From: Craspedostauros australis
Lineage: Eukaryota; Bacillariophyta; Bacillariophyceae; Mastogloiales; Achnanthaceae
DNA length: 64,000 nucleotides
Direction: 5' to 3'
Assembly (NCBI GenBank): GCA_026770025.1
Contig: JAMXDE010000031.1
Location: 310,001-374,000, forward strand
Shown one piece after another: positions 1 to 64,000 of the stretch. Both the position numbers and the translations under genes were made by a program. The notes under the pieces are model-generated. The model saw nothing but the letters and a program-made list of their open reading frames with translations. It did not search any database and was not told where the DNA came from. Numbering within the stretch: the first letter of the stretch is position 1; each line of letters begins with the position of its first letter.

Positions 1-245
1 CCCACCTGCTCCTTCCCACCCAGTTCATCTTGCTCCTGCTTCCTCTGCCACTTGTTTCGACGCTCCACCACATCGCGGTGCGTACTTTTAATGAATCGCC
101 TCCAGTCAATCCTCTTGATGTTGACAGCCAGCACGAAGAATGGACCGACACGGTACTCGATTTCGCTCTCGATGGTGATTCCATGGCGCTTCAGCCGTGG
201 TGGGAAGTGGCTGGGTTGTTGTTGTTGTTGTGAGAGTAGTAGCAT
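1..245 (-). CDS. Partial hypothetical protein, runs off left edge
   Basis: On the minus strand a frame stays open from an ATG at 243-245 to the window edge (81 codons). It begins MLLLSQQQQQPS and continues with GITIESEIEYRVGPF, then the hydrophobic FFVLAV, then a basic stretch containing WRRFIKS and ERRNKWQRKQ. The mixed hydrophobic and charged pattern looks like real protein, unlike the repeat-rich competing frames here. The Gln run may instead be intron: a pyrimidine/CAA tract ending in CCCAG lies just before the conserved-looking part, so the true exon might begin near 215. I do not recognise a family. Confidence is limited because only about 80 residues are visible. Confidence 0.4.
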   Translation of the reverse strand, partial: MLLLSQQQQQPSHFPPRLKRHGITIESEIEYRVGPFFVLAVNIKRIDWRRFIKSTHRDVVERRNKWQRKQEQDELGGKEQV

Positions 246-561
246 TATGGAGAAAGTCAATCAATTGATGGACAAAATTGATGTGTTCATGGGGTGGAAT
301 ATTGACATGAAGTGTGGAGTGGCAACAGTGTGGAAGGAGTGTCAGCTGATTGCAAAGACAGCCAAATAAAGGCAAGGAGTGGAACATTATCTTCGAGCAT
401 TGCACTTGCTGCATCCTTTCTCTTGAATGCTGTTGTTGCTGCTGCTGATGCCCATGGAAGTATGGATGGATGGATGAATCCGCACGTTACCACCACATAC
501 CCGCACTTTAGTCACACTTTAGTCACCACCAAACCCAATCGTCAACATATGAACGCTGAAC
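246..561. other. Intergenic or upstream exon/intron of the left partial gene
   Basis: Short overlapping frames on both strands, none with convincing composition. It contains GTT/TGC triplet runs. It separates the left partial gene from the 3' end of the zinc-finger gene at 562. Confidence 0.3.
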
Positions 562-2547
562 TTACCGGTACACATCATTGGACAGCTGCACGGCGATACG
601 CCTCGGCGTGAAATCGCTGGCCAACGCCAAACCCGCCAGCTTGACAAGATTGCCTTGTGCCGCTGCGCGGAATCGCTGAAACCGTTCTGCCTGCGCCGCC
701 GTACCCATGCCCATCTTCTTCTTCGTCAAGGCATTGCCAGAGGCGGCCGATTTGTTGTTCTCGGCCTCCCACCGTCGTTTGGCGAGGCGTTCCAGCTCGT
801 GGCTCACGACGCGCACGGAGTTCTTGACGACGACGTTGACGTACATCGTCTTGTCGTTGTGCTCCATCTTCGCCTCCTGCTCTTCGTCGCCCTTCGGCTT
901 GCGGTTGTAGTGATCTACGAGGACGTCCCTGTTCTTGGCCTTGCCCTCCTTCATGAGCTGGTAGGCGTCCACGAACTTGTTCTGGATCCTCTCGCGCACG
1001 GTCTTACCCTCCGTTCGCAGCTTGTGGTACTTGTCGCGTCGTTCGCGATTCATCTGACGCTCGGCGAGCATGTCGTAGTGCTTCTTGTCAGTCGACAGCA
1101 GACTAAGCGTGAGCTCCGCGTCCTTCTCCTCCTTGGACAGGATCATGGCTTCCGCACGATTGCAGCAATCCGCCAGGCCTTCATCGGCCAGGACGACGTA
1201 ATCCTTCATACCCAGCGGGACGAGGAGACGCTCGGTCTCCTCAAAGCGATCCTCCATGTCGGGCGTTCGGATGCATGATTTTTGCGGATGCACCTTGGCG
1301 TCGAATGACTTTTGCAGTCCGTCCGGGGGTTGTTTGAGGTGGAATGGTCGCGAGGATGGTATGTGATCCATCTCCGTCTCCAAGAAGCTGACCTTGGTGT
1401 GATTTCCGAGCTTCCTGACTTCCTTGGTGTCGATGTTGGACTGTTCCAAGGACGACCTCTTCGGTGACGGTACTGCCCGCTTCGCATCCATCGGCGACGC
1501 ACGGAACGCAGTACCCGCAGCGCAAGAAGACGGACCCATGTCGATGAGGATGCTGTCGCTGTTGTTCTTCTGCTCTTCTTCCTCAAGCTCCTCCTGCGTC
1601 TTCCAACCCAGATCGTAAATGACTTCCCGGATGTGGTACTCCTCATGCCGTTCGGCGGCCTCCATGGTGGCGAACGTCTTGGCGCAGACACCGCACATCC
1701 ACGCCTCCGGCGAATGGATCTCGGATGTGAGCTTGATGCGGCTCGTGGACTTCCACAAGGATTTTCCCTTGCCCTTGCCCTTGCCTTTGGCGCTGCCGCT
1801 GCTAACACTGCCGTTCCTCGACTTGTCCTTCCTCTTGTTGGTGCTGCCGCCGGCCTTGGACGACTTGGCGCTGCCGTTGCTGTTGGCCGCCCTCGATTTG
1901 GAGCCGAACCTGAACCGCTTCTTGGAACTGCCATCGGCGCTCGTGGTGGTGCCGCCCGCGTGCGTGGAGGGGAGCGTGGTCTGAGCCGTCTGCCCCGTCT
2001 GGGTGTTGTGCTCAAAGTCGACGGAGCGGAGATTGAAGGAGTCCTCGGACATGGCCGTGCTCTGGACTTCGTCGAAGTCCATGCGCTCGTTGAATTCGAA
2101 GGAGCCGCGATGCGAGCCCCGGATCATGGCCTGTTCGTGCGATGTCAACGACACCAGATCCGTGCTGCGTCGTGGCAGGCCTCCATCATTGCCATCGCCT
2201 TTGTTGTGGCTGCGAAGGGCGATGGTGGGAGGCATGGGAGCAATCATCCGAACGCCTCCATCTGCACCGCTTCGATTGTCCACACCATCATCGTTGGCGA
2301 AGCTGCCGCAGGCCAAGGACTCCACCACAAGCCTGCGTGCAGACGGCTCCCTGCGCACCGGAGCTGTGTCGGTTGCGATGCTGGTTGTCACGGCAACACC
2401 CTCCAAGACCTCGGCCGCGAGGATGGCCTTGCGCGCGCTTTCCTTGCGGGCATTGCTGAACGTGTGCACGGCGCGCAAGGCTCTGCGATTCAGTTTGCTC
2501 TGCTGCTGCTGCAGCTTCTTCTCGGATGCTTGTTTGCTGGGCGGCAT
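562..2547 (-). CDS. C2H2 zinc-finger, basic low-complexity nuclear protein (661 aa)
   Basis: A single long frame from ATG 2547. The N-terminal third is Ser/Ala/Arg-rich. Around residues 205-265 there is a Lys/Ser/Gly-rich segment with a KGKGKGKGK run. At about residues 285-305 lies one C2H2 finger (C-G-V-C ... H-E-E-Y-H, spacing C-x2-C-x12-H-x4-H) followed by the conserved-looking REVIYDLGW. The C-terminal 230 residues (from FEETERLLVPLG on) are charged and helical with KDYVVLADEGLADCC and KYHKLRTEGKTVRERI. I infer a nucleic-acid-binding nuclear protein; no family name can be given. No intron is needed. The antisense open frames at 655-1278 and 1633-2571 are GC-skew shadows. Confidence 0.75.
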   Translation of the reverse strand: MPPSKQASEKKLQQQQSKLNRRALRAVHTFSNARKESARKAILAAEVLEGVAVTTSIATDTAPVRREPSARRLVVESLACGSFANDDGVDNRSGADGGVRMIAPMPPTIALRSHNKGDGNDGGLPRRSTDLVSLTSHEQAMIRGSHRGSFEFNERMDFDEVQSTAMSEDSFNLRSVDFEHNTQTGQTAQTTLPSTHAGGTTTSADGSSKKRFRFGSKSRAANSNGSAKSSKAGGSTNKRKDKSRNGSVSSGSAKGKGKGKGKSLWKSTSRIKLTSEIHSPEAWMCGVCAKTFATMEAAERHEEYHIREVIYDLGWKTQEELEEEEQKNNSDSILIDMGPSSCAAGTAFRASPMDAKRAVPSPKRSSLEQSNIDTKEVRKLGNHTKVSFLETEMDHIPSSRPFHLKQPPDGLQKSFDAKVHPQKSCIRTPDMEDRFEETERLLVPLGMKDYVVLADEGLADCCNRAEAMILSKEEKDAELTLSLLSTDKKHYDMLAERQMNRERRDKYHKLRTEGKTVRERIQNKFVDAYQLMKEGKAKNRDVLVDHYNRKPKGDEEQEAKMEHNDKTMYVNVVVKNSVRVVSHELERLAKRRWEAENNKSAASGNALTKKKMGMGTAAQAERFQRFRAAAQGNLVKLAGLALASDFTPRRIAVQLSNDVYR

Positions 2548-3414
2548 GTTGGATCAATCGATTATAGTTGAATCCAGTTGAATCCAGCTAATGCAGTTGA
2601 TACAGTTGACGCGGTTCTCTCTTTTATTGTTGCTATTGCTATTGCTTGCGATTGTGCTGTTGGAGCCATGCGATAAGCAGAGGAGAGACGAGGAGATTGT
2701 AATAGAGCACAAGAGTGCAAGAGCACAGGGGTAATCACTTTTCTCTGATGGAAGTGATGCTATTCTCTCTATCTCTATCTCTGGCTGTATCTGTATCTCC
2801 TTGCTGCTCCTGTTTTATGGGCAATTCTGATTCGCTCGCTTCTTATTGTTTCCTCTTTGATCTCACAAAGGAGCACAAGTATGGCGCCAACACTGATCAA
2901 GGCACAGAGGGAGAGATCACTGCGCGTTGCTTTGCTTTGTCCGACTCTGTTCGTGGTGTGGGCGTGCTGATGTGGAGGCGCCGCGAACACTCACGAGGAG
3001 ACAGAGTTGGCATGTCCAGCGCCCTCACTTCGGACTGGTTCTGCTTCGCTGTTGAGGGAGTCTTGGGAACAGTGAGGAGGCAACTTTCGATGTCACTGCC
3101 CAATTGTCGTCTCTATGTTCGTTGCATAGCGTCTGCCACCAGAACTGCTTCCGGCCTCCGCTGAACTCGACTCGCAACCAGCCCCGACTCTACTCAACGC
3201 AACTGCACATACTCTCAGCATCTTCGAAGAAAAGGGCCTTGTGATAATATTATATATCATATTATAGTTTGTCTCCATGCTGTGCTACGACTGAAATCCC
3301 TTCTTTGTAAAACTATTGTATCGTGTGTTGGAGTAGATAAAATATTGGGATGCGGTGCGCGTACTCCAATAGCTCGTAGAGTATAGTAGAGTCCCACTCT
3401 ACGATTCACCACTC
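2548..3414. other. Intergenic region without a recognised gene
   Basis: Upstream of the zinc-finger gene and downstream of the CDF transporter, which reads toward it. It holds an imperfect ATCTCT microsatellite near 2762-2795 and an AT-rich stretch near 3240-3270 that could belong to the transporter 3' region. Open frames are short and not protein-like. Confidence 0.5.
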
Positions 3415-5245
3415 TCAGCAAACCTCCCGAGCGCCGGAGGAACAGATGGAGTCGTTGTGCACCACGTTCAGACCATCCGGCTTGTCCTTGCACGTGAGAC
3501 AGTCAAAGCCCTCGGGCTGGACCTGAATTGTGACATGGTCGATGCCGAAACGCCGGCAGACCTTGTTGATCTCCGCAATGGCGTTGGGGTTGGTCGACAG
3601 GCAATGCACTGTCAGGGCGGGCTCGCCATGGCTGATGCTCCAGATGTGCAACTCGTGGACGTTGGAGACGCCGTCGATCTCCGAGATGGCCGTGAACACC
3701 TGCTTCCATGAGATGTTGGCCGGGGTTTCCTCCAGCAGCACGGCCACGGAACTGCGCAGAACCTTGACGGTGGAGGCCATGACGAAGACGGAGAAAACGA
3801 GCGTGATGATGGGGTCCAGCATTTGCCAGCTTGGCTTCCACCAGACGATGAGGCCGCCGACCAGGACGGCCACGCTCTGCGCCAGATCTCCGAGCACGTG
3901 CAGGTAGGCCGCACTCAGGTTCACGTTGCTTTCTCGCAGCGATATCTGCACGTCGGTATCGGGTTCGCTGTCCGTGTCCTCGCCATCCGTGGCGATGCCT
4001 CCATCATTGGTTTGGTAGTTCGCGGGTGCGGTGGGTATGCAGAATAGTAGGTTATCCATTTTCATGTTGTTGCAACCACTCTGAGACGGGCAGCACATGT
4101 TGAATTGGTTGGGACCGCTCTTCTTCAGCCTGTTGCTTTGGGAATGGATGTGATTGTAAATGTGGCTGTGTTCATGCGATGCGTCATGCGATGTGTCATC
4201 GCCATGGCCGTGCGTATGGTCATGATGCTCGTGGCTGCATCCGCGATCATTGTCATGATCGTGATCGTGACTGTGAGATTCATCGGTGTCACAAGCACCC
4301 TCAATGTCACCGTTCATCTGCGGCTGCGATTTCTCGTCCGCCCCCAGGGACTCGCTAGAATCGACATGAGCGTATTTTGCACCGTCGCGACGTCTGACAC
4401 TACTGCAAGCGGCTCCACTGCTGCAGCTGTGTCCATGGCCATGGCCATCACCGTGATCATGAGAGTGGTCATGATCGTGCGCTCCGGGGAGATGGATGTG
4501 ATCCTCTCCCAGAACGTAGGCCAGGATGAAGTTGACGACAACTCCGATGGCAGCAATGCCCGTCATCAACTTCGCGTCGATGTCGTCCTCCATTCCGAAT
4601 AGCAGACGCTGGATGGCCGCGTACGCCAATCCGATGCTGGCGAATGCCAGACTGACCATGCTAAGCAACGCCGCCAATGATTCGCTCCGCTTCAACCCGA
4701 ATGTGTGTTGTTCGGTGACTGGCAGGCTGGCAAGGTGGCTCGCAGCGACTGTAGACACATATCATAATTCAAATAGTGAATGCACCAATGTGTGTGTATG
4801 ATAGGGCATGGCATGTGCGAAAGGAAGAATGGTGGAGCATGGTGAGTGACAAGTCGAGGTGAGCAGATCTATTATGGCTTTCACATCATGGTGTTGAATG
4901 TGTTTGTGGACAGCCAAATGCGCCCAACTGCAGCTCGTACTACCACACCGTGACTTGCACTCTGGTGCCGTTGTGCAGGAATGGAAAAAAGCCTGTTCTC
5001 AAGTGAACTGTCATCAGCGCAACGCGCACATCGCATTCGCACTCCAACAGCAAAGCGCTCGTGAACTTACTGGCGACGGCAAATCCGGCCATGTCGGCAA
5101 ACAGGTGCGCTGCGTCGCTCATGATGGCCAACGACCCTGCCATGTAGCCTCCCACGGCTTCCACGATGAGGAAGCTGAAGCACAGTGCCGTGGCGATTTT
5201 CAGCCGCCGCAGCACCTCATCGCGTTGCACTCCTTCCTTCTCCAT
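3415..5245 (-). CDS. CDF/ZnT (SLC30-type) zinc transporter, two exons
   Basis: Exon 1 is 5245-5071 (donor GTAAGT at 5070) and exon 2 is 4748-3415 (acceptor CTACAG). The 322-bp intron joins in frame to give 502 residues. Six-span CDF architecture is visible. TM2 carries H47 and D51 within [12 protein letters not shown], and TM5 carries H342 and D346 within HVLGD; in this family the 2His/2Asp site marks Zn2+ exporters. The joined segment GFAVAIAASHL leads into [15 protein letters not shown], matching the family loop before TM3. Between TM4 and TM5 is a very long His-rich loop (about residues 142-255, many HDHDH and HGHGH), longer than in animal ZnTs. The C-terminal domain has [14 protein letters not shown]. 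It probably moves Zn2+ out of the cytosol into a vacuole or the secretory pathway. A Zn P1B-ATPase lies 2.7 kb away. Confidence 0.93.
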
Positions 5246-6371
5246 TGTGCTTGCTTCTTGTTGTGTAACTTCTTGTGTTGCTTCTTGTGGTGATACTATC
5301 CAAGTTCAAGTGTTGCTCCCGTTGCAGGTGCCCGGTCCGAAACAAGAGTACGAAGTCGTAAGTGCGGAAGAGGCAGCGCCAGTTCGTATCGGGTCCAGCC
5401 AGATACGAAGCAGAGCAGATGGCAATGGCAGAGCACACGATCTATCGTTGTTGCTGCAAACAAGACAAAGTGCCTCGCTGTGAAGGAAGTGTTTTTGCGT
5501 CTGTTGCGCGCAACGTCGACTTCACAAAGGGCCTGAAAGGGAAAGCTGAATTCTGTTAGAGGAAAAAAGACGACACGTTGCTGGCATCACTGTGACGTGA
5601 CGAAAGCAACGACTGTGACACAACACGTTGGGTTCACGTGGTCAAGTCGTGATCGGACGAACAACAGACGTTCGGACAAACGCGTCCTTTGCGCTTTTCT
5701 TCCCCAACTCCCCAGCCCACAACTTGGTAGGTTTGCGCGAATCAGTGCACTTGCAGGAGCAGACGTGTTGGTGTCAATGAACGCCACCAAGGAAGGCAGG
5801 AGGGGAAGGAAGGAAGAAAGGGGAGGGATCGACTGCAACCCCACTAAGCTCTGCTCCATTCCAGAGTACAGCCGTTCGTCCACGATCTCCAGCTCTGTTC
5901 TAAATAGGGTTCTAATGTAGTTATAGTCGTAGGTCCAGGTGAGGAGATGGCTGCTCTTCCAACGATGTTGATGAGTTGGATACACCGTGGAATCAATACC
6001 ATCCTCGTTTCGATACTGCCACGCGTTGTACTGCGGATGTGGATCGCCATGTACCCAAAGAGGGATCTACTGTTAGTGTCACGATCTTCATGGTGGTCAA
6101 GCATTGAGGAGCTGGCAGCAGCCACATCCAGGCTCGCACCCTGCTTCGGCACTGACCCTAACATGTGGATGATGCATGTTTACTGCACCCACCGATTCAC
6201 CCACTGAGTCAAGTCATTGGATCGTCTAGTCGTTTGTTCAACAGTTGATTCCTCGTGAATTTTTATGCTGTTCTTCTTCTCACGAGCGCATCTCTGTGCC
6301 AGAGTGCTCGCTAGAGTGCATCGATCAATGCAGCCATGAAGATATGAAGGTGAGAGTATGCCAATGTAGAT
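5246..6371. other. Intergenic region between CDF transporter and C1D gene
   Basis: About 1.1 kb upstream of the transporter and downstream of the C1D gene. Several 60-130 codon frames on both strands lack recognisable composition. I see no RNA gene or repeat; the promoter of the transporter should lie in its left part. Confidence 0.5.
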
Positions 6372-6827
6372 TCACCTCTTGCCACGCTTGGAGCGCTTGG
6401 GAGACACGCGCCTCTTTTTTCTGTCGGGTTCATCAGATGCTGCGTCAGCCTCCACGTTCGATGTGGCGGTGCTCGTAGTCGTTGTTGCCGCAGCAGCTCT
6501 CTTGGCCGCCGCATCTTCCATGGCCTGCTTCTCGTTCTTGCTCTTGATCTCCGCCAGCAGCTTCCTCATCTTGTTGAGGTCCTGTCGCAGCGCATCATCC
6601 GGCTTGCGACCCTGATCCAGACCGCGCAAACGTGCGGCCATGAACCGCATCATGCCCAGCGACAAGGCGACGGTGGCCTGCGCCTGGGCACGCATGCCAG
6701 GAGATATGGAGGGTTGATCGGCGGTGTCGTCATTGAGGCGTTCGACGATGGGACGCAGCTTGCGCTTGATGCCGACGATGGCGTCCTTCGTCTTCTTCAG
6801 CGCTTCGCAGGATTTTCGGGTTGCCAT
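6372..6827 (-). CDS. C1D/Lrp1 (Sas10/Utp3/C1D family) exosome-associated protein
   Basis: 151 residues from ATG 6827, no intron. The middle matches the C1D-type core: RAQAQATVALSLGMMRF, then LRGLDQGRKPDD, then LRQDLNKMRKLLAEI (about residues 47-95). In the family this helical segment is followed by a basic RNA-binding tail, and here the tail is KKRRVSPKRSKRGKR. Family members are cofactors of the nuclear exosome in rRNA and snoRNA 3' processing; function here is inferred from the family. The first 45 residues (KKTKDAIVGIKRKLRPIVERL) are helical as expected. It shares a 1.1-kb upstream region with the divergently transcribed P1B-ATPase. Confidence 0.72.
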   Translation of the reverse strand: MATRKSCEALKKTKDAIVGIKRKLRPIVERLNDDTADQPSISPGMRAQAQATVALSLGMMRFMAARLRGLDQGRKPDDALRQDLNKMRKLLAEIKSKNEKQAMEDAAAKRAAAATTTTSTATSNVEADAASDEPDRKKRRVSPKRSKRGKR

Positions 6828-7914
6828 GGTTTACGTGCTTTGTGAAATTGTGCAATTGCGGAATTGTGTTGATTTGTGATCACAATGGGAAGGCGATGAA
6901 CCTTCGACAGGTTTGTGTTCTTGGTTTGTGAAGGAGATGCTGACAGCGCTTGTGAAGGTCGTTGCTCCCTTGAATTGTGGTGTGCGGTTCGAACTTCGAA
7001 TTTGTTGTTCGCATTGTTTCGCTCCCACCGATGTTGCCTTCTCACAACTGATGTGGGCAGTGCTTTGCGTTCTGTTCTCTGTCGTGTTGTGGATGCTTTG
7101 TGGATGCGTTGCGAATGCGCATTGTGGATGTACATTGTGAAGGTGTGCCTTCGTCGCCCATGGTCTTGGTGGGATGTGTCAGCGACGCCTATCAGAGAAC
7201 TTTTTCACTTTTCGTTGGTGTGCGAAGTACGTCTTGGTCTAAGACACTATTTCCCACCAGTAGGTTTTGAATAGGCAGAGTAATAATTGCAAAGATGTAG
7301 TCTATCAATGACGGTTCGCGCAAACCAGAATATGTGCAAAACCGTTTAATTGACGTTACTAGGTAGACATGCGCACCAATCAGGAATGACACAACAGCGA
7401 AGCAGTTGCACAGACTCGCACGACATCGATAAGACTCATAATCGGCATCTTTACCCCTTTTCATCTTACTTGGGTTTCATACGTGTAATGACTTGCTTCA
7501 ATGATGGCTCGCAACCAACATGCTTCGATCGCTAACGAAATTGTCCGAAAAGAACACATGCGAAGAGAGTGGCGTTCCTTCACAGTCGCGGAACTGACGC
7601 AAATTGGATCACTGCGACGGAACACTGTTCTTGCGAACCCCACGCGGTTTCTTGTGTCTGTTCTTGGATGTTGTTCAACCAACGGAGAGTGTGCATCAAC
7701 AAGCTTTGGTTGCGTCCAGCCACCACCTCTGTGAAGGTCGAAGCGAAACTGTGGAGGAACGCTCGCAATCTTTGCGCTATCACACTGATCCGTTCCACAA
7801 ATTGGGAGTGCGCACCAGCCACACAACCAAAGCAACGCAAAGCAAATCTTCCATCCAACAGAGCTACGGGCAAAGTGACTGGAGCAACTGAAGCAACGCA
7901 AGCAAGGCACCACC
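6828..7914. promoter_or_regulatory. Shared divergent upstream region of C1D and the Zn ATPase
   Basis: The two genes are head to head with start codons at 6827 (minus) and 7915 (plus). The space must hold both promoters. Its right half is occupied by a solo LTR (7321-7495) that ends 420 bp before the ATPase start codon. I cannot point to individual transcription start sites. Confidence 0.5.
7321..7495 (+). mobile_element. Solo LTR of the short-LTR copia family
   Basis: This 175-bp stretch aligns end to end with the 174-bp LTRs of the copia element at 35003-41420. It starts CAAACCAGAATATG (element: CAAACCAGGATGC), shares CAACAG and ACTCATAATC in the middle, and ends TTGGGTTTCATACGTGTAATGACTTG (shown here only as part of the alignment: element end has CGTGTAATAACTTG). 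Divergence is clearly higher than between the two LTRs of that element, so it is an older copy. No flanking duplication is apparent. No internal element sequence remains on either side. Confidence 0.85.
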
Positions 7915-10900
7915 ATGAAGCATGGGAAGTGCTGCAGCGACGGCGACAAGCCGCTTTCCTTGATCTCGGAAGGATGCAAGCACAGCTGCGACAAGCACCC
8001 CCATGACGATCCCAGCAAGCACGAACATCCTTGCTGTGACCGCGATGACGACGCTCTCTGCTTGGCGGTCGTCGATGAGAACGGCAACTCCATGTTCGTC
8101 TACGACGCAGACGGCGACGTGCGTTCCTTCGGCTACGACGGCGACATCCGCAAGCTCTGCTTCTCTTCGCACGGCCACGACGCGGACGACCTGCTCACGC
8201 AGTGCTTCGACGAAGAAGGCAAACACGGTCTTCCTGACGAACCCTGCTTCTGCGGCGTGGATACTCCGCATATCCACTCCCACGTCCACGATCCCAAGAC
8301 CTGCAACGATCACCACAAGGCCAACGACGTCTCCAAGCTCGCGACGCTCACCTTGCACGTGGAAGATGACGACGCGGCGCACCATCACAAGCAGCATGCC
8401 ATCGCCATCTCCCAGGCGTTGCCCAACGTCTGCAACTCCAAGAAGGTCCGAGAGCAGCTCGGCAAGAGCGACAAGCACAGCCAGATCCACGGCAAGAGAC
8501 TCTACCCTGTGAAGGTGAGAAAGTTCGAGGCAGACAGACTCCTGACAGACTTCTGACAGTGTTCCGTTTTCTGTTTCTAGCGCGACACTCTGCGAAATAA
8601 TATCCTTGCGCAGGCAGACCCTGCGGTGGGGCGGGAGGCGCGCTCTGTATCATTGTGGAGTATCATCTCACCCCTTTCTCCCGCCTTCCCACTTGCTTGT
8701 ACGCTTGCCTTCACTCTTCATTCTCCGTTCTCCATGTCGCTGTCTATCTCACCCTGCACTGCATTCTTGCATGGCATCGTGTATCTATTCCACTCCACTT
8801 CATGTGCAGCATGATGATCATGAAGATTTCTTGGTTCACGACAAGGAAACAGGCAACTTGCACTTGGAACACTTTTGCGACAGCTGCGATGACCATGACT
8901 ACCACGGAACCATCCCGTTGCTCGACACCCGCGAGATCAGCAACGAAGAAACCGGAGGCAACAACATCCGCTTCCACTTCTTCCAGGTCCCGCCTCCCAA
9001 GCTCAACACCTTCTCCATCACGAGCCTCTTCGAGCCCAACACTTCTGCGCTGGTCCAGGCGTTTCGCTCAGAGGCATTGTCCGCCTTCCGCGAAGCCCTC
9101 GATGACGGCGATGCCAGTGGGGGCAGCAAGTGCAACCGCAAGAAGAAGGTCTACCGCGCGCCATGCTGCGTTGACGGCACTTGCGCGGATCACGGCGCGT
9201 GCTCCAAGTCGGCCGTCGCTCCGGAGCCTCCTGCGGTTGTGGACGAGGAACCGAAGGGTTGCTGCGGCTCTGGCGGCAAGTGTTCCAGCAAAGTGTCCAC
9301 CCATGACCACAAGCACGATCATGGACACAAGCATGGACATGGACACAAGCATGTGCATGAATCGAAAGGTTGTCGCAGCTCCGGAGGCAAGTGTTCCAGC
9401 AAAGCATCCACCCATGACCACAAGCACGATCATGGGCATGGACATGGACATGGACATGATCTTGGGCACAAGCATGTGCATGAATCGAAGGGTTGCTGCA
9501 ACTCCGGCAAATGCAGCAAGCCAAAACCAGTGGAAGAAGTCCCCAAGTCCTGCTGCTCCGGTGGCAAATGTAGCAAATCGGCCGATGATGACCACACCAT
9601 CACGACTATCATGCCAAACGACGAAGCAAACCAGGCAAGCTACATGATGGATGCTGTCGCCAAGTCGACCTTCATTTGCAATGCCATGTGTTGCTCCTCC
9701 GAGGTCCTGATCCTCAAGAAGATCATCGCCGGTGTCGATGGCGTCACGGACTGCAGCTTCAACGTCGCTCTGCGCAAGATCTTGGTGGATCATGACATCC
9801 GTAAGGCTAGCGCGCAAACCATCGCCAATGCTTTGAGTGCAGCGAACTTCCCTTCCACTATCGACACGGATGGAGAAGATCTCATTGCACAAAAGGCGAA
9901 GAGGGAATCGGTTGGTCGTTCCGTGCTCTTCGTGGAAAAGATCTGCTGTGCCAGCGAAGTGCCAGTCGTCAACGGAATTGTCAAGCCCTTTGCAGGCGTG
10001 GAAAGGGTCTCTATCAACACCACCAACAAGCTGGTAAGTTCGCGTTGTGTTTCTTTTGCAGCCTGCACGTGTTGTCGGAGTATTGCAGAGAGAAATGATG
10101 ATCCCTGTACCATCCACTTCAACGGAGCCGCCGACGCTCACAAACTCCCAAAACTATGTGCTTCACAACGCATTCCTCCCCCCATCTTCGCTTGTCGCGC
10201 ATGACGCAACCTCCGACTGCAGGTGTACATTGATCACGACACCTCCATCACCACGATCGACGACATTGCTGGTGCGCTCAACGATGCGCGCTTCGGGGCT
10301 CATATCAAGCAAGATGCAAGCACCCAGCTCGCCACTCAAGCCGCAACCAAGTCGCTCGTGTCCTCCATCTTCGAAATCAGCTTCGGCGAAGCAAATGCGA
10401 TGGATGGCGTCAGCACTGCACTCAACAACTACCTCAAGACTCTTCCCAAGACCAAGGTCGAGTCATTCAACCTGCAGAAGAAAATGGATGGCGACGATAC
10501 TGAGGCTAAGATTGGTTCATTGCGCATCGTCGTGGTCCACAACCCCCTCACCATCAACGCGAATGAACTTAAGCAAGTCATGACCAAAAAGATCGGCAAC
10601 GGCGACGCTACCGCACCCATCATCAGCCTCGCAAGGGATGGTGGAGACTTTGTGAAGTGGGACTTCGAGGAAAACTCAAAGAAGGCAGACAACGACGCCA
10701 ACAGACATGCTGATAACGATGATGACGTCAAGCACGAAAAGGCCACCCTCCGTCCAACCATCATCGCATCTGGCATCTTCTGGATCGTTTCTATGCTCTC
10801 CTTCATCGGAGGTGACTGGGAGCACCTCAAGTACGTCGCCCTCCTTTCGGTCTTCTTTGGCATCCCTCCCATCGCCGCGAAGGCCTTTCAAAGCATCCGT

Positions 10901-13117
10901 CGTTACCAGCTCGACACCAATTGCTTGATGTTCTCCGCATCCCTCGGTGCTCTGGCGCTGCAGGAGTTCACGGAAGCAGCTGCGGTCACGTTCCTCTTCG
11001 CACTGTCCGAGTGGCTCGAGGTGAAGGCCACAGCGAAGGCTCGCAACGCGCTGTCTGCCATCGTCAGGCTCCGTCCTGATTCCGCCAACATCATCCATCC
11101 AAAGACCAAGGAAGTCATTGTGGTGTCGGCCAGATCTGTGCCGGTCGGAGCCATGGTGTCTGTCAGAACAGGTGACAAGTTCCCTTGCGATGGCATCGTG
11201 GTGGAGGGTGCTTCCACAGTCGACGAATCATCCCTCACGGGTGAATCCAGACCAGTACGCAAGGCTCCAGGCGACGTGATCAGCGGTGGTACCGTCAACT
11301 CCGGATCCACGCAGTTGGTTGTCCAGACCACGGCCACATCCGAGGATTCCGCCGTGTCTCGCCTGATCCGCTTGGTCGAAGAGGCGCAGGCCAACAGATC
11401 CGGTACCGAGAAGCTCGTGGATGACTTTGCCCGTGTCTACACCCCCGTCGTCGTCCTTTCGGCGTTGCTGATGTGCACCATCCCCTGGGCGTTCGGGCGC
11501 GATACTGGCATGGAATGGACCCACAATGGACTTGTGTTGTTGGTGGTGGCATGCCCATGCGCATTGATCATCTCCACTCCCGTATCCTACGTTGCAGGAT
11601 TGGCAGCAACGGCTCAACGTGGAGTGCTGGTCAAAGGTGGAGCCCGTAAGTGATGCGAGCATGCCTGTTGGGCTGAACGAATGAACGGACGACCGAATGA
11701 TGTTTAACAATCTGCTGCCGCCGTTGTTTGCTGGGGTCCTGTTGACACAGCAGCATCGCGGCGAACGATACAGTGTGCGAGTATGGTGGCACAAGCAAAA
11801 CCGCACCATTCGCACCTTCTTCCAACTTGTCCGCAACACCTCTTCCAGCTCACAGATTCCACCCCTCGATCTGCTCTTTTTTACCTGTCTTATTCATCCA
11901 TCATACGATCAATCAATCGATCAACCAACCTTGGCACACGCACGCGACCGTCCTGTGCAGACTTGGAAGCACTCGGACAAGTCCGTCACATCTGTTTCGA
12001 CAAGACGGGTACTCTCACCCAGGGCAAGTTCCAGCTGCTCCATTTGTCTCTGATTGACGATGCGAAGAGCCCATCTGAAGATCCCTTCGCGAGACCACTT
12101 GGGCGGGAGCACATCCTGCAGGTGTTCGCATGTATGGAAGAGAGAGCGTCGCATCCGCTTGCTGAGTCCATCGTCCAGGCCGTCAAGAACGAAGGCATCT
12201 CCATCCCGGACAGCATGTTTGTGGCCGATCACACATTCCTCGCTGGCGAGGGTGTCACCGGCATCATTGACAACAAGCGCGTTCACGTGGGTAACTTGCG
12301 AATGTTCGAGCGCCTTGGACTCCTTTCTGCTCTCCCAGAGGGTCGCATGAACGAAGCGAAGGAATGGGAGGCCAACGGCGGCACCGTTGGTATGATGAGC
12401 ATTGAAGGCAACGGAATTGTCTGCTCTTACTGTGTTGCTGACGCGATCCGTCCAGAATCCGAGCAGGTGGTGCGCAAACTCCGCAAGATGGGCATCGCCA
12501 TGACCATGCTGACCGGTGACAACCAGGACGTGGCCAATGTGATTGGCAAGACCGTCGGCCTCGCCCCTCACGAGACCATGGGTCGATTGTTGCCGGAGGA
12601 GAAGCTGGAGTTCGTCGAAGGGCTCAAGTACGAGTACCGCGGTGCCAAAGGTACCATCGATGGTGACGAAGACGGTGCGCAGAACGGCGGATCCTTCCTC
12701 ACCAACCTCTGCTCCCGTCCAGCGCAGGTTCTCATGTGCGGAGATGGTGTTAATGACGCCCCGGCTCTTGCCACCGCCAACATCGGTGTGGCGATGGGAG
12801 CAGGTGCTGCTCTGGCGATGGAAACCGCAGATGTCACCCTTCTTGACTCCAACCTCGAAAAGCTGGTTTACAGCATCGACATGGGTCGCAGGGTGATCCG
12901 CAAGATCAAGGAGAACGTGGTCTTCAGCATCGCCGTCAAGTTCGTGGTCCTTGGCTTTGCCTTGGCTGGTCAGGCAGCTTTGTGGGCAGCAATCGCAAGC
13001 GACGTCGGCGGAATGCTGATCGTCACCTTGAACGGATTGACGCTCCTCCCTGCAAAGTCCCCCAAGGAGAATATCACCAAGAACGCCATGAAGCAAGGAA
13101 TTGACAAGCTGGTCTAG
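7915..13117 (+). CDS. Zn/Cd-type P1B heavy-metal ATPase, four exons (1467 aa)
   Basis: Exons 7915-8514, 8810-10033, 10223-11645 and 11961-13117; introns of 295, 189 and 315 bp, donors GTGAGA, GTAAGT and GTAAGT. The frame is continuous to TAG. The N-terminal ~480 residues are His/Cys-rich, including repeated CC-x-SGGKCSS and HDHKHDHGH blocks. Two HMA-type domains follow, with CC-x2-E metal sites at C494/C495 and C579/C580, the form seen in plant Zn-ATPases. The catalytic core has TGES, a C-P-C metal motif at 1052-1054, the phosphorylated Asp1096 in DKTGT, an HP motif (ERASHPLAES) and GDGVND at 1343-1348. The last helix has SDVGGM, the Asp-x-Gly signature of the Zn/Cd/Pb subgroup. Predicted role: Zn2+/Cd2+ efflux or sequestration across the plasma or vacuolar membrane. 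Confidence 0.95.
9253..9492 (+). repeat. Tandem coding repeat in the ATPase metal-binding region
   Basis: Two near-identical units of about 115-125 bp each encode a Cys cluster (GCC/GCR-x-SGGKCSSK), then STHDHKHDHG, a run of HGHGH and KHVHESKG. A third, shorter Cys cluster follows (GCCNSGKCS, then SCCSGGKCS). The units differ mainly in the length of the His/Gly run, as expected from slippage or unequal exchange. Confidence 0.85.
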
Positions 13118-13502
13118 AACAGAGCGGCAGCATGCTCGCACGCATGGTGTGCTCGTACGTTCCCATGCCCCGGCTGCCTGTCGTGCTCGGCAGCATCAAC
13201 AACTCCTCAAAAACATACATGAAACAAGCAGATCAACAAGCAGAAAACACTCAGAACAATGAACCAACAAAAACAAACAAAAAATCAGCAACACAGAAAC
13301 AAACTAAAACAATAGACTTTAGGTCTACCAAAACTGTCTTGGAATTTGTGCTATGTGATTTGCGGATGCCTTTGTCGACGCCGGAAACTTGGAGCATGTC
13401 AATGCCACAGGCTCATGCCTTGCAGGGTATCTCACACACTCGACTGGTATCAGACACATGGTACTCTAATAGGACGAGCACGGTGCATACCAAACCTCCA
13501 TT
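13118..13502. other. Convergent 3' intergenic region
   Basis: The ATPase (plus) and the next gene (minus) read toward each other here. The sequence at 13195-13320 is strongly A-rich on the plus strand (AACAAAAACAAAC-type), suiting a 3' untranslated region. No gene seen. Confidence 0.5.
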
Positions 13503-14750
13503 TCATCCCATCGACGTCGACCGCGACGCGCTGGACGCTAGCAGCGGCCCGAAACTGATACCGGGTCGTCCCATCGCACCGTACATCGACCTCCATCGCA
13601 TGCTGGATCGCCGTTTCGTTTGATAATCCGTCTGCCGCGTCTGACACAGCAAGCAGTCATCGTGTTTGCCATACAGGATCTGGCCAACCTCCATGAGAGC
13701 GACGAAGCGATTGTCCATGCAGAACCAGAATGTGATGGACGCCGTCAGTATGTTGAATGTGAATTCGCAGTAATGAGCGTACTGTTCTTTGGATATGTTG
13801 TAGACGGTGAAGGTGGCGACGGCGACGCAGCAGGCCAGCAGGCCCATGACGATGGACCATGTGTCGCGCGGCGTCGAGCCGTTGCTTGTTGACAATGACG
13901 GTGTGGATTGCGACGTCTTCACTGTCGCCTTCGTGGGTGGCACGGATGCTTTGGCATTGACCTGCTCACATTTCAGGACCTTTTGTTCCGAAATGATGCC
14001 GTTCTCCACATCCGACTCCACCATCACATCTTCGTCGGCCGCAGGAAGCCGCAGCAACGACGTCAGCAGAATGAGCGTGACGAAGGACGTCGTGAATTCG
14101 TTGATGTACTCCAATTCGTGAGACGTGTGTTCAAAGTACTCCGTGTCGAGCGTGATGAGAATGGCCGGCACCAACGATGCGATGATGTTGACGAAGAGCA
14201 GCAGCTTGAGCACGAGCGGCTTGTCGTAGATGGTCTTGGTGGTCTTGGGCGATGCCGCCAAGGCGTACGCGTCCGTGATGGCGTAGACGAAGGAAATCCA
14301 GAATTCGATGAGGTGGACAGTGCGCGCCTTGATGGCTGGGTGATCGTCCGCAGCGGCAGCAGGAGTGGCGTTCTCACCATCATCTTCGTCGTCATCGTCC
14401 GGAAGAAGAACGTAGGTGAGGTAGAGCAGCACGATGTTGACTGCCACAACTACAAGACATACCAAAGCAAGGAAGTAATTGATCCGCGCGCGACGCGAGA
14501 GGTCATTCAGCTGGTACTGCACCAGCACGTTCGACGATTGGTTGATCATGGGAGCACTCGATCCGCCAAGCAACGCAGCGCTCTCGTTCCTCATGGATTC
14601 TGTGCTACCGATGGGTTTGTGGTTGATGTGGTTCATCATGGTGCCGCCGTTGTTGCCATTGTTGCCATTGTTGCCGTTGTTTCCGCTGTTTCCGTTGGTG
14701 ATGCTCGAATGATTCCATGCCGGCGCCGGAGGCTGTTGCTGGTCTGTCAT
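13503..14750 (-). CDS. Multi-span membrane protein, conserved-looking, function unknown (415 aa)
   Basis: Begins at ATG 14750 with a low-complexity Asn/Gly head (NGNSGNNGNNGNNG). Hydrophobic spans include YFLALVCLVVVAVNIVLL, FWISFVYAITDAYALAA, LLLFVNIIASLVPAILI and SFVTLILLTSLLRL. Then comes a Ser/Thr-rich cytosolic-type loop, IVMGLLACCVAVATFTV, FTFNILTASITFWFCM and a basic tail. About six membrane segments in two sets separated by the loop. Acidic residues cluster in the first loop (PDDDDEDDG). I do not recognise the family; a transporter or receptor-like role cannot be shown. Confidence 0.7.
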   Translation of the reverse strand: MTDQQQPPAPAWNHSSITNGNSGNNGNNGNNGNNGGTMMNHINHKPIGSTESMRNESAALLGGSSAPMINQSSNVLVQYQLNDLSRRARINYFLALVCLVVVAVNIVLLYLTYVLLPDDDDEDDGENATPAAAADDHPAIKARTVHLIEFWISFVYAITDAYALAASPKTTKTIYDKPLVLKLLLFVNIIASLVPAILITLDTEYFEHTSHELEYINEFTTSFVTLILLTSLLRLPAADEDVMVESDVENGIISEQKVLKCEQVNAKASVPPTKATVKTSQSTPSLSTSNGSTPRDTWSIVMGLLACCVAVATFTVYNISKEQYAHYCEFTFNILTASITFWFCMDNRFVALMEVGQILYGKHDDCLLCQTRQTDYQTKRRSSMRWRSMYGAMGRPGISFGPLLASSASRSTSMG

Positions 14751-15661
14751 TTGGAGGGCCGCGTTTGGTTGCTTCTTCTCTTTCGAATCGACTCTGTATT
14801 ATTATAGCAGTTATCTGCTGTGGGGTTGGTGCGGCGCGATGGCAAGCTGCGAGGACGAGTATGGCAGGATCACCAAGCGGATAGTTATGATGATCTTGTG
14901 TTTGATGCTGCGGAATGGCCTCGAGGATGATGCTGTGGGGATGGTTGAGTGCTGCGCACAACAGAAAACGCTCGTCGGAGGGACAAAAATGAAAGATTCG
15001 AAGAAGCTCTTGGTAGTTGCGGTGAATAATTTATAATAGTGGGATTGAAACAATTTGCGAAGACAATGACGAAAGGCCATTGTCAATCCCGCTTGAGAAA
15101 GGCCGATCAATTCGTTGTTGGAACGATTCAGAAGCTACGGCTCATTATGACTAAACTGCAATTACCTCGCCACGATATTGTCGACTCGAATGATTAAATG
15201 ACCCATTCACGAGATGAATCCTGTGCAGAATGACGCTACAGTCACACAGAACGAGAACAAGAAGAGAAGAAACAAGAACAACGATGTTCCGCTTCCGCCA
15301 TGGTGGCAACAGCAACGGCGGCAGCAAACACTGGGCAAACCAGCGTGGAAGACATCTCCTGTCGCAAGCCGCATGAACACACCATCATTGTCATTCTCGT
15401 GACGATTCGCGCCATCCTCATTCTTGGGACGCCTCCATTCCATCATCAGAGAACACTTACAACCCGCTTCAATACTCATTGTGCACTCTGGATAGATAAC
15501 ACACGAAAGGCAATCAGACCAGTCAATCAATTGAATCAGATCGAATTGAATTGAATTGAATTGATTTCAGCCGCAGACCAAAAAGTCCGGCTCCTGTTGG
15601 ATTCGACGAGTGCTTCTTCGGTGTATCTATTGTCTTTGGCGATTCGACCAACGAAAGGCTC
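14751..15661. other. Divergent intergenic region
   Basis: Upstream of both the membrane protein (minus) and the TMEM144-like transporter (plus), so it should hold both promoters. It includes a short GAATT pentanucleotide repeat at 15543-15562, about 100 bp before the transporter start. No gene recognised. Confidence 0.5.
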
Positions 15662-17224
15662 ATGCCCACTTCTGTATTCGATGGCTGCGGCGAAGGCTGC
15701 GGCTGGTCGGCGGCCATCCTCGCAGCAATAGCATGGGGAACGTTCGGAGTGCCGCTGAAGACGAAGGTCAACGTGGAGGTCAACTTCTTCGTCATGCAGA
15801 GCTACAAGACCATGGTCTGCTTCCTCACCTCGTGGCTGGTCATCTTCCTGGGCGAAGAGGTGGTCTTCACGCCGTGGGGCATCGTCTCGGGCATGTTCTG
15901 GGTGCCCGGCGCTGCCTGCGGCATTTACGCCATCCGTCAGGCGGGGCTGGCCATCTCGGTCGGGACCTGGTCCTCCATCCAGCTCTGCACTTCCTTCCTC
16001 TTTGGCATCGTCATCTTCGAGGAGGGCGTGAGGAGCATCGTCTCCGCCGTTCTGGCATTCGTCTTCCTCATGATGGGCCTCATCGGAATGAGCGTCTATG
16101 CGGATCCCTCGCGACAGACGCAGTCATCTTCCTCTTCGTCGCCCACCTTCTTTGCGTCTCCGGGATCGGCCCCGGGATCGTACTTCAGCTCGCTCAGCTT
16201 CATGGGGTACGACAAGGTGTCACTGACACCGGACGGCGTCCCGAATGGAACGGTGGCGACCGCACCGCCGACCCTTCAAGGCAGCGACGAGGACAGCATC
16301 AAATCTGCATCGTCGACACATGGAAACCGAAACAGGCTGAGGAAAACATCCAAAACTGGTGCCAGCAACGGCACCAGCAGCAATGGTCTGCACGCGGTTC
16401 CGGTCGCCACGCCCGAGAATGGGCAGATCGCGCCTGCACCGTTCTCCGGCGGTGTCAACATACCGTCCGGAACGACCATCGTGCCCATGGAGATGGAGAT
16501 GACCGCGGTGTCGGGCGAGCTCAGCGATAATTCGGAAGCGTCGATTCCGTTGCTCAACGGCCAGCCAATCCCCGGCGAGCCGCATTCGGAGGAGAACAAA
16601 CAGAGTCGCACCAAGGGAACGGTGGTGCTGTTGGGAGGTCGCCTCATCCTCACGAAACGGCAGATGGGCATCCTGGGCGCCGTCGTCAACGGGGCGTGGG
16701 GTGGCCTCAATCTCATCCCGCTGCACTACGCGCACAGGGATCAGGGCATCACCGGCGCCGCCTATCTCATTTCCTACGGAGCCGGATCGATGATCGTCTG
16801 CATATGCATCTGGATCGGCCTCTTCTGCTACCACCTCCTCAACACCTGCAACAAGCCCAAGTACCAGCAGGACCCGCAGGCCCCAGGACAGACGCCCACG
16901 CCTTACATGGAGATCATCAAGGACGCCGTCGACGCCTTGCCGGCATGGCACGTCCGCAAGCTCGGCCTGCCGGGTCTCATGGCCGGCACGTTCTACTCCA
17001 TCGGCAACTTCTGCTCCATCCTCGCCGTGGCCTACCTGGGACAGGCCGTCGGCTTCTCCATCTGCCAGGCGCAGCTGCTCGTCAGCGGTCTCTGGGGCGT
17101 CTTTTACTTTGAGGAGATCAAGGGCCGCGAGGTCGTCACGAAGTGGTTCCTCAGCGCGCTGCTCACAGTGGCAGGCATCATCTGGTTGTCCTACGAGCAT
17201 GTCGGCGGTGAAGGTGGGCATTGA
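15662..17224 (+). CDS. TMEM144-family (drug/metabolite superfamily) putative carbohydrate transporter
   Basis: 520 residues in one exon from ATG 15662. Ten or so hydrophobic spans, in two halves. The first half opens with AAILAAIAWGTFGVPLKTK, then FFVMQSYKTMVCFLTSW, GMFWVPGAACGIYAIRQAG and SVGTWSSIQLCTSFLFGI; the GxPLK and WVPGA-type motifs and the conserved Gln/Ser helices are those of TMEM144 and related sugar porters. The second half repeats the plan (LGAVVNGAWGGLNLIPLHYA, GTFYSIGNFCSILAVAYLG, SICQAQLLVSGLWGVFYF-like spans). A hydrophilic loop of ~190 residues (about 150-335) separates the halves and is longer than in animal homologues. Substrate is inferred from the family only. Confidence 0.85.
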   Translation: MPTSVFDGCGEGCGWSAAILAAIAWGTFGVPLKTKVNVEVNFFVMQSYKTMVCFLTSWLVIFLGEEVVFTPWGIVSGMFWVPGAACGIYAIRQAGLAISVGTWSSIQLCTSFLFGIVIFEEGVRSIVSAVLAFVFLMMGLIGMSVYADPSRQTQSSSSSSPTFFASPGSAPGSYFSSLSFMGYDKVSLTPDGVPNGTVATAPPTLQGSDEDSIKSASSTHGNRNRLRKTSKTGASNGTSSNGLHAVPVATPENGQIAPAPFSGGVNIPSGTTIVPMEMEMTAVSGELSDNSEASIPLLNGQPIPGEPHSEENKQSRTKGTVVLLGGRLILTKRQMGILGAVVNGAWGGLNLIPLHYAHRDQGITGAAYLISYGAGSMIVCICIWIGLFCYHLLNTCNKPKYQQDPQAPGQTPTPYMEIIKDAVDALPAWHVRKLGLPGLMAGTFYSIGNFCSILAVAYLGQAVGFSICQAQLLVSGLWGVFYFEEIKGREVVTKWFLSALLTVAGIIWLSYEHVGGEGGH

Positions 17225-18261
17225 TCCAATGTGTTCACCGGTATGTACCATGGAGTGTATCTTCTGGTGTGTGCACGCAGAATGGAGAATCGGAACTCGA
17301 CAGTACTGAATGCTCCACGAATAGCTATCACAAACGCAGCGGTCCAACAGACCCCTCGGAACATGTCCTTCTGCTCCATTCTCGAATAACATTAGTAGTA
17401 CCAAGATCGCTGGCGTCATTCACTCTTCCAAGACAACGACTTGAGTACACACTGTGTTGCGCAGAACATACAGCATCTGTCCAGGGAAAGCGTTTACTTT
17501 TGTCCACAAGAGGAATCGCCCGCCATGATGTGGCAAGTGCGAGCAATGATAGTACAGCAGATCTCTGGAACTGGCCGTATTCGTACCCACAGGCTGGGAC
17601 AGACATTCATGCTGCTCCACAGAGGCTAGCTCGGACATGGTTCAGCCGAGGATGTCTCCGAGCATGGACGACGAAGGCCATGGAGTTGCCCCAAGTCTTT
17701 TCTCGTCAGCCACTCCATCTGTTCGTCATCCTTCACGATCAATCTTCAATCAAGGGAAAGAAGCCTTCCGGAAAATCGAAAGGTGGATGATCTCTGTTCC
17801 TTCCAGCCGGAGCGGTGGAACTGGATAGGCACTCACAACTTTTGGGATCCAATGTTACAGGTCACGGCCATACCAGATCACAACTGGTTTTCTAGTACTC
17901 TACTCGTAATCACATTGTGGGATCGAATGTTGCAGGTGCTGCAATGGAAAGGGAGCGCCTTTGTTCATTGAAGAAACGGGGCGCAGGCTTGTGTATGATA
18001 ATTGAAGCGAATGTGGTGCTCCACAGTCGAGCAGGGCGTTCTATTCTGCACTCTGGAGAGATGGTAGTTGTTACAGCTGTACGAGTGTGTATCATTGTAT
18101 GTGTCGAAGCTTATGGCTATGGCATTACATGCATCGCCACGGATGGGAATCCACTCTACGAATACAGAGGAGTACAGCACTCAACATCTATGGCTGGCAG
18201 GGTGCGGCATGTACCATAGGAATGTCGGACATAGAAACAAACCTTCTTGGAACAGTATTTA
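17225..18261. other. Intergenic region left of the transposon
   Basis: No convincing gene. One imperfect direct repeat of about 28 bp is visible: a GGGATCCAATGTTACAGG-like block near 17834-17862 recurs as GGGATCGAATGTTGCAGG near 17911-17938. Frames of 60-190 codons on both strands are not protein-like. Confidence 0.5.
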
Positions 18262-18265
18262 TTAG

Positions 18266-18448
18266 GAGCCCGATCAGTGAGTCGACCAATCGTTTGAAAT
18301 GGACATTCTAACTTTTCATCTGCGATATCCAAACCAAGCACATATTCGTATTCCTTATAATCTCATTATAAATAATTAACCGATCGATTTTTGATGTATA
18401 TACTGTTTTAAGTTTTATGGATCGATCTATATGTTCATTTCAGTCGCG
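18266..18448 (+). repeat. Left terminal inverted repeat
   Basis: The first 35 bp match the right end exactly in reverse. Beyond that, blocks such as AACCAAGCACATATTC, ATAATTAACC and GTTTTATGGATCGAT-like sequence line up with the right end at perhaps 60 percent identity. The subterminal part is AT-rich. Confidence 0.88.
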
Positions 18449-18614
18449 TGGATCCAACAGCACAAAGCCCGTTGTTTTTCGCCGAAGGTTCTATGCTGTT
18501 CTCATGTATTTATCGTGAGGTGATCAGTCACGGACTAGCTTCCGAAGGTGTCAGTCGTTTGGTACGCGTTAATTACACGTTAGCATGTGGCGCATGATTC
18601 CACATTCTGCTCGT

Positions 18615-18684
18615 CACAAAACACATGACACAAAACACATCACACAAAACACATGACACAAAACACATCACACAAAACACATCA
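18615..18684 (+). repeat. 14-bp minisatellite in the transposon left arm
   Basis: Five head-to-tail units of CACAAAACACAT followed by GA or CA. It lies between the left inverted terminus and the transposase start, with a further (CAGTAA/AGT/TTG) triplet-repeat tract at about 18786-18845. Such subterminal arrays can be transposase-binding sites; that is only an inference here. Confidence 0.85.
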
Positions 18685-18955
18685 TCTCCATCATTTCGCA
18701 AAATCGCGCCACACTTTGGCTCCATTCACAACTGTCCTCGCCGATGCCCTGCACACTCGCCCTTTCGCTCCATGCACGTTCTCGTCAGAGTAGCAGTAAC
18801 AGTAACAGTAGTAGTAGTAGTTGTTGTTGTTGTTGTTGCTGTTGCAAGCTGGTTTGCCTTTCATCGGATGCTCTCCTTGCTCACTTCGTCTCAGACCAGT
18901 GCACACCATCACATCCACCTAGCAAACAACACTACTCTCCACCAACAATCCCACC

Positions 18956-19590
18956 ATGTTTCCCTCTGCTGCTGCCAAGGCCCTCTCCAAGGACGGCAAC
19001 CCCTCTCCTCGTAAGAAGCCGTGTTCTGCTTACCCTGTATCTGCTCCTCCATTCGACTCCAAAGGGCTCCTGCTGCCTACTGCAGAGCAACTGTTGCCTG
19101 ACAAGCCATCCGCTGCGTTGAGGAAGCCAACCACCATCACGCAAGTGATCGATGTGAAGCCGATGCTCGCAGCGGATGGCGGCCTCGTCCCGAACGGTAC
19201 GCATGCGCACGCTCGCGAGCTGCACGTGTTCGTACACATCCTTGACAACAACGGAGGCGTCTTCGACGACTCCAACGTCAGGGTGCGTTCGGAAGGACGA
19301 GGTGTCGGCGATGGAGCAGTGGTGAGCGTTATCGTGAACGAGCCACCCCCTGCTGTGCCTGACGTTGCACCACCTGTCGAGCCTGCCCCACCAGCGAGGC
19401 TCCCTCGTCGCTGCAACGCTGTTGTTGCTGGGGGCTACGCAGATGCCTCTGGCGATAGCGACAGCACGTACGACGACAGCGGCAAGGAGCAACGAACACG
19501 CGCCAGCAGGAACAGGAGAGGAGGCCAGTTCGGGTACGACCCGGAAGAGGCGGGAAACTGGAGGCGTGATGCGATCGGTCGTATCATGGT
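18956..19590 (+). CDS. DDE transposase, N-terminal part (interrupted gene)
   Basis: The frame starts at ATG 18956 in a CCACC-ATG context and is open up to the copia insertion point, then continues a little way into the LTR by chance. The 211 residues are Pro/Ala/Arg-rich with no clear fold; they include a short patterned stretch HARELHVFVHILDNNGG and an acidic SGDSDSTYDDSG. The reading phase at the insertion point matches the phase of the frame that resumes at 28083, so this is the N-terminal portion of the same transposase gene. It might carry the DNA-binding part, but no zinc-binding motif is visible. Confidence 0.65.
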
Positions 19591-20291
19591 TGATAATCAG
19601 CAATTACACACAGGACAAGAGGGGAGCACCAAACACTGCACTTACGACGCCGCCTGGGTGATCAATCCAATAGGTGAAGTTGGAGATGTTTGGTGTATTT
19701 GGTTGTTGCTAAGTTAGTGTGTCAATTGATGATTGAGTTTGAATTATGAGATGATGATCTCCTATTGCTAATGATGGTGCCTATTGCACGGGTTTCTAAT
19801 GTGCTGTTCGATTACCTCGTGGTTTTCTCTAAAACATTGCCCAAGATGGCATGTTGATCTACACGATATCTCGTGTTATCTCCACCTTTGGTCTTTCTTC
19901 ATCTCTGTCTGATCTTGTCTGGTCTTGGTCTCTGTTTGATCACATATGGATTGATCCGTCTACGTCGACAAGGTGCATGCATCACCTCTGACGATGTTGT
20001 TCTGGATCCTAAATGTTGTTGCCACGTGCTCAATGATGCACTCGGCATGGCTAGACAGGTCAGCGTACCATGACTAAAACATAATCTCGATTCCGAGGAT
20101 CACAATGACCGATCCTCTGACGTCATTGATGATGTCAGTGCCTACGTCAGGTTCGATGACTGTAGTGACTGAATCTGAATCGTGTATCAAGACTCATCCG
20201 ACTATACTCTCAAATCGAGTCGAATCAGAAAATATTGAATCACATTTCAGTCTTGGGAGATGGGTACCTAATTTCGATCTAGATGTTGATA
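19591..20291 (-). repeat. 3' LTR of the nested copia element
   Basis: 701 bp, no difference seen from the copy at 27382-28082. Read on the plus strand it starts TGATAATCAG and ends AGATGTTGATA. Short identical frames inside both copies are LTR sequence, not genes. Confidence 0.93.
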
Positions 20292-20315
20292 CTCCCCTAT
20301 GGTCGGGAGTCTTGT

Positions 20316-23300
20316 TCATCCACCCAGAGTCTCTCCTTTCCAGAATAGAAGTGGCCTCACTAACGGCCAGTACTTCGCCCATGGAAGGAACTTGGTCATG
20401 ACGTCGGCTACGTTTTCCGTTCCGTCTATCTTGCAGAAATGCAGGATCTTCGCAGCTACTGCGGCACGCACGCGATGGTACGCCAATGCGTTGTGTCGTT
20501 TGGACAACACACTGTTGGGAATGGTGGAGGAAGTGATCACGCTCTGGTTGTCTCCGAACATCCAGGCGGGTCCGTCCAGCGGAATTCCCATCGCACGAAG
20601 AGTAAGGCGCATGGCAATCACTTGTTCTGTTGCCTGTCTTGCCGCGACGAATTCCGATCCGTAGGTTGCAGTCTCGACGGTGGTCTGGCGCTTGCTGAAC
20701 CATTCGATGGGTGTCTGGTTGAGCAGATGGAGAACACCAGTTGCAGATTTGCCTGTCACTTTGCAGTGCATGAGATTGGCATCTACAAACGTCGTCATTC
20801 GAACTGCCTTGCCTTTGGGTGTTGGATCGTCGTCTGCGGTCTCCTCTTCGGCGTCACCATATACAGAGTACATCCATTCATGGTCAGGAACCTTGAAGAA
20901 GCGCTCGTGATCTGGAATTCCCGTTCTGAACCTGATGGCGGCATCAGAACGCTTTCGGAGGTATCCATACACACGTTTGGCGCGGTCCATGTGACCAATC
21001 CTGGGTTGGGCTCTGAATCTAGACAAAGTCATCACAGCTGCAGCAATATCAAACCGTCCCAATGTGATGCACCATTGAAGGGCGCCGATGAGTGATTGGA
21101 ATTGTCTTGTCTCTACAGGGTTTAGTTCGCGTGATGTGTCTAGCTCTGGGGCGTCGTTGTGTTCCATGGGACTGGTGTAGGTCCGTGGAAGCTCCCCATG
21201 CACCTGTTCGTAATTCGCCAGCATCCGTTTGATGTAAGATTGCGGGCTCATAGTCAGGGTTCCGTCTTTGTCTCGGTCGAAGTCTGCGCCAAGGTGATAC
21301 TTGATTGGTCCTACACCTTTCAACTTGTACTTGTACTTGTTGATGAGCGTGTCGAAGAATGACTGTGGGTCTTCCATGACAGCCATCAGATCATCTACGT
21401 ACACACAGATGTATTCCCAGCATCTACCAGCATCCCTCATCCACACATCCGGGTCAGCTTTGCACTGAAGGAACTGCATGTCGCGGAGTGTGTCGGCCAG
21501 AGACTCGTGGAATCGAGCACCAGATGTGCGCAGTCCGTAGAGCGCTTTCACAATGATCATCATGTGACCAGCAAACTCTTGGAACTCAGGACCAGCAACG
21601 AAACAGATCTTTTCTTTTGTGTATGCTTCTAGATAGGCATTACCAATATCACCCACCATGGGTTTGAGGTTGTTGAGTTCTGCTGCAAGCAGTGCAATCC
21701 TGAATGATCTGAGATTGACTACTCCTGCATATGCCATATCCTTGCATGGATCCGTTAAGTGCCCTCCTGCTACGCATCTTGCCTTGTGCCGAAGGTCGTG
21801 CTTCACGTCGTATACCCAGAGGAGCTTGATCTGCTTGTATCCGTCTGGTTTCCGAGTGTTCTTTCCGAGATCCTTGAACGTGCCTTACTCGTGGAGCTGA
21901 TCCATTTCCTTTCTCTCAGCGTCTACCCACTTGGAGTTGCCGTTCTTCTCGTCAAGCTGGCGTGCTTCCTTTCCGTTCCGTGGAACCTGAACACCAAACT
22001 TGAAGATAGGACCTTGTGCACGTGTTTTGCGTTTACCAGCATTGATGAGACGGTTGAGTTTCTTCTTTCTCTTTGCTAGTTTACGGAATCGCTTCCAGCC
22101 AGGCAGACCGAGGAGGTTGTTGTCTGCGGCGTACTTTGCACAAGATACAGGGTCATCTTTGGCGATCACATCCAGTGGTTCCATGGTCACACTGCCATCC
22201 TCCCATTGTACCTTTACGTTGTAGGAGGAGCCATTGTACTTGCTGTGATTGGAGTGGAATGGACCTTCATGACCGGTGATGGCTTTGAAAACGCACATCT
22301 CCCCATCGCCGATCTCCTGTTCGTGTTGCCGTTCGATGATGTCAGCTAAATCCGTGTACGCGATGAGCTCTTCCGTGTCGTCGTCGCCATATGCGATGAG
22401 CATCTTGATGTTGTCATGGTTGGCTGCGTCTCCATCCTTGATCTTGCGGATCACTCGAGCTCTCCACTTGAGTCCATCCTGTTGGTGGAGGAAGGTCAAT
22501 CCGAGCAGCTCATCAGGACTGAACTTGGGGACTTTGACTACACCTGGATCTGATTCTCCATGTGATGTGGCTACCAGGTCAGATAGTGCATGCACAACGG
22601 GTTGTCTAGGTTTAGGTGTGCTGTCACTGTCGAAATCTTCTGGATTTTCGGTTTCGCTAGCTTCGTCACTCACGTCACCATCCTCCCCAGAAGCAGGCAG
22701 GGGGTAGTCTGCCCGTAGGTTTCGCGCGTCATCAGACACACGTCGGATGCTGGAGCGTGGCAACAGCCGTTGCGTTGCGTCATCTAGTACCCAGAACGTC
22801 AGTTCGTCACCCTTGTGCTCGCATGGTCCAGCCCAGCGACCACGCCGTTCCTGCGTGGTGCCTGGGAAGGCAGCGTTCCCGACCTTGTAGTACACTGGCT
22901 CCCACCAGTGGAAGCTGAGGTACTTGCTGACATCAGGGCGCTGGCCTGTGGCGGCTTGGATGGGCGTGATGTGGCCAGCCGTGGACTGCGACAGATGGTT
23001 GAACAGTCCCACGACATACAGGGTGCAGATGAGCCAGAACCTGGCAGGAGTGCCAGTTCTGTCCATGACGCCGTTGGCGGTGCGCTTGATATCCTGGATT
23101 CGTCGCTCGACAGGATTCTGATGTTGGTGGTGTGGCTCGGACTGGTGGTCTGCGATGCAGTACTGCCGGAGAATGTCCTTCATCTTGCCTCCGATCTGCG
23201 CCGTGGCGTTGTCGGACATCAACACGTCCATGGCACCATGCTCCCGAATGAAGTCTTGCACAACATGGGGAACATGGGATTCGCTTGCCAGAGGGTACGC

Positions 23301-25775
23301 CGCTGTGAGGCGCGTGTTGGATCCGACAAACACCTGCACCATGGTACATCCACCGTGTCCGGGGACTCCATCATGATGAGCAGGCGTGTCAGAGAACAAC
23401 GTGTCCATGGAAACAACATCGTGTAGTCGACTGACATTGGCTGCGGGGAATCTAGACTTATAGTGCTTACGCATGGGATAACGCTCAGACATGCGGTACC
23501 ATTGGGTAGTACATGCAAGAGTGTCACGCACGCGGTCTGCTGGGATCCACCCGAAGTAGGGCCGTAGCGCATGGAAGTTGGGCGCTTTACCCACGATGTT
23601 GCGTGGCCCGGCCTTGACCGCCTTCTCCCCATCCCCGAGCGTTGCAGCGGATTGAGCGTACTGAACGCACTTGGAGATGGTGATGTCGATGTCGTCGTCT
23701 TCGCCGCGTTCGGTTGCGGGAATGTTGTCCAGATCAGCCTCCCCGTCCAGGACAGATGGGTCCCATTCTTGGTCGGAGGTGAAGAACACGTGTGGCAGAT
23801 CGTCTAGCTCCGTTTGAGTTGGCTTGTGCATATCCATGTATGCGAGGCCTTGACGCACGGTGAGCGGGATGACGAATCCGTCCGGCGTGACGATGGTCTG
23901 CCGACCGCCAGGGAGACCCTTGGGTCTATCGTTGACATCCAATCCAAACGCCGCGAGTTGGTTGGCAGAATGGATGGTGCGTCCTCTCCCGTAGTTGGCG
24001 TATTGATGGAACCAACCGATCACCGGTCCTGAGGTGGTCTGGATGACAGCGGTGGCCGTGACCAGCGCCAGATCCTTGATCTCTGCGTCACCAATTCCAG
24101 AAACATCAGCTCGGTTGGACGTGGACTCCATCACCAGCATGTCATCCCCAACGAGACCGCCGTTCGCACCTCCATCCACCAATGCGCCTTGCACAGTCAC
24201 GTTCGCGTTGTTGAACTTGTACGATACGTTCGTGTGCGACAGGGTGTAGGTGCGACCGTCAATGAAGAGGGTAGTCGGCGGGCTCCCGGACGCGCTAGAC
24301 ATGGCACTGGAAAGCATACGGTTGATTGCTGTTCCAGCGGTAGAACTAGACTCGTTGTTGTTACTACCTTTGTCGTTGGTCTGGGTGTCCTGTTGGTCGT
24401 TCTGGTTGGATGTGGATCCACTGCGGTTGGTGTTGTTGGCGGAACGCCTAGGCTTGTCCTTCTTACCACGTCCAGACTTGGCTCGCCGGGCTTGGAGGAA
24501 GTCGCTGCGTTGCTTATCCGACAGCTTCTGGAACTCCTCACGTGGCAGCCGTTCTCGTGTCTCCTTGCTGTAGTCCTTGTTGGGCTTCCAGAGATTGGGT
24601 CCGTCGTCCTTATCCTTCCCACGTTGCTTGCGCTGGTCGGTGTTGTTAACTTGCCGTGGCGTCTTTGGCTTGTTGGCGTCGTGGCCATCGAGTTGGACAG
24701 CGTACGATCGAACGAGCTCAACGAGAGTATCGAACTCCATGGTGGTTGCGGTCTTGCCGGGTGAGTAGGCCAGAATTGCGGTCTGCAGGTAGTCAGTCTG
24801 GAAGATAGACTGGTACAGAGCCTTGTCTGCCTCAATGGCGTTGGTCAACCACTCCTTCTTCGTCGCGTCGTCGATCGGATCATCACGCAATGCCTCAAGT
24901 TCGTGTACCTTGTGTTGCCACAGGTCCAGGAACTGCTCACGAGTCTTGCGCCACTGCTTGTCCAGCTTGAACTTGATGATCTCGTCTCGGATGCGTCGGA
25001 TGGTGTTGACGGCAGTGGCACCGGTGGTGTACTCGCGGACCAGCATGCAGTAGACGGCTTGGCCGTCACAGATCGACTCGTACGGAGTGACACACTTCCT
25101 ACTCTTCGTGGTCTGCAGGTTGGATACAAACACGTTGAACAGGAAGGTGGACTGCACCTTGAAGAGCTCGGCTTGTTCATCGGACGGGACGTAGTCAGTA
25201 TCGAGAACATTGGAGATGCCATGAGCAGCAGCGGTGGCACGCAGACGACGATGGAACGTAGCGAAGTACTTGTCATCAGACAACTTGGGATAGTCGCTAA
25301 TGTTACGCTTGATGCTACGGTTGAAATCTGCGGCGAGGTCGCGTCCGGTCTTCTCCGTTGGTTCGGTCTTCGTTGGTTCGAAGGGGAATGCGCTGGTGGC
25401 TGCGTCAGGCATGGCGGTGGAGGATGCAGGCGACGGTGTGAACGCCCGGGCGACATACTCCATGTACGAAGCTTGGTTGAGTTCCCGCCATGTCTCTACG
25501 GTGGGATTAGGTTGAACACTGAACCAGCCAATGGCATTTATGAATTTCCGGATTGCTACCTTAGGCAGTTGGGCTACGTGGTCGGGTTCTGGATCAGGCA
25601 CCTGGATGGTGACGTCCATATCGAGCATGTCTTCGCGTTGGAGCGAAGCGAAATCCATGATGGTTCGGATCTCTTCGGTGTGCAAGATAAGCCATTCAGT
25701 GGACGAGTTGTCATATCCAAGAACGCTAAGGACGTGCGCCAGGATGGTGTCGTTGATTGGGATAGGATCGGGCAT
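20316..25775 (-). pseudogene. gag-pol region of the nested copia element
   Basis: Fossil coding region, read from 25775 downward. In order: a gag-like helical region; an aspartic protease with the DGGANGG active-site form; an integrase core with MSDNATAQ and a QNPVERRI-type third motif; a chromodomain-like segment (VQWEDGSVTMEPLDV); copia reverse transcriptase with a YVDD catalytic box; and RNase H near the end. Composition is uniform through the region. The whole is assigned to copia by integrase lying before reverse transcriptase. It looks almost whole, with about one break. Confidence 0.88.
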
Positions 25776-27381
25776 CGTGTTGCTTGGTGTTGCGAGGAGG
25801 TGGTTGTTGGTCCGGATTTGTTGCTATTTTATCGGACGAGTATTTTCCCGCAGCTCCCAAAAAAGTGGTCACACTTGGAAATGACTGTGCCGTCCGCTGT
25901 GATGTCGAAGCGTTCGCCGGGATGTGACGGTGGACTTCTGCGCTTGTCGGAATTCGTCGGGAATGGAAGTGGTGCCGGATGCAAAGCGCCAGTGATGGCG
26001 AAGGCGTTACCGGTAGCACGCTGTCACGAGTGGACTGCGGTTAATCCGTGCGCGGTGTCTCGAATTGTGACTGACTGACGGATGGAAGGCCAGACGGGAC
26101 CGTGTGAATTTCCCGATTGATGAATGCGAAGATGACCGTGCTTAACCCGAGGCGAAGTATGACCGATGGAAAAATGTCAACCAGGACCGTGTGAATTTCC
26201 CGTTTGGGTGATGTGTTGGCGCGCGACCCGAAGTCGGATGGACGACTGGAACGGCGAAGGAGTTGTGAGCCGGTGATGACGCGCCAGTGATTGTACGAAC
26301 TGAAGGAATTCGCAGCCAATCAGAAGGTGGACTGAGCGCAAATGGGCGTTGTTGATGGAACGATTGTTTGTTTTGTTAGTCTTGAAACGATGAAACGTCG
26401 CGGATGGATTGCGCGTTGGATGGCCCTGCCCGTTCGGATTTCGTCTCCCCGAACGCCGTATTCTTGCGCTTGTTCAGCTGTGCTCCACCAGGATGTGGTG
26501 CACCTTTGGTTTCACCCAGTTGGACCTTCGATCCAATCCGTGCCTCCTTTGAGTGCCACGGATCAGCTTGCTATACGTCTTTTAGATCTGGCAGCAGCTT
26601 GCCCGATGTACCTGATACTAACAGGATTTTGCACGCTAATGAGCGCGGTGCCCCCCAGGTGCCAGCAACTGCTTTGATTCACCTGGTTCCACCACTCGCG
26701 TTTTCGTCCAGCGTATACCTGCCTTCCGGTGTCGTTAGACTCACTTGTGTGATATTGCTATCAGCACAATGCTAGCTTTACGGGTTGCTTCCGCGGTATC
26801 TCTACCGATCACGTTTCTTCCCCAGTCAAGGGCAGACGCTAGTCTGGTTAGCAGTTATCTCTGCGTCCCTTTTGGACGTTAACCGATCTCAAGTACGGCT
26901 TAGACTTAGTGTTAACGACTGACCTGGTCGCGACAACTCACGGTGAGATTGCCGATAGGTTTCAGAGGGCCTTTGCGCTCCAAGTTTTTACGTGTGTCTT
27001 GCTTCACGGGCTTTCACCTTTGTCGATGCTGACCAGGCCAAGTGTTTACGTGTGACTTACTTCACGGGCTTTTACACCTTTGTCTTTTAGCTGACCAGCT
27101 ATCGTAAGTAACGCAGTGGTGCGGAACTTGTTTTGTTGGGAAGAATTACTCCACTTGCGATATTCGCAACAGTGGGTGAGCCTTTCTGCACTCTGGCAGG
27201 GCGAAGCGGGTGTGGCGGCACGTAGCAATCTGCACACACGAGCAATTGGTCCGTCGTCACGAACGCGTTGGGCCTTTCTTGGGCCGAAATCAAAAGGAAG
27301 GGGACAGCGTGATGTCACCAGGGCATGCGCAGCACTTCAGGTTGCTTTCACTCTCACGATAGAGACTTGCGACTGTTAATC
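25776..27381 (-). other. Untranslated leader of the nested copia element
   Basis: 1.6 kb between the 5' LTR and gag, unusually long compared with typical copia leaders. No protein-like frame. It contains two direct repeats: GGACCGTGTGAATTTCCCG at about 26098 and again at about 26184, and a larger tandem pair at 26981-27098. The primer-binding site should lie next to 27381; I cannot match it to a named tRNA. Confidence 0.6.
26981..27098 (-). repeat. Imperfect tandem duplication in the copia leader
   Basis: Two adjacent units of 56 and about 60 bp (26981-27036 and 27039-27098), each running from CAAGT-TTTACGTGTG through CTTCACGGGCTTT and CACCTTTGTC to GCTGACCAG. They differ by a few substitutions and short length changes. 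Confidence 0.8.
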
Positions 27382-28082
27382 TGATAATCAGCAATTACAC
27401 ACAGGACAAGAGGGGAGCACCAAACACTGCACTTACGACGCCGCCTGGGTGATCAATCCAATAGGTGAAGTTGGAGATGTTTGGTGTATTTGGTTGTTGC
27501 TAAGTTAGTGTGTCAATTGATGATTGAGTTTGAATTATGAGATGATGATCTCCTATTGCTAATGATGGTGCCTATTGCACGGGTTTCTAATGTGCTGTTC
27601 GATTACCTCGTGGTTTTCTCTAAAACATTGCCCAAGATGGCATGTTGATCTACACGATATCTCGTGTTATCTCCACCTTTGGTCTTTCTTCATCTCTGTC
27701 TGATCTTGTCTGGTCTTGGTCTCTGTTTGATCACATATGGATTGATCCGTCTACGTCGACAAGGTGCATGCATCACCTCTGACGATGTTGTTCTGGATCC
27801 TAAATGTTGTTGCCACGTGCTCAATGATGCACTCGGCATGGCTAGACAGGTCAGCGTACCATGACTAAAACATAATCTCGATTCCGAGGATCACAATGAC
27901 CGATCCTCTGACGTCATTGATGATGTCAGTGCCTACGTCAGGTTCGATGACTGTAGTGACTGAATCTGAATCGTGTATCAAGACTCATCCGACTATACTC
28001 TCAAATCGAGTCGAATCAGAAAATATTGAATCACATTTCAGTCTTGGGAGATGGGTACCTAATTTCGATCTAGATGTTGATA
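27382..28082 (-). repeat. 5' LTR of the nested copia element
   Basis: 701 bp identical by eye to 19591-20291. Being upstream of gag on the minus strand it is the promoter-bearing copy. It ends exactly before ATGGT, the target duplication. Confidence 0.93.
27909..27916. promoter_or_regulatory. CRE/ATF-like palindrome TGACGTCA in the LTR
   Basis: A perfect TGACGTCA lies about 166 bp inside the 5' LTR in element sense, with near copies GATGTCA and TACGTCA within the next 35 bp. The same motif is at 20118-20125 in the other LTR. TGACGT-type elements bind bZIP factors and mediate CO2/cAMP responses in diatom genes; a role here is inferred. Confidence 0.45.
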
Positions 28083-30980
28083 ATGGTAGCGCTTCGATCT
28101 AACCTAGATCCTACAATCCTCCAGCAAATGCCGACAACAGGATTCGTTCTCACAGGCCAACACGATCGGACCATCTGGAGCTCTGTGAAACAGATGTGGA
28201 GCGTCGTATCATCTGCACTTTGGACTGTCCTGCTTCCAGAAGAGGAGGTGCCAACTTGTCAGATGGAACAGGTGGTTTCATACGTACGCGGCAATGTGGA
28301 GCTTCCTCCGACAATGTTGGCATCTAACCTGTACACCCTCTGCTTGCTCGGACAAACTACACCATCCCACACGGTGAGAGCTGCTTTGGCCATGTCTGCA
28401 CCACATGCACTGTGCACTGCTATCTTGGGCAAGCACGCACATGGGCTGTCGGAGGAACAGAAGGCGCGCATGCTTTCCAAACGCGACATCATCACGCAGA
28501 GCCAGGCCTGCACCTTGCGCGGTTACTATGACATCTTGAGCCACGGCGAAGTCATCCCATCACGGGTTCTCCAGTATCGCGTGCGTGCCAGTGATCTCTC
28601 TGGTGTGGTGTCCTTCCTCATGACAACTACTACATACAAGGCAGGGTTGAGTCACACGGTACAGTATGGGGGGGTTGAATTCGAAAATGTCCCAGTGTTC
28701 GATCGAGGTGGCACGACCATCCGAGAATTATTCGGCATGTACTCGTCCACTACAAACAACGCAGTGGGAAGGCCGGCGTTCACCATCATTACTAACCTCC
28801 TCACACGCAAAAGCAAGATCAAGACGGGGCTTTCTTCCTTCGAGAGTTACTTCTGGATGGCAACAGAGAAACTCAAACAGGCAATTTCGCGCCTAGTCGA
28901 GCTGCTGGAGGCTAAGTATGAAGCGGATGGGGAGGAGAAAAACGATGATACTGTTGATGCCAATGACGAGCCGGATGACGTCATCTTGTCACATGTGTGC
29001 ACGGCAAAGTCCCTCTTGCATGCACTTGAGCTGCTTGTCGTGTTCCTCAAATGGGAATTCACCGCATCTCACTTGCAGCATGAGTGTGATGACCCAATGC
29101 ATTCGGCCACGTTCGCTCTCACCACCAAAAAGGAGAAGAAGAAGGCAACATCCACATCAACCAATCAACGCAAACCACGCACCAACAAGCACAAGCGGAA
29201 GAAGACCACCACCATCACAAACAACATTCCAATCATCACAAATGACATTCCTGTGACCACCGCAAGCGAACAACCACGTAAAGTATGCAACCGTTGTGGC
29301 GCAGCAATGCGATTTGTGGATGATCGTTTTGTTCCTTTTGTCAAAATGCTTAAGGACAACGAACTCACGGAACACAAAGACGAATTGCAATCAATGCTTG
29401 CGGCGGCGCCAGGATTCGCCAACGAAATTGTTAACTACATGGCTCACAAAGTGCGTGCCAAAGTTCAATTCAGACAAATCGACTTTTATCAATCCGAACT
29501 CAACAACAAGCCTGAAAGAGCCTATGTGGTACTCGACCATAAGCAAAAAATTCTACCAACAGGCCAAAGCGAAGCCCAACAAGAATATTGGGGGAAGAAG
29601 GGAATGTCACTGCTCGGGGCAATGGTCATCACGTGCGAAAACGACATTTTTACTTATCGGTTCATCGACATTGTGGTCGATGGAAGACCGACACAAGACA
29701 CTCTTCAAGTTGGTGGACTGCTGGAGATTGTGCAAAAAAAGGTCAAAGACATTCTCCCATCCGTGACTGAAATCATCCTACAGAGCGATAACGCGTGTTG
29801 CTTCGCCAGTCACGAGCACATCGCGCTCATCACGTCCAAACTCAACAAGAACCTTGTGACACGAAACGCGGCCAAAATCATCGCGTGGATCTACACGGAG
29901 GCCCAAACCGGTAAGAGCATGCTGGACACCCACTTCGCGTACATCACCCGTGTGCTGCGAAAATACGTGCAAAGTGGACACGACATCAAGACCCTGCTGC
30001 AACTCTTCGAGGCACTGGTCGCCGGTAACATCGTGGGTACCACCACGGTACTGGCCAACGCAGAGACCCTTGAAGGCAACATCACGACGTTACCGGGCGC
30101 ACCAAAAAGGCGATTCCGCGCAAGTGGGCAACAGGTACGTCAGACTCACGAGGTGAAGTATGACGATGACCAGGCACGGCTGGTGGCTGCGTCTGGCATC
30201 ACGGAAGACGTCGTGGTCAAGAGCGCCGAATGGGAAGAGTGGATCATCAACAAGTTGGGTGTCCTCCCTGCCGATTCGCACACGTCCGACAAGCTGCCGA
30301 TCACGTCCGAATCGTCCAGGAAGACGGACAAAACGCGAAAACTCGGGCGCACAGCGACAGAGAGCAAGGCGTTCGCGATCGGCAAAGCCCTCCAAGACGG
30401 ACAACAACATCTACCATCCGATCACACCACAGCACTACAAGACCAGACCGCGGAAACCGAACACCCACCACTCGCAGTGCCAGGTTGGGCAAGCAAAACA
30501 ACACGGACCAATGCCAAACTACCAGACTACATCGCGGACAAATTGAAGGGCATCTGTGCAGCATCCGCGAAGGACCCGAAGAACAGACCGTCCGAACACG
30601 AAGCACATGAGAAACTGATGAAGGACGAAAAAACCAAAACGGACTGGTACGTACAACTGCATGCAAATCCCATGCGTGTCAAAGCCTCGTTGTTTGCAGC
30701 GTACAACGCCAAACAACGCAAGGACAAGAAGCAGGCCGCTCTGATCAAGGCGGAAACCAACACCAACACCAACACCAACACCAACCCAACAAGCACAGAA
30801 ACAGCATCTGCAATCGTGGCGACCCACAATGCGCCAGCTGCAACAGAGGAGGAACGAAGAGAAGAAGAGTTGCGGAGAGAGGAGGAGGAATTGGAGAATC
30901 AGAGGTGGTGTGATGCGCATACGATGAAGGCGAACACAGAAAGTGAGGCTGTGTTGGATGATGGGACAGAAATTTTGTGA
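28083..30980 (+). CDS. DDE transposase, catalytic and C-terminal part
   Basis: About 965 residues after the copia insertion. A C-x2-C motif (CNRCGAAM) precedes an RNase-H-like core with three acidic residues in the expected order: Asp in VVLDHKQKILP (codon 29535), Asp in ILQSDNACCF (29787) and Glu in YTEAQTGKSMLDTHF (29898), a D-x84-D-x36-E spacing; the Asp in LDTHF (29925) is an alternative third ligand. The surrounding pattern, SDNA then E-x-QTGKS-x-LDTHFA, reminds me of unnamed transposase-like proteins of protists and invertebrates. The C-terminus is basic then low-complexity (NTNTNTNT and an EEERREEELRREEEE helix). The gene lies inside matching inverted termini. Assignment as transposase is strong in context, superfamily unknown. 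Confidence 0.72.
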   Translation: MVALRSNLDPTILQQMPTTGFVLTGQHDRTIWSSVKQMWSVVSSALWTVLLPEEEVPTCQMEQVVSYVRGNVELPPTMLASNLYTLCLLGQTTPSHTVRAALAMSAPHALCTAILGKHAHGLSEEQKARMLSKRDIITQSQACTLRGYYDILSHGEVIPSRVLQYRVRASDLSGVVSFLMTTTTYKAGLSHTVQYGGVEFENVPVFDRGGTTIRELFGMYSSTTNNAVGRPAFTIITNLLTRKSKIKTGLSSFESYFWMATEKLKQAISRLVELLEAKYEADGEEKNDDTVDANDEPDDVILSHVCTAKSLLHALELLVVFLKWEFTASHLQHECDDPMHSATFALTTKKEKKKATSTSTNQRKPRTNKHKRKKTTTITNNIPIITNDIPVTTASEQPRKVCNRCGAAMRFVDDRFVPFVKMLKDNELTEHKDELQSMLAAAPGFANEIVNYMAHKVRAKVQFRQIDFYQSELNNKPERAYVVLDHKQKILPTGQSEAQQEYWGKKGMSLLGAMVITCENDIFTYRFIDIVVDGRPTQDTLQVGGLLEIVQKKVKDILPSVTEIILQSDNACCFASHEHIALITSKLNKNLVTRNAAKIIAWIYTEAQTGKSMLDTHFAYITRVLRKYVQSGHDIKTLLQLFEALVAGNIVGTTTVLANAETLEGNITTLPGAPKRRFRASGQQVRQTHEVKYDDDQARLVAASGITEDVVVKSAEWEEWIINKLGVLPADSHTSDKLPITSESSRKTDKTRKLGRTATESKAFAIGKALQDGQQHLPSDHTTALQDQTAETEHPPLAVPGWASKTTRTNAKLPDYIADKLKGICAASAKDPKNRPSEHEAHEKLMKDEKTKTDWYVQLHANPMRVKASLFAAYNAKQRKDKKQAALIKAETNTNTNTNTNPTSTETASAIVATHNAPAATEEERREEELRREEEELENQRWCDAHTMKANTESEAVLDDGTEIL

Positions 30981-32644
30981 TGGGTGTGCATCACCGCGAT
31001 AACACGAGTTGTGGAGTTTTGTGGGCGCCCGGCCAGGCTACTAAAACGAGTCTAGAGGCCATCCAAAAACACATCCAAATATCGGCTTATCATGCTATAT
31101 CTCAACAACAAATCGCTTAAAATTATATCTAAACATTGCGTTCGTACACATGACTATCGGTTAATCAGAATATCGAAGTTAAATGAGTATAGGAAATATT
31201 TTGGTAGTCATGTTGGTTTGCTGTGTTTTGTGTGGTGGATTCGGGAAATTCTCGATCAACCAATGTTGCCCTCCCCTCAACACCCATGATGATCATCATC
31301 ACTGTTGCATTTCTGTAATATGCGCATCACAATCGCTCTGTATACCCCCCATCTACCCACTCCATGAAGGATACAACGTTTTGGCCACATTGCATGCCCC
31401 AAAGTGTCCATACACTGAAAAAGAGTGATTCCAAAAAACGATTTTCAAGCCGGATGCGGTATGGATACGGATCCATACCTCATGCACATGGCCCTTTCAG
31501 CCCCTTCACGTGCCTCTCGTGCATTCCCACACTCCCTGGTGACATGCTGATGCATCCAGAGGGGGATGGGCATCGATGGTCTTGATGGTACACCTCCATT
31601 TGGTGATGCCATCTCTTTTCGTGGCACCCCACCAAAAAATGACCTGTCTGTACTCATTCGAGGCCACAGCCTCTTCCAGACAATATCTGCGGCGCGAACT
31701 TCGCGACGTGCATCTTCCGTTGGTGCCGCACGTATCTTCGATGGGCGACTTGGCGATTGGGTGGCTTGATGATGCTGCCTGTCACAGCCAAAGCCACACC
31801 ATGGGAACCCCCGCGATACACCGCCAAAACTCTTGCCCTCCACTGTTTCCTCCGCGCGGACACCTTCTCCGTCGTCCCCGAGCCTCAAACTTCGTGGTAT
31901 CCTTGGTGATGGCCTTTCGGATGCGTCTTGCGCATCCATGGGCGTTGGTGTGTGATGTGTATGGAGCACACGTCCCACATCCAACAAGCCGATCCGGCGC
32001 CAAATTGGGACGTTTGCGCGGGGGCCTGCCGCCGCCCCAAATGAACCGCTCTTCCCGCCTCCGTTCGTCTACCCACCAAACGTTGCGTGGAGGTTACGGC
32101 GATGTGCTTGAATCTTGAATTGGCCGGCTGGTTGTTGCGGCGCCAAGCATACCGTTGGGCGGCCATTGTGGATGTTTTTTGGGTGTGGCTCCATTTTCAT
32201 GTTGGTGTGTCAAGTTTGCCACTCTCAACCGGCCTCGCATGTTGGGGGATGGGGAGATTTACCTCCAATTGTACCGACTGTCCAAAAAGACCACGACACA
32301 AAACACTCGAGGAGTACCAACCCCACTCAACCACTTCGCCACGACGAAGCAGACCTGATGATGTTGCGCATCGCGATATCATTGGTGTTTCATGACGAAG
32401 TATCCAGTTTCGTGACGTCGATGACGGATTGGACAAGCACATGGTTGAATGCATGTAAACACAAATCTACCGCTTCTCCCCAAAACTCCACAACTAGTGC
32501 TATCGTGGAGGGACTGTTGGATGGTCTCATCCGAACACCTGAAAAAGAGACTAAACAATTCAAAATCGGAACAAAGTCGCTGAAACAAAGAACAGCAAAG
32601 GGTTAAATTGGATCGATGTAGTCGGATGTCAAAGGCTGAAACCC
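30981..32644. other. Right arm of the DNA transposon, no assigned gene
   Basis: 1.66 kb between the transposase stop and the right inverted terminus. Two overlapping 180-codon frames on opposite strands exist (31445-31987 minus and 31576-32118 plus). Only one at most can be real and neither has a recognisable domain. The block at 31450-32170 is GC-richer than the AT-rich sequence at 31050-31250 and 32600-32800 that surrounds it. Confidence 0.5.
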
Positions 32645-32832
32645 GAAAGAGATCGGAAAATGCGCATATCCATCGGTCCATAAAAGTTAAAATAGGATCT
32701 AACTCAAAAATGTAATGGTTAATTATGTGTATTAGACCTACAAGTATTATGAATATGTGCTTGGTTAGTATGTAGGAGAGAAAATTTCTGGAGGTCTATT
32801 TCAAACGATTGGTCGACTCACTGATCGGGCTC
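32645..32832 (-). repeat. Right terminal inverted repeat
   Basis: Inverted counterpart of 18266-18448. The outermost 35 bp (32798-32832) are a perfect match and end in GATCGGGCTC, followed at once by TTAG. Confidence 0.88.
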
Positions 32833-33042
32833 TTAGCATTGTACGTGTTTGCGCTTGTGGTGACGAAGGTCCTGGAGCACAGCAGGTAACACAACAACAG
32901 AGTTGAATTGAGTGGGGGTGATGTAATTGTATAGTGCTTCTATGATGTGATACGAGTTGGTAAGTATGAATGCGAGAATGAACAAGTCAATTGTTTCATC
33001 TCATGTCGGTGGGGTCAGTGCTGCCGTTGCTAATGCGCATCT

Positions 33043-34062
33043 CTACCCATGGAAGGAGATGCTGGAGATGACTGACTGCTCATCGTCCGAGCCATCGTTG
33101 CATTCATCCTCGTCGTTTGTTGGCAACGTCCGGGGAATGATGACGCTGGTGATCTTGCGCCGTGGGTGTGACGCCCTTGGTCGTTCCAGTCCCTGCAGCT
33201 TGCTCCTCACCGCCATCATGTCCGTGTGGCAGGATCTGCTCTTCTGTCTCTGCGTCTGCGGCTTCTTCGATCTGGCTGGTCGACGTCTTGAGCCCGATGC
33301 ACCGTGCCCGCTGCTGCCGTTCGTGATGCTTCCGGCGTTGGTCTGATGTCTCTTGCCTGCTCTCGGTTTGCTTTGTCGTGATGATGACAAAGCAGCATCG
33401 CCTCCACGAGGAGGCAAGGGCAGGGTGACGGATTGGATCCTCTGGCGCAGCGATTTGGATGCCTGCTGCTGCTGCTGTGGACTCGAGTTGTCATTGTCGC
33501 TTGCGTCGCAATCTTCATGATTCGATGAACGGTCGGTGCTGGGAGTCACGGGCTGTCGGCACGTGGGGCAGCTGCCGTGGCGCTTCAACCATGGCTGCAG
33601 GCACTTGGAATGGCAGAAGTGACCGCATGGCATATAGGTCACGGTTTCATCGATCTCGAACAGCTCGAAGCAGATGGAGCATCCCTTGCAGCGCGTGGGC
33701 AGTCCCCGCAGCCGCACGACGACCAAGCCGCTCTCATCGGAGATCGACGGTGGCAGGGACGATGCCTGTGTTGGTGGTGATGCTGCGACCTCCGGCGACT
33801 TGGAGCGTTTCCGTGGCGTCGAGGGTGACTTGTGATGATGCTTGACGCTGGAGCTCGTGCTGAGCCTCTTTGCGAGCATGGACTTGAGAATCCTGGCCTT
33901 CATTGCGAGGGGCTCCTCATGGCTGCGGTGAGGATCAATGATGACCGACGTTGGTTCTTCCTCCACGCCACCCACCCGGACGGAGGATGCCGAGTTGCCA
34001 TGTCTTGAGTCTCCGTTGGAGCCTCCACGGCGTGGTCGGGAGAGTGTCTTGAAGATGCCCAT
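33043..34062 (-). CDS. RING-H2 finger protein, putative E3 ubiquitin ligase (339 aa)
   Basis: Starts at ATG 34062. A canonical C3H2C3 RING lies at residues 128-168: C128-x2-C131, C146-x-H148, H151-x2-C154, C165-x2-C168, with MPCGHFCHSKCLQPWL between. This form recruits E2 enzymes in known RING-H2 ligases. N-terminal residues 1-120 are basic and Ser/Pro-rich (SPSTPRKRSKSP). The C-terminal half is low-complexity with Gln (PQQQQQ) and Arg/Lys runs and no membrane span, so a soluble, perhaps nuclear, ligase is likely. It is the only host gene between the two large mobile elements. ATG context and the open frame support a single exon. Confidence 0.85.
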   Translation of the reverse strand: MGIFKTLSRPRRGGSNGDSRHGNSASSVRVGGVEEEPTSVIIDPHRSHEEPLAMKARILKSMLAKRLSTSSSVKHHHKSPSTPRKRSKSPEVAASPPTQASSLPPSISDESGLVVVRLRGLPTRCKGCSICFELFEIDETVTYMPCGHFCHSKCLQPWLKRHGSCPTCRQPVTPSTDRSSNHEDCDASDNDNSSPQQQQQASKSLRQRIQSVTLPLPPRGGDAALSSSRQSKPRAGKRHQTNAGSITNGSSGHGASGSRRRPARSKKPQTQRQKSRSCHTDMMAVRSKLQGLERPRASHPRRKITSVIIPRTLPTNDEDECNDGSDDEQSVISSISFHG

Positions 34063-34998
34063 CTTGCTACAAGCAGAGAGTGTCGTTGTTGCTGAACCGG
34101 ATTTGACGGATGAGAGGTGTTGTTGTTGATGATGATGATGATGATGTTGATGCAGTTCGTGGAGTTTGTGAGATTTGTGAGGTTGGGCTGCTGTTTGTTC
34201 TCAGGTTCTTAAATTTGTGACTGCTTGGAGATTGGTTTGAGGAAGCATGGATTTGTGACCTGCGGTGATACAAAAGTGCGGCATCACATGCACAAACAGG
34301 AAGAGCTGGACACAAATACGCGCAACACGAACCACACAAGGAGATGATAGAGATGCAGAGACCGGCGTGAAGCATGAAGAGAGGGGGAGAGAGGAGTGGC
34401 TGACCAATGCTGTTGCTCTTCTCTCTCTGCCGTTTCGAGCCCAAAGCTCAAACTCGCGCGAACACGGCCACCAACAGTGTTCATGTGATTATTAACCTAC
34501 ACCAGTGACAATGTTACCGCGCAAACAGGAAAGGGATCAAGGCGACAAGATTAATTGTCGCCATGCAACGGAACATCCCAACGAACAGCTTCTTATCGTT
34601 CTTCGGGGTAAAAACGAAACACCATTCCGGGTACAGTAATCGTGATTGATAGCCCCACCGGCACAGCACCTCCGCAACATCCTCCACACAACACTTTTGT
34701 ACTTTGAACTCCTTCTCGTTTTGATGCAGCCTTGTCACACTCTGCCTTTCGTGCATTGCGCTACGCCCATCACTTATGAACCACGTGAGGGGCAATTGGT
34801 GAAGACCACAAGTTTTCGCACTTTTTCGCCTACCCCGTTGGACCTCTTGGATTTGGGGAAAGGAAGTGGAGTGAGAAACACTGGAGTTGTGACCTCGCAT
34901 CGGCGTATGACTGTTTGGAGACAATGATATTTTCCCATCGCTGAATGAAATTGTGAGAGGGCTTTTTGATCCACCAAGGAACGCCAGCCACTGTGATC
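34063..34998. other. Intergenic region between RING gene and second copia element
   Basis: Holds a TGT/GAT triplet-repeat tract at about 34117-34152, in the RING gene upstream region. A 168-codon minus frame at 34514-35017 begins inside the LTR of the adjacent element, ends YPEWCFVFTPKNDKKLF-like, and is not recognised; I do not call it a gene. Confidence 0.45.
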
Positions 34999-35002
34999 GT
35001 GA

Positions 35003-35176
35003 CAAACCAGGATGCACATGAAACGGTTAAATCGGCGTTACAACGTGGACACAGGTGTCAACCAATCAGGTAGCAACAGCCACGTAACTCAGCGTGCAAG
35101 AAGGTCTCCATAACACTCATAATCTGCGTTCTTACGCTTTCACAACACTTTTGGGTTTCATGCGTGTAATAACTTG
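35003..35176 (+). repeat. 5' LTR (174 bp)
   Basis: Begins CAAACCAGGATGCACATG and ends CGTGTAATAACTTG. Matches 41247-41420 except for one T/C difference near the middle. Confidence 0.9.
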
Positions 35177-35659
35177 GTTTATCATTCTCATCCGCTCAAT
35201 AGAGCACGCGCTAACACGAGGGACTGCCTGAAGAGGCATCGAACACACTGGGGCACCGCTCTGAGGTTGAACCGTCATCAGCTGGCACGGCTTGTACTGT
35301 GCTGTACCTCCTTTGACCATGATGTTCTGACACATGGTGGCCGGTGTCAGAGGGGTACAATCCTACCGTTCGCATTCGCGAGGTTAGGGTGACAATGGTG
35401 GACGCACCTACCGTAGGCCATACGGTGATTCCTACGAGGGCACTTGCTGTTTCTCTCAGCATGGAATCGTGTGAAATTCACCGACCCTGTGCTCCTCACC
35501 GTGGATCAACACCATGAATCAACACGCAGAATCCCCTTTTGGACGAAACACACGTTGTCCCAGTGTGTGTCTGTCAACAACAAAACTCGTTCTCTTTTTC
35601 TCGTTTTTCCTTTTCGCATCATCACTATCATACTCACTCTCGCACATAGCAACGACAAC

Positions 35660-37147
35660 ATGGCTGTTCCAACTATCAATAACAACGAGATCAAGTTCTA
35701 CATTCAAGGTGTTCTGAACATCACCAGTGAAGAGATTGCTGGCGCTTTGTTCGAGCAAGGCTTGATGAGCTTCGATGGTCTCCTCTCACTCTCAGACGGT
35801 GACCTTTGCAAACTGTGCAAACGCATTTGCGTGGGCAGCGGATTGATTGATAATCCTGCCTACAAGGGAGGCAAAACATCCGTACCATCCCAGATCAAGG
35901 ATCCAGGAACCACCATCGGGTGGCTCCACGAGCTCAGGCTGCGTCAACTCCGTTATGCTCGGTTTCATTTTCATCGCATTCAACGTCCATTCTCTGCCAT
36001 GGAAGCACCCATGGATCGTCTTTTGGCTCTATGGGAACTATTCCTCGAGGAGAAACGCATCAAGGACGCACCAGCAATGGACATGCCCGATCAGCTCACC
36101 AGGGTTGAGAACGTAAGAGACAGTCTGGAGGACATCCAGAATTACTTGGATGGTACACTTGGTGCTATCGATGCGCCACTGGCATACATCATCCGAGAAG
36201 ATATCCGCAAACCAGAAGATCGAACACCACCCATTCATACCGGATTTGGTGTGCCATCCATGCAAGAAGAACTCATTGACAGAGCACTCCATGAAGGGGT
36301 GAAATACCATGCAGACAATGCGGCTGTATGGCAAGTCATTCGACATGTCACTCATGGGGGTCCGGCGTGGGCGTGGGTCCAAGGGTATGAACGTACCAGG
36401 AACGGTCGCTCCGCATACATCGCTCTGAAAGAGCATTACCATGGGGACTCGTTCCAAGCGCGCACAAAGGCAGCGGCCTCACGCACCATAGCCACACTCT
36501 TCTATGACGGCAAAGCACGTCACTTCCCATTTGAGAAATACGCACAAACGATGAACTCCGCGTTCGAGGATATGTCCAAGTGTGGCGAACCTTTGGTGGA
36601 AGCCGCCAAGGTCCGCCATCTCATTACCGGGATTCGTGATCAGCGTCTTGCCAATGCTTGTGATTCCATCATGATGAACAAATCGATTGCTCTCAATTTC
36701 CAAACAACCGTAAACACACTCAGCGAAGTCCTCGATCGCAAACAATCCACCACATCCGCACGCAACATCGGATCAATGGGAAGAGGAAGGGGCGGTCGCG
36801 GCAACCGCAACAACACATCGAACAAAGGTGGTCGTGGGGGTCAAGGCAAGGCGAAGAAGTATGACCCCAACATGGTCATCACTGACCGTCATTACACACC
36901 GGAAGAATGGTCTGTCATGTCGGCCGCTCAGCGATCCAAGGCAATAGAGATGCGCCAAGAGCGAGACAAGCGTCGTGGGGTAATGGCTGTAGGCAAGAAC
37001 ACTTCATCCAAACGTCCCAAGGAGGACAAGGACGATCACTATCAATCATCAACAACACCAGGCGCGACCACTGACCAGACCAGCAACAATCGCCAAGCTG
37101 GTATCGGCAGCATGATGTCGCGTCGCAACCAACAAGGCCAATCCTGA
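35660..37147 (+). CDS. gag of the second copia element
   Basis: Fossil coding part. From ATG 35660 (MAVPTINNNEIKFYIQG) it encodes a helical copia-type gag: a region with GGPAWAWVQGYERTRNGRSAY followed by a predicted capsid-like helix bundle, then a Gly/Arg-rich basic tail (GRGRGGRGNRNN) in place of a clear zinc knuckle. Nucleic-acid binding by the tail is inferred. Confidence 0.8.
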   Translation: MAVPTINNNEIKFYIQGVLNITSEEIAGALFEQGLMSFDGLLSLSDGDLCKLCKRICVGSGLIDNPAYKGGKTSVPSQIKDPGTTIGWLHELRLRQLRYARFHFHRIQRPFSAMEAPMDRLLALWELFLEEKRIKDAPAMDMPDQLTRVENVRDSLEDIQNYLDGTLGAIDAPLAYIIREDIRKPEDRTPPIHTGFGVPSMQEELIDRALHEGVKYHADNAAVWQVIRHVTHGGPAWAWVQGYERTRNGRSAYIALKEHYHGDSFQARTKAAASRTIATLFYDGKARHFPFEKYAQTMNSAFEDMSKCGEPLVEAAKVRHLITGIRDQRLANACDSIMMNKSIALNFQTTVNTLSEVLDRKQSTTSARNIGSMGRGRGGRGNRNNTSNKGGRGGQGKAKKYDPNMVITDRHYTPEEWSVMSAAQRSKAIEMRQERDKRRGVMAVGKNTSSKRPKEDKDDHYQSSTTPGATTDQTSNNRQAGIGSMMSRRNQQGQS

Positions 37148-37171
37148 CCAATCCGCGATCAACAGCGACAA

Positions 37172-40100
37172 GTGACATCTGTTGGTCAATCGTTATCGTC
37201 GGATACTCCACGCGCCGAACTCGACTCACACGCCGACACCTGTTGCTTTGGTGATACGGCCTACATCGTGCATACAACCAATCAGACAGTCACCGCGACC
37301 CCTTTCATCGACTCACTAGGGAAAGTCAACAACGTGCCCATCGTCACCGCTGCGATAGCATATGACGACCCCATTACATATCAAACATTCATTCTTTTCT
37401 TTCCACAATCGATCTACTTTCCTCGTCTTGTGAACCCATTATTGTGCCCGAACCAAATGCGAGCTGCAGGCATAGTTGTTAATGATGTTCCATTGCTCAT
37501 GTTACATGAGAATGAACGGAAACCGGAAGACCACTCTGTGGTCGCGTCCGACAACGACCTGCACATCCCATTACGGTTACAAGGTACCATCTCCTATTTC
37601 CATACCAGGAAACCGACACAACAAGAAGTCCAGTCGGATCGAGACTGCATACATGTGGTCATGACACAGGATGCTGTATGGGACCCAGAACAATGGTCCT
37701 CAGGGGACGATGAGGATGCAATACGAGCATCCATGCAACCCATATCATACATGTCATCCAACATCGACGTTCGGGGTGTCCGTTCCATTCGTGGTACCAA
37801 TACATCCAACCGAAGACCAACGATTCAACCAGACGTCCTCGCAAAACGATGGCGTATCGGCGTCGACGCTGCGACACGCACGCTACAAGCGACCACACAA
37901 TTGGCAACACGTGATTTTCAGCATACATCAGGCACACGACGGCTCAATCCGTACACTGCCCAGCTGCGATATCGTCGTCTCAACACGCAGCTATACGCTG
38001 ACACCATGCATGCCAAAACCAAATCCATCCGTGGCAACAAGTTTGCATTGATCTACTGTACTCCGTTTCACTGGGTCCGTGTATACCCTGTGGCGGAGCG
38101 CAAGCAAGCGCATCTAACACTTGACGAACTGTTTCGTAACCATGGCATTCCGCATACACTCATTCCAGACAACGCAAAGGAGCTCGTTGCAGGAGAGTTC
38201 CGACGCAAACTACAAAAAGCACAGGTATCAATACGCCCCATCGAAGCGTATATTCACAATCAGAACAAGGCTGAGGCCACCATCCGCGAACTACGTCGAC
38301 ACTACCGTCGCCTGATGACGTCTACTGATACACCTGAATACCTCTGGGACTACTGCCTCGAGTATTGTGCAGAAATTCGGAGCCACACCGCACTCTCCAT
38401 CCATGAGCTACACGGCGAGACACCGGCAACAATCCTATCCGGTGATACGGCTGACATCTCGCACATCGCTGAGTTTGGATGGTTCGATTTTGTGTGGTAC
38501 ATCAACCCACAAGACATGGCAATGAACGTCAAGCAACTCGGTCGATACTTGGGGCCAAGCCATTCTGTTGGCGAGGCCATGTGCTCGTATATCCTCACCG
38601 CCAATGGCATCGTTGTTTCTAAATCCTCTGTCCTACCTCTTTCGCACGACGATACCAACAACGAAGTCCTCGAACACAAACGCACCGCATTCATGAACAC
38701 GTTACAGTCCAAATGGAACAAACGCATGGAAGGCGTCGTGATCGAAGATGACGGTGACGATGTCGATGACACGGCCGAGGATATCGCATTCCTGCAACAT
38801 ACCGCACCACTGGAGTCCATCATGGAGCCAGACGACGTATCAAGCGAAGCATTTGACAAATACATCACAACGAAAGTCCTGCTGCCAACAGGGGACGAAC
38901 TGCAATACGGCACCGTCAAGAAACGTAAACGCGATGCTGATGGACAGCTCCTCGGACATTCTCACACCAATCCAATGCTTGACACTGCTCAGTATGAGGT
39001 CGAATTCCTCGACGGGCACTATGAAGTGTTCAGTGCGAACCAAATCGCAGAGAACATATACGCTCGTGTGGATGACGATGGATACTCAACCATGTTGATG
39101 GACGAGATTGTCGATCATCAACGTTTGCCTTCTGTTGCTTCTCCTTCTTCTCACTCCAAATCCACAAAAGGCTGGAAACTGTGTATCCGTTGGAAGGATG
39201 GGTCGACGTCATGGATCCATCTCCGTGATGCCAAGGAAGCAGATTCTGTCCGTGTCGCAGAATACGCAGAAGCCAACCGACTCACCAATGAACCTGCCTT
39301 CAAGTGGTGGGTACCCTACACACTACGAAAACGACAACGTATCATCCAATCCATCAAACGACGGCGCGTCCGAAAGAACGAAATGTTCGGTGTCGAGCTA
39401 CCAAACTCCGTACGACATGCTCTTGCCATCGATGCAGCAACAGGAACCGACCTATGGCGCAAAGCCATCGAGAAGGAAATGAAAGCTGTACGACCTGCCT
39501 TCGATATCAAACAGACCGACACACCAGACCCCATCGGATATCAGTATATGGAATGTCACATGATCTTCGCCGTCAAAGTGGATCTCACCAGAAAGGCACG
39601 ATTGGTCGCTGGGGGACACATGACGGAGCCTCCAGCCTCCATCACATACGCGAGTGTGGTATCTCGCGAGAGCGTCCGAATCGCATTCATGCTGGCCGCT
39701 CTCAACGACCTGGACATACTCGCCGCAGATGTGCAGAACGCGTACCTCAACGCACCATGCCGAGAGCGCATCTACACACGTTGTGGACCAGAGTTTGGGT
39801 CAGATCAGGGCAAGCTGGCGATCATCTGCAAAGCCTTGTATGGTCTGAAATCCAGCGGAGCAGCGTGGAGGTCACATTTGGCAGACACATTACGTGATTC
39901 GTTGGGTTTCACATCCTGCCGCGCAGACAGCGACGTCTGGATGAAGCCTGCTGTGGCGAGCGATGGGTCAGAATATTACGAATACGTGCTTGTCTACACA
40001 GATGACATCCTCGCTGTGTCGAAACGCCCACAACGCATCCTCGATGCGATTGACTCTCACTTTTTCCTCAAACCCAGCTCCATCGGTCCTCCTTCTACTT

Positions 40101-41074
40101 ACCTCGGTTCTACCATTGCACCTTTTCACCTCACTGCTGATCCAACGCGTCCGAAATGGAGTATGGGGTCGCATGAGTACATCAAGTCGGCCCTCAAGAT
40201 AGTCACAAAGTGGCTCACAGACAGAAAGGGGCGACTCAAGACCAAAGCACCAAGCGTCTTACCAAACGCGTACCGACCTGAACTCGACGGATCGCAATTG
40301 TGTGATTCCGACGACACAACATTCTACCAACAATTGATCGGCATTCTACGATGGACGGTCGAACTCGGGTGCATCGACATATGCTGTGAAACGTCCATGA
40401 TGGCATCATACTGTGTCGCGCCTCGCATCGGCCATCTTCATGCCCTCTTGCATATGTTTGCATACCTGAAAACTCACGATCGTTCTCGCCTTGTTTTTGA
40501 TGACGCATATATCGACAAACCGATGACAACACAACCAAACTGGGCGGAGTTCTACCCTGACGCCCGAGAACAAATACCGGGCGACATGCCAAAGCCACGT
40601 GGAAAGGAGGTGCAAATGACATGCTTCGTCGACGCTGACCACGCAGGTGACCGCGTCACGAGACGCTCTCGCACTGGCGTTCTATTGTATTTGAATCGAT
40701 CTCCAATCCTCTGGTACAGCAAGAAGCAAAACAGCATCGAAACATCCACATTCGGTAGTGAATTCACTGCCCTCAAGGTAGCCACCGAAATCGTCATCGG
40801 AATGCGATACAAGCTGCGTATGATGGGTGTTCCACTCGATGGTCCTGCTGATGTCCGTGTGGACAACCAAAGTGTGGTGTATAATACATCACTCCCTGCT
40901 TCACAGCTCAGAAAGAAAGCCAACGCCATCGCCTACCACTTCGTACGAGAAAGCATCGCTGCGGGCATACTTGTGATATCATTCGAACCATCAGAATCCA
41001 ATTTGGCGGATATGCTCACCAAATCACAATCAGGACCGAAACGGAAGCAACAAGCTCAAGCAGTCCTTTTCTGA
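37172..41074 (+). CDS. pol of the second copia element
   Basis: Fossil coding part of about 1300 codons. In order: protease with LDSHADTCCFG; integrase core (IPDNAKEL and an NQNKAEATIREL-type third motif); a chromodomain-like segment (IRWKDGSTSWIHLRD followed by EPAFKWWVPYTLRKR); reverse transcriptase with YTDDILAV; RNase H to near the 3' LTR. Integrase before reverse transcriptase is the copia order. The EPAFKWWVP segment is shared by many fungal and algal copia elements. Confidence 0.88.
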   Translation: MTSVGQSLSSDTPRAELDSHADTCCFGDTAYIVHTTNQTVTATPFIDSLGKVNNVPIVTAAIAYDDPITYQTFILFFPQSIYFPRLVNPLLCPNQMRAAGIVVNDVPLLMLHENERKPEDHSVVASDNDLHIPLRLQGTISYFHTRKPTQQEVQSDRDCIHVVMTQDAVWDPEQWSSGDDEDAIRASMQPISYMSSNIDVRGVRSIRGTNTSNRRPTIQPDVLAKRWRIGVDAATRTLQATTQLATRDFQHTSGTRRLNPYTAQLRYRRLNTQLYADTMHAKTKSIRGNKFALIYCTPFHWVRVYPVAERKQAHLTLDELFRNHGIPHTLIPDNAKELVAGEFRRKLQKAQVSIRPIEAYIHNQNKAEATIRELRRHYRRLMTSTDTPEYLWDYCLEYCAEIRSHTALSIHELHGETPATILSGDTADISHIAEFGWFDFVWYINPQDMAMNVKQLGRYLGPSHSVGEAMCSYILTANGIVVSKSSVLPLSHDDTNNEVLEHKRTAFMNTLQSKWNKRMEGVVIEDDGDDVDDTAEDIAFLQHTAPLESIMEPDDVSSEAFDKYITTKVLLPTGDELQYGTVKKRKRDADGQLLGHSHTNPMLDTAQYEVEFLDGHYEVFSANQIAENIYARVDDDGYSTMLMDEIVDHQRLPSVASPSSHSKSTKGWKLCIRWKDGSTSWIHLRDAKEADSVRVAEYAEANRLTNEPAFKWWVPYTLRKRQRIIQSIKRRRVRKNEMFGVELPNSVRHALAIDAATGTDLWRKAIEKEMKAVRPAFDIKQTDTPDPIGYQYMECHMIFAVKVDLTRKARLVAGGHMTEPPASITYASVVSRESVRIAFMLAALNDLDILAADVQNAYLNAPCRERIYTRCGPEFGSDQGKLAIICKALYGLKSSGAAWRSHLADTLRDSLGFTSCRADSDVWMKPAVASDGSEYYEYVLVYTDDILAVSKRPQRILDAIDSHFFLKPSSIGPPSTYLGSTIAPFHLTADPTRPKWSMGSHEYIKSALKIVTKWLTDRKGRLKTKAPSVLPNAYRPELDGSQLCDSDDTTFYQQLIGILRWTVELGCIDICCETSMMASYCVAPRIGHLHALLHMFAYLKTHDRSRLVFDDAYIDKPMTTQPNWAEFYPDAREQIPGDMPKPRGKEVQMTCFVDADHAGDRVTRRSRTGVLLYLNRSPILWYSKKQNSIETSTFGSEFTALKVATEIVIGMRYKLRMMGVPLDGPADVRVDNQSVVYNTSLPASQLRKKANAIAYHFVRESIAAGILVISFEPSESNLADMLTKSQSGPKRKQQAQAVLF

Positions 41075-41246
41075 TCGTTCCTTTGCGCAACAACATCCAG
41101 CGGGTGGTCGACTGTGAATACGTGTCATGGACGATGGATTGAGCGTCCTGTGGTGTCCAAACGTGGGGCATACAGCAGGTACATCCCAAAACAGACCGAA
41201 CTAAGACGATACGACGGCCAGCATAGCCACCGCGAATCGAGGGGAC

Positions 41247-41420
41247 CAAACCAGGATGCACATGAAACGGTTAAATCGGCGTTACAACGTGGACACAGGT
41301 GTCAACCAATCAGGCAGCAACAGCCACGTAACTCAGCGTGCAAGAAGGTCTCCATAACACTCATAATCTGCGTTCTTACGCTTTCACAACACTTTTGGGT
41401 TTCATGCGTGTAATAACTTG
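41247..41420 (+). repeat. 3' LTR (174 bp)
   Basis: Direct repeat of 35003-35176, immediately after a GAGGGGA tract and followed by GTGA. Confidence 0.9.
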
Positions 41421-41424
41421 GTGA

Positions 41425-44034
41425 GATGATTTATGCCGGAGGGGTCATCGCAGTGGATTAAGTGCAACTATCCTTCACGCGCAAAACCGCAGTGTTGGTG
41501 ACCGCGGCGATGCCACGCAGCAGCAAGGGACTGGATTACGTGCGCTTCGCACGTTTTCGTGTCGAACAGGCAACGAATGCGTTGTTGGAGAGTAGAAGCG
41601 GTTCTGTGTGTTTCTGTGACTTCGTTGTTTCACACGTCGTAGCCTAGGCAGGAATGCCATTTGCGCCGTCCCGGTTGTTCTTTACGTTCGAACACTTGAA
41701 TGGTCCTGGCGACGTCATTGACAATGTGTTGGGACGGATGGAGAGGAACACCCACAAAATCCAACAGTTTCCAAGGCGTCCCGAGTGTTTGTGGTTGACT
41801 GGAAGTCGATGGTGTGCAATGTTCGTGCTTCCGCCAAGTACGAGGAGCAGCTCATGTGCATCTCTGCTTTGGTCCGGGGGACGTTGTGCCCACTGGTCCA
41901 CTCGCAGCCTGCAGAGCAGAGAGTGGAACCAAGCTCCCCAAGAATGGACAATTCACAACCGAGAGAACAGATCATTCTGGCTCTGCCAAGATAGCGTCAG
42001 TCATCGATTCTGATCCGTGTCCTTGGAACTCATTTGCGTTGGCTTCGATTGCCTGTTTAGATCGTACTCTCCACGCACAGAATTGGCGCAGCTGCGCACA
42101 AGACGCACGTGCGAGCTACTCCATGCCAGTTTCCACCCACGTGTGTTTCGTGCATCCCGAAGTTTGTTCATGTCGCCATGGGTATTGTCGGTGACGTCGG
42201 CATGCACAGCACTCGTTGGCGGATCGACTCTCCCTTGCGAAAGTTTGGTGGCGTCCGTGGGCACCGCACCACGCCACCAAGGAGGCAGGGGAAGGAGGGA
42301 CCAGGTTTCGACATCCTCGCCATGCATCATCCGCATCTATCAATGCTCATTTGGGATGTTCCTTGCCCTCGGTGGTCTGAGTATAGGTATGCTCGCGCAC
42401 AAGCCTCCCGAGCACTCACTCGCTCACTCACTAAACTGCCATAGCCCCTCCGGAGAGAGAGAGAGAGAGAGAGAGATGTTCGCATGAAATGTTTGTATGA
42501 AACGATTGCATGAGATGCGCTGCCAAGGAGCAGGTATAGTTTCAGCACCCAGTGAATCATCGCTACCGCTGGTAGGACTATTCCGCGCTCTCCCATCTTC
42601 TGAAAGTTGGACTAGAGGGATAGAGTGGACGATGCCACGCCATTCTTTCACTGGATCAACCCGCATCGTCTCGGAATGCATACGAGATACGGGTACACTC
42701 GTGCAATTGCCGAAGATCACTGCCACCCCCTCTCCAATACCTGTGCAGTCCTCGCACAACTCGCAGAAAGAACAAGGACATTGAATCAACGAGACAAACC
42801 ACCACTGACATGCACAAGGACAAGTCCAAGGTCAACAGCAACGAAAGCCCGGTTCCTGGGACCTCATGGACGAGCCATCTTGTCACAGAAGCGCTTTCGT
42901 GGGTGGTATCTCTGGATCTCCAACGGCGCCAAGGAACAATGGAACGCACAATTGACATGCACCGTGCTGGTGCAGATAAACCTTTTCTGTGCCTGGGAAG
43001 TCCCTGCTTTCGGAAGTGGCGACACCTTCCTCCTTCTTTGGTCGCACGACGCATCAACACTGATGAGCACTTGTCTCCGATGCACTTGGCTGAGTTGCAA
43101 TCACATCCACATTCCAAGTCACATTCGCGTGTGCAGCTCGTCGATGGCGCAATTGCAACGACAGGAGGCGCGCCAGTTGTTGTCAGAGCATCACAGTTGC
43201 TGCTACTAATACTGTACGAGTAGCCGGTTCGACTACTCTATGAGTTTATCGTTGTTTGTAGACGTCGCCGACTGCTTCGCTCGCCTGAATACCACGGTTG
43301 TCCGCGAGAACTTGACGGCGGCTTTCGAATCTGACATCATGGAAGGCGAGAGATCCGACCACAGGGACGACGCCGACACATCCCAAAAACGGCTGTCTTC
43401 GTTGATGCCAATCCCTGCGCCGCACACGATATCTTATCCATGATCAGTCTTGGTAATCCCCACCAGTCTCACGAATACCCTTTCAATCTCCTTTTGTTCA
43501 TGCCAGTTGGCAATCCAACAGAGTGGCAACATCACAGCATCGCTTTGCGCTTCGACTGACACTCGCAGCGCCGCTCCAACTTTACTCTTGGCCTCTTCCG
43601 GATATCTTCGCTCCTGCACTCGTGTTCGTTTTCGCCTCCCTTCGTTACAGAACAGTCGATGACAGACAACCCAGTCGGCTTTTCTGCCACGGCTGATCCA
43701 TTCCATTTCCATCTGATGTGTACGACGTATGATAGCTCGCAATTGCACTCCTATCCGCCGATACGGTTCCTGGTTTTAACTCGTAGCTTGTACGTGTACG
43801 ATGCCATAAGGATGACTTGATCCACCTCGCAGCAGCCACAAGGTGATGGTGCAAGTCGATCTCAAAGAGGAAGTGGCAAGGCGTGCCCTCTTGTGCTCCT
43901 TCTGTCCCCTGCCACGGGTGGAAGCACCAGATCACAGCATCGACGCGGTTCGCTTTCGTGCGATGACTTCCAGGGATGTTTCTCCTTGTCTCCTGTTGTC
44001 ATGGTCGCTGTTTCCAGTCATTTCCGAATGATCA
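41425..44034. other. 2.6-kb region without an assignable gene
   Basis: Many 60-190 codon frames on both strands overlap, none with a recognisable domain. A GA dinucleotide microsatellite lies at about 42451-42476. A minus frame within 43434-43715 (containing AVMLPLCWIANWHEQKEIERVF with a start at an internal ATG) looks slightly more protein-like and could be a gene relic. I see no RNA gene. Confidence 0.45.
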
Positions 44035-47000
44035 TCACATTCGCGGCATGTTCTGCTTCTCCAGCTTCTTTCGAATCTCGGGAACGAACTTCTGCAACCT
44101 CTGCTCCAGCTTCGGGATGTAGTAGTCATCGATCTTATGGTTGATGTAGCAGTTGTACGACAGACCGCTCTCGTCGCCCTTGTCAGTGTCGACACCGATC
44201 GCGGCGTCTCCCTCCGGATACGGGTTTCCAAGCCGGCACAAGGCTTGCCCGTCGTAACCGGCCTTGCAAACTTTCTCCCACCCACCCGTGTCCTGAGTCG
44301 CCACGGCCTTGGCGTGGAGCATCAGAGCTGAGTTGGGAACGGATACACGTCCAAGTTGGTCGACGAGGAGGGCGGATCGATAGGGAATTGATAGGCACAC
44401 GAAGCGAAGAATTGCAGTGGTGGCACGGTGAGTTGCAGCTTGACCGAGAGCATGAACGGACATACACGCACTCGTGCAACACTGTAAGCAAGCAAACAAG
44501 CGCAGCAGAAAGCATGTGAAGCCACACCGTTCCTTGCTGTGCCACCAGCGAGATGACGGTGCTTCCAACACAACACAACGCAACACAGCGCAACCGTACC
44601 TTCCGTTTGTTCATCGCCAAACCTCGCCAACGGATCGGGGAATACCCCATGTGGCCTCCAGCGCCGAAACTTCTCCGGTCCGTACCGCACGGAATCCTCT
44701 CGATTCAATTCGCTGAAGGCAGTGATCGTCGGGTAATGCAGATAATGCTGCTTGACGTAATCCGCGCGGAAGACCTGCTTCTCCGCCGGCATCTTGCTCT
44801 GCTTCTGTCCCGGCTTTTGCCGATCGCAGTTGTAGGCCTGCAGGATGGTGGAGTTCAACGGGATGCTGAGCTTGAAGCACTGCTGCGCGCCCCTGCCGCA
44901 GTTCTGATGACCCGAGAGACGGGTCAGGTTGGGATCGGCGACGAAGACGCGTCGCGGCCATGCCCTCCACGAGGCCGATGACATGATGGTGTTGCCTTCG
45001 CTTTCCAGCTTGTCGAGCAACTGCGGGTTGACGTTGGTGTACTTGCCCATCGGGACCAGGTACTCATCGAGGTCGTACTGGCCGATCCAATCCGTGTGCG
45101 GGCCGAATCGCAAGCGGCAGGAGCTTTCGGCTGCGTACTGTGACGATCGTTCTCCCACGCTGTCCACGTTGTTGGGGTTGTTGTTGCAGATCTTGGACGG
45201 CCAGTTGATCCACGTCACCTTCGAAGCTGGGAAGAGATCCGTGATCTCCTTTAGTGACGGCGATGGGATCGCGTTGATGTCATGTTCGCCGTCCACACCG
45301 TTGTTGAACGCGCCGGAGTTGTCGTAGACATAAAAGTGATCCACTCCAATCATGTCGTAGTACGTCAAGAACTCGAGCAGCCGGCGCTGTCCGTCGTTGA
45401 TTGCGAAACGGTTGCCTCTGGTCGTGTACCCTGTCGATGCCCACAGACACGAAATGAGACGGTGCTGTTTCTGCGGTTTGGCGGATGACTGATGGTTGTC
45501 CCCGCCCTCCTCTATCAGCACGTTGTGCGGCCGCGTCGTGCGGAAATCGATCAATGGCTTGTCATCCGCCTCGTCGTTGTCCGCGTCAGCCGTCGCAACA
45601 GCCTTGATGTGATGGCGATCCACGTACTCCTGCGCACTCGTCAAAGCTTCGTCCGAACCGTACGTCAGCGCGGATGGCTTGCAAATCGGGACGTTCTCCC
45701 AGCGCCCGGAATCCGCACGCTTGGGCAGGATGTGCTCGTCTCCCCATTCGCGTTGGGCATCGAAGAATTGGGGGTTGCTGGGAGGCAGTTGGAATTCCGC
45801 GTAGTAGGGTGGGAAGAACATGCCGGGTGGCCCGTACCTGGGCGGGGTGCGGATCGGCACAACATCGATGTAGTACAGCGCCATGTCAGTCTGCGGATCC
45901 ACCGATTCGCCCAGCCGAATCAGATCCTGCAGGAAGACAGTCGACCCATCGCCTGGCCGTTGCACCTTGACGTTGGTCGGCACCGGACACTGGAAAATGA
46001 GCTGCGAGGTATGGATCTTCTTGTTGTCGCGCCCTTCTTCCGTAAACACAGCCTTCTGTCGTTTGCGAAAAGCGGCGAACTCGTAGTTTGAATTGAAAAA
46101 GCTGAGGGTCTCGCCCAGCGTGTTGCCTGCCGCATCCTTGAAATGGCAAATGAATCGCGTCTCCAACCCGTCGACATCGGCCTCGTCATGATCCGCCAGC
46201 CGGTACCGGGTCTCTCCAGGCACGTCAGTATCGACGCGTTTGACAGGCACATGCTGGAACAATGCTGCCTGAGGTTGCATGTCCTTGAGAATCGCCTTCT
46301 CCTCGGGCGACGACCCCGTGTGGCAGCGTCTCCGATTCTGCGCAACGAATTGAACGAAGTTGCCATCGGCGGTTGGGAAGACGTCGTGGATCCAGGGCAG
46401 GAAGGGATCCTCGATGATCGGTGAGGCTGCCGATCGGTCCTCGCCGTCGCAATCCACGGGCCACTGCTGCGGCAGCCTCTGGCAGGAATTGACCTGCGGA
46501 TAGGCGCGGCTTTGCAACAGCTCCGCCTTGGCCGTGGTCCGCGATCGCGTCGGAAGCGGTTTCTGCTTCCAGTCCTGCAACCGCACTTCCTCCATGTAGG
46601 CTGTCAACACCAGCGGCGGCGGTCCCTGATTTAGTGGTGGCAACTTTCGGGCATTGCCAATCTCATTTGCACGCGCATCGGAATCAGATGCCGCGTAGTT
46701 GCCGTCCGCGTTGGCAATATGCATCTTCTGAGGCTGCACATTGTGCGCCCATTCCTGAATGCGCGGCGCCGCATCGATGCGTTTGTTCCATTGCCTCAGT
46801 TGCGGAGAGCTGGCGACGTTGTGCAAGCTCACTTCTTCGTTGTGTTGCGACTGCCCACCGTGGTTGCTCGTGCCAAGGCCCAAGAAGGAGTCTTCTGGAG
46901 CTGCGGATTCCGCGGAAGCGATGAACCGCGTCAGCGCCACCATGACGATCACGTACAGCGAGATCAAGATCATCAGCACGAACATCACGATAGTCTTCAA

Positions 47001-47081
47001 TGAGCACATGGAAGGATTGGAGGTCGTGGCGCGTCGCTGCGAGCGCACGATCTTGCTCGAACGTGGTCTGGAAAGACCCAT
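44035..47081 (-). CDS. Glycosyltransferase family 92 (DUF23) type II membrane protein, two exons
   Basis: Exon 1 is 47081-44600 (donor GTACGG) and exon 2 is 44327-44035 (acceptor CAACTCAG). The 272-bp intron joins in frame to give 924 residues. The start is the first true ATG in frame. A signal anchor lies near the N-terminus (TIVMFVLMILISLYVIVMVAL), typical of Golgi transferases. The catalytic half has MIGVDHFYVYDNSGAF, ICNNNPNNVDS and IGQYDLDEYLVPMG; DLDEY at about residue 670 is the metal/nucleotide-sugar DxD-type site of GT92. Cys pairs in exon 2 (VCKAGYDGQALCRLG, YNCYINHKIDDYY) may form disulphides. The stem of ~450 residues is long for the family. The acceptor sugar is unknown. Confidence 0.85.
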
Positions 47082-47744
47082 CGTCAATCACTCAGTCTTG
47101 CTTGCTTGGTTTCTTGCTTGGCTTCTTGCTTGCTTTCTTGCTTGCTGGTTGTATTTCGCAGCAGGTTATGGATCACCCAACTTTCGCTGTGGCCGTTGCT
47201 GCTTCTTGCCTTCCCTCACGGTGATGTTACTACACGTGCACTCTGTATCAGAGCAGGATGCTAAGTGTGATGTATTCTAGTATTATTATAGAATACCATA
47301 CACCAACCAATGCTTTTCATCGAAGGTTTGAAATGATGTTGCTTGCGCCAATGACCGACCAGCGATGATTTTGAGCCGTTTTCGACCAAACAACGACAAA
47401 CACAGACGTGAAGGCGACGAACGAGCCCAGGGTTAGCGGCAAATACTGTGTTTTCTGTGATTGTGAGTCGCGTATGCATTGCATTGTCAGTCTTGTCAAA
47501 AATTGTAAGTCGTGTTTGTAGACGTCCGGCTGTCTGTTTCAACACATGCATGTCGATTGATGTCTGTTTCAACACATGCATGTCGTTTCATGTCTGTTTG
47601 CATTTGTGCAGGCATACGTCATACTTTTGCAGAAGAGCAACACCGCGCAAGAACAACACCGCGATCCACCTGTCGATACAGTACTACTACAACCTCTACA
47701 TATGCTCTAGAAGTATTTCTATTCCTTACTCAGTGCTATCCGAT
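47082..47744. other. Intergenic region with a 30-bp tandem repeat
   Basis: Upstream of the glycosyltransferase and downstream of the ATPase gene. At 47531-47600 a 30-bp unit (TGTCTGTTTCAACACATGCA...) occurs twice with a third partial copy. CTTGCTTG runs at 47096-47150 lie in the transferase leader. No gene seen. Confidence 0.6.
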
Positions 47745-50700
47745 CTACCCGTACTTCTCGCGCGCCAATCTCAGCTTCTCCACCTTCCCTGTTGCGCCCC
47801 ACTTCTCGTACAGGCGGATCGCTTCGTCCAACGCCTGATCAGCCGCATCGTCCATCCCCATCCTCATCAAGCATTCCGAAAGACGCTCATTCGCCAAGGC
47901 CTGGTCATTCGTGAAACCACAGCTTGTGGCCAAGTCGATGGCATCCTTGAATCTTGCGATCGCAGAATCGTACTTCGATCGGAGCATCTTATGCTCCGCT
48001 TGGAGCAGTGCATGGCTGTGGCGACAGTTCGGGTTGCCCAATTCCGCCCACTTGCGGAGCTGCTTGCGGCACCGGTCGCCGTGCCTGCGGTACCGCGCTG
48101 CTTTCGACCTGCTGCGCACCGCGTGGCTGGCTGCATAGCAGCAGACGCCGCCACAGCATATGGAGAACGGCAGGTAGGCGACCCCGGGAGTCTTCTTCAG
48201 CTGCTTGTCGAAAACCTTGATCGAGGCAATTGCGCCGACCTCGAAGTCGCTGAAGAACGCGGCAAGCATCTGCCGGTATCCGTGGATCACCACGAACATG
48301 GTCTCATCCAGTTTCTCGGGTGGCTGCTGGAAAAATGCGTCTTCATCAAAGACATCGCCTTTTAGTTTCATCTCGTTGTCGCAAAAGCCTCGAAAGTTCT
48401 GCAGCATCTGCCAGCTGACGATGAAGAACTCCATTCGCACCAGATCTTGATACTCTTTCGTCATGTTTGAGAACTTCAGCATGTCTTCATCCAGTTGAGC
48501 CAACGGCTTGCCCATGAGGAGCTCGTTTATTACGTGGCTAGAGATACTTCGGACACCTGAGCTGACGTCGCCGCATGCCATGCCGAGCTCGTGCGCTCTC
48601 TGGAGCTCCCCCAGCGTTTGGTCGATTGGGTTCATCCAATGGACGGTGCCGATATTCAGAATGAAGATCACCCTCCCTCTGTTGTTGTGGTTTGATTCGT
48701 AGTCTGTCATCTGAAGGGCGATCGCACAAGTGGTGGCGGCAGTCTTAAAGTCTCCCATGAAGTATCCAAACACTGAGGACAAATGAGCGAATGCCGAAGA
48801 TGAGTGTGGTAGAATGCCATGCTTCAGTGTTCTCTCCACACACTCGAGGATGACCAACGGGAACCATTCCGGGCAGACAAGGTAGGCAATGGTGGACAGC
48901 AGATCCAGCAACAGCATCGCAGCCACCTGCGTCGGATCGTTGCATGATGGCCTGTTTCGGAATGAGTCGACGGTCCATTTCGACGCCGCTCGCTTGATCT
49001 TGAGGAGACCACGCACCAGCCTGATGCTCTTGCCAACCTTGCTTTTCGGGAATTTGCACCCCAGTTGGCTGAGCACATCGAGTGTCGTTGGGAGGGTCTC
49101 GTTCGTCCTGGTATCATGGGATTCCATGAACAGGCCATTGATGACGATGCGATATGCCCCGATCTTGTGAAGAATGGAGCAATCCAGGGACAGGATGGTT
49201 GAGCAGTACCGCTTCATCTCGTCGATGTTCGCGTTGATGTAGGCGCACTCAGCGGCTGACGAGAAGATGGCGATGCTTTCGTGGGGATGGGTTTTTGAAT
49301 GATCAGGCGGCAAGAGCTGTATGGCAGTCCTGAAGTATTCCAACGCTGCTTGGAATGCAGCGCATTCGACAGCGAGATGACCCGCGTTGGAGTTGAGCAT
49401 GGCGATCTTCATGCGACGATCGGAGTGCTGGTCGGTGGCAGGCACGAGATCAAGCCTGGCGTTGATGAGACCGGCGATCATGTAGACCTTATCCTCTTGC
49501 GTCTTTCCTTGAGAATACGACGTGAGCAGTACATCGCCGACCCGATGCCGCAGCTCCGACAGCTTGTGCTGAGGCACGAGCGATAGCGCAGCTTCTTGGA
49601 CCTGGTCGTGGATGAAGGCATATCGACAGCCGTGTTTTGCACTGGTTGTTGAGCTCCGCTCTCTGCAACTGGGCTGCAGATACTTCTCGATGATGCCCTC
49701 TCTCTCGCAAATGTTCAAGCTTCGTTGGATGCCGCTCTGTGAGATAAGGTCGGCTTGCTCTTGCTCTTCATCTGGCGGGTGTGCTGATACAGTTCCATGC
49801 TGTGACGTCCGCAGTAGATCGTTGAAGAACACCTTGTGGTCGGAGTGGATGGACATTGCCCGTATGACGAGGATCAACCTACGATTCGAAAATGTGGATC
49901 CCAGGCACGCCGCAATAGGCAGCACGTGGCGAGCAGCATCCAGACGAGCCAGCTTCTGCTCCATGAGATCAACCATGTTGGCCGTGGCCGATGATCCCGA
50001 AATAATCTTGTGCTCGTCCCACACCCACTTCATTCCACCTTCTTCATCCACCGACAGCAGCTTCTCGTACACCAACGACTCCAGGAACTGCTTCGTGAAG
50101 AAGATGTTCCCGCCCGTCTTGCGATGCACAATGTCGGCAAGACCGTTCACATCGTCGTCATTATCGGGCAGGAGGATCTCGATGAGAAGGTGTCGGATGC
50201 TCTGCAATGACAGATCTTGGATCGGGATGTCAAGGACACGAATGGATCTTTCTCGTTTGGAGTGTTGCAGAGCTTGCATCATGTCCTTCAGTCCTGGGCT
50301 CTGCTCGAGCTCGTTGGATCTGAAGCACCCGACGATCATCAGGGATGAGATCTCGCCATCCATCACCCAGGCCTGGATGATATCGAGCGATGCCTTGTCG
50401 GCCCATTGGATGTCATCCATCATCATCACGAGTGGACTGTGCTTGCAGATGATCCGAAGGAATCGCCTGAGCGTATGCTTGATGCGATCGGACTTTTCTC
50501 TGTATCCTTCCGCAACTACGAACGAATCGCGTGAGGAAGCGAGTCCATCAGCACCCGATCCTGATGTGGAAGTGCTCGTAATTGATGCTTGCTTCATCAA
50601 CATGAGCTGGCGGGCAAAATGGGAGCTCGTGCTTGCATCCCCGCCTGCACTTGCGCCGTCATCCCCGAATATCCCACGCCCTTGGTCACTGTCCCGTCGA

Positions 50701-51386
50701 TCCGTGTTGCTGTTGCCGTTGCCCTCCCCCGTCAATAATTCCGACAGATCCGGAATGATCTTGTACAGAGTCTTGAGCTCGTTTGAGGACAATCGCCGAA
50801 TCAAGGATTGACGCAGCATCGAGAGCCTGCGTGGATCCTGCGGTGCCGCACCAGCAATATCGTTGTGAGGCAATGCCTGGATCTGCTCCACCAGCTGACC
50901 CATTGCGGTCTTGATACCCGCATACGGTTCCTCCATCTGCTGCAGGTCGAACTTGCCGGAAATGAAGAAGGCGAAGTTGTCGAGGCAGTGCTGCTTGTAG
51001 TGCATGGCCAGCGCGGACTTGCCGCTGCCGGACGGTCCCGAGATGAAGCACACGGTCTTCAAGTTCGCGCGGTGGCGGCGATGTGCGGAATCGCCATTCT
51101 CAATGTCGGCACCGAAGCTGTCGCTGCTGTGGATGATATCGGTGTCGTCACTCTGTGAACTCCGCGGAGGGTGTTTCCTTTGGAGCAACTGATTGATGGC
51201 ATTCGACAGCACCCGCTTCTCCTTGTCCCGTCCGACGATTCCAGCGCGATCGAACTTGAAGGTATAGCCGTGTTGATGCTCGTTCGAGAACGCGTCGCTG
51301 CTGGCCTGCGAGTCCGTCTCCGACGCCGTGACGGCCGCATCGTAGAAGCTCCTCACGCTGTTTGGCTGTTGGTGGTGTTTTCCCAT
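47745..51386 (-). CDS. STAND/AAA-type signalling ATPase without kinase or cyclase (1213 aa)
   Basis: I start at ATG 51386 (MGKHHQQPNSVRSFYD); the frame extends further 5' but that part is not protein-like. Near residues 60-80 is a FDRAGIVGRDKEKRVL-type entry to the nucleotide-binding domain. Walker A is ISGPSGSGKSALAMHY at about residue 115 and Walker B is SPLVMMMDDIQWADKASL at about 320, followed by winged-helix-like LLIEILLP and GGNIFFTKQFLESL segments. This is the AAA_16-like module found upstream of TPR-like helices in bacterial and diatom serine kinases, cyclases and histidine kinases. The remaining ~700 residues are helical (HLAVECAAFQAALEYFRTA is TPR-like) and end with the chain, so no effector domain follows. 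A scaffold or sensory role is inferred. Confidence 0.8.
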   Translation of the reverse strand: MGKHHQQPNSVRSFYDAAVTASETDSQASSDAFSNEHQHGYTFKFDRAGIVGRDKEKRVLSNAINQLLQRKHPPRSSQSDDTDIIHSSDSFGADIENGDSAHRRHRANLKTVCFISGPSGSGKSALAMHYKQHCLDNFAFFISGKFDLQQMEEPYAGIKTAMGQLVEQIQALPHNDIAGAAPQDPRRLSMLRQSLIRRLSSNELKTLYKIIPDLSELLTGEGNGNSNTDRRDSDQGRGIFGDDGASAGGDASTSSHFARQLMLMKQASITSTSTSGSGADGLASSRDSFVVAEGYREKSDRIKHTLRRFLRIICKHSPLVMMMDDIQWADKASLDIIQAWVMDGEISSLMIVGCFRSNELEQSPGLKDMMQALQHSKRERSIRVLDIPIQDLSLQSIRHLLIEILLPDNDDDVNGLADIVHRKTGGNIFFTKQFLESLVYEKLLSVDEEGGMKWVWDEHKIISGSSATANMVDLMEQKLARLDAARHVLPIAACLGSTFSNRRLILVIRAMSIHSDHKVFFNDLLRTSQHGTVSAHPPDEEQEQADLISQSGIQRSLNICEREGIIEKYLQPSCRERSSTTSAKHGCRYAFIHDQVQEAALSLVPQHKLSELRHRVGDVLLTSYSQGKTQEDKVYMIAGLINARLDLVPATDQHSDRRMKIAMLNSNAGHLAVECAAFQAALEYFRTAIQLLPPDHSKTHPHESIAIFSSAAECAYINANIDEMKRYCSTILSLDCSILHKIGAYRIVINGLFMESHDTRTNETLPTTLDVLSQLGCKFPKSKVGKSIRLVRGLLKIKRAASKWTVDSFRNRPSCNDPTQVAAMLLLDLLSTIAYLVCPEWFPLVILECVERTLKHGILPHSSSAFAHLSSVFGYFMGDFKTAATTCAIALQMTDYESNHNNRGRVIFILNIGTVHWMNPIDQTLGELQRAHELGMACGDVSSGVRSISSHVINELLMGKPLAQLDEDMLKFSNMTKEYQDLVRMEFFIVSWQMLQNFRGFCDNEMKLKGDVFDEDAFFQQPPEKLDETMFVVIHGYRQMLAAFFSDFEVGAIASIKVFDKQLKKTPGVAYLPFSICCGGVCCYAASHAVRSRSKAARYRRHGDRCRKQLRKWAELGNPNCRHSHALLQAEHKMLRSKYDSAIARFKDAIDLATSCGFTNDQALANERLSECLMRMGMDDAADQALDEAIRLYEKWGATGKVEKLRLAREKYG

Positions 51387-51942
51387 GTTGTAATAGAATA
51401 CGACGAGTGATATGAATTGTGGTGGCAAGTAGATTAGTATACGAGCGATGGGTGTCGCTGCGGTGAGGTGATGGAGGTGCCTCTTGGCCTTTGTGTGTAT
51501 CATCCCACACGCGCCATCACGATACCGTTCGGGTGCAATTGCAGGCACCGCCCAAAGCATCCTCTGCTCGTGTTTTGTGTTCGGATGAACACTCCGTGCG
51601 TGGATGAACACTCTGTGCATGGACGAACACGCCAAAGGCGCTTCCCGATGGATGATTCTGTGTGCCATCGTTCACCAACATCTATTCTGTGACACTTCTC
51701 ACCAAGACAAAGAACAGTGCCCCTTGGGACTTCCTACGAAATCTTTGGTCCACAAGAATGGTCAAGATACTCCCAGAGTGATGAAGGAGAACTCTTTTAC
51801 TCTAGAATCTACGCTCAATGCTGTAGCATGTTGCACAGGACTCGTTTGAGGTATTGTAACACCACAAGTTTATGAATTTACAAGGACGATGTAGTATAGT
51901 AGGTACGGTACGACTACCAGCATCATGTCAAATGATACTCGC
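51387..51942. other. Intergenic region upstream of the STAND ATPase
   Basis: Lies between the ATPase start and the 3' end of the next minus-strand gene. It contains the ATPase promoter and leader. A direct duplication of ATGAACACTC-GTGC-type sequence near 51588-51625 is visible. No gene seen. Confidence 0.5.
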
Positions 51943-53631
51943 CTACGCCTGACTAGAACGCCGCCGACCAAAGAGCTTTCGCTTGACCTTGCTGAAGACG
52001 CCGCCGTCGCTGTCTTCGTGCTGCGTGTAATCACTTTCAGGGAAGTCCTCGCTTTCGGCCGCGCTGTCCCTCCTCGGTCCGCGCTTGCGATTGCTGTCGT
52101 CCTCGTCCTGGGTGGTGTCCACATCCATGCTGTGGGCCGTCGCAGTGCTGCGCTTCGAGGCTGCCGGGGCGATGCCGCATTTGACGAGCATCCAGCGCCA
52201 TGCCTTTTTGGACTTGCGCAGTCTGGAATCGAAGGTCATGACGAGGAGGACCGTTCCGATGGTGATCATGGCGACCGTGGACCAGATGAAGCCCTTGCGC
52301 GTTCTGGTGGTCCCGACCCAAAGGAAGGTTGGCACGTTGTTCGTGGAACGGTTCAGCGAGCTGGAGTAGGAAGACACCTTGTTGTAGGGATCGGGACACA
52401 TGTTGCGATCCTTGGTGCTTGTGACGGAGGCGGTGGAAAGCTCGACCGTGCAAGCGCGGCTCTTTAGGAGCAGTTTCAGCGAACTCTGCTCATTGTAGAG
52501 ATAGTTGTCGTCACCATCTCCGCTGTCTCCATTGTTGTTGTAGTTGTTATTATTGGAGGAAGACAGAGAAGAGTCGTAGATGGCAACGCAGCTCTGCCGG
52601 TTAATGAGTCGGTTGAATTGCGGCAGCTTGTGCAACCGCTTCGAGACCTGATCTGCATGGCAGTACTTGCCATTGAATTCGAACATTTGGAAACGACCAT
52701 TCGCAGCGCAGCCCACACCGTAGCTGGAGACGCCGTCGTAGGTTGGCAGCGTGCAACCGTTGCAACCGTCGTCATCGCCGTCGTTGCTGCCGTTGTCATT
52801 GTCAAAGGCGCCGCCGGCGTTGCTGAAGTCATCATCGTAGTACGGCATGTCGTTGTTGCAGTACGATCCGATGACCTTCTGATCGAAGCTGCCGGACGTG
52901 AAGGCCAGAGCGCGTCTGCCGTTACCGTCGTCGTCGTCGTCATCTCCGAAGGCCGACATGGTGGTGTAGCCGGGGAAGTAGCCCTTCGTCTGCATGGATT
53001 GAATCCAGGCTTCGACGCCGCCGACGGTGAAGAATGAGTTGATGAAGGTGCTCTTGCCGCAGCCGGAATCGTTGTCCCCCTTGAGGATGCCGTAGAGGGC
53101 GTAGGCGACGTTGGCTCTGTAGCACGCGGTCTTTCCCAGGTACCACATGTCCTCCTCGTCGTAGTTGGCCCCGCAATTGTCGATGATGCCGTCGGCGTCC
53201 CCGCTGTTGTCGCCGTCGTCGTCGAACTGCGTCGTGTGCAGCGGCGACCAAGCGCAGTTGCGGTACTCCACGTAGAGCTTGTCGAACTTGTCCAGATCTT
53301 CGAGGACGTTGATGGAGTCCTTCCAGTACATCTTGGTGCCGACGTTGGGGTTGCTGGCGCCGTTGGGATAGTACGAATGGTCCTTGTTGCCGTCCACATC
53401 GGCGGCTGCCACGAGGACCGTCTGCAGTGCCAGTATGGACGCTATCGTCATGGTCATGGTCATCATGGGCGTCCATCCACCATTGTGCCTGTGTTTGTGT
53501 TTGTACCTCTGCATTTGCTTCTGCCTCTGCTTTTGGTTGTGATCGTGGCTCTGACTGTGCTGACTTGGTTGTGCGGACCTTCGCCTGTGGCCATGCCTAC
53601 AGCTGCGTGTCAGCGTCCTTGTGGTTGCCAT
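51943..53631 (-). CDS. Acidic single-pass surface protein, diatom-type family (562 aa)
   Basis: The first in-frame ATG is at 53631; an ATG at 53466 (MMTMTMTIASILALQTVLVAAADVDG) would give a clean signal peptide and may be the true start. The ectodomain opens with KMYWKDSINVLEDLDKFD and VEYRNCAWSPLHTTQFD, then an acidic Asn/Asp-rich part with many Cys (YCNNDMPYYDDDF, GCNGCTLPTYDG, CHADQVSKRLHKLP). One membrane span near the C-terminus (GFIWSTVAMITIGTVLLVMTF) is followed by a basic, acidic-patched tail (KVKRKLFGRRRSSQA). I associate this architecture with a large uncharacterised family in diatoms; no biochemical role is known to me. It is divergent from a protein of like design at 54791. Confidence 0.8.
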   Translation of the reverse strand: MATTRTLTRSCRHGHRRRSAQPSQHSQSHDHNQKQRQKQMQRYKHKHRHNGGWTPMMTMTMTIASILALQTVLVAAADVDGNKDHSYYPNGASNPNVGTKMYWKDSINVLEDLDKFDKLYVEYRNCAWSPLHTTQFDDDGDNSGDADGIIDNCGANYDEEDMWYLGKTACYRANVAYALYGILKGDNDSGCGKSTFINSFFTVGGVEAWIQSMQTKGYFPGYTTMSAFGDDDDDDGNGRRALAFTSGSFDQKVIGSYCNNDMPYYDDDFSNAGGAFDNDNGSNDGDDDGCNGCTLPTYDGVSSYGVGCAANGRFQMFEFNGKYCHADQVSKRLHKLPQFNRLINRQSCVAIYDSSLSSSNNNNYNNNGDSGDGDDNYLYNEQSSLKLLLKSRACTVELSTASVTSTKDRNMCPDPYNKVSSYSSSLNRSTNNVPTFLWVGTTRTRKGFIWSTVAMITIGTVLLVMTFDSRLRKSKKAWRWMLVKCGIAPAASKRSTATAHSMDVDTTQDEDDSNRKRGPRRDSAAESEDFPESDYTQHEDSDGGVFSKVKRKLFGRRRSSQA

Positions 53632-54790
53632 CCTGAATGTCGCAACTTCGGCAGTTGGCTTGGCTGTTCGGCTGTTCGGCTGTTCGGTTGGGTAGCTCAG
53701 ATGCAGATGCAGATGACGATGGTGATGACAGGGAAGGTTCGATTCCTTCGCCTCTCTTCGACGCAATCAATGTTGCCGTATTGCTGTTTGGTTCTGTTAC
53801 TATTGGTGCTGCTGCTGCTGCTGCTCTCGGTATTGCTATTGCTGTTGCTGTTGCTGTTGGTATTGCCGCAGCTTGTATTCATGCTCTCTGGCCCACGAAG
53901 CCGTCGACTGATGCATTCATGGTTTGGTCAACTCCGCCAATCGCCACCCGAGCACAGCATCCTCCAGCAACAGAAACCGCCATCGTCATCAGCAGCTTCC
54001 CACCAACAAACAAGCAACAAACAGGCAACAAACAACGAAGAGAGAGACGAGCATCTCATTGTTCCTGTCTTTGGCGCGGTGCACTCGGCACAGCCTCGCC
54101 GTCTGCGTGCGCCACTGTGTTTTCACTCCAATTCAAATCGTGTGAACGCTTTTCAACTGGTTTCGTTCGGATGACGATGCACATGGATCTCGATAGTGTT
54201 TCCAATCATTCGTGATTGTTTACACCAATCATACTGCTTGATTCGTGGGATGCCTCGCCATTTTGGCGCCAACTCAGCTATTATTATCGAAGTAGAACAT
54301 GTTTCGCGCCTTTCCGGGCCACACTTCACACCCACCCACCAAGCCAGCCGCTTTGTTCCTCCCACACGCAGAACGTCCATGGTGTGCAAGCTGTTGGAAG
54401 TTGGAACGGGACAGCATCAATCATCTCCTTCTTGCTCCTCTTCCTGTTCTGCTTCGTGTTGATCGACGGATGCCGGTCTTGCCACTCCTCCTTGTGGCTT
54501 CATGAAGGGAGAAGCATGCTCAGTGAAGGAAACACGAGCATCATCGCCGCCATCGTCGATCATCGTCGATCATCATCCTTGTCATCAATGAAAGGCAATA
54601 GCTAAGCAAGGCTTCTGACGACCTTGCTCCAATCCGAGCGTCGATCCGTCCCCCCTGCAGCTCTGCATCCTCGGATCCTCCATCTTGCTGCCAGACGCAA
54701 CCGCAAGTGCGATACCAGTACGCACACTCGTACCTTCTCGCACTACTACTCTGCAGATACTACGACTATTATACTAAACAAAACGCCATC
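53632..54790. promoter_or_regulatory. Divergent promoter region of the surface-protein pair
   Basis: 1.16 kb between two start codons that face away from each other. It contains CTG/TTG-type triplet runs at about 53805-53872 and a short triple TGTTCGGC repeat near 53665-53690. The ATG at 54791 follows an AAACGCCATC context. No other gene is supported here. Confidence 0.5.
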
Positions 54791-56368
54791 ATGCAACGGC
54801 TGGTCTCGACATGGCTGCTGCTGCCGATGGCCCTGCCTTCATTGCAGCACCGGCCATTCGCGGAGGCCGCTCAGAATGCAAGGAATGATTGGAAGAACAA
54901 TGGCGGCAACTGGTTCTCCCTCACACCACAAGTGGAAGTGCAATGGGGCAAGGCCAAGGATCCGCAGCACGCGCAACGATTGGAGATGCTGCAACGTCGC
55001 TTTCTGCAGAGCGGCAACGCGGCGGAGGACTCGCCGTCCAAGACGTCCGCGGAGACCATGAAGACGGGCATGTCCTCGCCCTTCCTCAACGGCAACGAAG
55101 TCTACTACGATGATTACTCGCAGGCCTGGCGGTTGCTGGGCTTCTACATGGATTGCAACGACAACATGGCCTACCTCAATGGCGACGACGACGACGACCG
55201 CCGCGACATGCGACAGCTCTCGGAAGACGACGGCCAGAAAAGCTGCATGCGGTACCTGCTGTGGGCGGCCTACGTCGATCTCGACCACGAGGGCGACGGC
55301 CTCTACGAGTACATCATGTGGGATCCCAAGAACGACGAATGGAACGTCGACGGCTGTCGCTACGATCCCGATTCCATCACGGACGACGAGGCGCGCCAGA
55401 ACTACGAGGACAACTACCGCTGCGTCAAGATGGATTGCCACGAGGAAGACACGACGCACTTCGAGCTGCTCGGCATCTTCAAGGAGCCCGGTCCGGAGGA
55501 TTGGTTCGAGCAGCTCTTCAAGCACGAAGGCAACTGCGTGTGGACGGAGGATGAGTACAACTTCATGCAGACCTACCGCGAAGTGTGGCCGGAGGAATGC
55601 ACGCAGATCGGAGACGATGAGGATGGCAACGGTCTCTACTACCACATCAAGCCCATCGAGAATGGCTTGATGGACATTGGCATCTACACGGACAAGTACT
55701 GCTCCGTGGACTACACCGGCGAGTACGAACGCGACAATCTCCTCAACGGCCTCCTCACGGCCGAATACTACTACTGCGCCAACGACGACGACGCCAACAA
55801 CAACAATTACAACTACAATTACAACAACGGGGACCTCGATCTCCTGCAGAACATCGACAAATGGAACGAGCTGCTCAGCATCTACACGCTGTGCCAGCCC
55901 TGCGTCGCCTACACCCCGGCATGGATGAAGTCCTACCAGAACGGCAACTACAACAACCGCCAACGCCGTGCCAGCAGCGACGAGGAGTTCGAATGCGAAG
56001 ACGACGCCGGTTACAACAACGTCAACCAATGCATGAAGTTCGCCACGCACACCGACATGATGGTGGCGCGCACTTCCGACGTCATGACGGCGGTGCGTCA
56101 AGGCAGCCTCGCGAGCATCCCCAACGACCTCATCTCCATGTCGGCCCGGCAGCGCAGCCAATTGAGGCAGGTGCCCAGAACGTTCTGGTACGCGCTGGCC
56201 TATTTCGTCGTAGCCACCCTGCTCTACCTCAAGGCCCTGCAGGTGCGGGCCCGCGTGCGGCGTCAGAAGAACATGAAGCAGCCGTTGGTGGAAAAGACGA
56301 AACGCAGAAAGAAGAAACGCAGCAAGGGGGGCAACGTCGGGGTGGACAATGGTGGCGTCATGGCGTAG
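54791..56368 (+). CDS. Acidic single-pass surface protein, diatom-type family (525 aa)
   Basis: First true ATG is 54791, giving a signal peptide (MQRLVSTWLLLPMALPSLQ). The ectodomain has EVYYDDYSQAWRLLGFYMDC, CMRYLLWAAYVDLDHEGDG, YRCVKMDCHEEDTTHFELLG, FKEPGPEDWFEQLFKHEG and CVWTEDEYNFMQTYREVWP, a string of motifs with paired Cys that I know from many diatom hypothetical proteins. A membrane span near residues 460-480 (FWYALAYFVVATLLYLKAL) precedes a strongly basic tail (KTKRRKKKRSKGG). Asp/Asn runs interrupt the conserved blocks. Shares layout and promoter region with the minus-strand neighbour, though their conserved motifs differ, so common descent is not shown. Confidence 0.82.
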   Translation: MQRLVSTWLLLPMALPSLQHRPFAEAAQNARNDWKNNGGNWFSLTPQVEVQWGKAKDPQHAQRLEMLQRRFLQSGNAAEDSPSKTSAETMKTGMSSPFLNGNEVYYDDYSQAWRLLGFYMDCNDNMAYLNGDDDDDRRDMRQLSEDDGQKSCMRYLLWAAYVDLDHEGDGLYEYIMWDPKNDEWNVDGCRYDPDSITDDEARQNYEDNYRCVKMDCHEEDTTHFELLGIFKEPGPEDWFEQLFKHEGNCVWTEDEYNFMQTYREVWPEECTQIGDDEDGNGLYYHIKPIENGLMDIGIYTDKYCSVDYTGEYERDNLLNGLLTAEYYYCANDDDANNNNYNYNYNNGDLDLLQNIDKWNELLSIYTLCQPCVAYTPAWMKSYQNGNYNNRQRRASSDEEFECEDDAGYNNVNQCMKFATHTDMMVARTSDVMTAVRQGSLASIPNDLISMSARQRSQLRQVPRTFWYALAYFVVATLLYLKALQVRARVRRQKNMKQPLVEKTKRRKKKRSKGGNVGVDNGGVMA

Positions 56369-56746
56369 ATCAGTGCGGTGTCATGCAATGGAATGGAATA
56401 TGCGCTGCAGCTATTTTGGGTAAAGCCAGTAAGAAGAGGGAGAAGGACAATGTTAACACTTCAATGTTGTCAACATTCTGATCATAGTGTCTGAAGTGCT
56501 TGCACTCTACACTGGAGCAGAGTAGTGTTCGCTAAGGAGAACCTGAAATGCAGATGGATTGTTCTTTTTGGCGTCAAGTTGAAATCCAGTTGTGGATGCG
56601 ACAAAAGGATTCTGCATCTGGCAGAAGCGCACACCCCTGCCACGGCTCCCACAAATGCAAGCAGCGCACAACAATGTACGAACACATGCGCACCGACGGA
56701 GACGACAGAGACGACAGAGACGACAACAAAGCAAGCGAGATAAGCC
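56369..56746. other. Intergenic, holds promoter and leader of next gene
   Basis: Between two plus-strand genes. A GAGACGACA repeat (GACGACAGAGACGACAGAGA) lies at about 56698-56728, just before the next start codon. No gene. Confidence 0.5.
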
Positions 56747-57562
56747 ATGACGATGAGCGAAGTGAGTGTGGAGGAGACGATCCCCGGCAGTGACGCAGGC
56801 AGTAGCAGCACCAGCAGAAGAAAGAACACGAGCACCAACATGCCCACGACCAAGCCTGGTTCGTTCCCCCTGGTGCTGCGCAGCATGAAATGCGGATACC
56901 TGGAGCTGGTGTGGATGATCGGACAGATGACGCCCGCGAAGGCAAACACCCTGCTGCCGGAACTGTGCGTCAAGATCGCCGAGTACTGCGTCGTGCAGAA
57001 GGTGGTGCCGTCGCAAGTCACGGCCGTCAGCGCGAGTTCGCACGATGGCGCGCACGATCTGTCGTGCAGCTTGGATACGCAAGACGACTCGACGTGGTGG
57101 ATCAGCGGCCGCGACACCATGCAACAAGGTCGCGGACGCGAATGGGTGCAGTACCGCTTGGCTGGTGACGATAGCTACAAGATCAGGGCGCAGTCGCAAT
57201 CGCAGCATCATCTCAAGCTGCTGCAGCCTGCCAAGCCCAGGCGGCTCACGACGATGTGCGTCAAGATCCCGCCGCTTCCGATGGGTCCGCTGAGCGTGAG
57301 GGATTGCCATGTGGAGGCCAAATGCGTGCCGCAAGGCAACGACGAAGCGTGGTCCCAAGTATCACCAAGGTGGACGGTGTCCAACCGGAGCGGGTTGCAG
57401 CGATTCCATTTGCCACGGCCGGTCGATGCGACCGAGGTGCGAATCGTGTGCCATTGCAACCAATTCGCGCCCATCCTCGAAGAGTTCGAAGATGGCGACA
57501 TGATCCAGTCGAGCACAAACTATGCCATCATGGTGGGGTATTTTGCTGTCAAGTTTGAGTAG
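56747..57562 (+). CDS. Galactose-binding-like (F5/8 type C-like) domain protein (271 aa)
   Basis: ATG at 56747 with a second in-frame ATG two codons on. After a Ser/Thr-rich N-terminal 40 residues comes a helical part (GYLELVWMIGQMTPAKANTLLPELCVKIAEYCV) that might be a protein-interaction segment. The second half has the plan of a discoidin-like beta-sandwich: HDLSCSLDTQDDSTWWISG, GREWVQYRLAG, then strands ending ATEVRIVCHC and YAIMVGYFAVKFE. In the fold, the trp-rich first block corresponds to the 'D-DPSTYW-SG' type opening and the last strand closes the sandwich. Ligand unknown. No signal peptide, so intracellular. Confidence 0.55.
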   Translation: MTMSEVSVEETIPGSDAGSSSTSRRKNTSTNMPTTKPGSFPLVLRSMKCGYLELVWMIGQMTPAKANTLLPELCVKIAEYCVVQKVVPSQVTAVSASSHDGAHDLSCSLDTQDDSTWWISGRDTMQQGRGREWVQYRLAGDDSYKIRAQSQSQHHLKLLQPAKPRRLTTMCVKIPPLPMGPLSVRDCHVEAKCVPQGNDEAWSQVSPRWTVSNRSGLQRFHLPRPVDATEVRIVCHCNQFAPILEEFEDGDMIQSSTNYAIMVGYFAVKFE

Positions 57563-57827
57563 CGTGGAGGAGAGGACAAGAGAGGAGATTAGGGAAGAGT
57601 ATGCATCGTTATTCTGCTATTATGGAAAGCAGCGAGGTCCTGTCTAGGATGCTGTGAAGAGCACCTATTCAGAGCCAACTGAGACGGATGACAATGATGA
57701 CGGCGGCGACAGTATTGATAGTGATGCTGCTATCAAAATGGTGGAAGGATTCCGAGCAGCATGAGGTCGATTTGAATGGCGCATGTTACTGTGACCAAAA
57801 GTACGAATGCTCCCATCCCTGCCTCAA

Positions 57828-59378
57828 TTACGTACGCCGACTCTTGGGCAGCATGTAAACGACTTGATTGCGCCCTTCAAATGGCAACGTCGTCGTCTGT
57901 ATGCGCTCATCTTTTAACAGTAGATACTGCATAAGATCATCGTACGTCCGCACGAATCGTGCGGTGCCATCCTGTGTGCTTGCGACAAACCGCGTTGGAA
58001 ACAATCCCGGAAATACGCAACACGGAACTATCGCGAATGGCTTGTCGTATTGCAGTGCGACAGTGACGATGTCCTCCGTGCATTCGTCAGGATGGAGTCC
58101 AATGAGGAGACTGGACGATTGCACGTGATGTCCGCAGCGTGTCAAGAAGTCGTTGGTGTTGAAGAATTGCGCCAAATGTTGCGGCATGGGTGCTTTGGAT
58201 TTGCGGATGCGTTTGACATCTTTCTTTGTGATATTGGTTGTGCCTGTGCATGTGCTTTTGGTTGGGATTGTGGCTGTCGGATCTGGATCAGGCGGCTCAA
58301 TTGGATTTGATACAGCGGAGGTCTCCACCACATCCATGGAAGGCACCGCCTTGCGACCACGCACGAAAGGATCGACCCACGTGCAAGGCGCTTGACCTTG
58401 CACCGCCAGTTCGATGGAGAGCTTGCCCTTCCCGCCCGCAACATCCAGCACCCCGCCCTGTTGCAGGAAGTCTTTGCCGTACGTGTCAATCAACCATGTC
58501 GCAAACAATTGCGCACGCAACGCCTTGGCTCGTTTGTCGCCATGCACATTTGTTGTTGCATTGCCGCTGGTTCGTGCAGCGATGGCTGGACCGTTTTCGG
58601 TTCTGGTTGCATTGGGATCTAGGGACTGCTTCGGTGGTTCCGACTTCGTTCGTTTGTATGCGGGCGCATCGTCGTCGTGGTTCTTGTGCGTATTGAATCG
58701 ACGAAACGCATTGCCACGTGCTTGCAGATAGGCGGAGTAGGATATGCCGCGATCTCCATTCTGTGCCGATGTGACGGCATCATCTCTCGGATTGTTGAGC
58801 AAGGACCATGCGCAAACGTCATATAGCAACAGCGCAGTCGCTTGATTCTGCCGTGTCGGCGTGCTTTTGTCTGTGCTTCTGTCTATGGCCGATGACGATG
58901 CCGACGGCGTTGCTTGGACGATGGTCATCTGAACCTTGGCGCCGTAGGGCAACATGGAAGCCTTGGTTGGGAAGTTGTCGCTCGCATGATGGCTTTGAAG
59001 ATTGCCATCCTGAGACCCATCGTCATTGCTGTTGCTGGGGTGATGCCTCTGCCAATGAATTGAATTGCGCTGAAACCGCATCTTCAGAATCTGCTGCGGC
59101 GACGTCTCAGGGCCGCTGGCGGGAGAGGAAGTGGATGCATTGGCGTGTGTTTCATGCTGAGCTGTCGTGCCGTGAACAGCCGTCTTATCGTGACGGCCAT
59201 CCCCTGAATTGCGGACGCCGCCATTGTTGTGTGCTGAATCCTGTCCATCGCTCCGTCGTTCCACTTGAACATCCACAAACGCCAAGTGCTTTCCCAGGGA
59301 CCGCTTGCGGACGATGTAGCCAATCACTTGGACTTCGTCATGTTCTGTGGGTAGCTGGACCACTGTGCTTCCCATCAT
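57828..59378 (-). CDS. OB-fold plus Methyltransf_32-like SAM methyltransferase (516 aa)
   Basis: The first in-frame ATG is 59378 (MMGSTVVQLPTEHDEVQ); the open frame reaches slightly further 5' without ATG. Residues ~14-35 (EVQVIGYIVRKRSLGKHLAF) look like the first strands of a tRNA-synthetase-type OB fold. A disordered His/Ser/Asp-rich stretch follows. The methyltransferase part starts near residue 290 (LFATWLIDTYGKDFL) with SAM motif I GVLDVAGGKGKLSIELA, and continues with LIGLHPDECTEDIV and FAIVPCCVFPGLFPTRFV, the latter two typical of Methyltransf_32 proteins. Substrate is unknown; the OB fold suggests RNA. Mutual fusion is apparent in one uninterrupted frame. Confidence 0.7.
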   Translation of the reverse strand: MMGSTVVQLPTEHDEVQVIGYIVRKRSLGKHLAFVDVQVERRSDGQDSAHNNGGVRNSGDGRHDKTAVHGTTAQHETHANASTSSPASGPETSPQQILKMRFQRNSIHWQRHHPSNSNDDGSQDGNLQSHHASDNFPTKASMLPYGAKVQMTIVQATPSASSSAIDRSTDKSTPTRQNQATALLLYDVCAWSLLNNPRDDAVTSAQNGDRGISYSAYLQARGNAFRRFNTHKNHDDDAPAYKRTKSEPPKQSLDPNATRTENGPAIAARTSGNATTNVHGDKRAKALRAQLFATWLIDTYGKDFLQQGGVLDVAGGKGKLSIELAVQGQAPCTWVDPFVRGRKAVPSMDVVETSAVSNPIEPPDPDPTATIPTKSTCTGTTNITKKDVKRIRKSKAPMPQHLAQFFNTNDFLTRCGHHVQSSSLLIGLHPDECTEDIVTVALQYDKPFAIVPCCVFPGLFPTRFVASTQDGTARFVRTYDDLMQYLLLKDERIQTTTLPFEGRNQVVYMLPKSRRT

Positions 59379-60426
59379 TGGTGTGGTCTCCAGCGTGTCT
59401 CTGTCGCTCCCTGTTGCCACGGAAGTTGGTGGCTTCCACGATGTCTGTTTCGATGCAGTGTTCCGAACAAAACGAGGACTGAAGTGGACACATCACGATA
59501 CGATCGGAGGCATCATGGAGCGTGCCGTGTGAAGCGATGGTTGTGAATGTCGCTGTCTGTCTGGCTGTTCTCGTGGTGTGGTTGGTCATCGAGATCGTGT
59601 TGTTGGCGCGTCCCGCGATAGGCCGTCCCAACTGTTGGCTTTTGTGTCCGTTCTTGATGACTCTGTTTTTAACTGCCAATCATCGTTTCGACCGAAATTG
59701 TTCCTCCGCAATTAACCTGATTCTTGGTGAACGGCTGATTCATGCTTTGGATCGTGGTTGGCGACACTTCTCATCCATTGTGCTTGTCAACATAGAGGAC
59801 GGCCACCAGTCGTCGGCAAGTGGAACAGAAAGGAAGCAGAGGTTGTTCGGTTTGTACTGGTGATGCCTTCTGTCTCTGTGCGATCGACGTGTACAAATAT
59901 GCTGTCACTTTGGCTCCTTGTCTCCTTGTGTCTTGGGTTGAAGGTGTTCCTGTGACGCGAGTTCAAATCCCAGCGCGGGAGAGAGTGAAGCAAGGTTGGA
60001 GGCAGTAGGAGGAACAGAAAAGGCCATGGCGGTGGGAGGGATTGGATCGTGAGGTTACTGTTCCACTCAGAGCGGTTCGTATCGAAAACGCCTTGTCGCA
60101 CACGCATCACTCCACCTCCAACCACATGCCCATCTCCACTTTCTCATCGGCACTGTTGCGCAAGAGAGTCGTTTTCTTTCTCCCACACGCAACACACGAC
60201 CAACAACAGATCCAATAGCACCTGCGATTCGCAGACAACAGCCATAGCATCTTCCTGCGGCAGGTATGCAGGCAAACAGGCAAATCACACCAAACCTCCT
60301 CTCACTTTATGAGTGCAATACGATCCGACACAAACCGACAACAGCTCCTCAATCACACACTTTCTCACGTCACCACAAATCCTCCAACTCGCACATCAGA
60401 TCACATCACATCAGATCAGGTCCGCC
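59379..60426. other. Divergent intergenic region
   Basis: About 1 kb between the methyltransferase (minus) and a small membrane protein (plus). A 113-codon plus frame at 59522-59863 has a hydrophobic start but no homology I can recognise. Nothing else found. Confidence 0.45.
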
Positions 60427-61143
60427 ATGACGCAACAATCACATGGAGACGACGCAAAGGAGTACTATCTGTCCCTCTCCGACGAAGAGCTCTTCCTCAA
60501 CTTCAGAAACAAGCCACATCGCCTCGGCGACTTCTGCTACGTCCAGGTCTCCGCCCCGTCGTCCTCCAATGCATGCCAGTTCTACGTCAAGGCCGAGTCC
60601 AGCGACATCACCACCTACAACGGTTGGCCACGAACATTTGAATCCGATCAAGGCACGGGCTGCGTCAAGAATGACGACTCTTCCTTCTGCTACTTCAAAG
60701 ATCACAGATACTCTCTCAGCCAGAATGAACGCAACACCATGTGCACGGACTCGGCCCAATCCAACGCTGCGGCGCAGCTGCGCCATGCCATCCATCATAA
60801 TGCTTGCGGAACGTTGCTGATACCCAACACCGCCATAGTTGGCGGCACTGAGAATGGTACCAACCAAATAACGCCAGTCTCGCCAACATCATCATCATCC
60901 AGAAGCTGGGACTCATGCCAAGGCAATTCGCGATCGGACTGTTTCTGGATGCGCTTTGGTTTCATCTGCATCATCGTCGTGTGCTTGCTCATCGTGTGTC
61001 GATGCGCCTTCACGCTGCGGCAGTACCACAAGCACCTGGCGGATCGGCGGTACGAGGCGTCCGCCACTGGTACGAGTAAAGGCAAGGACGAAGCGTCCGT
61101 GGGGTCGGACACTGCCGCGTCGTCGATTGTGGAAGCAGTATAA
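60427..61143 (+). CDS. Small single-span membrane protein, unknown (238 aa)
   Basis: ATG at 60427 (MTQQSHGDDAKEYYLSL). The first ~150 residues contain several Cys (GDFCYVQV, NACQFYVK, GCVKNDDSSFCYF, MCTDSAQ), patterned like a small folded extracellular domain, but no signal peptide is visible. A membrane span lies at about 177-200 (RFGFICIIVVCLLIVCRCAF), followed by a polar tail. Gln/Ser runs precede the span. I do not recognise a family. Codon composition is like its neighbours. Confidence 0.55.
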   Translation: MTQQSHGDDAKEYYLSLSDEELFLNFRNKPHRLGDFCYVQVSAPSSSNACQFYVKAESSDITTYNGWPRTFESDQGTGCVKNDDSSFCYFKDHRYSLSQNERNTMCTDSAQSNAAAQLRHAIHHNACGTLLIPNTAIVGGTENGTNQITPVSPTSSSSRSWDSCQGNSRSDCFWMRFGFICIIVVCLLIVCRCAFTLRQYHKHLADRRYEASATGTSKGKDEASVGSDTAASSIVEAV

Positions 61144-61474
61144 CGGGCCTTTGTTTGGCGGCAAGGGTGTGGGGGACATTGGGTCAACGCAACAGCACAA
61201 AATGTGCAGATAGATGTAGAAACAATAGGTTCGGGATGTAAGCTTCACCAGTCTCCATGAACTGCGGTTTGATCAGCTCAAAATGTTGTACAGGTATAAG
61301 CTTGTGGAGTCCCCGTGCGTACAAGTGGAAGAAGATGCCAAAGATACATTGAGTAGTCAAGTTCTAAACCATGTACGCTATGGATCATCGATGAATGGAT
61401 TGTGCAAATCTTGACTGCTATACACCATTGCGCCATGCACTGCCATCCACTGCCATCCACTGCCATCCACCTTT
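61144..61474. other. Convergent 3' region with a 10-bp repeat
   Basis: Between two genes whose 3' ends face each other. At 61431-61470 the unit TGCCATCCAC occurs three times after one variant copy, just outside the next stop codon. No gene. Confidence 0.6.
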
Positions 61475-62980
61475 CTAAGCCTGCGCGGACTCCTTGGCAT
61501 GCGCAGAAACGATGGGGTGCGTGAAGATGGTGTGGTTGGCACAGAAGTGGTACTCCTGCACGAAGCCATCGCCGATGATGCTCTCCTCGCCGTCCTTCTC
61601 ATGATGGATGTTGGCCCACACCATCCTGCCGTACTGCGGATGAATGTGGACGCCTGCCTTCGGGAAGTGGATGCCGCCGTTGGCTTTTGGCTTCTTCTCG
61701 CAGAAGAGGAAGACGCGTGAGAGCTCTTTCGGATCGACCACGGTCGTTTTCTTCGTCTCTGCCATGTTGCAGTACGGCGCGTATGGTGGACATGGTTCTT
61801 TTGATTTTGCGTCTTCCGGTTCCTGGTAGGTCTCCAGCTGCAGCGCAAAGTCGCTGTTGGTTGCCAGAGATGACATGGACGCCATCGACAGGTCCTTCCG
61901 ATCCATGGCAGGCTCGGACAAGGCGTAGATGCGCTTCATGAGACCCTGAAGTGCTTTGTTGTTGAGGACATTGTCCCACGAAATCGTGGATGCGTCCTCA
62001 TCCTCTGATGATGGCGATGACTCAATGGCGTTCAAAGCGTCGCACTCGGATGGCGATACAAACGAATCCACGCTGAAGATCTTGGAATGCGGACGCGAAT
62101 GGTACACCTTCATTTGGTAGCTATCCGGTCGCATCTTTCCATTAGGTGCATCCGTGTACCGCCATGTCTTGTTGACAACTTCATCCGCCATCTTGAGATC
62201 CGGCGTGGAGCAGGCGTACGGAATGAATGTCTCCGCCATCGTCAATCGCAGGTTGGATTGGAATTGGTGCTCTTCCTGCTTCTTTGCCAAGGTGGTGTTC
62301 AACGAGGTTTCAACGCACTTGGAAAGCTCATCGATTTTGGAATCATCAATGTTGGACAGATCCACAGCATTCTCGCCATCACCTGCCAACACCTTCGCAC
62401 GGCAGCCAGCGACCAAGTCCCTGGCCTCAAGCTGCGAATCCTTCCAGCGATCCGTATGCGTGGCGATGAAGTTCTTGTCAAGTTGAACGACTGTTGTGAC
62501 CATGTCCGTTGATGTGAATGTCGTTGTGCGAATGTTATTGTGCGGATTGAGTTATGAGGATGCAGTTGTGAGATGAGTGAAGCCAGGCAACATAGTCAGG
62601 CTCGAATATTTCACAACAGACCATGGTCAGCTTGCGCGTCACGTACCTTGATCCTCCTCATCGTTGACCTGAATGTAAGCCTTGCGACAAGTCCCGAACT
62701 TGCACTTGCCCGACTTCTTGCCTGGCAGCTCCCTGAGCTCAAACTCATGACCGATGAAGCTGGAGATGGTCTGATCTCCGCCATACGGCGTGCCGTCTCC
62801 TCCAGTGTTGGAATGGAAGGTGATGGGATTATCGTTGCGGTTGATCCACATGGCATCCATGCGCACGCCCGATCTGTTGTGGATCGTGATGGATCGTTGC
62901 GTGGGCGTCTCATGACGCCGCTGGCCCAAGATGGCGGCATTGGCGCTTGTCAACGCGAGGATCGCTGCGAATGCCCTCAT
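61475..62980 (-). CDS. Secreted VHL-beta-like plus prolyl-4-hydroxylase-like protein, two exons
   Basis: Exon 1 is 62980-62647 (donor GTACGT) and exon 2 is 62490-61475 (acceptor ACAACAG). The 156-bp intron joins in frame to give 449 residues. A signal peptide (MRAFAAILALTSANAA) leads. Residues ~30-85 have the plan of a pVHL beta domain: ITIHNRSGV, MWINRNDNP, then TISSFIGHEFELREL (compare NRS...W-x-N...IHSYRGHLW in pVHL). The second half has SKIFSVDSFVSPSECDAL and a late GGIHFPKAGVHIHPQYGRMVW (about 383-402), which resemble the opening and closing segments of P4H 2-oxoglutarate dioxygenases. A clear His-x-Asp iron pair is not seen, so activity is doubtful. Location is secretory pathway or surface. 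Confidence 0.68.
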
Positions 62981-63855
62981 CTCTGCTTCTGCGAATGCTC
63001 TGCGACGCGTTCTGCGGATGTGGAGTGGGAAAGATGAAAAGAGTGTGGAAAGCAGTGGTCTGCTCGATCAGCAATCAGCGGTTGCGTTCCTTCCTTCTCT
63101 CCGTCGCAAGGCTTCTGCTCTGTTGGTCTTGCCTTCGCGTATTGCTCTTGTGTGATGCCTTGCTTCCTTCTTGTCTCCATCCGCAACCTCGATTCATGGT
63201 CGCAACCGTTGCGCCAACGGCTCATTCCGAACGCTGCCAAGCACAACGCGAACGAACATCGCGCACAGAGGGTTCTCGTTGGCCAGTGTCGGTCATTGTT
63301 GCGATGACGGCTTCGCGATTTGGCGGGACGTTGAGTTGATCCGTTCGATTGTTTCATTGGTTCGGTCTGTTGAGTCCAAAAGAGAAACCAAAACACGTCA
63401 GTCGATCGAGTCAACCCGGATCGGGATCGGCTGTGTTGGTGTCAACAAGAAATGTGACACAGCATCAACAACAACGCACCCACCAACTTTCTGTGGAGTA
63501 TCTACGGTCCTCGCCGCGGTGATGTGTGTGATGCTGTGGGATGACCTGGTTTGATGTGTTTGTGGTGCATTGCGATCCACCTCGCCCATCGCTTCCCTCG
63601 TGGTTCGGTTCGAGTTGCTCTCTCACCTCAGGACGCATCGTACGCAACAGGTCACAACTTGGAACAGTCGAGCTGGAGAGGCATCGCTTTGCACACGCTA
63701 CCTGCTTCCATTCTCTTTCTGCAAGTACCGCCCCATTCATTCATTCACTCATTCACTCATTGATCTATTATACCTATTGGTTGATTGATTGACTCATCCC
63801 TTCAATCCATAGATCCATTCATCCTCGTAAAGGACTCGCGCAATTGATCGGCATC
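62981..63855. other. Divergent intergenic region at right edge
   Basis: Upstream of both the VHL-like gene (minus) and the plastid-targeted gene (plus). It ends with an ATTCATTC/TCATTGATT-rich tract at about 63735-63800 close to the next start codon. Frames here are not protein-like. Confidence 0.5.
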
Positions 63856-64000
63856 ATGAAGTTCCAACTCACAGCATTCACGGCCATGACCTTCATGTCA
63901 TCGACCGTCCTCTTTACGGCAGAGACAGCATCTGCCTTCACAACAAAGCAGCAGATGCCACAGCAGACAGTCGTCACCAGCACAGAGCTGGCCGCTGTCG
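63856..64000 (+). CDS. Plastid-targeted protein, N-terminus only (cut by window edge)
   Basis: ATG at 63856 opens MKFQLTAFTAMTFMSSTVLF, a signal peptide, followed by TAETASAFTTKQQMPQQ. The ASAF site with Phe at the +1 position of the cleaved transit peptide is the diatom/cryptophyte secondary-plastid import motif; the sequence after it is rich in Thr, Gln and Ser, as expected for a transit peptide. Only 48 codons are visible and the mature protein is not identifiable. Confidence 0.72.
   Translation, partial: MKFQLTAFTAMTFMSSTVLFTAETASAFTTKQQMPQQTVVTSTELAAV

Follow-up and report, generated by a model that had tools for sequence, protein, structure and literature searches.

A probable family of autonomous cut-and-paste DNA transposons with GAGCCC termini and NTAN target duplications in the diatom Craspedostauros australis

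Repbase recognizes only 24 superfamilies of eukaryotic DNA transposons (PMC12730594). Sola elements are described as having a DDD transposase, 4-bp target site duplications (TSDs), a size of mostly 2–9 kb, very variable termini and terminal inverted repeats (TIRs) of 11–1124 bp, and as occurring in bacteria too (PMC10741241); Sola-1 and Sola-2 are recorded in the stramenopile Ectocarpus (PMC12477816), and the TSDs given for Sola2 in dictyostelids are of the AWWT type, including AAAT and ATTT (PMC3627910). Ginger2 is characterized by a 4-bp TSD in animals, TIRs of ~50–180 bp, TGTNR termini and an RTATAY target, and Ginger1 by a CCGG or CCGT TSD with TGTNR termini (PMC2836005). For IS3EU/GingerRoot, a 6-bp TSD and mostly TA..TA termini are reported, and for IS481EU, a parabasalid IS481-like transposase with TSDs near 4, 15 or 25 bp; Banshee, likely an IS481EU family, ends in TGT (PMC10045372). 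Tc1/mariner elements duplicate a 2-bp TA (PMC10741241), piggyBac insertion is specific to TTAA (PMC7351741), Zisupton (KDZ) has an 8-bp TSD, and CACTA, Mirage, Chapaev and Transib transposases carry C(2)C and H(3-4)H motifs between the second D and the last acidic residue (both PMC12730594).

Here, we analyzed a 64,000-nucleotide stretch of the C. australis genome (the window), in which a preliminary description made from the sequence had recognized a DDE-type TIR transposon with a 4-bp TSD. The two ends are exact inverted copies over 35 bp, as had been claimed, with a mismatch at base 36, and TTAG does flank both of them (Table 1). Further inward, a weaker inverted match is also present, although it measures ~178 nt at 76% instead of the ~185 bp first given. 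With up to three mismatches allowed, a 19-bp terminus is found at two places in the window, where shuffled sequence gave a mean of 0.03; together with genome-wide recurrence against none in reversed controls, this rules out a chance inverted repeat. Tandem 14-bp repeats (CACAAAACACATSA) lie at window 18615-18684, upstream of the transposase start, and an Rfam search of window 17500-33500 gave no structured-RNA match.

The DDE-like gene had been taken for the only clear gene of the element, which did not hold up, as a Copia-type LTR retrotransposon with its own frames on the minus strand is inserted close to codon 211 of the transposase and interrupts its frame. It carries an RVT_2 domain, a marker of Copia, and the identity of its two LTRs suggests that it inserted into the window copy recently. 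One in-frame stop (window 21884-21887, minus strand) lies between its 1,312-codon frame (21885-25823) and its RT frame (20316-21884); despite the identical LTRs, this could be either recoding or mutation. Residues 1-211 and 211-1170 of the transposase sequence P0001 were matched to the window as separate pieces, and because the first 211 residues are encoded to the left of the insertion, the 965-residue ORF of the preliminary description is indeed transposase but only the 3' part of the interrupted gene, that is, the portion of a ~1,170-residue protein downstream of the retrotransposon. Since that insertion, an intact protein should be impossible for the window copy, which has kept both ends and would, in principle, be movable in trans.

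Table 1. Positions in the window of the DNA transposon copy and of the retrotransposon nested in it
Feature	Position	Strand	Remarks
Left TSD TTAG	18262..18265
Whole DNA transposon copy	18266..32832	+	14,567 bp with nested retrotransposon; 6,070 bp minus nested element and one copy of its TSD
Left TIR	18266..18300	+	perfect over 35 bp; weaker similarity reaching about 18440
Transposase residues 1-211	18956..19588	+	left of Copia-type insertion; 94% identity to P0001
Left 5-bp TSD ATGGT of nested element	19586..19590
Nested Copia-type LTR retrotransposon	19591..28082	-	8,492 bp; RVT_2 match E 4.9e-24; separate from DNA transposon
LTR of nested element	19591..20291		701 bp; 701/701 identical to other LTR
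Second LTR of nested element	27382..28082		701 bp
Right 5-bp TSD ATGGT of nested element	28083..28087
Transposase residues 211-1170	28083..30977	+	predicted DDD core LDHKQK ... QSDNA ... TEAQTGKSMLDTHF; 95% identity to P0001
3' region of DNA transposon	30981..32650		probably non-coding, judged from copies L020 and L009, not window copy
Right TIR	32798..32832	-	perfect over 35 bp; weaker similarity starting at about 32658
Right TSD TTAG	32833..32836

The ends recur across the genome (74.8 Mb scanned in 90 contigs). At up to three mismatches, 65 sites match the 35-bp end and 174 match the 24-bp end, each against 0 in the reversed control; further copies with the same termini and exact 4-bp duplications, for which the preliminary description had proposed a search, were thus found, and the contrary outcome it had named, termini recurring only once, did not occur. 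Among 547 first-look candidates for transposase matches, 40 were scored, and each of these spans 1,063 or more of the 1,170 residues at 84–100% identity, 32 without and 8 with internal stops. Both ends are present in 16 of 20 fetched loci; the other four (L024, L025, L027 and L028), whose second end is missing from the fetched stretch, were left out of the TSD count. The 15 copies L009-L023 measure 6.0–6.7 kb, similar to the 6,070 bp that the window copy would have without its insert, and five of them (L018, L019, L020, L022 and L023) share 98.8–99.8% identity with one another. In 13 of 17 elements (L009-L023, the window copy and L032), the TIR is perfect for 35–42 bp, with a mismatch at base 6 in the remaining 4. 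Short non-autonomous (MITE-like) derivatives were absent from the matches listed for the 35-bp, 24-bp (100 of 174) and L032-type ends, convergent pairs lying ~6 kb or more apart. Judged from these sequences, the family has apparently been active recently.

To define the target site, we compared the 4-bp flanks of 17 elements identified through their 35-bp ends (the window copy and 16 loci), which are identical in 15; all 15 read NTAN, and the exceptions are L013 (CTAT/CAAT) and L026 (CTAG/TTAT). Another 29 elements were chosen among 100 listed hits, out of 180, to a pattern that contains TA (one match in the reversed control), so the TA in this second set is a result of selection. Their flanks agree in 29 of 30 pairings, with a repeat of exactly 4 bases; the single failure came from pairing L083 with a wrong right end, and its other right end agrees. 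Ends of different elements, compared as a control, agree in 93 of 870 cases. Overall, 45 of 47 elements have identical 4-bp flanks, including L032 (TTAG on both sides), and TTAA accounts for 6 of the 44 exact TSDs. The variety of NTAN sequences among exact TSDs rules out TTAG as a specific target; contrary to the earlier reading of TTAG as the specific duplication, it is one case of a 4-bp NTAN.

Joining the flanks of each of the 17 elements, we found that at least four pairs occur uninterrupted elsewhere in the genome, with 100% identity over 86 bases (L017 and L021), up to 99% (L010) and 94% (L020); 40 of 331 candidates were scored, and more such sites may exist. We read these as probable empty sites with one copy of the TSD; they are repeat copies, and allelism is not implied. 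These sites also bear on whether the family might be an old, inactive repeat whose ends are shared through segmental duplication instead of transposition. Related genes, those of lineage B described below, do sit in a large duplicated segment. However, among the fetched loci the flanks of the 17 elements have no matches outside their own positions, the exception being a repeat next to L017, and the exact TSDs, the empty sites and the five near-identical copies contradict segmental duplication, leaving this explanation highly improbable.

Within the element, codon-position analysis of copies L020 and L009 distinguishes the transposase from the sequence beyond it. Substitutions in the ORF fall mainly at third positions (114/92/236 by codon position), and no codon-phase bias was detected between the same copies in the 3' region. 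Although ORFs occur on both strands of the 3' 1.6 kb, a second gene there was rejected on this ground, and the element therefore seems to carry a single selected gene. Three aspartates of the transposase, D695, D779 and D825, are conserved in 50 of 50, 50 of 50 and 48 of 48 alignment rows, respectively. Predicted models have an RNase H-like core with three carboxylates, as expected of the DDE/D recombinase fold, with D695 on b1, D779 at the end of b4 and D825 at the start of the last core helix; by this secondary-structure order, as opposed to superposed coordinates, D825 and not E816 would be the third catalytic residue. In structural comparisons, the best 50 rows of each list are all retroviral integrases or mariner-type transposases. 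Chains of piggyBac, hAT and RAG do not appear among these best 50, which does not exclude them, and Hermes (hAT) is present in the Foldseek lists. Foldseek with the predicted core gave nothing below E 0.001, its top ranks containing both Mos1 and the nuclease domain of the human cytomegalovirus terminase, and nothing below E 0.1 against viral predictions. Multi-copy ends, exact duplications and the predicted DDD core together bear out the initial assignment to DDE-type TIR transposons with a 4-bp TSD.

Taken together, the window element is very probably a member of a family of autonomous cut-and-paste DNA transposons of ~6 kb, with GAGCCC TIRs and one gene for a ~1,170-residue transposase, a family that falls outside those superfamilies whose hallmarks it was found to lack. 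In the mechanism we envisage, the transposase would bind the TIRs, double-strand cleavage just outside GAGCCC would free the element, its 3' ends would be joined to the target at positions staggered by 4 bp around a central TA, and gap repair would yield the NTAN duplication.

As in the preliminary description, the superfamily was not recognized in profile searches, with no convincing match of the transposase to Pfam, NCBIfam or PDB sequences. Against Pfam, the 26 members of alignment A1 matched 14 families at E 0.0028–0.093, each in one or two members, which, rve apart, we take as chance. The Pfam domains of hAT, Mutator, P, PIF/Harbinger and Merlin were found neither at E <= 0.1 in any of the 26 A1 members nor at E <= 1 in six proteins (five of them outside A1), which is compatible with remote kinship. 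In NCBIfam, P0004 alone matched a cytidylyltransferase model (E 0.00056; 19 bits against a cut-off of 193), also taken as chance, and a sequence-profile search of the PDB gave a single chance-level match, to latrophilin (E 0.11). Motifs of the transposase are shared by P0002-P0062, a set of unnamed eukaryotic and metagenome proteins of which 25 have 27–40% identity to P0001 over the aligned core; P0002 comes from another diatom, Dactyliosolen fragilissimus, and the source records of the set carry no transposon or family name. Some uncharacterised animal proteins may have a comparable SDNAGCY ... SEPQAGK..CDR pattern. A search from the divergent member P0019 found only four close proteins. Among 106 viral and 41 genome contig stretches, scanned with a sensitivity limited to one or two short motifs, no prokaryotic or viral relative was confirmed. 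A description of a GAGCCC/NTAN family was not found in the portion of the open-licence PMC literature covered, from which it does not follow that the family is unpublished.

The weak matches that remained raise the question of an integrase-derived eukaryotic transposon, Ginger-like or IS3/IS481-like. The SDNA motif and the integrase-like predicted fold would fit such an origin, rve was matched in 2 of 26 A1 members (best E 0.085), and IS3 was matched in 1 of 9 proteins (E 0.16). Ginger2, as described in PMC2836005, and TDD resemble the family in their 4-bp TSD (5 bp in TDD-4/5), similar TIR length and AT-centred target. By contrast, GAGCCC stands at both ends here where Ginger1 and Ginger2 have TGTNR, Banshee TGT and IS3EU TA..TA, and only the central TA of the target is fixed, unlike RTATAY in Ginger2 or CCGG/CCGT in Ginger1; the rve matches are not significant. 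IS3EU/GingerRoot differs in TSD length as well, and IS481EU was compared, by description, with our 4-bp TSD and GAG ends. Termini and TSD thus argue against Ginger1, Ginger2 and IS3EU, and we consider an integrase-derived origin of this kind unlikely.

Tc1/mariner (Mos1) is opposed by TSD length, the flush repeat being exactly 4 in 29 of 30 pairings, by the ~1,170-residue transposase and by the lack of a Pfam Tc1/mariner match; TSD length likewise argues against Zisupton. The family resembles piggyBac in having a 4-bp site with a central TA, but the low share of TTAA among exact TSDs conflicts with a TTAA-only rule, and no piggyBac Pfam match was found. The CxxC and H(3-4)H pair of CACTA, Mirage, Chapaev and Transib is absent from residues 780-824 of P0001, the one protein checked. 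The misfit to named superfamilies proposed in the preliminary description is therefore upheld for Mariner and piggyBac (by TSD) and, in P0001, for the CACTA motifs, and extends to Ginger, IS3EU and Zisupton by TSD or termini.

A protein search with P0004 uncovered further transposase lineages in the same genome, and six loci were fetched. For L032 (lineage C), whose transposase has ~25% identity to P0001 over ~950 residues, a scan that assumed no terminal sequence returned one outstanding pair, at 107-8428, with GAGCCCATTCAGTC ends. This terminus has 53 matches genome-wide against 0 in the control, and further pairs with L032-type ends have exact 4-bp TSDs in 9 of 9 cases. In a quick tree of 43 proteins, this genome's lineages A, B, C and D cluster (SH-aLRT 99), A and C lying ~3.1 changes per column apart; the positions of four long branches (P0016, P0017, P0021 and P0026) are uncertain. 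Neither a TIR nor a TSD was found for lineage B, two loci of which lie inside a near-identical segment of >18.5 kb, and no paired ends were found for lineage D. The lineage B transposase (1,298 residues; L029:3006-6899 and L030, on contigs C28 and C43, with a similar match on C14) has intact catalytic motifs, and the copy is possibly immobile or domesticated. Off-diagonal matches spaced ~77 bp at L032:1121-3161 suggest that an array of tandem repeats separates the transposase gene from one end of this lineage C element. In a lineage D copy, the left edge of the shared part (L033:1717-1757) adjoins sequence resembling the end of the window's Copia-type LTR. Elsewhere in this genome, 88 matches to the silicon transporter (PF03842) were counted, of which 32 span 480 or more of the 513 positions; they form clusters on C2 and C3 and look like a large expansion unless the assembly is partly duplicated. 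The light-harvesting protein (PF00504) has 61 matches. Both families mark a photosynthetic silicifier and, taken with the closest protein relative, indicate a diatom host.

Among the described superfamilies considered, Sola is left as a candidate. The family may be a diatom branch of it (within Sola1 or Sola2, or as a fourth group), which would make it a new member, with an unusual target rule, of an established superfamily; we hold this tentatively. The Sola transposase, TSD length, size range and variable termini given in PMC10741241 all fit the 4-bp TSD of 45 of 47 elements, the predicted DDD-type transposase, the several-kb length and the variable termini seen here, a likeness drawn by description only, and Sola-1 and Sola-2 are known from a stramenopile (PMC12477816). 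On the other hand, the dictyostelid Sola2 TSDs listed in PMC3627910 include AAAT and ATTT, whereas a central TA is found in 15 of 15 exact TSDs unselected for TA, a contrast that is likewise by description. Sola is reported from bacteria (PMC10741241), and yet no bacterial relative was confirmed in our low-sensitivity scan. With Sola compared by description only, we treat the family as unassigned. It is comparably plausible, and again a tentative proposal, that these elements constitute a superfamily of their own, still without a name, of eukaryotic DDD transposons that is diverse in diatoms and marked by ends of the GAGCCC..TCAGT type, a stagger of 4 bp at NTAN and LDHKQK / SDNA / TEAQTG-LDTHF motifs.

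If the elements do form a separate superfamily, the TTAA rule of piggyBac would be generalized to any NTAN site. The family would allow study of how an enzyme related in fold to Mos1 and integrases comes to make a 4-bp stagger around TA, and it would put a name to part of the unclassified repeats in algal genomes. As an apparently recently active diatom family with near-identical full-length copies, it may also serve as a naturally occurring insertion system whose target (NTAN) is short and loose.
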